Assembly: GCA_913055615.1 (NCBI GenBank)
Contig: CAJXKK010000021.1
Coordinates: 1-45,051 of the forward strand
DNA length: 45,051 bases
From: an uncultured Ectothiorhodospiraceae bacterium
Lineage (GTDB): Bacteria > Pseudomonadota > Gammaproteobacteria > XJ16 > Halofilaceae
Direction of reading: 5' to 3'
Positions 1-45,051 of this stretch are shown here, one piece after another. The position numbers and the translations under genes are program-made. Below the pieces are notes generated by a model. The model worked only from the letters and a program-made list of their open reading frames with translations. It searched no databases and was not told the origin of the DNA. The stretch's first letter is position 1, and every line of letters begins with the position of its first letter.

Positions 1-621
1 GTATTCAATCGCCCGCGCGCGCTGCGCGACGCCAACGAGAAGCTGTTCACCGCGTGGTTCCCGCAGTGCTGCCCGCCCACGCTGGTGACCGCGCGCCACG
101 AGTCGCTGCGCGCGTTCATCGCCGAGCAGGGCGAGACGATCGTCAAACCGCTCGACGGTATGGGCGGGACCGGGGTGTTCCGCATGAACCCGCAGGATCC
201 GAACATCAACTCGGTGCTCGAGACCCTCACCCACAAGTACCGCCGCGCGATCATGGCCCAGACGTGGATCCCGGCGATCCGCGAGGGCGACAAACGCATC
301 CTGCTCATCGACGGCCAACCGCTGGACCAGTGCCTCGCGCGCCTCGCCTCCGCCGGCGAGACCCGGGCCAATCTCGCGGCCGGGGGCGGCTACCGAACGC
401 AACCACTGGACGCGGCCGACCGCTGGATCTGCGAGCAGGTCGGGCCGACGCTGCGCGAACGCGGACTGACCTTCGTCGGGCTCGACGTGATCGGTAACCA
501 CCTGACGGAGATCAACGTCACCAGCCCGACCTGCATCCGCGAGATCGCGCGCGGCGCCGGCCTGGATGCCGCGGAACGGCTGATGGACGCGGTCGCCGCG
601 CGCTGGTCCGCAGGCGCCTGA
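1..621 (+). CDS. gshB: Glutathione synthetase, 3' part (5' end outside window)
   Basis: An open frame runs from base 1 to a TGA at 619-621, giving 206 residues; about 110 N-terminal residues lie outside the window if it matches the usual length of about 316. It contains the ATP-grasp segments IVKPLDGMGGTGVFR (ATP binding) and LTFVGLDVIGNHLTEINVTSPTCIREI (metal and ATP binding, with the GshB-typical NVTSPT). The enzyme joins gamma-glutamylcysteine and glycine to make glutathione in the cytoplasm. The neighbouring order gshB-tonB-yqgE-ruvX-pyrRBC is the one known from Pseudomonas, which supports the call. The next gene starts 8 bp downstream, so the two are probably cotranscribed. Confidence 0.96.
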   Translation, partial: VFNRPRALRDANEKLFTAWFPQCCPPTLVTARHESLRAFIAEQGETIVKPLDGMGGTGVFRMNPQDPNINSVLETLTHKYRRAIMAQTWIPAIREGDKRILLIDGQPLDQCLARLASAGETRANLAAGGGYRTQPLDAADRWICEQVGPTLRERGLTFVGLDVIGNHLTEINVTSPTCIREIARGAGLDAAERLMDAVAARWSAGA

Positions 622-629
622 GCGGGCAG

Positions 630-1499
630 ATGAGTGCCGCGAATGCCGTCACCGCCGCCGATCGACTCGGATTGACGCTGTTTCTGGCCGGCGCACTGCA
701 CGGACTGGTCATCCTCGGCGTGGGCTTCGCCTCGCCCGGCCCGGGCCCGGATGCCGCGCGCGCGCTCGACGTGGTGCTGCTGCAACAGAGCACCGAAGAC
801 GAGCCCGAAACCGCCGATTACCTCAGCAATGCGGACTCCGAGGGGGGCGGCAACACCGAAGAACGCGAGCGCCCGCGAGCGCCGGTCAGTTCGCCCGAAC
901 AGGCGGCCGAGGCCGGCCTCGCGCCGGCGCCCCTCGAGGCCGGCGCCCCCGAACCGGCCCCCGCCAGCCCCGACCCCGTACTGACGAGTCCGACCGGCGA
1001 GGAGCGGATCGCGGAGGACCCGGAGCCGGAGGAACAGCCCGAACAGCCGCGCGAGCGCCAGTCGGACCCGGTCGAATACGAAGCGCGCGTGGCGCGCCTT
1101 GCGGCCGAAGTCGACAACGCCCTGAGCGAGTATGCCCAGCGGCCGCGCAAGAAATTCGTAACCGCGCGGGCCCGCAAATCGCCCGCCGCCACTTATATGC
1201 ATGACTGGGTTCAGTCGGTGGAGCGGATCGGCAACACGAACTACCCCGAGGCGGCCCGATCCCGGGGGCTGTCCGGCAGGCTGGTCCTGGTGGTCGCGGT
1301 CAGGCCCGACGGCACGCTCCACGAAGTGGAAGTGCGTTCCTCATCGGGTGAGTCGGTGCTCGATGCCGCCGCCCGGCGCATCGTTCGCCAGGCGGCACCG
1401 TTCGAGCCATTTCCGGATGAGCTGAGCGAACGCACGGATCTGCTGTACATCACGCGCACATGGGAGTTCACCCAGGGCGACCGACTCGTAACGGAATAG
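630..1499 (+). CDS. Energy transducer TonB family protein (TonB3-like)
   Basis: 289 residues. A single N-terminal membrane anchor lies at about residues 12-35. A long acidic Pro/Glu-rich linker (about 50-150) would span the periplasm, and a TonB C-terminal domain lies at about 195-285 (NYPEAARSRGLSGRLVLVVAVRPDGTL). No exbB or exbD is nearby. In Pseudomonas aeruginosa the gene in this position, tonB3, is needed for twitching motility. With pilT and pilU genes a few kilobases downstream, a role in type IV pili rather than iron uptake is a reasonable inference. The start is an ATG with GAGCGGGCAG just upstream. Confidence 0.88.
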   Translation: MSAANAVTAADRLGLTLFLAGALHGLVILGVGFASPGPGPDAARALDVVLLQQSTEDEPETADYLSNADSEGGGNTEERERPRAPVSSPEQAAEAGLAPAPLEAGAPEPAPASPDPVLTSPTGEERIAEDPEPEEQPEQPRERQSDPVEYEARVARLAAEVDNALSEYAQRPRKKFVTARARKSPAATYMHDWVQSVERIGNTNYPEAARSRGLSGRLVLVVAVRPDGTLHEVEVRSSSGESVLDAAARRIVRQAAPFEPFPDELSERTDLLYITRTWEFTQGDRLVTE

Positions 1500-1581
1500 A
1501 CCGATCGCCCCTGCCGCGCGGAGCTTGCGACGGAAGGCGACGCGGCGCAGAGTGCAACCTGATGGGCCATGCGGAGGACCG

Positions 1582-2133
1582 ATGGATCTGCGAAATCAAT
1601 TCCTGCTGGCCATGCCGTCGCTCGCCGATCCGCATTTCCAGCGCACCTTGACCTATCTCTGCGATCACACCGAGCACGGGGCCATGGGGGTAGTGGTGAA
1701 CCGCCCGATGGCACTGACGGTCGGTGAGATCCTGCAGCACCTCGAGATCGAGCCCACCGATCAGGCGATCGCCCAGCAGCCCGTGCATTACGGCGGCCCG
1801 GTGGAACCCGAGCGCGGATTCATCCTGCACGCGCCGCCCGGACAGTGGGAGGGGTCGATGTCGCTAACCGACGAACTGGCGCTGACCACTTCGCGCGACA
1901 TCCTGGAAGCGCTCGCGCGCGGCGAAGGGCCGGATAAAGCCCTGTTGACGCTGGGTTACTCCGGCTGGGGGGCGGGCCAGCTCGAGGACGAAATCGCGAA
2001 CAACGCCTGGCTGACCGGTCCGGTGCATACCGACATCCTGTTCGAAATGCCCGCCGAGGACCGGCTGGCAACGGCGGCGGCGCGCATGGGGATCGACCTC
2101 TCGCGCCTGAGCTCCGACGCCGGGCATGCCTGA
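1582..2133 (+). CDS. yqgE: YqgE/AlgH family protein
   Basis: 183 residues, near the family's usual 185-190. The sequence begins MDLRNQFLLAMPSLADPHFQRTL and contains the family hallmarks GAMGVVVNRP, YGGPV and LGYSGWGAGQLEDEI. The ATG at 1582 is chosen because it follows GGAGGACC and gives the standard N-terminus; an upstream in-frame ATG at 1525 would add an unconserved extension. The biochemical function of the family is not settled; in Pseudomonas the homologue AlgH was linked to regulation of alginate. It lies directly before ruvX, the usual arrangement. Confidence 0.93.
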   Translation: MDLRNQFLLAMPSLADPHFQRTLTYLCDHTEHGAMGVVVNRPMALTVGEILQHLEIEPTDQAIAQQPVHYGGPVEPERGFILHAPPGQWEGSMSLTDELALTTSRDILEALARGEGPDKALLTLGYSGWGAGQLEDEIANNAWLTGPVHTDILFEMPAEDRLATAAARMGIDLSRLSSDAGHA

Positions 2134-2150
2134 GCCGCGACGGTCCCCTC

Positions 2151-2582
2151 ATGCCCCAGACGTTCCTCGGCTTCGACTTCGGCCTCCGCCGGATCGGCAT
2201 CGCGACCGGCCAGACCATCACCGGCTCGGCCAGCCCGGTCGCGGTCGCGAACGCGACCGACGGGCGGCCCGACTGGGGCGTCATCGATACGGCGGTGCGC
2301 GAGTGGGCACCGGATGCGCTCGTGGTCGGCGTGCCCCTGCTGATGGACGGCACGGAGCAGCCCGTCACGCATCGCGCGCGTCGGTTCGCCCGGCAACTGG
2401 CGGGCCGCTATGGCCTGTCCGTGCACGAGGCGGACGAGCGCCTGTCCTCGGCCCAGGCGTCGCAGCTGCTGAGCGATGCCCGCCAGAGCGGCGGCCGACG
2501 CAGGACGCGCAAGGGCGATGTCGATAGAATAGCGGCCGCCCTGATCCTGGAGCGCTGGCTCGCGGATCGCATAACCGAGTGA
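2151..2582 (+). CDS. ruvX: RuvX/YqgF family Holliday junction resolvase / rRNA-processing nuclease
   Basis: 143 residues, a normal length. The RNase H-like fold is recognisable from FLGFDFGLRRIGIATG (first catalytic Asp), the central VVGVPLLMDGTEQPVT, DERLSSAQA, and the final GDVDRIAAALILERWL with the last catalytic Asp. The family is implicated in processing the 5' end of pre-16S rRNA and in junction resolution. It starts 17 bp after yqgE and is followed by pyrR 48 bp later, so it is probably in the same transcription unit. Confidence 0.95.
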   Translation: MPQTFLGFDFGLRRIGIATGQTITGSASPVAVANATDGRPDWGVIDTAVREWAPDALVVGVPLLMDGTEQPVTHRARRFARQLAGRYGLSVHEADERLSSAQASQLLSDARQSGGRRRTRKGDVDRIAAALILERWLADRITE

Positions 2583-2630
2583 GGCGGTCGGCCGACGCAC
2601 GCGGGGACGCGTCCCGACCATGGAGCAACG

Positions 2631-3155
2631 ATGTCGACAGACGCCGCCACCGTCGAAGGCTGGCTGGACCGCATGGCCGAAGGGATCGCCGAGACACTCG
2701 GCCCGGAGCTTCCGGACCTGCTGATCGTGGGCGTCCACACGGGCGGCGTGCGGGTCGCCGAGGCGCTGCATGAGCGCCTGTCCCCGCGGGCGCCGCTCGG
2801 CTCGCTCGATATCTCCTTCTATCGCGACGATTTCAGCCGAATCGGGCTGCATCCGCGCGTAAGGCGCTCGGAACTGCCCTTCACGCTGGACGATTGCACG
2901 GTCCTGCTCGTCGACGACGTGCTCTACAGCGGCCGCACGGTGCGCGCCGCGCTCAATGAGCTGTTCGATTACGGTCGACCCGCCCGCGTCCTGCTCGCGG
3001 TACTGGTCGAACGCGCCGGCCATGAACTGCCCATCCGCGCGGACTTCTCCGGCACACGGCTCGACCTGGCACGTGGCCAGCAGGTCCGCCTGAACCGCGA
3101 GGACCTCGGTCTCAGCCTGCGCGACACGACCACGGGAGAGAGCCTCGATGGTTGA
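2631..3155 (+). CDS. pyrR: PyrR bifunctional pyr operon regulator / uracil phosphoribosyltransferase
   Basis: 174 residues. The PRPP-binding loop reads [16 protein letters not shown], and the N-terminal half has the phosphoribosyltransferase signature [17 protein letters not shown]. In Gram-positive bacteria PyrR binds pyr mRNA; in gammaproteobacteria with this gene order its regulatory mode is less clear. GGAG lies five bases upstream of the ATG. The 3' end overlaps pyrB by 8 bp, which points to translational coupling in a pyrR-pyrB-pyrC' operon. I see no obvious attenuator in the 48 bp upstream of pyrR. Confidence 0.94.
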
Positions 3156-4122
3156 GGGCGACATCCAGATCGCGCCGGACGGACGGTTGCGTCACTGCCT
3201 GACCACACAGGGCATGGACGGTGAGCGGATCACCGGGATCCTCGACCTCGCCGAGTCCTTCGCCGGGGTCAACGACAAGACGATCAAGAAGGTCCCGCTG
3301 CTGCGGGGCCACACCGTCGTGAATCTGTTCTTCGAGAGCAGCACGCGCACGCGCTCGACGTTCGAACTCGCGGCCAAGCGGCTGTCGGCCGACGTGCTCA
3401 ACATCGACGTCCAGCGCTCGGCGACCTCCAAGGGCGAGTCCCTGCTGGACACCATCGCCAACCTGCAGGCAATGCAGTGCGACCTGTTCGTCATGCGCCA
3501 CCCGGAGTCGGGGGCGGCGCACCTGGTCGCGCGCCACGTCGATGACGACGTCCACGTCATCAACGCGGGCGACGGGCTGCACGCCCACCCCACCCAGGCG
3601 CTGCTCGACGTGTTCACCATGCGGCGCCACAAGCCGGACCTGTCCGAGCGCAGCGTCGCGATCGTCGGCGATCTGCGCCATTCGCGGGTCGCGCGCTCGG
3701 AGATCCACGCACTGCGCGCGCTCGGGGTGGGCGAGATCCGGGCGATCGCACCGCGGACGCTGTTGCCAGTCGATCTCGAAGCGCTCGGCGTACGGGTCCA
3801 CGAGGACATCGACGCGGGGCTCGCGGACGTCGACATCATCGTCATGCTGCGCCTGCAGCGCGAGCGCATGGAGCACGCGCTGCTGCCGAGTTCGTCCGAG
3901 TACTTCGCCGGCTGGGGGCTGACGCCCGAACGCCTTGCCCGCGCGCGGCCCGATGCCATCGTCATGCACCCTGGCCCGACCAACCGCGGCGTGGAGATCG
4001 ACTCGCGCGTCGCGGACGGTCCGCAGTCGGTCATCCTGGAGCAGGTCACCAACGGGATCGCCATCCGCATGGCCGTGATGGCGCTCGTCGCCGGCACGGC
4101 GCCACAGCGGGAGGGACGATGA
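3148..4122 (+). CDS. pyrB: Aspartate carbamoyltransferase catalytic subunit
   Basis: 324 residues. It carries the carbamoyl-phosphate-binding motif [12 protein letters not shown] (about residues 58-69), followed by the [11 protein letters not shown] loop, [12 protein letters not shown], and the aspartate-domain segment [13 protein letters not shown]. It makes carbamoyl aspartate, the first committed step of UMP synthesis. No pyrI regulatory subunit gene is present. Instead it overlaps the inactive-looking pyrC' by 4 bp (ATGA). In Pseudomonas these two products form a dodecameric enzyme in which PyrC' has a structural role. Confidence 0.97.
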
Positions 4123-5393
4123 CGGCCCTGCACATCACCGGCGGGCGGGTCATCGACCCCGCAAGCGGCCACGACGGCGAGGCGGACGTGTGGATCGATG
4201 GCGGGCGCATCGCCGCCATCGGCGCCGCACCCGCCTCGTTCCCGGAGCACGAGCGGGTCGACGCCAGCGGCTGCATCGTCTGCCCCGGGCTGGTGGACCT
4301 CGGCGCCCGCCTGCGGGAACCGGGCGAGCGGCACAAGGGCACGATCGCGTCGGAGAGCCGAGCCGCCATCGCGGGCGGCATCACCACCGTGTGCTGCCCG
4401 CCGGATACGTCGCCCGTGGTCGATGCCCCCGCGACCGTCGAGCTGATCCGCCAGCGCGCGATCGAGGCCGACCAGGCACGGGTCTACCCGATCGGCGCAC
4501 TGACGGCGGGGCTCGACGGGCAGTACCTGGCACCGATGCGCGCCCTCGCGCGCGCCGGTTGCCCGGCCATGGGTCAGGCCGATCGTGACGTCGGCGACAG
4601 CCATGTCCTGCGTTCGGCACTCGCGTACGCGGCCACGATCGACCGCCCCGTCATCCTGCCGGCCTGCACCCCCTCACTGAGCCACGGCTGCGCCCATGAG
4701 GGCACGGTCGCGAGCGGGCTGGGCCTGCCCGGGATCCCGGTCGCGGCCGAGACCACCGCCGTGGCGCGCATCATCGCGCTGGTCGCGGACACCGGCGCGC
4801 GCGTGCACATCGGCCGCCTGTCCAGCGCGGCCGCGGTCGAGCTGCTCGCCCGCGCGAAGGCGGATGGCCGGCCCATCACCGCCGATGTCGCCGCCCATCA
4901 GCTGGAGCTCACGGAATCCGCGCTTATCGGTTTCGATACGCGTGCGCATCTGCGCCCGCCGCTGCGCTCGGCGGGCGATCGGGACGCATTGCGCGAGGCG
5001 GTCGCGGCGGGCGTGATCGACGCCGTGTGCTCGGACCACCGCCCGCACGAGCCCGACGCCAAACGCCGCCCGTTCGAGGCCAGCGATGCGGGCCTGTCCG
5101 GGCTGGAGACCCTGCTGGGGCTGGTGCTCGCGCGGGTGGCGGCGGGGGATTGCGACCTCGCGACGGCCCTGGCCCGGGTGACCGCCGGGCCGGCCCGTGT
5201 GCTGGGCCTCCCGGCCGGTACGCTCAGCGTGGGCGCGCCGGCGGATCTGTGCATTTTCGACGCCGACACCGAGGGGGTCGTCGAGCCGGAGGGTTTCGTC
5301 AGCCGCGGCCGGGACACGCCACTGACGGGGCATATGTTGCCGGGGGGCGTGCGAACGGTTCTCGTCGAGGGCCGTATCCGGGGCACTTACTGA
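4119..5393 (+). CDS. pyrC': Non-catalytic dihydroorotase-like protein PyrC'
   Basis: 424 residues with the amidohydrolase fold of dihydroorotases. The metal site is broken: the standard DxHxH motif reads [11 protein letters not shown], so the two histidines are Gly62 and Arg64. The usual later histidine segments are also altered ([25 protein letters not shown]), although CSDHRPHE keeps the late Asp. Family knowledge: in Pseudomonas a similar degenerate PyrC' is required to assemble an active aspartate carbamoyltransferase but has no dihydroorotase activity. A true dihydroorotase should be encoded elsewhere. The gene ends 21 bp before the convergent pilus ATPase gene. Confidence 0.9.
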
Positions 5394-5414
5394 CCCGAAC
5401 CCCGGCCGAGCCGG

Positions 5415-6521
5415 TCAGCCGAACGCCCCGCTGGTCCCCTCGCTGTCCCCGCTCGGGACGCCGCCACCGAAGTTGATGCGCCACTCGAGGTCCGTGCGCG
5501 AATCGGCGTTGTCCAGCGCCGTCTGCAGTTCGATCTCCCCGCGCTTGTACAGATCGAACAGGGACTGATCGAACGTCTGCATGCCGTCACGGCTGCCTTT
5601 GGTCATCGCCTCGCGCAGTTCATGGATGCGGCCGTCGCGGATCAACTCGCTGATGTAGGCGGTGTTAAGCATTACCTCGACGGCGGGTACACGACCACCG
5701 ACCTTCGCCGGGACGAGGCGCTGCGAGATGACCGCCTTCAGGTTCAGCGAGAGATCCATGAGGATCTGATTCTTGGCCTCGGGCGGGAACATGTTGATGA
5801 CGCGGTCGAGCGCCTGGTAGGCATTCACCGCGTGCAGCGTGCTGAGGCAGAGGTGGCCGGTATCGGCGTAGGAGATCGCCGCTTCCATGGTCCGGCGATC
5901 GCGCACCTCGCCGATCATGATCACGTCCGGCGCCTCGCGCATCGCCTCGCGCAGGGCGTTGTCATAGGAGTGCGTGTCGAGCCCGACCTCGCGCTGACCG
6001 ACGATCGCCTTGCGGTGCGTGAACACGTACTCGATCGGGTCTTCGATCGTGAGGATGTGGCCGGTCTTCGTGCGGTTGCGGTGATCGAGCATCGAGGCGA
6101 GCGTGGTCGACTTGCCCGAACCCGTGGAGCCCACCACGAGCATGAGGCCTTTCTTCTCGAGCATCAGGTCCTCGAGCACCGGGGGCAGATTGAGCGCCTC
6201 GATTTTGGGGACATCGCTTTTGATATAGCGGATTACCAGCGACACCTCGCCGCGCTGGTAATAGGTGTTGACGCGGAAACGCCCGATCCCCTCACGCGTA
6301 AATCCCAGGTTGAGTTCGAGATCACGCTCGAAATCGGCCTGCTGCTCCGCCGACATCAGGCTGTAGGCGAGCTTCGCCGTAACGCCCTTCTCCAGCGGCT
6401 GCTTGCCGACCGGCCACGTCTCGCCCTCGATGCGCATCGCCGGTGGTGCGCCGGTGGTGAAATACAGATCGGAAGCGCCCTTGTCGGCCATCCGCTTGAG
6501 GTAGGGATCGATGTTCGCCAT
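5415..6521 (-). CDS. PilT/PilU family retraction ATPase, third paralogue
   Basis: 368 residues beginning MANIDPYLKRMADKGASDLYFTTGAPP. The ATPase core has Walker A (GSTGSGKSTTLAS), an Asp box (TIEDPIEY), Walker B (DVIMIGEVRD) and the His box (CLSTLHAVNAYQALDR). The start at 6521 is chosen because it begins the conserved N-terminus; an upstream ATG at 6578 would overlap the upstream gene. It begins only 4 bp after pilU ends, so the three genes pilT-pilU-this gene look like one minus-strand operon. It is closer to PilU than to PilT in overall shape. Its distinct role cannot be told from sequence. Confidence 0.92.
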   Translation of the reverse strand: MANIDPYLKRMADKGASDLYFTTGAPPAMRIEGETWPVGKQPLEKGVTAKLAYSLMSAEQQADFERDLELNLGFTREGIGRFRVNTYYQRGEVSLVIRYIKSDVPKIEALNLPPVLEDLMLEKKGLMLVVGSTGSGKSTTLASMLDHRNRTKTGHILTIEDPIEYVFTHRKAIVGQREVGLDTHSYDNALREAMREAPDVIMIGEVRDRRTMEAAISYADTGHLCLSTLHAVNAYQALDRVINMFPPEAKNQILMDLSLNLKAVISQRLVPAKVGGRVPAVEVMLNTAYISELIRDGRIHELREAMTKGSRDGMQTFDQSLFDLYKRGEIELQTALDNADSRTDLEWRINFGGGVPSGDSEGTSGAFG

Positions 6522-6525
6522 TTCG

Positions 6526-7716
6526 CTATCGCCGCAGCATACCGGCACCGCCCCTGCCGCCGCCGCCATTGCCGGCATCGGTGTCCTCGATATCGAAATC
6601 GGCCCCCTCGGTCAGGTCCTGATTCTTCGAGTCACGGCTCTCCAGCTTCAGTTTGAGGCGCAGATCATTGACCGAGTCGGCGTTGCGCAGGCCCTCGTCG
6701 GCCGTGATGTGGCCATCCTCGATCAGGTCGAACAGGGCGTCATCGAAGGTCTGCATCCCGGCCTCGCGCGATTTCTTCATCAGTGCCTTCATCTCGTGAA
6801 CCTCGCCCTTGAGGATCAGATCCGCCATCAACGGGGTGTTCAGCAGGACCTCCACCGCCGGCCGGCGGCCGTTGCCGTCCGGGGTCTTGAGCAGGCGCTG
6901 CGAGACGACCGCCTTCATGTTCAGCGACAGGTCCATCAGCAGCTGGTGACGCCGCTCCTCGGGGAAGAAGTTGATGATCCGGTCCATCGCCTGGTTGGTG
7001 CTGTTGGCGTGCAGCGTCGCCAGACACAGATGGCCGGTCTCCGCGAACGCGATAGCGTTCTCCATGGTATTGCGATCACGGATCTCGCCGATCAGGATCA
7101 CGTCGGGCGCCTGGCGCAGCGTATTCTTGAGCGCGATGTCCCAGTTGTCGGTATCCGTGCCGACCTCGCGCTGGCTGACGATGCAGCCCTTGTGCTGGTG
7201 CACGAACTCGATCGGGTCCTCGATCGTGATGATGTGGCCGCTCGAGTTCTCGTTGCGGTAGTCGATCATCGCCGCAAGTGAGGTGGATTTGCCGGAGCCG
7301 GTGCCGCCTACGAAAATCACCAGTCCGCGTTTGGTCATGCCGATATCACGCATGACCGGCGGCAGGAACAGCTCCTCGAAGCTCGGGATCTCATCGGTAA
7401 TGGTCCGCACGACCATCGCCGAGGTGCCGCGCTGCACATAGGCATTGACGCGGAAACGCGATACGCCAGGCATGCTGATCGCGAAATTGCACTCGTTGCT
7501 GGCCTCGAACTCCGAGGACTGTTTGTCATTCATGATCGAGCGCACGAGCGTCTGCGTATGCGCGGGCGACAACTTCTGACTGGCGACCTGCACGAGCTTG
7601 CCGTGTACCTTCATGGTCGGCGGCGCTCCGGCGGCCAGATACAGGTCGGAGGCCTCGCGCGTCTTGAGCATGCGCAGCATGTCGTGGATGTATTTGATCG
7701 CCTTTTCGCGGTCCAT
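6526..7716 (-). CDS. pilU: Type IV pilus retraction ATPase PilU
   Basis: 396 residues. It contains Walker A (GGTGSGKSTSLAA), TIEDPIEFVHQHKGCIVSQREVG, Walker B (DVILIGEIRD) and CLATLHANSTNQAMDRIINFFPEE, a pattern typical of PilU. The C-terminus ADSVNDLRLKLKLES is also PilU-like, then continues with an unusual acidic stretch and a Gly/Arg-rich tail of about 30 residues. PilU assists PilT in depolymerising type IV pili at the inner membrane base. It sits 30 bp downstream of pilT. Confidence 0.94.
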   Translation of the reverse strand: MDREKAIKYIHDMLRMLKTREASDLYLAAGAPPTMKVHGKLVQVASQKLSPAHTQTLVRSIMNDKQSSEFEASNECNFAISMPGVSRFRVNAYVQRGTSAMVVRTITDEIPSFEELFLPPVMRDIGMTKRGLVIFVGGTGSGKSTSLAAMIDYRNENSSGHIITIEDPIEFVHQHKGCIVSQREVGTDTDNWDIALKNTLRQAPDVILIGEIRDRNTMENAIAFAETGHLCLATLHANSTNQAMDRIINFFPEERRHQLLMDLSLNMKAVVSQRLLKTPDGNGRRPAVEVLLNTPLMADLILKGEVHEMKALMKKSREAGMQTFDDALFDLIEDGHITADEGLRNADSVNDLRLKLKLESRDSKNQDLTEGADFDIEDTDAGNGGGGRGGAGMLRR

Positions 7717-7746
7717 CGACCGTATCTCCCCGGTTGGTACCGGTTC

Positions 7747-8781
7747 TCAGAGGGAATCGGGATTGGTGGCCTTGCGCTTGGCCTCTTCTTTCGAGACCTT
7801 GTTCTTCGCGACGAGCTCCTTGAGGTTCTGGTCCAGCGTCTGCATGCCGACGCCCTGCCCGGTCTGGATCGCGGAGTACATCTGCGCGATCTTGTCCTCG
7901 CGGATCAGATTCCGGATCGCGGGCGTGCCGATCATGATCTCGTGGGCCGCGCAACGGCCGCCGCCCGTTTTCTTCATCAGCGTCTGCGAGATCACGGCAC
8001 GCAGCGATTCCGAGAGCATCGATCGGACCATGTCCTTCTCGGCGGCCGGAAAGACGTCGATGATGCGGTCGATCGTCTTGGCGGCCGAGCTCGTGTGCAG
8101 CGTACCGAAAACCAGGTGCCCGGTCTCCGCCGCGGTCAGCGCGAGGCGGATGGTCTCGAGGTCGCGCAGCTCGCCGACCAGGATGGTGTCCGGGTCCTCG
8201 CGCAGGGCCGAACGCAGCGCCTCGGTAAACCCCATGGTATCGCGATGGACCTCGCGCTGGTTGACCAGGCACTTCTTCGACTCGTGCACGAACTCGATCG
8301 GGTCCTCGACCGTGAGGATGTGGCCGTGCTCGCTCTCGTTCTTGTAGTTGACCATGGCCGCAAGCGTGGTCGATTTGCCAGAGCCGGTCGGACCGGTCAC
8401 GAGCACGATCCCGCGCGGATACTCCGAGATCTTCTCGAAGATCTTCGGTGCGCCGAGATCCTCGAGCGACAGGATCTCCGAGGGAATCGTGCGGAAGACG
8501 GCACCGGCGCCCCGGTTGTGGTTGAAGGCGTTGACGCGGAAGCGGGCGAGCCCCTGGATCTCGAACGAGAAGTCCGTCTCCAGGAACTCCTCGAAGGCCT
8601 TGCGCTGCTGGTCGTTCATGATGTCATAGACCATGGAATGGACTTCCTTGTGTTCCATGGCCGGGACGTTGATCCGCCGGACATCGCCGTCCACGCGGAT
8701 CATCGGCGGTAGGCCCGCCGACAGATGGAGGTCGGAGGCGCCGTTCTTGACGCTGAAACCGAGCAGCTGCGAGATATCCAT
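7747..8781 (-). CDS. pilT: Type IV pilus twitching motility ATPase PilT
   Basis: 344 residues, exactly the usual length. It begins MDISQLLGFSVKNGASDLHLSAG and has Walker A (GPTGSGKSTTLAA), TVEDPIEFVHESKKCLVNQREV, Walker B (DTILVGELRD), FGTLHTSSAAKTIDRIIDVFP and the PilT-specific AIRNLIREDKIAQMYSAIQTG. It powers pilus retraction and twitching. It is first in the minus-strand pilus ATPase operon and divergent from proC across about 250 bp. The yggS gene normally found between pilT and proC is absent. Confidence 0.97.
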   Translation of the reverse strand: MDISQLLGFSVKNGASDLHLSAGLPPMIRVDGDVRRINVPAMEHKEVHSMVYDIMNDQQRKAFEEFLETDFSFEIQGLARFRVNAFNHNRGAGAVFRTIPSEILSLEDLGAPKIFEKISEYPRGIVLVTGPTGSGKSTTLAAMVNYKNESEHGHILTVEDPIEFVHESKKCLVNQREVHRDTMGFTEALRSALREDPDTILVGELRDLETIRLALTAAETGHLVFGTLHTSSAAKTIDRIIDVFPAAEKDMVRSMLSESLRAVISQTLMKKTGGGRCAAHEIMIGTPAIRNLIREDKIAQMYSAIQTGQGVGMQTLDQNLKELVAKNKVSKEEAKRKATNPDSL

Positions 8782-9033
8782 CGATTCTCCCGTGAATCGC
8801 GCCGCCCCGGGCGCGTCGGCAGTATAGGCGATGTGGACTCCAGGGCCGAACCAACCGGCCCGCCGGCCGTGCCGATTGTCGGCACGCGCACATCGAGCGC
8901 CGACAAGACTGCCCGATGCAGGCGCCGGTGAAAAGCGTCCCGAGCGGCCCGCGCCCGGATCGTTGGAACGGTCTATGGCCTGGCCATGGCGAAGGGCAGT
9001 ATCCTTGATGGTCCAGAAATCCGGGAGACCCCC

Positions 9034-9861
9034 ATGGAGCGCGAACGCATCGTATTCATCGGCGGCGGCAATATGGCGCGCAGCCTGATCGGCGGCCTGA
9101 TGGCCGGCGGCTGGCCGGCAGAGCGCATCACGGTCACCGACCCCTCAGCGGATCAGCGTGAGCTGCTGGCCTCGCGCTTCGGGGTCACGACCGCGGCGGA
9201 TAACGAGGCCGCGATCGCCGACGCCGATGTGGTCGTCCTGGCCGTCAAACCGCAATTGATGGAACAGGTCTGCCAAGGCCTCGCCCCGGCGCTTGCCGGG
9301 GCGCAGCCGCTGATCGTCTCCATCGCCGCCGGCGTGCGCATGGAGGCCATCACCCGCTGGCTGTCCTACGACGGCCCCGTCGTGCGCTGCATGCCCAACA
9401 CGCCGTCACTCGTGCAGGCCGGCGTCACCGCGCTGTTCCCCAATCACCGGGTCAGCGAGGACCAGTGCTCGACCGCGGAGTCGATCCTGCGCGCCGGCGG
9501 CAGCGTCATCCGGGTGGATGACGAGAAGCTGATGGACACCGTCACCGGCATATCCGGCAGCGGACCGGCGTACTTCTTCCGCATCATGGAAGCGCTGGAA
9601 GAGGCCGGCGTCGCGCGCGGCCTGCCGCGCGACAAGGCGCGGCTGCTGGTGATCGAGACCGCGCTCGGCGCGGCGCGGATGGCGCTCGAATCCGAGGACG
9701 ATCCGGGCACGCTGCGCCAGAACGTCACCTCGAAGGGCGGCACCACCGCCGCCGCACTCGATACCTTCGAGGCCGGCGGTCTGGCGGAACTGGTCGATCG
9801 CGCCGTGGGCGCGGCCACCGAACGGGCCGGGGAACTGGGCGATCAACTGGGGGGCCGGTAA
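9034..9861 (+). CDS. proC: Pyrroline-5-carboxylate reductase
   Basis: 275 residues, near the usual 270. The Rossmann motif IVFIGGGNMARSLIGGL is at the N-terminus. The VLAVKPQ segment and the C-terminal signature ISGSGPAYFFRIMEALEEAGVARGLPRDKA, TSKGGTTAAAL are all present. It reduces pyrroline-5-carboxylate to proline. The ATG at 9034 follows CGGGAGACCCCC and begins the conserved strand; an in-frame ATG at 8986 would add 16 unconserved residues. The stop codon overlaps the yggT start by one base. Confidence 0.97.
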   Translation: MERERIVFIGGGNMARSLIGGLMAGGWPAERITVTDPSADQRELLASRFGVTTAADNEAAIADADVVVLAVKPQLMEQVCQGLAPALAGAQPLIVSIAAGVRMEAITRWLSYDGPVVRCMPNTPSLVQAGVTALFPNHRVSEDQCSTAESILRAGGSVIRVDDEKLMDTVTGISGSGPAYFFRIMEALEEAGVARGLPRDKARLLVIETALGAARMALESEDDPGTLRQNVTSKGGTTAAALDTFEAGGLAELVDRAVGAATERAGELGDQLGGR

Positions 9862-10460
9862 TGGGAGCGGGTTACGGTACGGACGCGCTGCAGTTCCTGA
9901 TTCGCACCCTGATCGACCTGTATGCGGTAGTCGTCCTGCTCCGCTTCGCGCTCCAGGCGGTACGGGCCGACTATTTCAATCCGGTCGCGCAGTTCGTCGT
10001 CCAGGCGACCCGGCCCGTGCTCGCGCCCATGCGGCGCCTGCTGCCGCCGGCGGGGCGCTACGACTACGCCGCGCTGGTGCTGGCGCTGGCGCTGATGTGG
10101 CTCAAGCTCGGGCTCTACGCCCTGCTGTCCATCGATTCGGTCTACGTCGGCGGGTACGTGCAGCCGATCCAGCATGTCTGGATCGGTAGCCTCGCGTGGA
10201 TCGGCGTGGTCGACCTGATTGCGCTGATCATCGATATCGCCTTCTTCGCAATCCTGGTCATGGCGATCCTCTCCTGGATTGCACCGGCCGGCCCGAACCC
10301 GGTGATGGAGATGCTGCGGCGGATCACCGACCCGCTGATCCGGCCGGTGCGTCGGGTGATCCCGCTGCTCGGCGGCGTCGATCTGTCGCCGCTGGTGGTG
10401 CTGATCGGTCTGCAGCTGCTGAAGATGCTGCTGCTGCGGCCGCTGCTCGTGCTCGCCTGA
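9861..10460 (+). CDS. yggT: YggT family membrane protein
   Basis: 199 residues with four to five hydrophobic segments, arranged as two YGGT repeats (DLYAVVVLLRFALQAV...NPVAQFVVQATRPVLAPMRRLLPP and FFAILVMAILSWIAP...NPVMEMLRRITDPLIRPVRRVIP). The family is an inner membrane protein of uncertain function, linked in some bacteria to osmotic tolerance or cell division. Start overlap with proC (TAATG) indicates coupling. Followed 4 bp later by yggU. Confidence 0.94.
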   Translation: MGAGYGTDALQFLIRTLIDLYAVVVLLRFALQAVRADYFNPVAQFVVQATRPVLAPMRRLLPPAGRYDYAALVLALALMWLKLGLYALLSIDSVYVGGYVQPIQHVWIGSLAWIGVVDLIALIIDIAFFAILVMAILSWIAPAGPNPVMEMLRRITDPLIRPVRRVIPLLGGVDLSPLVVLIGLQLLKMLLLRPLLVLA

Positions 10461-10464
10461 CGGA

Positions 10465-10791
10465 GTGGGAGTGAGCGCCGACGACTGCGATGATTGGTGC
10501 CGCTGGGACGACGCGGATCTGCTGGTCGAACTCCGCGTGATCCCGCGGGCCAAAGCCACCGCGATCGCCGGCACCCGCCAGGGGCACCTGCTGCTGCGGC
10601 TGCAGGCGCCGCCGGTTGACGGCAAGGCGAATGCGGCCATCGAGCGCTGGTTCGCGGATCTGTTCGGCGTGGGCCGCGGGGCCGTGACGATCGAGGCGGG
10701 TACGCATGGCCGCGACAAGCGCCTGCGGATTGAACGGCCGGCGCGCATGCCGGCCGAGCTGATCGGCCTGGCGGGCGACCGGGGCACCTGA
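10465..10791 (+). CDS. yggU: YggU/DUF167 family protein
   Basis: 108 residues, beginning at a GTG. The family signature VIPRAKATAIAG...HLLLRLQAPPVDGKANAAIERWFADLFGV is clear. A second GTG two codons later is an equally possible start. Function is unknown; the family is widely conserved next to yggT and proC, as here. It is probably the last gene of the proC-yggT-yggU unit, since a promoter-like sequence precedes metX. Confidence 0.93.
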   Translation: MGVSADDCDDWCRWDDADLLVELRVIPRAKATAIAGTRQGHLLLRLQAPPVDGKANAAIERWFADLFGVGRGAVTIEAGTHGRDKRLRIERPARMPAELIGLAGDRGT

Positions 10792-10867
10792 AGCGGCCCC
10801 GGGGCCGCGCACCCCGTCCCGGCGCCCGATCCAGCGCGGCAGGACCGGCCGCAAACCGGCGCGAGGT

Positions 10868-10876
10868 TGCTATACT
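10868..10876 (+). promoter_or_regulatory. Extended -10 promoter of metX
   Basis: TGCTATACT has an extended -10 (TGn) plus a good -10 hexamer (TATACT at 10871-10876), 33 bp before the metX start. No good -35 is visible, which fits an extended -10 promoter. Confidence 0.55.
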
Positions 10877-10908
10877 CCCGCGTTTCGCCCGAACCGCTGT
10901 ACCGGCCC

Positions 10909-12072
10909 ATGCCCGAGACGATCCCCGCCGATTCCGTTGGCCTGGTCGAGCCGCGGCGCCTCGCCTTCGACGAGCCGCTGGCGCTCGACTGCGGCCGTAC
11001 GCTCGATCAGTACGAACTGGTGTACGAGACCTATGGCGAACTGAACGCGGACGCGAGCAATGCGGTCCTGGTCTGCCATGCGCTTTCGGGCGATCATCAC
11101 GCGGCCGGCTACCACTCCATGGACGACCGCAAGCCGGGCTGGTGGGAGGCCTGTATCGGCCCGGGCAAGCCGATCGACACCCGCCGATTCTTCGTGGTGA
11201 GCCCGAACAACATCGGCAGCTGCAAGGGCTCGACCGGGCCCAACACGATCAACCCGGCTACCGGCGAGTATTACGGCCCCGATTTCCCGATCGTGACCTG
11301 CGGCGACTGGGCGCGTTCCCAACAGCGCCTGATGCGCGCCCTCGGCATCGACCAGTGGACCGCGGTCGTCGGCCCCAGCCTTGGCGGCATGCAGGTCATC
11401 CAGTGGGCGATCGATTTCCCTGATTCACTGCGCAACGCGATCGTCATCGCCGCGGCGCCCAAACTGACCGCGCAGAACATCGCCTTCAACGAGGTCGCCC
11501 GTCAGGCGATCACCTCCGACACGGAGTTCCATGCGGGGCGCTATTACGAACACGGCACGGTGCCCCGGCGTGGGCTGATGCTGGCGCGCATGCTCGGCCA
11601 CATTACCTATCTCTCGGACGATGCGATGCGGGCCAAGTTCGGGCGTGAGCTGCAGGCCGGCAAGCTGTCGTTCAGCTTCGACTCCGAGTTCTCCGTCGAG
11701 AGCTACCTGCGCTACCAGGGCCGGCAATTCGTCGACCGCTTCGACGCGAATTCGTACCTGCTGATGACCAAGTCGCTGGACTATTTCGATCCGGCGGCGA
11801 AAACCAACGACGATCTGGCGGCGGCGTTGGCACCGGCGAAGGCACGGTTTCTCGTGATGTCATTCACCTCGGACTGGCGGTTCTCGCCGGCGCGCTCGCG
11901 AGAGATCGTCAAGGCGCTGCTGGATAACCACAAGCGCGTGAGCTACGTGGAGATCGCCGCCGAGCACGGCCACGATGCATTCCTGATGCCGATCGATCAC
12001 TACATCGCGGTATTCGGCGCCCACATGCAACGCGTGGCGACCGAATGCACGCCCACGGAGGTCGCGGCATGA
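10909..12072 (+). CDS. metX: Homoserine O-acyltransferase MetX
   Basis: 387 residues of the alpha/beta-hydrolase fold. The nucleophile elbow is [14 protein letters not shown] (Ser157), with catalytic Asp in [10 protein letters not shown] and His in [10 protein letters not shown]. It acylates homoserine in methionine synthesis. Proteobacterial MetX proteins paired with MetW often use succinyl-CoA, so succinyl is likely here, but the donor cannot be read with certainty. The ATG at 10909 is preferred over 10867 because the latter lies at the promoter. The 3' end overlaps metW by 4 bp. Confidence 0.95.
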
Positions 12073-12674
12073 CGCTGCGCCGGGACCTGGAACTGATCGC
12101 GGACTGGATCCGGCCCGGAAGCCACATCCTCGACCTCGGCTGCGGCGACGGCGCGCTGCTCGCGCACCTGGCGGAGACGAAATCGATCACCGGCTACGGC
12201 CTGGAGATCGACCCCGACAATATCGCGCGCTGCATCGCCCGCGGCGTGGACGTGCTCCAGATCGACCTCGACCGCGGACTATCCGAGTTCGACAGCTGTG
12301 GTTTCGATTACGTGGTCATGACGCAGTCGCTGCAGGCGCTGCACTTCCCGGAGCGGATACTGGAGGAGATGCTGCGCATCGGGCGCGAGGCCGTCACATC
12401 GTTCCCCAACATGGGCCACTGGAAGTGCCGCCTGCAACTCGCGGTGGCGGGCCACATGCCGGTTACGCGCGCGCTGCCGCACCACTGGTATGACACGCCC
12501 AATATCCATATGTGCACGGTCCACGACTTCGAGCGCCTGTGCGACGCGCATGGCTATCGGGTACTGGAACGCGCGGCCGTCGACCGCCATCACCGGGAGA
12601 CCCCCGCGACGCGCATCCTGCCGAATTTGTTCGGCGAGAGCGCGGTCTTCCGCTTCGAACGCCACGGGGGATGA
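12069..12674 (+). CDS. metW: Methionine biosynthesis protein MetW
   Basis: 201 residues with a class I SAM-methyltransferase fold: [17 protein letters not shown] (motif I), then [40 protein letters not shown], typical of MetW. It is a partner protein of MetX in many proteobacteria. The ATG overlaps the metX stop (ATGA), which sets the start. Followed by a REP-type inverted pair. Confidence 0.95.
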
Positions 12675-12741
12675 AGCAACCGGGTCGCAACCCACCCACA
12701 GGCCTGCGGTTTCGCAGGTAAATGTAGCGCCAACCCGGGCC

Positions 12742-12811
12742 GGTTCGCGAGCAAGCTCGCTCCTACAGGGGGCCGTGCACTGTTTTGTCGGAGCGAGCTT
12801 GCTCGCGAACC
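12742..12811. repeat. REP-type inverted pair
   Basis: Two inverted copies of a REP-like sequence with the palindromic core GCGAGCAAGCTCGC face each other at 12742-12766 and 12790-12811. They share their flanks (GGTTC on one side, CTCC or GGAG on the other) with the pair at 22974-23134. They lie between the convergent ends of metW and the TerB-like gene and may act as a terminator or mRNA stabiliser. Confidence 0.8.
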
Positions 12812-12830
12812 GGTATCGGATGCGACCGGC

Positions 12831-13283
12831 TCAGGCGTCCGGTTCAGCGGCGTGCTTGGCCTGGATGAACTCGCCGTGGCGCAGGTGGATCAGGTCCGCG
12901 ACCCGGCGCAGGATCTGCTCTTCGTAGCGGTCGATGCGCCCGTCGGCCCAGGCCACGCGCCAGAGCTGCTCCATAAGCGCCTTTTTTTCTTCCAGTGAGT
13001 GCGTCTCGTGGACGAGGCGGGTGAACTGGTGCAGCGAGGTCGCGTCGCGGCTTTCCTCCTGCGCCAGGCGCACGAGTTCCGCGACCTCCGCGTCGGTCAC
13101 ATCGAGGCTTTGTCGCAGGGCGGCCTCGATGGTCGCCTGCTCGGCCTCATCGAAGTCGAAATCCGCGCGTGCGACCTCGATCAGCAGCGCCGCGGCGGCG
13201 AGGTTGCGGCGATGCGCGCCGTCCTCCCCCGCCGACTCTGGCGCGAGGTGCTCCTGAAAGAACGATTGGATTTTCGACAGCAC
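12831..13283 (-). CDS. TerB family tellurite-resistance-like protein
   Basis: 150 residues, all-helical. The family pattern is visible in two related halves: LLIEVARADFDFDEAEQATIEAALRQ and LWRVAWADGRIDRYEEQILRRVADLIHL, with acidic residues (D..D..E) that bind metal in TerB. The cellular role is unknown; a single TerB protein next to hspQ is common and does not itself indicate tellurite resistance. It ends the minus-strand pair hspQ-terB (10 bp gap). Confidence 0.85.
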   Translation of the reverse strand: MLSKIQSFFQEHLAPESAGEDGAHRRNLAAAALLIEVARADFDFDEAEQATIEAALRQSLDVTDAEVAELVRLAQEESRDATSLHQFTRLVHETHSLEEKKALMEQLWRVAWADGRIDRYEEQILRRVADLIHLRHGEFIQAKHAAEPDA

Positions 13284-13293
13284 TGGAGGCCTG

Positions 13294-13620
13294 TCAGTTG
13301 GCGAGCTGACGCGGGACGTAGACCCCGTCCCGGAAATCGAGAAACAGTTCGTCGAGTTCCGGATGCCACACGGGTTCGCCGGTCTCGTCGGCCTCGAGGT
13401 TCTGCTCGGGAACGTAGGTTTCCGCGTCCTCCTCGTCGACGATCACGTAATACCAAGGCGCCTCCCGGCTCGCGGAGGCGGTTCCGGAATTGCGGTCGTA
13501 CCAGTCCTCGCTGCCCTGGTAGGCCGGGTCGACGTCATAGACCACGCCGCGATACCCGTGCTCTTTGTGGCGGACGATCTGCCCGAGACGGAAGCTGGCG
13601 TGGTGGGAGACTGCGTGCAT
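13294..13620 (-). CDS. hspQ: Heat shock protein HspQ
   Basis: 108 residues. The HspQ pattern is clear: FRLGQIVRHKEHGYRGVVYDVDPAYQGSEDWY, PWYYVIVDEEDAETYVPEQNLE and HPELDELFLDF. HspQ is a small hemimethylated-DNA-binding/YccV-like protein that modulates Lon protease specificity and DnaA levels in enterobacteria. Divergent from gspC, with a palindrome-rich region between. Confidence 0.95.
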   Translation of the reverse strand: MHAVSHHASFRLGQIVRHKEHGYRGVVYDVDPAYQGSEDWYDRNSGTASASREAPWYYVIVDEEDAETYVPEQNLEADETGEPVWHPELDELFLDFRDGVYVPRQLAN

Positions 13621-13651
13621 CGCGGACCTCCGCGGTAGGTACTCGGCCTAT

Positions 13652-13767
13652 AGTTTATCAGACCGGACGCCGCACGGATGACCCCCCGATGGCCCATGGG
13701 GGAATTCGGTCGCTATGCCCGGGGCATCGCCCACCGTGACGCCGTGGCGTCACGGTGCTGATAAACT
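13652..13767. promoter_or_regulatory. Divergent hspQ/gspC control region with perfect 26-bp palindrome
   Basis: The sequence CTGATAAACT occurs once on each strand, at 13652-13661 (minus, facing hspQ) and 13758-13767 (plus, facing gspC). Next to the gspC copy lies a perfect inverted repeat with 12-bp arms (CACCGTGACGCC at 13732-13743, its complement at 13746-13757) and a 2-bp centre. This looks like an operator or a DNA hairpin controlling type II secretion; the factor is unknown. Confidence 0.5.
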
Positions 13768-13794
13768 CTGGAGACCAAAAGCAGGGGAGGCGCG

Positions 13795-14703
13795 GTGCGC
13801 GCAGCGAATACACATCACTGGATCGAGCGCGTGCGCACGGCACTGGCCCATCCTCGCCTGCCGGACATCGCCAGCCTGGCACTGCTCGTGCTGCTGGGAT
13901 GGCAGCTCGCGGGCCTGACCTGGGCGGCCCTGCCGGCGCCGGCGAGCGCCCGGATGCCGGCAGCGAGCGCCGTCGAGTCGCCGGGGCGCGGCGGCGATAC
14001 GGGCGAAGCACCGACGGCCCGGCTGGCGCGGCTGCATCTGTTCGGCGAACCGCCCGCCGACGATGACCGCGACGGCTCCCCGGAGACCGAGACCAATGCC
14101 CCGGAGACCCAGCTCAATCTGACCCTCATGGGCGTCTTTGCGCCCGGTGAGAACGGCGGTCTGGCCATCATCAAGGCCGGCGGCGGTCAGGAGAAGGTTT
14201 ATGCGGTCGACGACACGATTGCCGGCAATGCGCGGATCACCGGCATTTTCGAGGATCGTGTCGTTCTGCGGCGTAACGGGCGAGCCGAGACATTGCGCAT
14301 GGATCTGGCCAGGGTCCCGCGCGGTCAGGCGGGCGGGCAGGTGGAACCTGCCGGCACGGGAGGAGGTGAAGCAGGCATTGTTGAGCGCGCCCGGGCGCTG
14401 CGCGAAAGACTCCGGCAGAATCCGCTCGAACTCGCACGCATGGTCCGCTTCCAGCCCTATACCGAGGACGGGGAACTCGTGGGCTTTCGCATCGAGCCGC
14501 GTTCCGATGAGGCCTCGCTGCTCCAGGAAGCGGGTATCCGCCCGGACGATGTCGTCACGCGCGTCAATGGCATCGAGCTCAACGACCCGGCACAGGGCGA
14601 CCGCGCCCTGCGCGAACTGCGTGACGCCGACATGATCAACGTCACCATCCTCCGCGATGGGCGCAGCGAACAGATCTCCCTGCCGCTCGGCAACCCCGGT
14701 TGA
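13795..14703 (+). CDS. gspC: Type II secretion system protein GspC
   Basis: 302 residues starting at GTG, four bases after GGGGAGG. An inner membrane segment lies at about residues 18-47. The homology region (TQLNLTLMGVFAPG...GLAIIKAGGGQEKVYAVDDTI, then a loop on GNARITGIFEDRVVLRRNGRAETL) lies at about 103-165, and a C-terminal PDZ-like domain (ASLLQEAGIRPDDVVTRVNGIEL) ends the protein. It links the inner membrane platform to the GspD secretin. First gene of gspC-D-E-F. Confidence 0.94.
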   Translation: MRAANTHHWIERVRTALAHPRLPDIASLALLVLLGWQLAGLTWAALPAPASARMPAASAVESPGRGGDTGEAPTARLARLHLFGEPPADDDRDGSPETETNAPETQLNLTLMGVFAPGENGGLAIIKAGGGQEKVYAVDDTIAGNARITGIFEDRVVLRRNGRAETLRMDLARVPRGQAGGQVEPAGTGGGEAGIVERARALRERLRQNPLELARMVRFQPYTEDGELVGFRIEPRSDEASLLQEAGIRPDDVVTRVNGIELNDPAQGDRALRELRDADMINVTILRDGRSEQISLPLGNPG

Positions 14704-14855
14704 TCGTGACGGCCCCGCACGGGCCAGCCTGCAGAGGCACCGCCGGCGACGAGGTCCCATTTGACGGTCGTAGCCGGGCATATGAGAATCCGCCACGCGC
14801 CGCTGCGGCAAGGAGGCGGACAAACCCCCGAAGCCAGGAACGCACCAACGACATC

Positions 14856-16832
14856 ATGATTCAGACCCGCCGCCCCTGCACGGCCCGACTCGGCGCTTTC
14901 GTCCTCGGCCTGCTCCTCACCATCGGCGTGCCCGCAACGGCGCTGGCCGAGCCATTCACCCTGAATCTGCAGAATGCAGAACTGCGCTCACTGATCGAGA
15001 CGGTTTCCAAACGCACCGGGCGCAATTTCATCGTCGACCCGCGCGTGAACGCGAAGATCACCGTGGTATCGTCCGCCCCGGTTAGCGACCGCGAACTGTA
15101 TGACGTCTTCCTGTCCGTGCTGTCCGTGCACGGCTACGCGGCGGTCCCGGAGGGCGATGTCACCAAGATCGTACCGGCGGTGGCCGCGAAACAGGACGCG
15201 ATCCCGTCCGGGGCATCGCAGAGCGGCAGCCAGCTGATCACGCGGGTCGTAACGGTCGAGCACGTCAACGCCGCGCAGCTGGTACCGATCCTGCGCCCGC
15301 TGCTCCCGCAGGAGGGACACCTCGCGGCCTATCAGCCGACCAACCGCCTGATCGTCACCGACAGTTCCTCCAACATCCAGCGCATCATGCAGATCATCAA
15401 CCGGGTCGACCGCCCGGTGGAGAGCGACATCGATGTCGTGCGCCTGGAGCACGCCTCGGCATCCGAGGTGGTACGTATTCTCGGCCAGCTGGAGGGTCAG
15501 GCGCAGCGGGGGCAGGAACAGGCCGGTGCCCGGGCGCGGCTGGCCGCCGACACCCGCACCAATGCCGTACTGATCAGCGGCAGCCGCGAGGAACGGCTGC
15601 GCATGCGCGGGCTCATCGCGAACCTGGATACGCCGCTCGAACGCGAGGGCAATACCCGCGTGGTCTATCTCAAGTACGCCAACGCCGAGGACATGACGGA
15701 CATCCTCCGGGGGGTCAGCGACGCGGAAATCAAGGAAGGTGAGCCATCGGGCCAGGGTGGCGGCGAGCGTGACGAGGACGAGGTCGTGATCCAGGCCGAC
15801 GCCAACACCAATGCGCTGATCATGACTGGAGCGCCGAATCGGCTCGAGGGCCTCGAGCGCATCGTCCGGCAACTCGATATCCGGCGCGCGCAGGTACTGG
15901 TCGAGGCCATCATCGCGGAGATTTCCCAGGACAAGGCCCGTGAACTCGGGGTCCAGTTCGTGGCGGCCGACACGAGCGACGACGGCGACCGGCCGGCCGC
16001 CCTGACGAGTTTCGGATCCGGCGGCAGCAACATCCTGGAGATCGCGACCGAAAGCGCGCTGCCCGACAGTGGACTGACGCTCGGCGGGCTCAGCGAGGGC
16101 TCCGGGGGCACGGATTTCGGCATCCTGATCCGGGCGCTGGCCTCCGATGCCAACAACAACATCCTGTCGACCCCCAGCCTCGTCACGCTGGACAACGAAG
16201 AGGCGGAGATCGTCGTCGGCCAGAACGTGCCGTTCGTGACCGGATCATTCTCCAGCCAGGACACCGGCGGCAGCGCGACCAACCCGTTCCAGACCATCGA
16301 ACGCCGCGACGTCGGTATCACGCTCAAGGTCAAGCCGCAGATCAACGAGGGCGATACCGTCAAGATGGACATCGAGCAGGAGGTCTCCAGCCTCTCCTCG
16401 TCGTCCCAGACCACGTCCGACGTGGTGACCAACAAGCGCTCGCTGAAGACGACCGTGCTCGTGCAGGACGACCAGACGCTGGTCCTCGGCGGGCTGATCG
16501 ACGACACCGTCCGCACGACCGACGAACGGGTCCCGCTGCTGGGCGACATCCCGGTGCTGGGGCGGCTGTTCCAGTACCAGCGCACCAACAAGATCAAGCA
16601 GAACCTGATGATATTCCTGCATCCGCGCATCCTGCGCGAGAAGGGACTGGCGGATCACTACACGGGCGAGAAGTACAACTACATGCGGGCCGAACAGGCC
16701 GATCGGCAGCGCAAGAAGCAGACGCTCATGATCGACGACCTGCCGGAGCTGCCGGAACTCGAACTGCGCCATCGCGATCCGACAACAGGCGACGGCGGAG
16801 GGGACTATGAACGAGACCGCGACGGCGACTGA
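14856..16832 (+). CDS. gspD: Type II secretion system secretin GspD
   Basis: 658 residues. A signal peptide (predicted cleavage after Ala31) precedes the N0 domain (FTLNLQNAELRSLIETVSKRTGRNFIVDP), repeated N1-N3 domains and the secretin domain (LSTPSLVTLDNEEAEIVVGQNVPFVTG; VLGGLIDD). It forms the outer membrane channel. The start at 14856 is chosen for the signal peptide; the open frame extends upstream to 14700, but that part does not look like GspD. The ribosome binding site is weak. The 3' end overlaps gspE by 26 bp. Confidence 0.96.
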   Translation: MIQTRRPCTARLGAFVLGLLLTIGVPATALAEPFTLNLQNAELRSLIETVSKRTGRNFIVDPRVNAKITVVSSAPVSDRELYDVFLSVLSVHGYAAVPEGDVTKIVPAVAAKQDAIPSGASQSGSQLITRVVTVEHVNAAQLVPILRPLLPQEGHLAAYQPTNRLIVTDSSSNIQRIMQIINRVDRPVESDIDVVRLEHASASEVVRILGQLEGQAQRGQEQAGARARLAADTRTNAVLISGSREERLRMRGLIANLDTPLEREGNTRVVYLKYANAEDMTDILRGVSDAEIKEGEPSGQGGGERDEDEVVIQADANTNALIMTGAPNRLEGLERIVRQLDIRRAQVLVEAIIAEISQDKARELGVQFVAADTSDDGDRPAALTSFGSGGSNILEIATESALPDSGLTLGGLSEGSGGTDFGILIRALASDANNNILSTPSLVTLDNEEAEIVVGQNVPFVTGSFSSQDTGGSATNPFQTIERRDVGITLKVKPQINEGDTVKMDIEQEVSSLSSSSQTTSDVVTNKRSLKTTVLVQDDQTLVLGGLIDDTVRTTDERVPLLGDIPVLGRLFQYQRTNKIKQNLMIFLHPRILREKGLADHYTGEKYNYMRAEQADRQRKKQTLMIDDLPELPELELRHRDPTTGDGGGDYERDRDGD

Positions 16833-18348
16833 GACCGCCAGCACGGCGGTACGCGTCAGCTACTCGTTTGCCCGGCGCAACGGCGTCCTGCTGGAGGAGC
16901 GCGCCGATGGGCAGGCGACCGCGGTATTGCGCCCCGACGCCTCGCCCGACGCCTTGCTGGAACTGCGGCGGGCGATCGGCGCGCCGGTCGCGCTCGAGAA
17001 CGTGTCCGCCGAGGACTTCGCGCGGCGCCTGACGCAGCGCTACGAGCACGGCGCCGGCGGCGCGCTCGACGCGGTCGACGATCTCGGCGACGAGGCAGAC
17101 CTCGCCAGCGCCGCCGAGGCCCTGCCCGAGCCCGAAGACCTGATGGAATCGCAGGATGATGCGCCCATCATCCGCCTGATCAACGCGATCCTCACCGAGG
17201 CCGTGCGCCACAACGCCTCCGACGTGCATATCGAGCCGTTCGAGCAACGACTCTCGGTGCGCATGCGGGTCGATGGCGTCATGCAGGAAACCCTGGAACC
17301 GCCACGCTCGATCGCCCCGCTGATCATCTCTCGCATCAAGGTCATGGCGCGGCTCGATATCTCGGAGAAACGCCTGCCGCAGGATGGCCGGATCTCGCTC
17401 AAGATCGCCGGCCGCCCGGTCGACGTACGCGTCTCCACCCTGCCCTCGGGGCATGGCGAACGCGTGGTGATGCGCCTGCTCGACAAGCAGGCGGGGCGCC
17501 TGGACGTTGAGCACCTGGGGATGTCGTCGCGCGACACGCGCTTGCTGAATGATCTGATCCACCGCCCGCACGGCATCCTGCTCGTCACCGGCCCGACCGG
17601 TTCGGGCAAGACGACCACGCTGTACGCGTCGATCACCCGGCTGAATGACGCCAGCCGCACGATCCTCACGGTCGAGGATCCGATCGAGTATTACCTCGAC
17701 GGCATCGGCCAGACCCAGGTGAACACGAAGGTCGATCTGACCTTCGCCCGCGGGCTGCGCGCCATCCTGCGCCAGGACCCGGACGTGGTCATGGTCGGCG
17801 AGATCCGCGATCTGGAGACGGCGCAGATCGCCGTTCAGGCCAGTCTGACCGGTCACGTCGTTCTCTCCACGCTGCACACGAACACGGCGATCGGTGCCAT
17901 CACCCGCCTGCGGGACATGGGTGTAGAGCCGTTCCTGCTGTCGTCGTCGGTCGTCGGCATCCTCGCCCAGCGGCTCGTGCGCCTGCTGTGCCCGCATTGC
18001 CGGACCGAACACACCATGACCCAGGGCGAATGCCAGCTGTTCGATCTGGACCCGGCCGACCCGCCGACCGTATGGGGGCCGTCCGACAGCGGCTGCGATC
18101 GATGCAATCGCACCGGCTACATGGGCCGCAGCGGGATCTATGAACTGGTCGCCGTGGATGACGCCATGCGCAGCCTGATCCACGACGGCGCCGGCGAGTT
18201 TGAACTCGAACACCATGCGCGTCGTCACTCGCCGCAGATGCGCGCCGATGGGCTGCGGCGGATCCGCGCCGGTGAGACCTCGATCGAGGAGGTCCTGCGG
18301 GTGACCCCTTCGGGCGACCGCGGCCACGAGCCGGAAATCCTGGAGTAA
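16807..18348 (+). CDS. gspE: Type II secretion system ATPase GspE
   Basis: 513 residues. The N-terminal domain is followed by Walker A (GPTGSGKTTTLY), Asp box (TVEDPIEYY), Walker B (DVVMVGEIRD), His box (LSTLHTNTAIGAITRL) and the GspE/PilB zinc motif CPHC...CDRC. It powers pseudopilus assembly from the cytoplasmic side. It overlaps gspD and ends 6 bp before the proposed gspF start. Confidence 0.97.
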   Translation: MNETATATETASTAVRVSYSFARRNGVLLEERADGQATAVLRPDASPDALLELRRAIGAPVALENVSAEDFARRLTQRYEHGAGGALDAVDDLGDEADLASAAEALPEPEDLMESQDDAPIIRLINAILTEAVRHNASDVHIEPFEQRLSVRMRVDGVMQETLEPPRSIAPLIISRIKVMARLDISEKRLPQDGRISLKIAGRPVDVRVSTLPSGHGERVVMRLLDKQAGRLDVEHLGMSSRDTRLLNDLIHRPHGILLVTGPTGSGKTTTLYASITRLNDASRTILTVEDPIEYYLDGIGQTQVNTKVDLTFARGLRAILRQDPDVVMVGEIRDLETAQIAVQASLTGHVVLSTLHTNTAIGAITRLRDMGVEPFLLSSSVVGILAQRLVRLLCPHCRTEHTMTQGECQLFDLDPADPPTVWGPSDSGCDRCNRTGYMGRSGIYELVAVDDAMRSLIHDGAGEFELEHHARRHSPQMRADGLRRIRAGETSIEEVLRVTPSGDRGHEPEILE

Positions 18349-18354
18349 GCCGCC

Positions 18355-19572
18355 CTGAGCGCCTTCGAATACACGGCACTCGACCCCGACGGCCGCGAGT
18401 CGCGGGGCATCCTGGAGGGCGATACCGCGCGCCAGGTGCGCCAGCAACTGCGCGATCAGGGCCTGTCACCGCTATCGGTCACGGAGGCCCGCGAGCGGGA
18501 TCAGCGCGGCGGCGGTACGGCGATCGGTCCACGGCGCGGCATCAGCGGCGCCGATCTGGCGCTGTTCAGCCGCCAGCTGGCGACGCTCGTGCAGTCGGGC
18601 ATGCCGGTCGAGGAGGCGCTGCGCGCGATCGCGCGTTATTCCGAGAAGGCCCGCCTGCAGAAACTGGTGCTGGCGGTGCGGGCGCGGGTCGTCGAGGGCC
18701 ACAGCCTCGCCGCCGGATTCGCCGAGTTCCCGCGCACGTTCCCCGAGATCTACGTCGCCACGGTGCGCGCGGGCGAGCAATCCGGCCGCCTCGGGGGCGT
18801 GCTGGAAAGGCTGGCTGACTACACGGAAGAGCGCCAGGACACCCGCGGCTCGGTCACCGCGGCACTGGCCTACCCGATTATCCTGACGGTCGCCGCGCTG
18901 GCCATCGTCATCGCCCTGCTGGCGTATGTCGTGCCCCAGGTCGTGGGCGTATTCGACACCCTGGACGCGGAACTGCCGCTGCTCACTCAGGGCCTGCTCG
19001 CCCTGAGCGGTTTCCTGCGCGACTGGGGTCCGCTGACGCTGCTGATCCTGATCGGCGCCGTGATCGGCTTCCGCCTGGCGCTGCGCAGCCCGGGGTTCCG
19101 GTACCGATTCCACGCCCTGATGCTGCGCGCCCCGGTGATCGGCCGGCTGCTGCGCGACGCCGATACCGGCCGCTTCGCCCGCACGCTCTCGATCCTCGCC
19201 AGCAGTGGCGTCCCCGTGCTCGAGGCCCTGTCGATCGCATCCACGGTCATCGGCAACCGGCCGCTGCGCCACGCCGTCGAGCGGGCGGCGGCGCAGGTGC
19301 GCGAAGGCGCCGCCCTGAGCCGATCGCTAGAGACCAGCGGGCGCTTCCCGCCGATGTTCCTGCACCTGATCGCCATCGGCGAGGAGTCCGGCCAGCTGGA
19401 CTCGATGCTGCACCGGGCCGCCGACTATCAGGAACGGGCCACGAAGACCACGATTTCCCTGCTGGTCAACATCTTCGAGCCGGTGCTGATCCTCGTGATG
19501 GGCGTGGTCGTGCTGCTGATCGTCCTCGCGATCCTGTTGCCCATCTTCGAACTCAACCAGCTGGTAGGGTGA
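18355..19572 (+). CDS. gspF: Type II secretion system inner membrane protein GspF (CTG start)
   Basis: 405 residues when read from a CTG at 18355. The N-terminus then reads SAFEYTALDPDGRESRGILEGDTARQVRQQLR, the standard GspF start, and the gspE stop is in frame three codons upstream, so no ATG or GTG could supply this region. GGAG lies 9 bases before the CTG. The rest has two GspF domains (ALFSRQLATLVQSGMPVEEAL; GRFARTLSILASSGVPVLEAL) and three membrane helices. The first ATG/GTG alternative (18436) would delete the N-terminal 27 residues. Confidence 0.93.
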   Translation: MSAFEYTALDPDGRESRGILEGDTARQVRQQLRDQGLSPLSVTEARERDQRGGGTAIGPRRGISGADLALFSRQLATLVQSGMPVEEALRAIARYSEKARLQKLVLAVRARVVEGHSLAAGFAEFPRTFPEIYVATVRAGEQSGRLGGVLERLADYTEERQDTRGSVTAALAYPIILTVAALAIVIALLAYVVPQVVGVFDTLDAELPLLTQGLLALSGFLRDWGPLTLLILIGAVIGFRLALRSPGFRYRFHALMLRAPVIGRLLRDADTGRFARTLSILASSGVPVLEALSIASTVIGNRPLRHAVERAAAQVREGAALSRSLETSGRFPPMFLHLIAIGEESGQLDSMLHRAADYQERATKTTISLLVNIFEPVLILVMGVVVLLIVLAILLPIFELNQLVG

Positions 19573-19651
19573 AGCATCGACCGCTTCCGCGCCGAACCGG
19601 CAACAGGCGGGTTCATGTGTGGTTGTGTGGCAGGCGTCTGTTAAAACCGCT

Positions 19652-19834
19652 CTCTCGCGGAGGCGCGGAGGGCGCAAAGAGGGCGAAATTCGTGAAAAGG
19701 CGGCATCCGGTACTGGACCTTGAATGGCCGCGCTCCTTATCGATCGTGCAGGCGGCGCTCTTCCGCCGGACTCGCCCTTAATTTACCTCCTTTGCTTTTC
19801 TCTGCGCTCTCCGCGGCTCTGCGAGATCCGCATT
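19652..19834. repeat. Imperfect inverted repeat in 455-bp intergenic region
   Basis: Bases 19652-19690 (CGCGGAGG...GCGCAAAGAGG) and 19789-19834 (CTCTGCGCTCTCCGCGGCTCTGCGAGA region) are imperfectly complementary over about 38 bp. The type, GC- and AG-rich arms about 100 bp apart, is a common intergenic repeat in gammaproteobacteria. I see no gene between gspF and the 104-residue ORF at 20028. Confidence 0.5.
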
Positions 19835-20027
19835 AAAAAACACATCAGGCGCCGACCCAGTGAATCCGTGCAGGGTCCCCGGATTCCGGCGTAAAAACAG
19901 TGACCTGGCGGCTACGGACCACGGGGGGCACGGTAATCCGGCGGGAATCAGGGGTTGCACCGGCGGGTTGCCGCCCTAACATGAAGGTAAGGACACAAGG
20001 CGCACGGCGCCGATGGAGTGATGCGTA

Positions 20028-20342
20028 ATGAACGATATCGAAGGCGGTACCGTCACGGTGGGTGTGCAGGTGCGGGACGACGTGGTCCTGATCTTCGACC
20101 AGGATGACGGCGGTCCCTCCGTCAGCCGCGCGATCGATTCGGTGCTCGCGTCGATCTACGAACAGAACCCGGACGCCCCCCGGGTGGTGCTGTTTTGCGA
20201 CACCGAGGGCGTCTACGACGGCGTTTCGGTCGACGACGAGGGGCAGTTCCAGAACTTCTACCCCATCCGCACGACCGACGCCGATCACGCGATCGAGGTC
20301 GCGCGCGCCTTCATTGTCGAAGCCCCGGCGCGCTTCCACTGA
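20028..20342 (+). CDS. Hypothetical protein, 104 residues
   Basis: Not recognised. The ORF has GGAGTGATGCGTA before its ATG, balanced composition and a strongly acidic character ([37 protein letters not shown]), with no membrane segment. It ends 16 bp before the aldo-keto reductase, so the two may share a message. Real coding is likely from the codon pattern and ribosome binding site, but no function can be given. Confidence 0.7.
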
Positions 20343-20358
20343 CCCGCGAGGGGCCGGT

Positions 20359-21348
<990 letters not shown>

Positions 21349-21390
21349 GCCTGCACCCGGGCGACCGATCACAAAACCCCCTTCCTCCCT

Positions 21391-21396
21391 TATAAT
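21391..21396 (+). promoter_or_regulatory. -10 element upstream of thrC
   Basis: A perfect TATAAT lies about 110 bp upstream of the chosen thrC start, in the intergenic region after the aldo-keto reductase. No good -35 is visible. Confidence 0.45.
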
Positions 21397-21504
21397 CGCG
21401 CCACCGCAGCCTGCCCGTATACGGCCCCGAGCGTCCGGGCGATCACGCGCCAGCGCCACGGTTGCCATTACCCCTCAGCGTAGAACATGACCGGAGCGCA
21501 GGAC

Positions 21505-22887
21505 ATGGAATATCGCAGTACGCGCGGTGACGCCACCACCCACGGCTTCGCCTCCACCCTGCTTGCCGGCCTCGCGCCCGACGGCGGCCTGTTCGTGCCC
21601 GAACGGATCGAGCCGCTCGCGGAGGGGACGCTGTCGGGCTTCGTCGGCGCCGATTACGCCACGCTCGCACGCGAACTGATCTCGCTGTTCGCCGCACCCG
21701 ACATTGAATCCGCTTCGGTCGCCGACAGTGTCGAGCGGGCACTCGCTGCGTTCAGTCATCCCGCGATCGCGCCGCACCGCCAACTCGATCAGGACCGTTG
21801 GCTGCTCGAGCTGTTCCACGGACCGACGCTGGCCTTCAAGGACTACGCCCTGCAGTTCGTCGGCGAGCTGATCGAACAGCAACTCAAGCGCGAGGACCGG
21901 CACGCCACGGTGATCTGCGCGACCTCGGGCGATACGGGCGCCGCCGCCGCGGCCGCGTTCGCCGGGCGCGAGAACATCTCGGTGGTTGTGCTGCACCCGG
22001 CAGGTCGGGTCTCCGAGGTCCAGCGCCGACAGATGACCACCCTGCCCCACGACAATGTCGCCAACTTCGCGATCGACGGCGATTTCGACGATTGCCAGGC
22101 CATGGTCAAGGCGCTGTTCGTCGACCCGCAGGCGGCGGCGCTCAACCTGACGGCGGTCAATTCGATCAATTGGGCGCGCATCACCTGCCAGGTGGCGTAC
22201 TACGCCTGGTCGTCGCTGCGCCTCGGTGGCGGCGGACCTGTCAATTACATCGTCCCGACCGGCAACTTCGGCAATATCCTCGCCGCTGATGTAGCCCGCC
22301 GGCTCGGCTTCCCCGTCGGCCGGCTGGTACTGTCCTCGAACGACAACGACGTCCTGCCGCGCTTCTTCGAGACCGGCCGCATGGAACGCCGCGAAACACG
22401 ACAGACACTCTCGCCGAGCATGGACATCCAGGTCTCCAGCAATTTCGAGCGCGCCCTCTGGTTCGCCGCGGAAGGCGACACGAAGGCTGTTGCCGAATGG
22501 CAGCGGGCGCTCACCGAGGACCGCGCGTTCGACATCGACGCGGGCACGCTCGCCCGCCTGCGCGATTGCTTCTCCGCGGCGCGCTGCAGCGAGGCCGATG
22601 CGCTGGAGGAAATGGCACGCACCTGGCGCGAGACCGGAGAGATGCTCTGCCCGCACACCGCCACGGCGGCACACGCCGCGCGCACGCTGAACCTCGAGGG
22701 CCCGGTCGTGGTCGCCGCGACCGCCCACCCGGCCAAGTTCCCGGACGCCGTTCGCCAGGCGACCGGACACGAACCGCCGCGACCGGAACTGCTGGAAGCG
22801 GTCATGGAGGCCCCGGAACGCTACCGCCACCACCCGGCGGACGCGGATGCGTTGCGCGATCTGCTGCTTGCCGAAATCCGGGCCTGA
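21505..22887 (+). CDS. thrC: Threonine synthase
   Basis: 460 residues. It begins MEYRSTRGDATTHGFASTLLAGLAPDGGLFVPE and has the PLP-lysine segment FHGPTLAFKDYALQFVG, ICATSGDTGAAAAAAF, and the phosphate-binding TGNFGNILAA. It converts phosphohomoserine to threonine. The ATG at 21505 gives the family-standard N-terminus and follows GGAGCGCAGGAC; an ATG at 21487 would add six residues. It is the last chromosomal gene before the inserted element. Confidence 0.96.
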   Translation: MEYRSTRGDATTHGFASTLLAGLAPDGGLFVPERIEPLAEGTLSGFVGADYATLARELISLFAAPDIESASVADSVERALAAFSHPAIAPHRQLDQDRWLLELFHGPTLAFKDYALQFVGELIEQQLKREDRHATVICATSGDTGAAAAAAFAGRENISVVVLHPAGRVSEVQRRQMTTLPHDNVANFAIDGDFDDCQAMVKALFVDPQAAALNLTAVNSINWARITCQVAYYAWSSLRLGGGGPVNYIVPTGNFGNILAADVARRLGFPVGRLVLSSNDNDVLPRFFETGRMERRETRQTLSPSMDIQVSSNFERALWFAAEGDTKAVAEWQRALTEDRAFDIDAGTLARLRDCFSAARCSEADALEEMARTWRETGEMLCPHTATAAHAARTLNLEGPVVVAATAHPAKFPDAVRQATGHEPPRPELLEAVMEAPERYRHHPADADALRDLLLAEIRA

Positions 22888-22973
22888 ATCAGCCCACGGC
22901 CGACCAGGGCCAGGATGCGGATACGCGTGTTTCAGGGTCCTACCCAATGCGCGTGAGGCGGGAGCAGGACTTG

Positions 22974-23134
22974 GTAGGAGCGGGCTTGCCCGCGAACCGT
23001 TTCCCGCAGCCACAGGGGGCCGGGCAGTCGAAACGGTACGGCTGCGGTTGGGCGCCATCGATACACGAATGAAAGCTGCGAGCCGGAGCGGTGATCGTCG
23101 GCGAAGAGCGGTTCGCGGGCAAGCCCGCTCCTAC
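22974..23134. repeat. REP-type inverted pair just outside the element
   Basis: Copies at 22974-22998 and 23110-23134 are exact reverse complements of each other over 25 bp, with core GCGGGCTTGCCCGC, flanked by GTAGGA on one side and GAACC on the other. They belong to the same family as 12742-12811. Their presence marks this stretch as chromosomal, placing the element's left boundary to the right of 23134. Confidence 0.85.
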
Positions 23135-23219
23135 AGTCGTGGTTTTCGGCCTGGCGACTACCGCGCCGCGTGGTCCCGACACGGTATTGCGTCATCAAGA
23201 GGTGTCTTGACGAACGGTC

Positions 23220-23377
23220 TGACGTTTGAATCGATTCTTTGCCGCCGTTACAAGCATAATTTTTCCGCTGTAGACGGCTTATCCCCAGCTAACGAGGTCT
23301 ATCCCCCCCCTGGTACGGGCCGGTTACAACCATAAATTTGCCGAATATTCAGCGTACAACCATAAAGCTTCCGCGCG
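23220..23377. repeat. Left transposon end with four TnsB-type sites
   Basis: Motif copies, all reading left to right: a degenerate terminal one at 23224-23245, then starting at 23248 (TTACAAGCATAA), 23324 (TTACAACCATAA) and 23354 (GTACAACCATAA), each followed by a TnCCG-type stretch. The spacing (about 24, 76 and 30 bp) resembles Tn7's loosely spaced left end. Confidence 0.75.
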
Positions 23378-23695
23378 AATAGGCCATTGATTATAAAGCG
23401 TTCTCTGCGGCCTGGCGGCCGACTAGCGGGTAGTCGGCGCCGGCCGCCTGGCATATCGCGGAGTTATTACCGGTTCACGCGCGCGCCGCTTCGCGGCACA
23501 ACCACTAAAACCGAGACGGAGCCTGCCGCCGATACCCGTGACCCCGAAATCATCAACTGACGATCAGGGGACAGCTCGAAGTGATGGAAAGCGGACAACT
23601 GAACCCGGCGCCGACAGCGCAGGCCAGTAACTACCTTGCTGGCCCTTCTAGACCGGGCCTATACGGCCGCGCCTTCGGCGGCGTGCACCGGGGAC
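23378..23695. other. Non-coding stretch inside left end
   Basis: No gene seen. It holds a perfect 8-bp stem palindrome, GCCGACTA at 23418-23425 and its complement at 23431-23438, inside a larger GC-rich inverted arrangement (CCTGGCGG ... CCGCCTGG), and a further GC-rich hairpin near 23668-23685, just past the 3' end of kwaB. Confidence 0.4.
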
Positions 23696-24604
23696 TTACG
23701 GGTTGACCTTTTGTCGCCCTGTCGCGCGATACGGCACAGGGCCCGTTTCTGTCAGATCCAGTTGGTATCGGCGAGCGTCCAGAATCTCCAAAAGCTTGGC
23801 CTCGTCCTGCCGTCGGCATTGCAACCTTCCATCAATTTCCTTAAGAACCAGGCCGTGATGCTCCGCGAGCTCTTCGACCCGATCTTGTCGGATTTGTTCT
23901 AGGTCGTTTCGCGTGGCGATCGAGGCGGCCATTCTGGCCATCTTCGGATGTTTGGCGATATCTTCTTGAATCCGGCTGAAATCCACGAAGGCCACCTTTT
24001 GATGGATTTCCTGCACCTTGTTTGCCGCGGCCCCAGCGACATGCTCCACGATATTTGCCAAATACTCTACCGACCTAACCTTCAGCATGAATATGTGCTT
24101 ATCCGTGATTATGGCATCGAACTCACGGTCCAGCTTGAGGACATCTTCCTCGACCATGCGCAAGGAGTCATCTGCGAGACGCATCAGCTTATTACGGGCC
24201 GCGAGCGTACCCTTGAGTTGTGTACCCTTTTTAATGCCCACTGCCTTCCGGCCCTGGCTGTCGTAAAATACACCGAAATAATAATCGATGTCGTGCGCGC
24301 GCTGTTGCGCATTTGCCATATCGCTGAACTCGCCCGCATCGAAGATCGCGGACAACTCCGTTAGATAGTCGGTATCACGCGGCGCGTACACCGGTCTCCG
24401 ATCACCGTAATCCTCAGAAATGTCGTGCAGTTCCCAATCGCCATCGAGTTGCTCGAACGCGGCCACTGTCGCGCCGATCACATCCTTTAGGGCATTTTTA
24501 ATCTGGGCATCTGTAGCCACAAAATACCGTTTCCCGCTGCTCCGGAGTGCCACGGCGAAGTTCACATCTTGAATGTTCCGGAGATCGAATTCGTCTTCAA
24601 TCAT
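23696..24604 (-). CDS. kwaB: Kiwa anti-phage protein KwaB (DUF4868)
   Basis: 302 residues. It has the DUF4868 pattern: YYFGVFYDSQGRKAVGIKKGTQLKGTLAAR, LKLDREFDAIITDKHIFMLKVRSVEYL and FVDFSRIQEDIAKHPKMARMAASIATR. KwaB is the DNA-binding partner in the Kiwa defence system and acts with the membrane protein KwaA. The start overlaps the end of the upstream four-helix membrane protein gene by 8 bp, the arrangement expected for kwaA-kwaB. Recognition is by family pattern and context, not by a search. Confidence 0.82.
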   Translation of the reverse strand: MIEDEFDLRNIQDVNFAVALRSSGKRYFVATDAQIKNALKDVIGATVAAFEQLDGDWELHDISEDYGDRRPVYAPRDTDYLTELSAIFDAGEFSDMANAQQRAHDIDYYFGVFYDSQGRKAVGIKKGTQLKGTLAARNKLMRLADDSLRMVEEDVLKLDREFDAIITDKHIFMLKVRSVEYLANIVEHVAGAAANKVQEIHQKVAFVDFSRIQEDIAKHPKMARMAASIATRNDLEQIRQDRVEELAEHHGLVLKEIDGRLQCRRQDEAKLLEILDARRYQLDLTETGPVPYRATGRQKVNP

Positions 24605-25175
24605 CTGTCACCTGATCCACTAGAACGTTCCCGCCGAGACGCCACCCTTTGAGAGATGCCCCCGACTCCAGATGGTGACGCTTCGAGAGAACAGCGTAAG
24701 TGACTAGACGGGGCCTACCTCCTGCGGCTTGTGTTCCCGAAACTGCTTCCACAGTAAAAATTCTGTACCCGCACATAGCGAAAAACAAATTCATATAATG
24801 AAGGCGCATATGCCAGAAAAGGAACAACACAAATAGAAGTGCCATGAATATCGCGAGTAGATCTCGATATCCACCCAGATTCGCATCAAAAAGCGGGATG
24901 AGCATTGCAAACAGATAGGTCAACAAGTGTTCTCTCTGGTCCTTGGCCGAATGGATTGTGATCGTTTTATAGTTTTTTTGCTGTTTAGCCCGCCGGAAAA
25001 ACATCCATAGCAGGATCGTGGGCAATAGGAAAATTGCGATGCACGCCGGCACCCAGACCTTGTCCGGAATCGCCTCCACTCCCCTGATAGCCCAAAGGAG
25101 GAACACTGGACTTAAACTGGACCAAACGAGAAGAAACCGGACGCCACCCAGGCCTTCTTCAACTTTGTTCGTCAT
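24597..25175 (-). CDS. kwaA: Kiwa anti-phage membrane protein KwaA
   Basis: 192 residues with four hydrophobic segments: about 13-34 (FLLVWSSLSPVFLLWAIRGV), 41-61 (ACIAIFLLPTILLWMFF), 84-100 (HLLTYLFAMLIPLF) and 107-137 (LLAIFMALLFVLFLFW and following). The soluble C-terminal part follows. KwaA is an inner membrane sensor in Kiwa. Composition is less GC-rich than the chromosome, consistent with acquired cargo. The call rests on size, topology and the overlapping kwaB. Confidence 0.78.
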   Translation of the reverse strand: MTNKVEEGLGGVRFLLVWSSLSPVFLLWAIRGVEAIPDKVWVPACIAIFLLPTILLWMFFRRAKQQKNYKTITIHSAKDQREHLLTYLFAMLIPLFDANLGGYRDLLAIFMALLFVLFLFWHMRLHYMNLFFAMCGYRIFTVEAVSGTQAAGGRPRLVTYAVLSKRHHLESGASLKGWRLGGNVLVDQVTDD

Positions 25176-25213
25176 GACGTCCCTTGTGCTCTCGTTTCTT
25201 TATGCTTTCCTGA

Positions 25214-25231
25214 GCGCCCTTCTAAGGGCGC
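25214..25231. promoter_or_regulatory. Perfect palindrome between kwaA and the Xre-ImmA gene
   Basis: GCGCCCTT CT AAGGGCGC, 8-bp perfect arms, lies 38 bp upstream of the kwaA start. No T-run follows on either strand, so it looks more like an operator for Kiwa than an intrinsic terminator. Confidence 0.4.
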
Positions 25232-25304
25232 ATCAGCCCCACCTTTATCAACAATGAGACGATCGGTCACGCGCTTCTCTGCAGGAACGGGATCGGCGTT
25301 CCGC

Positions 25305-26378
25305 TTACTTCACTATTCGAAGAGTTGGCCGGGATCTATCTTGACGGGAATTTTGTGCTTCGCCGAGCAAACCGTCCACAAGCGCCGAAATCTCGTCCGT
25401 AGGCAGGCTTAGCTCTTTTGCTACATGATCTCTAGAAAGTCCGTCTTTCCAAAGAGACTCAAAAACCTTTCTCCATACTGCCGACTCCTCTCGCTCTATC
25501 GGGTTCGGCTCGTTTTTTCGGTATCCGCGCTGGCTCATCTGTTTACAAAGTTCCCTGTAATGCCAATCCGATATCACACCGGCCTCGTATGCTGTCCGCG
25601 CAAGCGCGGTAACCGAGACACGCCAACGCTTTTTGCCAGAGATCAATTGCTCTACGGAGCGTACACGCGGCATGTTGGATACGAAGTCGTCTCGAGGCAC
25701 TAAGAAGCACGACGCAAATTGGTCCGCCTCTCGCTCGACTTCGCGACCAATGGTTCCACCGTGCACGTGCATCACTAGATGCCCGAGTTCGTGCGCGGCA
25801 TCGAAGCGGCTTCGCTCGGCCGATTTAATAGTGTTCAAAAATGCGTATGGTACTTCGCTTCTCCAAAACGAGAAGGCGTCTAAATTTTTATTATCTTCGG
25901 AAAGGGAAAATACCCGGACTCCCTTGGACTCGAGAAGCTTTACCATATGCGGGATCGGCTTGGAGCCGATCCCCCAATGTCGTCGTAAAGCGATTGCTGC
26001 GCTTGCGGGATCTTCATCTCGGAGGTCTAGAAGATCAGGTGCCGGCAAATTAAATCGTGCGGTAACCCACTGATCGAAGAAGTGACCGACTTCACCCGCG
26101 GAAAGAGCCGAGTCGCGCTGCCGGGCCGTTAGAGAAGACAGACTCCGAAAGCTTACTGCTTCCGCCGTAAGCTCCCCACAATCTCCCAGGTAGAAGAAGC
26201 TCAAAGGGAAGGCGAGCACATTAGCGAGCGCGCGCAACGTCTCTTCTTCCGGCTCTTGCGTCTGCCCCTTTTCGATTCTCGTCAGCGTAACCTGCGAAAT
26301 CCCTGCCCGTTCCGCTAGACTCTTCTTGGTTATCTGCCTCCGCTTCCTTGCGAGCTCCAGTCGGCTAGGGCTGAACAT
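25305..26378 (-). CDS. Xre helix-turn-helix fused to ImmA/IrrE metallopeptidase
   Basis: 357 residues. Residues about 5-60 are an Xre HTH (RRQITKKSLAERAGISQVTLTRIEKGQ). The zinc peptidase motif is HELGH at 196-200, with a probable third ligand at Glu217 in EREADQFA. ImmA/IrrE peptidases cleave repressors in response to DNA damage or phage; fused forms may regulate themselves or a neighbour. It starts 8 bp after the unknown 207-residue gene ends, so the two form a pair. Mobile elements often carry such pairs, some acting as toxin-antitoxin or defence modules. The role here is not known. Confidence 0.9.
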   Translation of the reverse strand: MFSPSRLELARKRRQITKKSLAERAGISQVTLTRIEKGQTQEPEEETLRALANVLAFPLSFFYLGDCGELTAEAVSFRSLSSLTARQRDSALSAGEVGHFFDQWVTARFNLPAPDLLDLRDEDPASAAIALRRHWGIGSKPIPHMVKLLESKGVRVFSLSEDNKNLDAFSFWRSEVPYAFLNTIKSAERSRFDAAHELGHLVMHVHGGTIGREVEREADQFASCFLVPRDDFVSNMPRVRSVEQLISGKKRWRVSVTALARTAYEAGVISDWHYRELCKQMSQRGYRKNEPNPIEREESAVWRKVFESLWKDGLSRDHVAKELSLPTDEISALVDGLLGEAQNSRQDRSRPTLRIVK

Positions 26379-26386
26379 TAGTACCT

Positions 26387-27010
26387 CTACTTTTTAGACA
26401 CCGGGACGTCAGCATCGTCGATATCTTCGTATGGTGTTCTGGGACTTGGAACGGCTTCAAAGTTTTCGTTCGCGACGAAAATTCGCTGTGAGAACTCCTC
26501 GAATTGGTCCCCTTCGAATTCGGTTGGGCGTGAGACCTCGACGCGGACGGCGGATTCATCGGCAGCGACGCAAACCACCCACACTGTGGGCGTCCGACCA
26601 TGGGCGCTCACAGCCGAACCGAATAACTCCCCTTGCGCCGCTGCGACCAGCTGACGACACGCAGAGCCCTTTCCGGAGATCGCACGGGGGCTTCGTGTGA
26701 CGTCGCATGCAGCATCAACATTCTGAAACAGGAGCTGGACACCGAGGCCGTCATGGACAGTCGACTCGAGATTCTCAGCGCGAGAAAGGCGCCACCCTTC
26801 GGGCAGGAGACGCATGCGCATCTCTCTAAGGCCAAAATGGTATGACAACCAACCAGGTGCGCTCGCTGCATCGACAGATAGGGCTTCATTTCTTCCCGCA
26901 ACTGCTGCCCTAGCAATTCCGAGGACTGCTTCCCTTGAAAGCCCAATTCCAGCCAGCGCATGCGGAACGTCGTGCTCAGAGTTAATGATCGAGGGAGACG
27001 ATGGATCCAT
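26387..27010 (-). CDS. Unknown protein, partner of Xre-ImmA
   Basis: 207 residues, not recognised. It is soluble, with a moderately acidic C-terminus (TPYEDIDDADVPVSKK) and a central segment LFGSAVSAHGRTPTVWVVCVAADESAVRVEVSRPTEF that looks like a beta-rich fold. It precedes the Xre-ImmA gene by 8 bp on the same strand. A large palindromic operator lies right upstream, and no strong ribosome binding site is visible. It could be the effector of the pair, or the target of the protease. Confidence 0.7.
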   Translation of the reverse strand: MDPSSPSIINSEHDVPHALAGIGLSREAVLGIARAAVAGRNEALSVDAASAPGWLSYHFGLREMRMRLLPEGWRLSRAENLESTVHDGLGVQLLFQNVDAACDVTRSPRAISGKGSACRQLVAAAQGELFGSAVSAHGRTPTVWVVCVAADESAVRVEVSRPTEFEGDQFEEFSQRIFVANENFEAVPSPRTPYEDIDDADVPVSKK

Positions 27011-27022
27011 TGGTCAGTCCAA

Positions 27023-27067
27023 GTGTTAATTTATTCGACCTACATTGTAGGTGCGAAAAATTAACAC
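27023..27067. promoter_or_regulatory. 45-bp palindromic operator upstream of the Xre-ImmA pair
   Basis: Centre at 27045. The inner 15 bp (ACCTACATTGTAGGT, 27038-27052) is a perfect palindrome apart from its odd centre; extending outward, the 22-nt arms match at 18 of 22 positions, ending in GTGTTAATTT on one side and its complement on the other. It sits 13-57 bp before the start of the 207-residue gene and is probably the binding site of the Xre domain encoded by this pair. Confidence 0.65.
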
Positions 27068-27508
27068 CGCAACCCTGAAGCGGGCCCTAATATTCCAGCC
27101 CGGAGCGCCGCCATCCCCGCGGGTTTCCTCACCGAGGACGGACCGAACGGGGAAAAGCGCTGGCAAACCTCCGGCCACCCAGGGCGTCACGGTCTTGCGC
27201 GGCTAGTGAATCATCGTGCCCTCGATTTTACGCTTCGCCCGGCCGGTGGGATTTTCCGGCCAATTCACCGAACCGGGCCGGGCGCGCCCTGTGTACGGTA
27301 TCCAAGGTGGTGAGTGGCCACGGACACCGGTGGACGTACCACGTTCAAAAAATGACCCGGGTGGCCGCGAGCAGAATCCAGAGCCGAACAGCGGCGACGC
27401 CCCCGAAAAACTTCGCGAGCCATGCCCAGGGGGTCGCAGCGAAGCGGCGCGAGGAATAATCCGGTCCTGTGGTTGCGTGCATATTTAGTGAGAGTTATAT
27501 TTTTGGAT
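27068..27508. other. Non-coding stretch before the HTH-ORF-Tus operon
   Basis: About 440 bp with no convincing gene; open frames on both strands have no ribosome binding site or recognisable product. The AT-rich segment 27478-27508 (ATATTTAGTGAGAGTTATAT) probably holds the promoter of the following operon. Confidence 0.4.
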
Positions 27509-27787
27509 ATGGTACAGGACATAGCCAAAGAGAAACTGACCGAACTGCGCAAAAAGCTCGGGCTAACCCAGGCCGAGCTGGGCCAGCTGGTCGGCGCCCA
27601 CACGGTCACCGTAAGCCGGTGGGAGAGCGGTCATGCGGATCCCTCGCCGTACCAGCAGGCGCTACTCGAGGAGTTCGCCCAGGCGGCCCAGAAAGAAGAC
27701 TTCGGCCGCACGATCAAGAACCTGGTCATTGGGGCTGGCATCGCGGCCGCGATTTACACCTTGTTGAAAGCTGCGCGTGAAGGCTGA
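27509..27787 (+). CDS. Xre-family HTH protein with hydrophobic C-terminal helix
   Basis: 92 residues from the ATG at 27509. An HTH (LTELRKKLGLTQAELGQLVGAHTVTVSRWESG) lies at about residues 10-42. The C-terminus ends in a hydrophobic segment, FGRTIKNLVIGAGIAAAIYTLL, that could be a membrane anchor. The start is uncertain: an upstream TTG at 27503 and an open frame back to 27422 exist, and the local ribosome binding site is weak. It is first of three plus-strand genes leading to the Tus homologue and is a likely regulator of that unit. Confidence 0.75.
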   Translation: MVQDIAKEKLTELRKKLGLTQAELGQLVGAHTVTVSRWESGHADPSPYQQALLEEFAQAAQKEDFGRTIKNLVIGAGIAAAIYTLLKAAREG

Positions 27788-27800
27788 GGGGATGCGAACA

Positions 27801-27989
27801 ATGAACAACGTCGGGCGGGAGCCCGGCAACCTTCTGCTCCGGCCCGCATCGCTCGCCTACCGCTGGGATGTGGTGGCTGCGCCCGGTCAGGTCATGGATA
27901 CCGTACCGTTCCGCGGCACGGGGGGAAGTTCCCTCGGAAGTGTTTTCCAGGAGCGCGACGATCCAGTGACTCGAGCTCGGTACCTATGA
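27801..27989 (+). CDS. Small ORF coupled to the Tus homologue
   Basis: 62 residues from the ATG at 27801 (GAGGGG lies about 10 bases upstream; ATG 27792 is an alternative start). Not recognised; no clear domain. Its stop overlaps the Tus homologue start as ATGA (27986-27989), which argues for a translated, coupled ORF. It could simply be a leader that feeds ribosomes into the tus-like gene. Confidence 0.5.
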   Translation: MNNVGREPGNLLLRPASLAYRWDVVAAPGQVMDTVPFRGTGGSSLGSVFQERDDPVTRARYL

Positions 27990-28942
27990 ACGCTAATGCC
28001 GCTTCGCACTTTTACCGAGAGCGGGCGGCTGCTTATGAGGCTTTTGAGGCCCTCCAGGAGGCCATCGAGGCCCTGCAGCGAGCAATCACTGCTGACACCG
28101 ATTGCCCGGCGCTGGTTCATGCGCTCCCGTACCAAAGCAAAACGGAGACGAGCGAAGCCGCTGGCATATCGAGCTGGAATGAACCGCCTCTGGAAGGACA
28201 AGCCGCGCGCGACCATGCGGCCGCCGAACTCGGGCGCCTGTGCTGCCATCCCGACCAGGATCCAAAGACCGTCACTCGCGCGCCCGGCGTGCTCGCGGCA
28301 TCGCCCGAGACGCTGGACGCCGCTGCGGCGGTCAACGCCGCCAAAAACGCCTTCTGGGAAGCGGCGCAGCAAATCTCTCCGCGACAACCAACGCGCGCCC
28401 GCGAATTGAACGACATGATCCCGCGCATCAGCCTGATGCAGGCCCGGCGCGAGATCAGCATCTGGGACGAAAAGCCGATGCGGGTCCACTTCACCTGGGC
28501 CGGACGCACAAGCTCGACGCGGACGCTGACTGCAGGAATGATGGATGGCGAGCTCGCGAAGCGGCTGCTCAGCAGTTCTCACAAGGGTTACGAACGCCCC
28601 GAATGGGAGTCGCTCATCCAGCAGTGTCGCGAGCGTCTCGCGGAACTTCCCGAAGATGAGCCTGTGGCCGTCCTTAACGTAATGGCGCCACACATACGTG
28701 CCCACCTGTATCTGCCAAATGAGCTGGGGCACGGGCCCGAGCGGAAGATGATCGCGACTCCGCTGCCGCTGCTGTATCCGGACGACGACCGCGGGCCGGC
28801 GGCGATCCAGCCATTGCCCGCCTTTGACCCTGGAGCGCAATCGGGCACACCGACGAGCCGACAGCTGGAGGACGAGCCCTTCATTCCCCACCTGCGGCTG
28901 TTCCGGTACCGCGACCATTCAGCCACCGAAGCCTCGGGGTAA
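27986..28942 (+). CDS. tus: Replication terminus-binding protein Tus homologue
   Basis: 318 residues against 309 for E. coli Tus. The family pattern runs along the whole length: the helical N-terminus with ALVHALP (Tus ARVFSLP), RAPGVL at 99-103 (Tus RLPGVL), IPRISLMQARREISIWDEKPMRVHFTW at 145-171 (Tus [26 protein letters not shown]), PEWESLIQQCRERLAELPED at 205-224 (Tus [21 protein letters not shown]), ATPLPLL and the end FIPHLRLF (Tus IIPRLHLY). Tus binds Ter sites and blocks DnaB from one side. By this alignment the residues that hold the flipped cytosine in E. coli (Phe140, His144, Gly149) become Ala138, Asn142 and Arg147, so DNA contact may differ. Convergent with the transposition operon. 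Confidence 0.85.
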   Translation: MNANAASHFYRERAAAYEAFEALQEAIEALQRAITADTDCPALVHALPYQSKTETSEAAGISSWNEPPLEGQAARDHAAAELGRLCCHPDQDPKTVTRAPGVLAASPETLDAAAAVNAAKNAFWEAAQQISPRQPTRARELNDMIPRISLMQARREISIWDEKPMRVHFTWAGRTSSTRTLTAGMMDGELAKRLLSSSHKGYERPEWESLIQQCRERLAELPEDEPVAVLNVMAPHIRAHLYLPNELGHGPERKMIATPLPLLYPDDDRGPAAIQPLPAFDPGAQSGTPTSRQLEDEPFIPHLRLFRYRDHSATEASG

Positions 28943-29085
28943 AGGGGACGGCGGCGACCCCGGCCACTCATGACGGGTGCAATTGACGCTGCGCCCGCCG
29001 GAGCCTACGCTTTTTCTCAACAAAGCCCGCCGGGGCTATGCCTCGTCGCAGGTACCCTCAAACAGGCGGGTTGCTTACAAGCTCA

Positions 29086-29113
29086 GGGGGCGTCGGGGCA
29101 ACCTCGACGCCCC
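29086..29113. terminator. Hairpin between convergent tus and parS-like genes
   Basis: Arms GGGGCGTCGGGG and CCTCGACGCCCC pair at 11 of 12 positions around a CAA-type loop, followed on the plus strand by GTCATTTTCC. It is placed to end tus transcription and, less well, the opposing operon. Confidence 0.65.
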
Positions 29114-29179
29114 TGTCATTTTCCGGCGCCATCTCCGACGCCTCGCTCGGTTCAGTCGTCTCTGCCCCGGGCCCCGCCC

Positions 29180-29629
29180 CTAGACGACAATCCCGTACTC
29201 GATGCGCCCGAGCAGCTGTTCGACGGCCTGGCCGCCGATTTCCCACCGCACAAGATCAATCGGCCGATACCAACCCAGTCCAAGGGCCGGCCGCACGACC
29301 CACCTCGAGGCGCGCTCGGGATCACCGAGCACCTCCTCCGCCCGACAAAGCACGCGAGCAGCCCGCCACAGACGTTCTGACTCGCTCGGACGCAATCGTC
29401 CCGTGCGCTTGCGGTGGGCGAGCGATCGCGTCCCGATCGCCAGGGCCGCACACAGGTCCGCGCGTGCGAGGGGAAATCGCTCGCTCAAATGCGCCACGGC
29501 ACGCGCGTCAAAGCCCCGCTCGACGGCCCGTATTACATCAAGCGTGCCAACGCTGTCGGCACCGATGGCCTCAGGCCCGCCCATGGCTGCGACGATCGCT
29601 GCATCGCTGATTGGCAACGGGCTACTCAT
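29180..29629 (-). CDS. MbcA/ParS/Xre antitoxin-like protein, orphan
   Basis: 149 residues. The C-terminal toxin-binding domain pattern is clear: AEEVLGDPERASRWVVRPALGLGWYRPIDLVRWEIGGQAVEQLLGRIEYGIV. The N-terminal half holds an Xre-like helical DNA-binding region. Such proteins normally pair with a RES-domain toxin, but none is nearby. Instead it is the last gene of the transposition operon and overlaps tniQ by 8 bp. A role in regulating or assisting transposition is more likely than classic toxin-antitoxin activity. Confidence 0.82.
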   Translation of the reverse strand: MSSPLPISDAAIVAAMGGPEAIGADSVGTLDVIRAVERGFDARAVAHLSERFPLARADLCAALAIGTRSLAHRKRTGRLRPSESERLWRAARVLCRAEEVLGDPERASRWVVRPALGLGWYRPIDLVRWEIGGQAVEQLLGRIEYGIVV

Positions 29630-31025
29630 GCGCCTGCCCCGCGATCACGGCGCCACCGTGGTTTGACCCCGACTGCTGAGGGGGCGCCTCCACATGGGCC
29701 TCGCGTATCATCTGCTGCCTGTGCCGTCGCAAATACGCCTGCACCTCCCGTCGCCGCAGATCGCCGGGACAGCACCCGGCCACCTCCCGCAGGTTCCGAT
29801 CCGAGGGATAGACCTCTCGCTCCCGGAGCTCGGCGCAAGCGGCGACGATGTTTCTCACGCGCCGGGCCTTGCGCGCCGCCGCTTCCAGGCGCCGGCGCTT
29901 GCGGAAACGCCGCACAACGCGATCGTATTCCTCGGGATAGTGATACTTGAACGACATCGGCCGGACATTGGCCTCGGCCGCGACCCGTGCCGCGCTCGGC
30001 ACGCCCGCAAGGGGGATTGAAAGCACCCGCTCGATCTTGCGCTCCAGGCGCTTCAGCTGGCGCTCGGTCAACGCCTGGCGCTCATAAAGCCCCGGGCGCG
30101 GCTGCGGGCGGATCGGCAACGACTCGAGCAGCGGATAACTGTCGAGCAGCATGTGGTCGACCGGGACATAGGTCCGATACGAGATCTCCCATACCGACGG
30201 GGGCGACGGGCGAAACGCCCCGTTTTTCCACTTGCGCATCACGTCCGGGGCTACGCCGAGCGTCGCTGAAGGATTGAAACCGCGACTGACGAGTTGGTCG
30301 GCGACGACCTCCACCCACCTCCGGAAGTGCTCGATCTCCAGATCCCGGCCCACCGCGCAGGTTCTCGCGATGAGCTGTTGAATCCCGCCTGCGATCCACA
30401 GCTCTCGGCCATCTGGTTGCGGCAGGCGCCTGACGTTGTGCTCCCGACTGATCAGGCTGGCCTCGCAACACCGGCATATCGACAGGAAGGGCCGTGTCGG
30501 AAGCGTCGCCTGGATCTGTCCACAGGCGTCACAGCAGGTCTTGAGGTAGATCCCGTGGTGGGGACAGGCCTGTACGCCTTTGAGCGTCCACAGCAGCCGG
30601 TGATAGGGCCACTCGGCGTCTGCGGCCCAGCACTCAGGGCACCATGCCAATTCGGTACGTACGAGGTAGTTCGGTTCCCAACCGAAGAGGGGCGACCACG
30701 CATCCAAGGTCAGGCGCCCATGGCCTTCCCTGGCGGCACCCGCGTCCAGCGCCCGGGCCGTTCGCCTTGCGCTCCGGCCGGTACCGTTGATCGTGTGGGC
30801 CGTGCAATCCTGCGTGGCCGATTTCCCGTGCGCCTGCGAGCCGAAGACCTCGGTAACGCGGCGAGCGAGCACCCGCGGCCCCATCTGCTGGCGGTGCGCA
30901 ATCCGCGTCAGCAAGCCCGTCAGCGATTCGATATCGCCGGTGCCATCGCCCCTGGGCGCGATCGGGCGGATGCTCGGCGCATGCGGGACGCGGGGGTCGC
31001 AATCGGCAATCGCAATGGAATCCAC
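29622..31025 (-). CDS. tniQ: TniQ/TnsD family target-selection protein
   Basis: 467 residues from a GTG at 31025, which has GGGAG eight bases upstream and follows the tnsC stop by 5 bp. Zinc-finger cysteines and histidines typical of TniQ/TnsD are CPEC (129-132), CPHH (154-157), CDAC (165-168) and CRCC (184-187). A basic helical C-terminal half (about 330-450) would bind DNA. TniQ/TnsD proteins choose the attachment site. The length, near TnsD (about 508), and the insertion beside tRNA-Phe suggest it recognises tRNA-Phe sequence directly. Confidence 0.9.
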   Translation of the reverse strand: MDSIAIADCDPRVPHAPSIRPIAPRGDGTGDIESLTGLLTRIAHRQQMGPRVLARRVTEVFGSQAHGKSATQDCTAHTINGTGRSARRTARALDAGAAREGHGRLTLDAWSPLFGWEPNYLVRTELAWCPECWAADAEWPYHRLLWTLKGVQACPHHGIYLKTCCDACGQIQATLPTRPFLSICRCCEASLISREHNVRRLPQPDGRELWIAGGIQQLIARTCAVGRDLEIEHFRRWVEVVADQLVSRGFNPSATLGVAPDVMRKWKNGAFRPSPPSVWEISYRTYVPVDHMLLDSYPLLESLPIRPQPRPGLYERQALTERQLKRLERKIERVLSIPLAGVPSAARVAAEANVRPMSFKYHYPEEYDRVVRRFRKRRRLEAAARKARRVRNIVAACAELREREVYPSDRNLREVAGCCPGDLRRREVQAYLRRHRQQMIREAHVEAPPQQSGSNHGGAVIAGQAHE

Positions 31026-31030
31026 GGCGC

Positions 31031-32116
31031 CTACTCCCAGTTCGGTGAGGTGTCTTTGGCGTGCCGGCGTGCATGGGGAATACCTGGCCGCGACCTGGGC
31101 TTCTGGCGGCACTGATCGGAGCCGGACCTCGCGGATTGGTCCTTCTTCGACAGGCCATAGACACCCCAGCGCTCCGCATCGTGGAGAGCGATTTCCGCAG
31201 CCATTGCCCGGAGGTCGTCCTCGTTGCGACGGGCCGACCAAAGTTGCTCGAGCGTGAGCGTGGCGCTACCCGCCTTGTAAGCCCGATAGGCTGCTCTGTA
31301 GAGCCAGCTCGACAGTATCCCGACACAGCCGCACGCACCCCAATGGAGTTCCCAGGCATGGCGGTCAATGTTGAAGGTGACCGGGAGCTCGGCCTTGTCG
31401 ACGATGTGGGCGAAAATATCCCGGAAGACTTTGACGCCCGCCTTGTCCGGGTAGTAGGGCGTGAACCGGACCAACTCGACGCGACGGGATATCTGGCCGC
31501 TGTAGCGCAGCATGTCCTCGGCCTCATAGGTGCCGACCAGGATGATCGGGACGTCCACGTTGGCCCGGTGCTGCTTGATGACGTCCAGATTGGATGCCTT
31601 TACGCGCCCCGTCGGTGAGGCCCCGATGTGCTGGCACTCGTCGATCACCACGGCCGGCGGCCGACGATCATTCAAGGCTGACTCGACCACACCTCCGAGC
31701 TCATCCGCGCTCACCGCTCGGTTGGCGATCGGCCGCGTCGCTCGACACATGCTCTGGTCAGCACGTGGGCGCAGGGAGACTTTGTCCGTGGCCCCGATCT
31801 CACCCATCGCTTCCAAGAGCTCGCGGTACATGATCTTCCAGCCGAACGGTGTGCCCTTGGCAACGGGCGCGCTGGCTACGACAAGAGGGCTCAAGTAGCG
31901 GCTTCCACCATCACGGTCGCAAAATGGCTCCATGACTTGCCGCACGTACTCGATCAACGTGGTCTTGCCCACACCGCTGGGCCCGACGATGACCAGGATC
32001 GAGTCCTTCTCGGCCAATTCAAGGTGTTCGAGCAGGGCGGCCTCCGTTTCTCTAAACACCGGATGCTCGACGACGATCCGCCCAAGCGCATTGAGCTGCG
32101 TTTGCGAGACAGCCAT
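31031..32116 (-). CDS. tnsC: TnsC/TniB family AAA ATPase
   Basis: 361 residues. Walker A is GPSGVGKT (45-52) and Walker B AVVIDECQ (155-162), followed by a sensor segment IILVGTYEA. TnsC polymerises on target DNA and links the target selector to the transposase. It is shorter than Tn7 TnsC (about 555) and closer to TniB-type ATPases. The ATG overlaps the tnsAB stop (TGATG), so translation is coupled. Confidence 0.93.
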   Translation of the reverse strand: MAVSQTQLNALGRIVVEHPVFRETEAALLEHLELAEKDSILVIVGPSGVGKTTLIEYVRQVMEPFCDRDGGSRYLSPLVVASAPVAKGTPFGWKIMYRELLEAMGEIGATDKVSLRPRADQSMCRATRPIANRAVSADELGGVVESALNDRRPPAVVIDECQHIGASPTGRVKASNLDVIKQHRANVDVPIILVGTYEAEDMLRYSGQISRRVELVRFTPYYPDKAGVKVFRDIFAHIVDKAELPVTFNIDRHAWELHWGACGCVGILSSWLYRAAYRAYKAGSATLTLEQLWSARRNEDDLRAMAAEIALHDAERWGVYGLSKKDQSARSGSDQCRQKPRSRPGIPHARRHAKDTSPNWE

Positions 32117-34758
32117 CACTTCAGTCTCGTCGCGGAGAACGTGGACGTCAGGTGCGTAGGCCGATCGTCGTGATCCTCTCCTCTTTGGCTCGCGCCTTGG
32201 GGCTGGTCGTTTGGAGTGATCGACTCCGGGATTCCGCCCGGGCGGTCCGTGAAACGGGCGAGCCCCGCCTCGGTCTCCCGAATCTTGCGCGCGAAATCGA
32301 TCCACTTGTTGGTCGGGTTGCGATACTGGCGGCCCGAGTTGCGGGCCCTACCGGCGACCTCGATCATCAGATGCCGAACCCGGCGTTCTCGTGCCTGCCG
32401 CAACAGATCGCTGGTGGTGACGCACTCGTACCACTGGTCGCGGATGTAGGCGTACACGTAGGTCGGATCGTAGGGGTCGTACCGGACCGGCACGGAGTCA
32501 CCGTTGTGGTTCGTTGCCGCGACACCCATGGGGCGGTACTGCAGATGGTTCACCCGGATCTGGCCCTGCCGAATCACCCGCGACTCCCCATCCACTGCAG
32601 GGAGGGTGAGGATGAAGAAGTGCATGTCGTACTGGATGTGGACGTTATTGGGGGTGCCGGTCTCGGCGAGCGACTCCCGAAACAGCCGCGACGGTGTGTC
32701 GTGTATTCCAGTATGCCGGCGCTCCGGATAGACCTGGTGCAGATATTCCTCTAACAGGTCATCCAATGCGTCCGGTGTCCAGATCGCCTGCCCTTTCGGA
32801 TCGTGACTCCGGCTCAACGAACGATCCAGGTCCCGGTTGGTGGTGCTGCCGGTCAGCTGACGTATAACCTCCTGTTCCGTCGTGCCGAACATGCTCTCGA
32901 CGACGCTACCGTGGCGAGGGCTTCCCGGCGGTCGCCGGACGAGCTCGACCTCGAACCGAACGAGCAGCTGCTCCAGGTACAGCGAGTGAAACTCGCGCCC
33001 GTGGTCGACGATCATCCGCTGAGGAAGACGGTGATGCCGCCGCACGCACTCGCGCATCAGGATCATCAGCACCCTTACGGATGGATCTTCGAGGGTCAGG
33101 CAGTGAGCCAGGACGATCCGAGAGTAGGCGTCCTGCATTATGGACAACCAAGCCGTCCCTATGGACTCGCCGGTGATCGCCGAGACAAGCTCGACCGGCA
33201 GTACCGTGTGGTCGATGTGGGCCAACTCGAAGGCGCGATCCCCGTGGGGCGGCAGATGGGCGTCACCCTCCCGATCGTGGGGACTCTCCGGGCCAAGCTG
33301 GTATCGGGCTTTCGCGCCACTCCGAGCCTGTACAAGACGTCCCTGATCAAGATCAGCCGCCATTTTGCGATATCGCTCATAACTGACCGCTTCGACGACT
33401 GCGTCTTTAGTCCGGGAGAGATAGTCGACATAGGCCGCGCGCACGCTTCGGGCGCCGTTACGCCCGTAGTCCTCCCATAGTGACCGGACAAGTAATTCAT
33501 GGGCCTCGGTCGATATTCGCGGCACGGCGTTGCCCCGCCGGTGCTCCATCCCCATCAATCCGCGCAAACCATCGCCATACTGCGTTGACGCTTGGGCGTA
33601 ACGCCGCGCCCACTCCCTTAAGGTTCGTGTGGCGTTATAGTTCTCCGGCCACTTCTGCCCAGACTTCCACGCCTGCAGGGCGCGGGCACGGTGAACGGCG
33701 CGTTTAATCTGCTTTGGTGATGCTTGCCGGCGCAACGCGTCGATTCGGTCAACATCGCTCTTCGGCATCGCAAGGGCCTGCAATTCGCCGCACCGGATCA
33801 ATGCTCCGCACGCCTCGGATGAAAGTGTTTGTATATCGCCAGCATCGTCCTGGAGCGTATAGGCGGACTCACCGGCATTGATTACCCGCCAACCGACACC
33901 CTGCCAAACCAGTTTTGCGCCTTTCTCCAAACGGACCTCCGCGGGCTCATCCCCTTGTCTCGACGACGCCACGAAGTGAGCGGCATCCGAATAGATGGGA
34001 TCGGCGTAAACACAGACCTCCGGGTCATTGGGCAGCAAATCGTCCCAGAACCGAAAGTAAATCGCTCGATGGGCTATCGCGTAGCGGACGGCTTCGATAC
34101 CGAATTCGTTATCTAGATCGGCTATTCTTAGGGTCTTGCGCTGCTCGACACGGCCCACGATCTCCTTGATCGCGTCACCTTGTTCCCCGGTGGGTTGCGT
34201 ACGGAAATACTCCCAAAGATATCTAGCATTGCGCAGGAACCGGATGTCCGGTTTTTCAACCACGCAGACGCGATAGTTAACTCCCAGGTGGGAGGCCGCC
34301 TCCTCGCCCGCCGGGGACCTCCAGCCGGCCTCCTCATCGTAGGTAATCCGGTCGGGCCATTTGCAGGCGCGCTGCTCGGCCTGATTCGGGGTCGTCACCT
34401 CCACAAGGTCGATGCCAGCGTCATGAATGAGTAGATAGTCCGGCGTATGGCGACTTCCGGTGCGTCTGCCTGTTTTCGAGCGATACCGGAGCCTGACCGT
34501 GGTGGGTTGACAGTAGTAAGCGCGGACCCGCTCGTCCCACTCCCATTGAATCAGCGTGGCCAACTCTCCGTACTGGCTCTCGGCCTGCACGCTGCGTTGC
34601 ATCAGGCGCGAGGGAAATTGAGCGGAAACATGGCCACGACTTCCACCCACTCGACGCACAGGCTGACCGCGGCAGATGCGGTCGACGAACGCACGCGCGC
34701 CTGTCGAGAGATTCAGGTCGTCGTACAAGTGCGATATTTCGCCGTCGTGAATGGACAT
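32116..34758 (-). CDS. tnsAB: Fused TnsA-TnsB transposase
   Basis: 880 residues. The N-terminal TnsA nuclease region (about 55-215) has E65, then HTPDYLL (Asp107) and LVEVTT (Glu120, with Thr122 at the position of the catalytic lysine). The TnsB part has the DDE integrase triad: Asp516 in AHIDHT, Asp585 in IVDHGREF and Glu621 in VESMFGTTEQE, then a TnsB C-terminal domain. TnsB cuts and joins the 3' ends; TnsA cuts the 5' ends. With the lysine replaced, 5' cutting may be impaired, which would favour copy-in cointegrates. AGGGGAGAAAT before the ATG supports the start at 34758. Confidence 0.93.
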   Translation of the reverse strand: MSIHDGEISHLYDDLNLSTGARAFVDRICRGQPVRRVGGSRGHVSAQFPSRLMQRSVQAESQYGELATLIQWEWDERVRAYYCQPTTVRLRYRSKTGRRTGSRHTPDYLLIHDAGIDLVEVTTPNQAEQRACKWPDRITYDEEAGWRSPAGEEAASHLGVNYRVCVVEKPDIRFLRNARYLWEYFRTQPTGEQGDAIKEIVGRVEQRKTLRIADLDNEFGIEAVRYAIAHRAIYFRFWDDLLPNDPEVCVYADPIYSDAAHFVASSRQGDEPAEVRLEKGAKLVWQGVGWRVINAGESAYTLQDDAGDIQTLSSEACGALIRCGELQALAMPKSDVDRIDALRRQASPKQIKRAVHRARALQAWKSGQKWPENYNATRTLREWARRYAQASTQYGDGLRGLMGMEHRRGNAVPRISTEAHELLVRSLWEDYGRNGARSVRAAYVDYLSRTKDAVVEAVSYERYRKMAADLDQGRLVQARSGAKARYQLGPESPHDREGDAHLPPHGDRAFELAHIDHTVLPVELVSAITGESIGTAWLSIMQDAYSRIVLAHCLTLEDPSVRVLMILMRECVRRHHRLPQRMIVDHGREFHSLYLEQLLVRFEVELVRRPPGSPRHGSVVESMFGTTEQEVIRQLTGSTTNRDLDRSLSRSHDPKGQAIWTPDALDDLLEEYLHQVYPERRHTGIHDTPSRLFRESLAETGTPNNVHIQYDMHFFILTLPAVDGESRVIRQGQIRVNHLQYRPMGVAATNHNGDSVPVRYDPYDPTYVYAYIRDQWYECVTTSDLLRQARERRVRHLMIEVAGRARNSGRQYRNPTNKWIDFARKIRETEAGLARFTDRPGGIPESITPNDQPQGASQRGEDHDDRPTHLTSTFSATRLK

Positions 34759-34883
34759 ATTTCTCCCCTGTGCAGCCGACGAGCGGCCGCGGCGCTATGG
34801 TTAGGCACAGGGAAACCTTGACGGGCGGGACGGGGATGTCAGAGACTAAACGTGTTCAGCGTGGGTCCCTAGCACCTGCGTCC

Positions 34884-34920
34884 GCCCGGAATCAGGTTCG
34901 CCTGGTTTCGGGCTTTTTAT
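34884..34920 (+). terminator. Strong intrinsic terminator on the plus strand with no plus-strand gene before it
   Basis: A 13-bp stem (34884-34896 with 34901-34913, counting two G-U pairs) closes a TTCG tetraloop and is followed by TTTTTATT. On the minus strand no T-run follows, so it is oriented for plus-strand transcripts. A TTGACG at 34818-34823 could be a -35 of a short RNA transcribed away from tnsAB. Confidence 0.7.
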
Positions 34921-34947
34921 TGCGGTTACGACACGGTCACACCTAGC

Positions 34948-35343
34948 TCATAGCTCGGCCCTCCCGGAGCCCCTCTCCTGCTCCCGGCGCAACGCGGCGC
35001 GACGTGCGATGCTCCGAATCTGGCGTACCTCATCGTGGTCGAGGCAACGCAGTTCACGCACAAGTTCATTGGCTGCACGGAGCGTTGCCGGGGGAATATC
35101 TCTTGGGAATGAAGGCCGGTATGAGGACAATTGTGCCGCCTCACGCAGAGCGGCGAGTTCCTCGTTATCCAGCTGCAATACTTTGGCCACGCGATCCAGC
35201 TCGCCCGGCAGGAGCGCATTCCGGCGACCGGTCTCAACAGCAGACAGGGTCCGAGAGGGCAGACCCGCGGCCGCTGCTAAGCGTTTCTGTGAATAGCCTC
35301 GGTCGGAACGAAGGCATTGCAACTGGTGACCGAAAGGCGTCAT
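34948..35343 (-). CDS. Xre-family transcriptional regulator
   Basis: 131 residues. The HTH is FGHQLQCLRSDRGYSQKRLAAAAGLPSRTLSAVETGRRN (about residues 4-42). The rest is helical and charged with no known domain. It lies upstream of tnsAB on the same strand, in a gap of about 190 bp, and may repress the transposition operon or the restriction operon behind it. Confidence 0.85.
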   Translation of the reverse strand: MTPFGHQLQCLRSDRGYSQKRLAAAAGLPSRTLSAVETGRRNALLPGELDRVAKVLQLDNEELAALREAAQLSSYRPSFPRDIPPATLRAANELVRELRCLDHDEVRQIRSIARRAALRREQERGSGRAEL

Positions 35344-35849
35344 TTGGAGCCACTCACTAGCGAATTATCTTGAGACTAAGTAACGAATGAATCACCTGTC
35401 AATTGGGCAATAATTCAAAAATTTGACGCATATCGTGTCTAGAGGAATGGCCCCATTAAGGCATTGGGACGAGTCCCATTTGAGGAGCGGGACAGTGGCG
35501 GGTATCCGTTTTATTCAGCTTGCGCACGGGATCCCAGACGAATAAACGGCACTGCATTCTCGTTATGAAGAATATGGCGGCTCACCACTCACCCGCGCGC
35601 GCGTTACATATCCATCAGACAGATAGCTCATAATGCCAGTGGCTGACCAAATCAGAATTGACCGTCCGACGGAGTCGGTCGAGCCATTCTCGCGGCGAAG
35701 TCTCATTGACATAGCGGCGTATTCCGCAGCCTAGATACAATGCCTTCTTGAGTTGCCCCAATCGGATTCCGCTCTTCGCTCAAAGAATCTGATAGAAATC
35801 CGAGAGGGTTCTTCCCGGCAAATGCTTGACCGTTGCAAATGCCGTCGAA
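35344..35849. other. Non-coding, AT-richer stretch between xre and hsdR
   Basis: About 500 bp with no gene seen. It contains TGGGAC GA GTCCCA (35466-35479), a perfect short hairpin, and the probable xre promoter region (35360-35420, minus strand). Base composition is clearly lower in GC than the chromosome, consistent with transferred DNA. Confidence 0.4.
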
Positions 35850-38800
35850 CTAATGCTTATGCGCCGCTTCGGCGTCGCGCTCTTGGTCGCGAATAATCTG
35901 TAACACGACCCGAGCGAATGCGTTTAATGTCTCGGGGCGCTCCAGCGTCTCCGATGCGAGCTTTTCGTGGTCGTTCATGCTATCGATGATGATCTGCTCG
36001 AGGACACCGGGATAGCGGCCCCTCATCATCTGGTCGTCCGAGTGGGTGCGTGCCTGATCACGAACCGTCTCATCCCTGCGGACCCGTTCTGCGAGATTCT
36101 GTGCCCAGTCGAGTTTGTCCCGGTCGTCGACCTCCGCACCGAATAGGTCGTTGAGGCGTTGGATAATCTCCGCCAGGCGCTCCTGCTTTGGGTCGCGGGC
36201 TTGACCGGATCCCACGTCAGTCCCCGGCTTTAGCGTGTAATCACCCTCTTCCACACCGAGCTGGATGCGGTGCTCGGCACGCTTGTTGAGCCGGTAGTGG
36301 CTCAGTTCCAGCTCGGACAAGTCGATATCCTCGTCGCCCAGCCGGCGGGTCTGGAGCAGGGGATGGAGGTGACGGGCGTAGACGCAGAGGGCTTCGAGTT
36401 CCCGATCGTCGAAGTGGATGACCTGTGACAGGAATTCGTAGATTCGTATGAAGCTCTGCAGGTCCTTGCGGAAGGTCTCCAGCGCGTCGCGGGTCTCGCC
36501 GGCCTCCTTGAGTTCGTGTTCGGCGCGCTGGGCGCCGGCGCGGTCGTCGCGGGCCTCCGCCTGTTTCTTCTCGTGTTGCCAGTGACGCACGCGCTCAGTG
36601 GCGTCCTCGTACTGAGTGCGGAAGCGCTGACGCGCGGGTTCGACCCAGTAGGAGAGCTTCGAGGATTTCGCCTTGTCGTCGAAGAACGCGAGGGCGAAGG
36701 CCTCGACCTCGTGCCACTCGAATATGCGGGCCTCGGTCAGCTTGCGCTGCAGGTCGTAGACCACGTTCGGGTCGGAGACGTCGGTCAGCTCGGCGGTGTT
36801 GTAGTAGGGCTCGAAGGCGGCGCGGATGTCGTCGGCGTCGTTGACGAAGTCCAGCACGAACGGGGCGTCCTTGCCGGGGAAGGTCCGGTTCAGGCGCGAG
36901 AGAGTCTGCACGCAGTCGACGTCCTTGAGCTTTCGGTCGACGTACATCGCGCAGAGCCGGGGCTGGTCGAAGCCGGTCTGGAACTTGTTGGCGACGATCA
37001 TGACGTTGTAATCGTCGGTGTCGAACGCCTCGCGGTGGTCGCGGCCCCGGAGTTCGGGGTTGAGGTGGTGGCTCGTCTCCGTGACCTCCATGGGGATGTA
37101 CTCGTCCGCGGGCACGCTGCCGGAGAAGGCGACCAGCGGGTGGACGTCCTCGTAGCGACTCTCGCGGATGTATTTCTCCGCGGCGAGTTGGTAGCGCACG
37201 GCCTCCTGCCGGCTGCCGGTGACGACCATCGCCTTGGCCTGGCCGTCGAGCAGGTGGCGCACGTTGGCGCGGAAGTGTTCGACGATCACCTCGACCTTCT
37301 GCTCGATGTTGTAAGGGTGCAGCCGCACCCAGCGCGCGAGCTTCGTCGAGGCCTCGCGGGCGTCCACCTCGTGGGCGTCGGCATGGGGGTGCGCGAGCTT
37401 CCAGGCGGCCTTGTAGGTGATGTAGTTCTTCAGCACGTCGAGGATGAACTCCTCCTCGATCGCCTGGCGCATGGAATAGACGTGGAATGGCTCGGGCTTG
37501 TTGTCCGGGCCCGCCAGGCGGTCGGCGTGGGGCGGGCGGCCGAACAGTTCCAGCGTCTTCGCCTTGGGCGTGGCCGTGAAGGCGTAGTAGCTGATCCGTT
37601 CCGTCGGCCGGCGGGCCTCGACGGCCGCGTCCATCAGCTCCTCGGCGCTGACCTCCTCGCCCTCCGGGCGTTCCACGCCCAGGATGCTCTTGAGCTTCGT
37701 CGCGGAGGAGCCGGTCTGCGAGGAATGCGCCTCATCGGCGATGACGGCATAGGTGCCGGCCTGCAGTTCCGGGTGCTCGCCGAGCGCCTCGAACAGCGCC
37801 GGGAAGGTCTGGATCGTGACGATGATGATCCGGGTACGCGATTTCAGCGCCTCCGCGAGCTGCGCCGACTTGCTCTCGTTGCCCTCGTCGCGAGTGATCG
37901 GGCGGACGACGCCGCTGGCGTGCTCGAACTGGTAGATCGTGTCCTGGAGCTGGGAATCCAGCACCGTGCGGTCGGTGACGACCACGACGGAATCGAAGCG
38001 CTTGTTGCCTTCGTCGTCGTAGAGCGCGGCGAGCTGGTGCGCCGTCCAGGCGATGGAGTTGGATTTGCCCGAGCCCGCGCTGTGCTGGATCAGGTAGCGC
38101 TGGCCCGGCCCCTCGGCCCGCGTGGTCTCGATAAGCCGGTTGACCGCCTCCCACTGGTGGTAGCGCGGGAAGATCAGGCTTTCCTTCGTGTGCCAGCGGC
38201 CATGGAAGTCCTGCCACTTCGTCTTTTCCAGGTGCAGGAAGCGCCCGAGCAGGTGCAGCCAGGCATCCGGGGCGAATACCTGCTTCCAGAGGTAGTCGGT
38301 GGCGTAGTCGTCCTCGGAGGCGGGCGACGGATTGCCGGCGCCGCCGTCGGACGTGCCCCGGTTGAAGGGCAGGAACTTCGTCTCCCGGCCCTGCAGGCGC
38401 GTAGCCATCGCCACGGCGGACTGGCTGACGGCGAAATGCACCAGCGCGCCGCGCTTGAAGGTCAGCAGCGGCTCCGCCTTGCGCGTCTTCGGATCGGTCG
38501 CCGGCCGGTCGCGCTGGTACTGGCGGATCGCCTGCTCGACCGCCTGTTTGAACTCGCTCTTGAGCTCCAGCGTCGCCGTCGGCAGGCCGTTGACGAACAG
38601 CACCAGGTCCAGGCGCGGGTTGTACTCGCCCTCGCGGCAATGCGGCGAGTACGAGACCTCCGGCACCACGCGCAGCCGGTTCGCCCGGTACTGCGCCAGC
38701 GCGTCCTCGTTCATCCCGTGGTCGGGGCGGAACGAGCACAGCGTCACCCGCGCGCCCGGTACCTTGAAGCCGTGGCGCAGCACCTCCAGCGTGCCGGCCT

Positions 38801-39032
38801 TCTCCAGCTCGCGGGCAGTCTTGTCGAGCAGGACGGTCTCGGGATCATGCGGGTTGTGGCGGCAGAAACGTTCCCACTGGTCCGGGTGGGCCTCGCGGTA
38901 GTAGGCGAGGAGGTCTTCGGGGTAGAGGGCGCGCTGGCGGTCGTAGTTCGCCGAATCGCCGGCATGCCAGCCGGAGACGGCAAGCTGGTCGATAATGTCC
39001 TGCTGGAATTGCTGCTCCCTGGCATCAGCCAT
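35850..39032 (-). CDS. hsdR: Type I restriction enzyme, R subunit
   Basis: 1060 residues. The N-terminal nuclease domain has RLDLVLFVNGLPTATLELKSEF (PD-ExK type). The helicase has Walker A YLIQHSAGSGKSNS, Walker B VIADEAHSSQ and the later motif FQTGFDQPRLCAMYVDR. It translocates and cuts unmethylated DNA as part of HsdR2M2S1. The start overlaps hsdS by 8 bp. Last gene of the right-hand defence operon. Confidence 0.97.
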   Translation of the reverse strand: MADAREQQFQQDIIDQLAVSGWHAGDSANYDRQRALYPEDLLAYYREAHPDQWERFCRHNPHDPETVLLDKTARELEKAGTLEVLRHGFKVPGARVTLCSFRPDHGMNEDALAQYRANRLRVVPEVSYSPHCREGEYNPRLDLVLFVNGLPTATLELKSEFKQAVEQAIRQYQRDRPATDPKTRKAEPLLTFKRGALVHFAVSQSAVAMATRLQGRETKFLPFNRGTSDGGAGNPSPASEDDYATDYLWKQVFAPDAWLHLLGRFLHLEKTKWQDFHGRWHTKESLIFPRYHQWEAVNRLIETTRAEGPGQRYLIQHSAGSGKSNSIAWTAHQLAALYDDEGNKRFDSVVVVTDRTVLDSQLQDTIYQFEHASGVVRPITRDEGNESKSAQLAEALKSRTRIIIVTIQTFPALFEALGEHPELQAGTYAVIADEAHSSQTGSSATKLKSILGVERPEGEEVSAEELMDAAVEARRPTERISYYAFTATPKAKTLELFGRPPHADRLAGPDNKPEPFHVYSMRQAIEEEFILDVLKNYITYKAAWKLAHPHADAHEVDAREASTKLARWVRLHPYNIEQKVEVIVEHFRANVRHLLDGQAKAMVVTGSRQEAVRYQLAAEKYIRESRYEDVHPLVAFSGSVPADEYIPMEVTETSHHLNPELRGRDHREAFDTDDYNVMIVANKFQTGFDQPRLCAMYVDRKLKDVDCVQTLSRLNRTFPGKDAPFVLDFVNDADDIRAAFEPYYNTAELTDVSDPNVVYDLQRKLTEARIFEWHEVEAFALAFFDDKAKSSKLSYWVEPARQRFRTQYEDATERVRHWQHEKKQAEARDDRAGAQRAEHELKEAGETRDALETFRKDLQSFIRIYEFLSQVIHFDDRELEALCVYARHLHPLLQTRRLGDEDIDLSELELSHYRLNKRAEHRIQLGVEEGDYTLKPGTDVGSGQARDPKQERLAEIIQRLNDLFGAEVDDRDKLDWAQNLAERVRRDETVRDQARTHSDDQMMRGRYPGVLEQIIIDSMNDHEKLASETLERPETLNAFARVVLQIIRDQERDAEAAHKH

Positions 39033-40362
39033 ATGACGCTCCCTCTTCCGCCGCGCACGGTAACTCCAGTTCGTCCGACGACATCCGTTGAACCCAGTTG
39101 CGCACGTCGATTTTCCCAGTAACGGCCGCTGAAATCGTGGCGTGGCGTCGCTCCCGAAGCAATTCGATTGACCGGTTCGCGGTATGCATCAGCGTTTCAT
39201 ACTGATGCTGGCGCTCCGAAATCCAGTCCACGATTTCCTTCTGCTCATCAATGGGTGGAGTGGGAACGAGAAGCTCACGGACAACGTACTGACCAATGTT
39301 CAACATCGAACTGCTTGCGCCGGTTGCTTCGAATTCGATCTCCCGTCGCGGGTGTTGGGTCTGAAGGTATGCGGAAAGAAACGCTGGAATGCACGCTGTT
39401 TCATTCAAGCGAATGCGATAGAGTTTGTCGGACACCATGAGGCGGTCATGGTCGCGTTCGACGACCGCGGCACTTCCGACGAGCTCGCGCGTGTTTGCCC
39501 TCGATACCAAGAGGTCGCCAGCGCGTACGGTTAGCTTAGAAATGCCTTCCAGTTCTTCCGGTAGCCGCTTATTCTCGTTCGGGCGAAACATGCCGCCGTT
39601 AACCGCTCCGACTTTTAATACCGCCCAGTCACTGTCATCTCGCGCAGGTGTGTTCTCGCACTGGGGGCTCCAGCCCTGCTCGAATTCCCGGATTAGAAAT
39701 TTCGCTTTCGTCAGACGCCAGTGCTCGGGGATAGTCGGGAGATCCGAAATTTCCGTTTCGCGTTTTGGCGCGATCGGGTCGAGCCCCTTGGTTACGCTGT
39801 CGGCTAGACTTGTATGAAGTTCCTCTTTGAGTAGAGCGATAAGCCGCTGCTGTTCCTCGATAAGCGCGTCGATTCGGGCGGTTTCGTGGTCGAGGAAGTC
39901 GGCGATAACCGTTTGTTCTGTAAGAGGCGGCTGTGGCAAGTAAGTATCAGATAAATCCTCTTGCGCCACGCTGGGCAGAGCAGTGTTGGTCGATATGCGC
40001 CCAAATGGAATGATCGACCCTGTATAAAACAGAAATCGCGGGTCAGTATTTCGATGAACTACTGTGTAGAACATGGTGTCCACAGTCCAAAAGGAGCCGG
40101 ACACCAGAAGCGGACGATCTACGGTTCCCTTTCGACCGAATAGAACGGACTCGCCGCTATAAAGGTAAGCGGATGACCGAGCGAATTCGCCACCTGATCC
40201 AATTACTGGGTAGGGGCCGGCCGTTTCTTCGACCTCCTTGTAGTCCCGACCATTACGGACTGTAGCGAGTCGCTTGAGGGGGACGGCCCACCAGTGCTCG
40301 GGTAGCTCACCGAGATAGTCAATAGAGGGTGCCGAGTATTGGGGATAAGCGGGGAAACTCAT
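39025..40362 (-). CDS. hsdS: Type I restriction enzyme, specificity subunit
   Basis: 445 residues. Two target-recognition domains, each followed by a conserved coiled helix: AQEDLSDTYLPQPPLTEQTVIADFLDHETARIDALIEEQQRLI and NIGQYVVRELLVPTPPIDEQKEIVDWISERQHQ. HsdS decides the DNA sequence that is methylated or cut. It overlaps the upstream GIY-YIG gene by 4 bp and hsdR by 8 bp. Confidence 0.95.
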   Translation of the reverse strand: MSFPAYPQYSAPSIDYLGELPEHWWAVPLKRLATVRNGRDYKEVEETAGPYPVIGSGGEFARSSAYLYSGESVLFGRKGTVDRPLLVSGSFWTVDTMFYTVVHRNTDPRFLFYTGSIIPFGRISTNTALPSVAQEDLSDTYLPQPPLTEQTVIADFLDHETARIDALIEEQQRLIALLKEELHTSLADSVTKGLDPIAPKRETEISDLPTIPEHWRLTKAKFLIREFEQGWSPQCENTPARDDSDWAVLKVGAVNGGMFRPNENKRLPEELEGISKLTVRAGDLLVSRANTRELVGSAAVVERDHDRLMVSDKLYRIRLNETACIPAFLSAYLQTQHPRREIEFEATGASSSMLNIGQYVVRELLVPTPPIDEQKEIVDWISERQHQYETLMHTANRSIELLRERRHATISAAVTGKIDVRNWVQRMSSDELELPCAAEEGASYG

Positions 40363-41246
40363 GACTCAGCTTCCGTTTCCTCGACTTCGCTGCCGGAACG
40401 TTCAACTAGCTGATTGAGTTTGCGTCCGTCGTCGGCACGCCACTCGCGCCAACCATTCGCGTTTCGGAAGATAACCGCGCAAGCGGCCCCACTCGGGGAC
40501 CGGAAAACATAGTCTCGAGCGAATACTGGGACGTTCCCATCCCATTCAAGGACGCCTTGTTCGACCAGACGTTCCCGTTGTCTATGCAGAGCGTCGGGTG
40601 TTGCAGCGTTCGTCGGTTCTGCAGCGCAGCGCGAACCCTTGAAGACGACCATGCCCTCGGAGGTGAGCGTTCCATTCGCGTTTGCACCACGTGCTCGGCA
40701 GTACACGGTCTGTGCTTTGTCGACCTGACCGGCACTAGGGAGAGCGTCGAAGACGGGGAAGCCCACCGTGCCGATCAGGATCTGAATGGTGTCCAGAATC
40801 TCTTCGCAGTCCGCCTGCAGGGGCGGCGGGGTGTGCGGGCGTGTGCCCTTGTTGCCGTTCTCGATCTCGAATCGGCCCGCTGATCGCGCGAACTCGATGG
40901 AGCGGGATTCCAGATACCGCGCGTGGGTGTCGGTCATAGTGTCCGTGAGCGAGACTACGATCAGGGCGCGGTCCCAGAAGGCCTTGTTCTGGTCGTGGCT
41001 GCCGAGACGACCGCCGACGTTGCCGCTCTGGCCGACGTAGCAGGAGGTGGAGCCGCTCGCATCGTCGGCGCTGAACAGGAAGTAGAGCCCGACCTGGCCG
41101 GCTTCGGGGAATTCCCGGAACCGGCCGAGCAGGCTGCGCGGCACGTCGAACAGGCGGATGGTGCGCGTCGTCAGTTCGGCGACGCGGACGCCGTGCGGGT
41201 CGCCGTCGGGCAGGAAGATCTGGATGGTTCTCGGTCGGGCGTTCAT
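40359..41246 (-). CDS. GIY-YIG nuclease domain protein
   Basis: 295 residues. The nuclease core is VGLYFLF (GLY at 53-55) and CYVGQSGNVGGRLGSH (YVG at 70-72, Arg80), with a later catalytic Glu in YLESRSIEFA. The C-terminal part resembles a DUF4357-type domain (GAACAVIFRNANGWREWR). Such proteins are often carried inside type I restriction operons; the exact role is unknown. It overlaps abiF and hsdS by 4 bp each. Confidence 0.88.
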   Translation of the reverse strand: MNARPRTIQIFLPDGDPHGVRVAELTTRTIRLFDVPRSLLGRFREFPEAGQVGLYFLFSADDASGSTSCYVGQSGNVGGRLGSHDQNKAFWDRALIVVSLTDTMTDTHARYLESRSIEFARSAGRFEIENGNKGTRPHTPPPLQADCEEILDTIQILIGTVGFPVFDALPSAGQVDKAQTVYCRARGANANGTLTSEGMVVFKGSRCAAEPTNAATPDALHRQRERLVEQGVLEWDGNVPVFARDYVFRSPSGAACAVIFRNANGWREWRADDGRKLNQLVERSGSEVEETEAES

Positions 41247-42223
41247 TCCGACTCCATCGTTCCAGGGCCACCCGTCGCCCCGCGCCAGAACGGATCGGTG
41301 GACCAGTCCGCGGGGAAGCCCATGTGGGGGCGCGATGGTGCGGGATGGCGTTCGAGCAGGGCCACGAGGCGTTGCGACCAGCGGCTGGACGGTGCAACGA
41401 CCTGCATCAGCGCCTCGATGGTGGCGACGAACATGTACAGACGGCGTCTCGGGTCGACCTGTTGTTCGGGGTGCGCGGCACTGCCGGCGTCGATCCGGTG
41501 CGGGATCCGTGGCCAGGGACGCCTGATCCGGCGGGGTGTCTCGGGGCGGCTGCCGAACTCACGGTTCCACACGCGGCCGTGATGCGCGCAGGTGTTGCGC
41601 AGATCGGACATGGCGCGAAACCAGGATTTGAGCAGAGGGAATTTCCAGCCGAAGTGCTGCTCGATGCGCTGGGTATCGGCGGGCTGGCGGAGGTTCGCGA
41701 ACAGGGTCGAAACCTCCTTGAAAGTCAGCAGCTCAACGGCCATCCAGATCGGCGGCTGCTGGGGCGCATTTGTGTATTTCGTCCGGTAGTGCGCGAGAAA
41801 GGTCTCGACCTCGCGGCCCTGGCCGGCCTGCTCGAGCTGGTTCAGCAACCACGCGTGGTTGTACCGGGTATCAAATATGCGGGGGTCCAGATAGCCGTGG
41901 GCGCCGTGGTGCTCGGCCAGCGTGTTCGCCAACTGGGCCCGGAGGGCGACTTCGATCCGCTCGATGGCGTCGAGCAGGAGCAGCCGGAGTTCACGGTCGA
42001 AGACGTACAGGTCGAGGATGTCCTCGAAAGAGGTGCCCGTCAGGAATCGGTGCTCGTCGAGGTCCGGCCGGTAGTAGGGCCGCGTGTAGGCCGAGAGCCG
42101 GAAATAGCTGATATTGGACAGGTAATGCCGGGCGCGCGCTTCGTCCGGGATTTCCAGGCCGCGCTCGCGGAGCGTTTCGAGGTGCTGATCGACCGTCTGG
42201 GCGGGTTTTCGGAAGTCGTTCAT
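41243..42223 (-). CDS. abiF: Abi_2 (AbiD/AbiF) family HEPN abortive-infection protein
   Basis: 326 residues. The N-terminus reads YLSNISYFRLSAYTRPYY, then the family core FDRELRLLLLDAIERIEVALRAQLA and the HEPN RNase motif LRNTCAHHGRVWN (Arg209, His214). HEPN proteins of this family are RNA-cutting toxins that abort phage infection. The C-terminal part is Arg/Pro-rich and less conserved. It lies between hsdM and the GIY-YIG gene in the restriction operon, and a structured RNA element lies just upstream. Confidence 0.9.
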   Translation of the reverse strand: MNDFRKPAQTVDQHLETLRERGLEIPDEARARHYLSNISYFRLSAYTRPYYRPDLDEHRFLTGTSFEDILDLYVFDRELRLLLLDAIERIEVALRAQLANTLAEHHGAHGYLDPRIFDTRYNHAWLLNQLEQAGQGREVETFLAHYRTKYTNAPQQPPIWMAVELLTFKEVSTLFANLRQPADTQRIEQHFGWKFPLLKSWFRAMSDLRNTCAHHGRVWNREFGSRPETPRRIRRPWPRIPHRIDAGSAAHPEQQVDPRRRLYMFVATIEALMQVVAPSSRWSQRLVALLERHPAPSRPHMGFPADWSTDPFWRGATGGPGTMESE

Positions 42224-42240
42224 GGACGGCCTCCGGACAC

Positions 42241-42444
42241 AAAAAACCCGCCAAAGTGTGCTTCCGTGAGAGGCATGGCGGGTATGTTGGTAACTACGTT
42301 ATAACGCCCATGCCCGTACGTCAAATTCGGCCTCGGTGCGCGTGTGGGCGCAAAGGCGTCGAGACCCGGGCGCTGGCAGCCCTCCAAAGAGAAAAGTAAC
42401 CCGCCGGTTTGAGGGTGACGGCGATCGCAGAGTCTTGGCGGGTT
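42241..42444 (-). ncRNA. Candidate structured small RNA upstream of abiF
   Basis: In a 316-bp gap in an otherwise overlapping operon, the minus strand has two hairpins with the same stem: AACCCGCC pairs with GGCGGGTT at 42437-42444 and 42398-42405 (31-nt loop), and ACCCGCCA with TGGCGGGT at 42276-42283 and 42246-42253, followed by T(6). The second is an intrinsic terminator 18 bp before abiF. Related AbiF toxins have been described with RNA antitoxins, so this may be an RNA antitoxin. The 5' end is not defined. Confidence 0.55.
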
Positions 42445-42539
42445 TTGTCCTGCCGGATTCTGACGGTGGCCGCGCCGGTCGGCAAGCCCGCGCCGGACCG
42501 TTGGGCCGCGAAGCCCATTCCTGGTGGTTACAGCCCCCA

Positions 42540-44510
42540 TCACGCCGACAACTCCTCGATCATCCGCTTGATCCGGTCCGTGCATTCGCGCAGGTCGGCG
42601 TCGATCTCTTCCAGCGGCCGGGGCGGCTTGAATTCGTAGAAGTGGCGGTTGAACGGGATCTCGTAGCCGACGATGCCGATCTCGCCGTCGTGCGGGTCAC
42701 GCTTACTCTCGTCGATCCACGCGTCCGGGACGTGCGGGCGGACCTCGCGCTCGAAGTAGTCGTGGACGGATTCGCCAAGCGGGACGTTCTCCTGGTCGCG
42801 CAGGTCGGTGTCCGGTTCGCGGTTGCCCTTCTTGTCCGTGCAAGGCGGGGCGTTTTCGTCGCGCTCGGACAGGGCGTTGAGGATGGCTTTGCGGACGGGC
42901 GCGCGGGGTTTGAGGCCCTCGGCCTTGAGGGCGGCGTCGAGGTCGCCGGCGAAGGTGTCGCGGTCGGTGACCGGGGCGTCGGCCGTGAGGCGGCGGCACG
43001 CGGCCTCGATTCGCTCGCGCTCGGCGTCGTCCAGTTTCTGGAGAGGTTTCTCGTCCGCGAGGCGCTGGATGCGTTCCTCGCTGGCCTGGAAGTTCAAACG
43101 CAGTGGGCGCTCGACGGTGATGCGGCGGTAGCCGAAGGCCTCGGTCGGGAAGACCTTGCTCTGCTTGCTCTCTTCCATCCGGCCGTAGAGCTGGACGGCG
43201 GCGTCGATCTGCTTGTCGTCCAGCCAGCGGCGCTTGCTGCCAAGGGACTTGCGCATCTTCTCGTAGTCGTTGACGGCGTTGATGAGCTGAACTTTGCCAC
43301 GGCGTTCTTTCGGCTTCTTGTTGGAGAGGACCCAGACGTAGGTTGCGATGCCGGTGTTGTAGAACATGTCCGTCGGCAAGGCGACGATGGCCTCCAGCAG
43401 GTCATTTTCCAGCAGGTAGCGGCGGATCTCGGACTCACCGCTGCCGGCGCCGCCCGTGAACAGTGGTGAGCCGTTCAAAATAATGCCGATGCGGGCCGGG
43501 CCATGCTTCGGCTCGGCCATCTTGCTGACCTGGTGGAGCAGGAACAGCATGGCCCCGTCGTTGACGCGCGGCAGGCCGGGACCGAAGCGGCCCTGGTATC
43601 CGCGCTCCTCGTGCTCACGGGTGACGGTTTTCTGCACGCCCTTCCAGTCGACCCCGAAGGGCGGATTGGCGAGCAGGAAGTCGAAGCGCTCGTCCGCGTG
43701 CTGGTCGTCGGAGAGGGTGTTTCCCAGCTTGATGTTGTCGATCCGCTGGCCCTTGATGAGCATGTCCGCCTTGCAGATGGCGTAGGATTCGGGGTTGAGT
43801 TCCTGGCCGTAAAGAGAGACATCCGCGCCCTCGCTGATCGAGCGGATGTAGGCCTGGCTCTCGGACAAGAACCCCCCGGTACCCGCAGCCGGGTCGTAGA
43901 TCGAGACAATACTGCCGGGCTTGAGCCGCTCCTGCTGGCCAGTAAAAACCAGCGATGTCGTCAGATGGACCACATCGCGAGGGGTGAAGTGCTCGCCGGC
44001 AGTATCGTTCGAGGCCTCAGCAAACTTGCGGATCAGCTCCTCGAAGACCACCCCCATCCCGAAATTGTCCAGCCGCTCGGGGCTGAGGTCCGTACTGGCA
44101 AAACGCTGGACAACCGCGTACAGGATGTCAGCGGCCTCCAGTCGATCCACAAATTCTTCGAACTTGAAGTAGTCGAATATTTCCCGGGCTTCCGGGCTGA
44201 ACCGTTGGACGTAGCTGAGCAGGTCCTGCCGGGTCTGCGTGTCGGAAAGTGAACTCAGGGTGAGCTTGGAGGTATTGTAGAACTGCTGCCCCGAGGCCTT
44301 GTGCAGGAGCTTGTGTTGGACGCCCTCAGGCCGGTCCTTGTGCTGCTCGGCGGCCCTGCGAACCTGGTCACGGGTTGGCTCCAGAACACACTCGAGCCGG
44401 CGAAGGATAGTGAACGGCAGGATGACTCGGCCGTACTGGGACTGCCTCAGATTGCCGCGGAGCAGGTCCGCGACCTGCCAGAGAAACCCTGCGAGGTTCT
44501 CCTGATTCAT
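42540..44510 (-). CDS. hsdM: Type I restriction enzyme, methyltransferase subunit
   Basis: 656 residues. HsdM N-terminal domain, then SAM motif DPAAGTGGFL and catalytic NPPFGV (LANPPFGVDWK), the adenine N6-methyltransferase pattern. The protein is longer than typical HsdM (about 500-530) because of a C-terminal extension containing YFEREVRPHVPDAWIDES and YEFKPPRPLEEIDADLRE, an arrangement also known in fused HsdM variants. First gene of the minus-strand restriction operon. Confidence 0.95.
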   Translation of the reverse strand: MNQENLAGFLWQVADLLRGNLRQSQYGRVILPFTILRRLECVLEPTRDQVRRAAEQHKDRPEGVQHKLLHKASGQQFYNTSKLTLSSLSDTQTRQDLLSYVQRFSPEAREIFDYFKFEEFVDRLEAADILYAVVQRFASTDLSPERLDNFGMGVVFEELIRKFAEASNDTAGEHFTPRDVVHLTTSLVFTGQQERLKPGSIVSIYDPAAGTGGFLSESQAYIRSISEGADVSLYGQELNPESYAICKADMLIKGQRIDNIKLGNTLSDDQHADERFDFLLANPPFGVDWKGVQKTVTREHEERGYQGRFGPGLPRVNDGAMLFLLHQVSKMAEPKHGPARIGIILNGSPLFTGGAGSGESEIRRYLLENDLLEAIVALPTDMFYNTGIATYVWVLSNKKPKERRGKVQLINAVNDYEKMRKSLGSKRRWLDDKQIDAAVQLYGRMEESKQSKVFPTEAFGYRRITVERPLRLNFQASEERIQRLADEKPLQKLDDAERERIEAACRRLTADAPVTDRDTFAGDLDAALKAEGLKPRAPVRKAILNALSERDENAPPCTDKKGNREPDTDLRDQENVPLGESVHDYFEREVRPHVPDAWIDESKRDPHDGEIGIVGYEIPFNRHFYEFKPPRPLEEIDADLRECTDRIKRMIEELSA

Positions 44511-44875
44511 GCTCCCCCCTGATTTCAGTCGCCCCGGCCTGATAGGGCCTGCGCAGGGTAGCGAGTCTGGGCTAGTCGACGCCCAGTTGCCAAATGTGCT
44601 GGACGCACGCTTTGGAGCATGGCCGATTCAGGTGCTGGGCGTCACATCGACGGAATATTGCGAGGTGCGGATAGCCGGTCGATGCCCGCTGGGAGCGACC
44701 GCACTCAGTTTGATCCCGGACTTTGCGGAACGAGGAGGAACGAGGGGGAACGGAGATGGAGATAGCCCCCGCCGCCGCAAGGACGACGTTTCAGCCAAAG
44801 AACCAAGTCTCAGAGGCGACACGGCCACCGGATTCCTTCTTTGTGCCTGCCGGACGGTCTATGGGATGGACTGAA
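44511..44875. other. Non-coding stretch upstream of hsdM
   Basis: No gene seen; open frames here lack support. It should hold the promoter of the restriction operon on the minus strand. It leads into the right transposon end. Confidence 0.35.
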
Positions 44876-44950
44876 TTACAAGCAAATGTCTGCCACGCGT
44901 TCATTACAAGCATAACGCTGCCGCGCGGCAAAGTTATGGTTGTAACGTCA
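44876..44950. repeat. Right transposon end with three TnsB-type sites and a 42-bp palindrome
   Basis: Copies start at 44876 (TTACAAGCAAAT) and 44904 (TTACAAGCATAA) reading left to right, and one runs from 44945 leftward (TTACAACCATAA on the minus strand). The last two share the core GCCGCGCGGC and form a 42-bp palindrome (44904-44945) with 12 of 13 arm bases matching. Terminal bases are AACGTCA at 44944-44950, the inverse of TGACGTT at the left. Confidence 0.75.
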
Positions 44951-44975
44951 GGTCGTGGATATAACGAGGGGGAAA

Positions 44976-45051
44976 TGGTGGCCAGGGACAGAATCGAACT
45001 GCCGACACCGCGATTTTCAGTCGCGTGCTCTACCGACTGAGCTACCTGGCC
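44976..45051 (-). tRNA. tRNA-Phe (GAA)
   Basis: Reading the minus strand, the 76-nt sequence starts GGCCAGG and ends CCTGGCC ACCA with a perfect 7-bp acceptor stem. The anticodon loop is CTGAAAA between CGCGA and TCGCG, giving anticodon GAA. The T arm GTTCGATTC is present and CCA is encoded. The window ends exactly at its first base. It is the target-side flank of the transposon. Confidence 0.97.

Follow-up and report, generated by a model that had tools for sequence, protein, structure and literature searches.

End repeats of a Tn7-like transposon carrying a tus homologue: TnsB-type sites whose resemblance to Ter is most likely coincidental

The end repeats of the Tn7-like transposon found in the window (the whole stretch of 45,051 nucleotides analyzed here) carry a motif reminiscent of the Ter sites of Escherichia coli, and this resemblance has most likely arisen by chance from sites of the TnsB type. 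We assign a probability of roughly 0.87 to the reading in which the repeats are sites for the TnsAB transposase of the element, their likeness to Ter is coincidental, and the tus homologue transported by the element is cargo that does not act through them. A sequence-only reading of the same DNA had noticed the Ter core TTGTAAC in the repeats and had proposed two explanations, namely, that TnsB sites happen to resemble Ter or that the Tus homologue binds the ends, possibly blocking forks or competing with TnsAB. The genes of the element and the adjacent tRNA gene are as follows.

23220-44950, no strand: Tn7-like transposon, 21.7 kb; putative boundary drawn from shared termini and an end architecture as in relatives
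23696-27010, minus strand: defence cargo kwaB, kwaA (Kiwa), rmrA, rmrT
27986-28942, plus strand: divergent Tus homologue, 318 amino acids, PF05472; convergent with tniQ
29180-29629, minus strand: Xre/MbcA/ParS-type antitoxin (NF049845, PF09722); adjoins tniQ
29622-31241, minus strand: TniQ/TnsD-like target selector, 539 amino acids (Pfam)
31031-32305, minus strand: TnsC/TniB AAA+ ATPase, 424 amino acids (Pfam)
32116-34758, minus strand: TnsAB fusion transposase, 880 amino acids, with TnsA-like N-terminal, rve and Mu-transpos_C domains
35850-44510, minus strand: defence cargo comprising type I restriction-modification genes, PDC-S14-like and AbiD-like
44976-45051, minus strand: tRNA-Phe (GAA), the insertion landmark; the right end of the element lies 25 bp past the tRNA 3' end

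The gene set is that of Tn7-like elements of the TnsAB type, with TnsA and TnsB domains, a TnsC ATPase and a TniQ/TnsD protein; the TnsA_N Pfam score (20.8) is under the gathering score of 26.5, and the TnsAB alignment spans the full length. Each end contains several repeats of the TnsB type, inverted and asymmetric, with TG termini, and the attachment site is represented by tRNA-Phe, at the above-mentioned distance from the element. Both termini start with TGACGTT and have 18 of 25 bases in common. The tetranucleotide GGTC is present on both outer flanks (23216-23219 and 44951-44954), where it could correspond to a duplication of at best 4 bp, compared with the 5 bp expected of Tn7-like elements; no clean empty site was found in the same genus, and 5.8 kb of unrelated genes follow tRNA-Phe in the congeneric genome G155. 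No RES-type toxin gene adjoining the Xre/ParS antitoxin was recognized by eye in the list of open reading frames. The sites identified at the two ends are listed below.

23220-23244, plus strand: L1, terminal left TnsB-type site, TGACGTTTGAATCGATTCTTTGCCG; core degenerate, with a spacing of 23 to L2 as in relatives
23247-23267, plus strand: L2, TnsB-type site, GTTACAAGCATAATTTTTCCG; TTGTAAC on the minus strand
23323-23343, plus strand: L3, TnsB-type site, GTTACAACCATAAATTTGCCG; GTTGTAAC on the minus strand
23353-23373, plus strand: L4, TnsB-type site, CGTACAACCATAAAGCTTCCG; without TTGTAAC
44875-44894, plus strand: R3, weak TnsB-type site, ATTACAAGCAAATGTCTGCC; direct repeat of R2, placed as in the right ends of relatives
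44903-44923, plus strand: R2, TnsB-type site, ATTACAAGCATAACGCTGCCG; TTGTAAT on the minus strand
44926-44950, minus strand: R1, terminal right TnsB-type site, TGACGTTACAACCATAACTTTGCCG; contains TTATGGTTGTAAC, the plus strand of 44934-44946

The sequence GTTACAACCATAA occurs in two exact copies, at 23323-23335 (plus strand) and at 44934-44946 (minus strand), one inverted with respect to the other, with near-copies beginning at 23247, 23353 and 44903 and a degenerate copy at 44875. When up to 3 mismatches were allowed, 6 matches were obtained versus 1.8 expected, a count reached in 1 of 100 shuffles, and in the whole host genome the four exact copies of TTACAASCATAA are all located at the two ends of the element. 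The TTGTAAC core is indeed present in the end repeats, as the sequence-only reading had maintained, and its three copies in the window (23247-23253 and 23323-23329 on the minus strand, 44940-44946 on the plus strand at the right end) all fall within them; the range that had been given for the motif, 44922-44945, does contain it, except for the C of TTGTAAC (44946), which lies one base beyond. As a bare 7-mer, TTGTAAC is found 3 times versus 0.88 expected, and 3 or more copies are seen in 10 of 100 shuffles; the tally of the 7-mer is within chance, and the repeat itself is non-random. Only three of the six repeats present TTGTAAC, with TTGTAAT in two others and TTGTAC in one.

Relatives of TnsAB were collected by an alignment-based scan, which returned 80 loci with 25 to 32% identity, reaching up to 10 kb on either side of tnsAB and not always spanning the whole element. 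They derive from cyanobacteria, Firmicutes, Acidobacteria, Chloroflexi, Desulfuromonadaceae, Paraburkholderia and others, Proteobacteria included; within 10 kb of tnsAB, none of these loci was found to contain tus. Close relatives of TnsAB were found neither in samples of the class (369 genomes) and of the phylum (398 genomes) nor in plasmids or viral contigs. Single-protein scans of genome and viral contigs gave no match; only the alignment scan succeeded. Three single matches of viral contigs to the pattern GTTACAASCATAA..TTKCCG, without tns genes, were treated as chance.

In 50 of these TnsAB elements, which lack tus, the core AA[CG]CATAAnnT..CC is common to 178 sites, an invariance that is partly by construction because the core served to find the sites; the spacing, the terminal TGT and the distance to the tRNA, by contrast, do not depend on it. 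In particular, the four sites of the left end are spaced by 23/76-78/30 in the relatives versus 23/76/30 in the window (23229, 23252, 23328 and 23358), and 34 of the 50 listed relatives have TGT at their terminus, a position that was left out of the scoring. At the right end, relatives and window alike have a pair of direct sites plus a terminal site in inverted orientation, about 27 apart. The end of the element is 27 to 32 bp from the 3' end of a tRNA or tmRNA gene in eight relatives (L004, L023, L044, L050, L058, L065, L068 and L082), versus 25 in the window. Site layout and distances agree with what has been reported for CyCAST, homing 30 to 33 nt from tRNA-Leu (PMC10293859), for the ends of VchCAST, with an 8-bp terminus and TnsB-site architecture (PMC10201428), and for Tn7-like elements, which insert beside tRNA genes (PMC8649781). 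The recurrence of core, spacing, layout and tRNA distance in the relatives identifies the repeats, on sequence grounds, as TnsB-type sites to which TnsAB would putatively bind. Thus, the first of the two proposed explanations is well supported, since the repeats agree in core, spacing and orientation with the end sites of many TnsAB elements that have no tus nearby. The core of L1 is degenerate (AATCGATT); weak L1 cores were also noticed in several relatives, and therefore this feature need not signal an immobile element. As for the tRNA distance, L050, L068, L023 and L082 are found 27 to 31 bp past tmRNA genes instead of tRNAs.

It is possible to outline how such sites would work. The TnsAB of the element would bind the end repeats, with a binding expected to depend on AACCATAA, and the four left and three right sites (two direct, one inverted terminal) would let TnsAB pair the ends, while the TniQ/TnsD-like protein, together with TnsC, would pick the target downstream of tRNA-Phe. 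The recognition core is shared among the elements and the preceding 5 nt are element specific, here (G/A)TTAC; GTTAC followed by AA reads TTGTAAC on the opposite strand, and its match of 7 to 8 nt with the Ter core would be coincidental. As for the Tus homologue, it would not act via the repeats, most likely representing instead "mobile" cargo next to defence genes.

The 7-mer in fact spans two parts of the repeat, with AA contributed by the shared core and GTTAC by the 5' flank, and it occurs in this element because this flank is followed by the AA of the core, read on the other strand. In the elements without tus, the mean identity of the 5-nt flank is 0.60 within and 0.39 between elements; that of the window flank is 0.78, and among 33 tus-less elements 3 reach this value or a higher one. 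Neither GTTAC nor TTAC precedes the core in any of the 178 sites, and the GTTAC prefix is unique to the window element among the 51 compared. The position equivalent to C6 (-5) is occupied in the window repeats by G, G, C, A, G and, in R3, A, so that the C6-equivalent base is kept in three of six, whereas TAC is constant. TTGTAAC is, as far as these alignments go, particular to the window element, and the remainder of the repeat is not. Given the absence of the flank from the 178 tus-less sites and its above-average conservation, a second constraint may possibly act on it. The check that had been proposed, that is, whether TTGTAAC occurs only with tus, is formally suggestive (the 50 tus-less elements have it in none of their 178 sites), but it cannot carry weight because the comparison includes one tus-bearing element and the flank is element specific also where tus is absent; with a single tus-bearing element, the association of tus with TTGTAAC is indistinguishable from chance.

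The comparison with E. coli TerB (AAGTATGTTGTAACTAAAG) showed that the longest shared run is of 8 nt, GTTGTAAC; to this extent the match noticed from the sequence alone holds, while the longer one that had been put forward requires an extra G. Runs of 7 nt are shared with TerB in 6 of the 50 tus-less elements, and column-shuffled sites share at least 8 nt with it in 1.1% of cases. R1 and L3 differ from the Ter consensus AGNATGTTGTAAYKAA by 6 and 7 mismatches, respectively, and no match within 3 mismatches is present in the window. In eight genomes and plasmids with a non-enteric tus, the Ter core ATGTTGTAAC is not enriched over the reversed control. A Ter-like site at the tus promoter was also considered and rejected, since neither TTGTAA nor TTACAA is found inside the tus open frame or within 500 bp upstream of it.

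That the element encodes a Tus homologue, as had been stated, was confirmed by the match to PF05472 (E value, 5e-16; 59 bits versus a gathering score of 22), with residues 18 to 305 aligned on positions 4 to 295 of 296. The NCBIfam equivalog cut-offs for Tus are not reached (57.7 of 323 bits and 17.2 of 178.3 bits), and the identity to E. coli Tus is about 20%. In E. coli Tus, C6 is held by F140, H144 and G149 (PMC10331603); opposite these residues the alignment places a gap, D and R in the window protein, although at about 20% identity its details are uncertain. The three residues are likewise unconserved in 14 other non-enteric homologues. With the C6-holding residues absent by alignment, the core not enriched, the C6 base in three of six repeats and a poor agreement with the consensus, nothing indicates that the protein recognizes TTGTAAC. 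A search of PDB sequences with the Tus homologue gave no match, and a single-sequence AlphaFold model (pLDDT, 43) was set aside.

Relatives of this tus homologue occur on Pseudomonas, Halomonas and Nevskiales plasmids. Genes for Tus have been split into resident and mobile ones, the latter often on plasmids (Galli et al. 2019, PMC6549158), and our literature search found no report of tus inside a Tn7-like transposon. No TnsAB was found near other tus genes in 27 tus loci, where weak TnsC and TniQ matches turned out to be ATPases and an HTH protein. The gene of the window is most likely one such "mobile" tus that travels with the defence genes as cargo, which is the simplest interpretation.

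A binding of the Tus homologue to the end repeats, by which it would halt forks entering the element, shield the TnsAB-bound ends from replication or compete with TnsAB, is in our judgment highly unlikely. It would account for the confinement of TTGTAAC, within the window, to three end sites of the very element that carries tus, and for the GTTAC prefix that no other compared element has. All three perfect copies, moreover, share an outward polarity, with the C6 side toward host DNA; this polarity, however, is explained by the inverted arrangement of the ends. The partial retention of the C6 base, the mismatches of R1 and L3 to the Ter consensus, the absence, by alignment, of F140, H144 and G149 and the behavior of ATGTTGTAAC in the other tus-bearing genomes also argue against binding, so that the second explanation of the sequence-only reading gained no positive evidence and met with several points to the contrary.

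It could also be hypothesized that tus serves the transposon independently of the ends, stalling forks or recognizing terminators and steering insertion to replicating DNA in a TnsE-like manner. Tn7-like elements co-opt fork-linked selectors, and TnsE, which has PriB-like domains, targets forks (PMC10293859); tus adjoins the tns operon inside the element, and mobile tus genes are known, many of them on plasmids (PMC6549158). Nevertheless, tus is on the opposite strand and outside the tns operon, is absent from the loci of the 80-odd relatives, has TnsAB beside it in none of the 27 other loci and is surrounded by ordinary defence cargo. By analogy with TnsE, a fork-linked role is possible, with the position of the gene as its sole positive support, and we deem this reading very unlikely. 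A scenario in which the transposon recruited a mobile Tus homologue that recognizes either the end repeats of the element (GTTACAAC) or forks that have stalled, thus coupling transposition or protection of the element to replication, appears very unlikely as well.

With the fused-TnsAB Tn7-like elements (relatives of CAST I-B2/I-D and CRISPR-less TnsAB-TnsC-TniQ elements), the element of the window shares the gene set of TnsAB fusion, TnsC and TniQ/TnsD, the insertion about 25 to 32 bp past the 3' end of a tRNA or tmRNA (30 to 33 nt in CyCAST, PMC10293859), the AA[CG]CATAA end sites with kept spacing and the defence cargo. Different from them, it is gammaproteobacterial, with no CRISPR genes noticed, its TnsAB is only 25 to 32% identical to the relatives found, it features the GTTAC flank and a tus homologue, and its tns operon is inverted with respect to most of them. 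The Tus-Ter fork trap of E. coli has in common with the window the Pfam family and the 8 nt of TerB, but the protein is divergent, under the equivalog cut-offs and unconserved at the aligned C6 residues, and the sites lack the remainder of the Ter consensus. The "mobile" tus genes, scattered on plasmids and chromosomes (PMC6549158), are likewise divergent and without conserved context, whereas the one described here sits inside a Tn7-like transposon.

If Tus did bind the ends, a fork barrier linked to transposon ends, and with it a new control of transposition, would be at hand. On the preferred reading, the end repeats are ordinary TnsB-type sites, and greater interest attaches to tus, which is probably cargo and whose occurrence on a Tn7-like element is hereby put on record. 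The site grammar of this widespread TnsAB family (core, spacing and tRNA/tmRNA distance) may serve as a null model for look-alike motifs.

Some further features of the locus could be noticed. The tns operon (29622-34758) runs from the tRNA/right-end side toward the left-type end, while most relatives show the opposite arrangement, with the left-type end upstream of tnsAB; L012, L071 and L072 resemble the window. An intergenic REP-like dispersed repeat is located upstream of the left end (~22974-23137); it recurs dozens of times in the host genome, as it does in G155. In the latter (contig 9, locus L132), the interval between tRNA-Phe and thrC contains, in place of the transposon, the 5.8 kb of other genes, named by eye as a GntR-type regulator, an aldehyde dehydrogenase, a hydroxyacid dehydrogenase-like protein and a substrate-binding protein; insertions may therefore favor this site as a hotspot.
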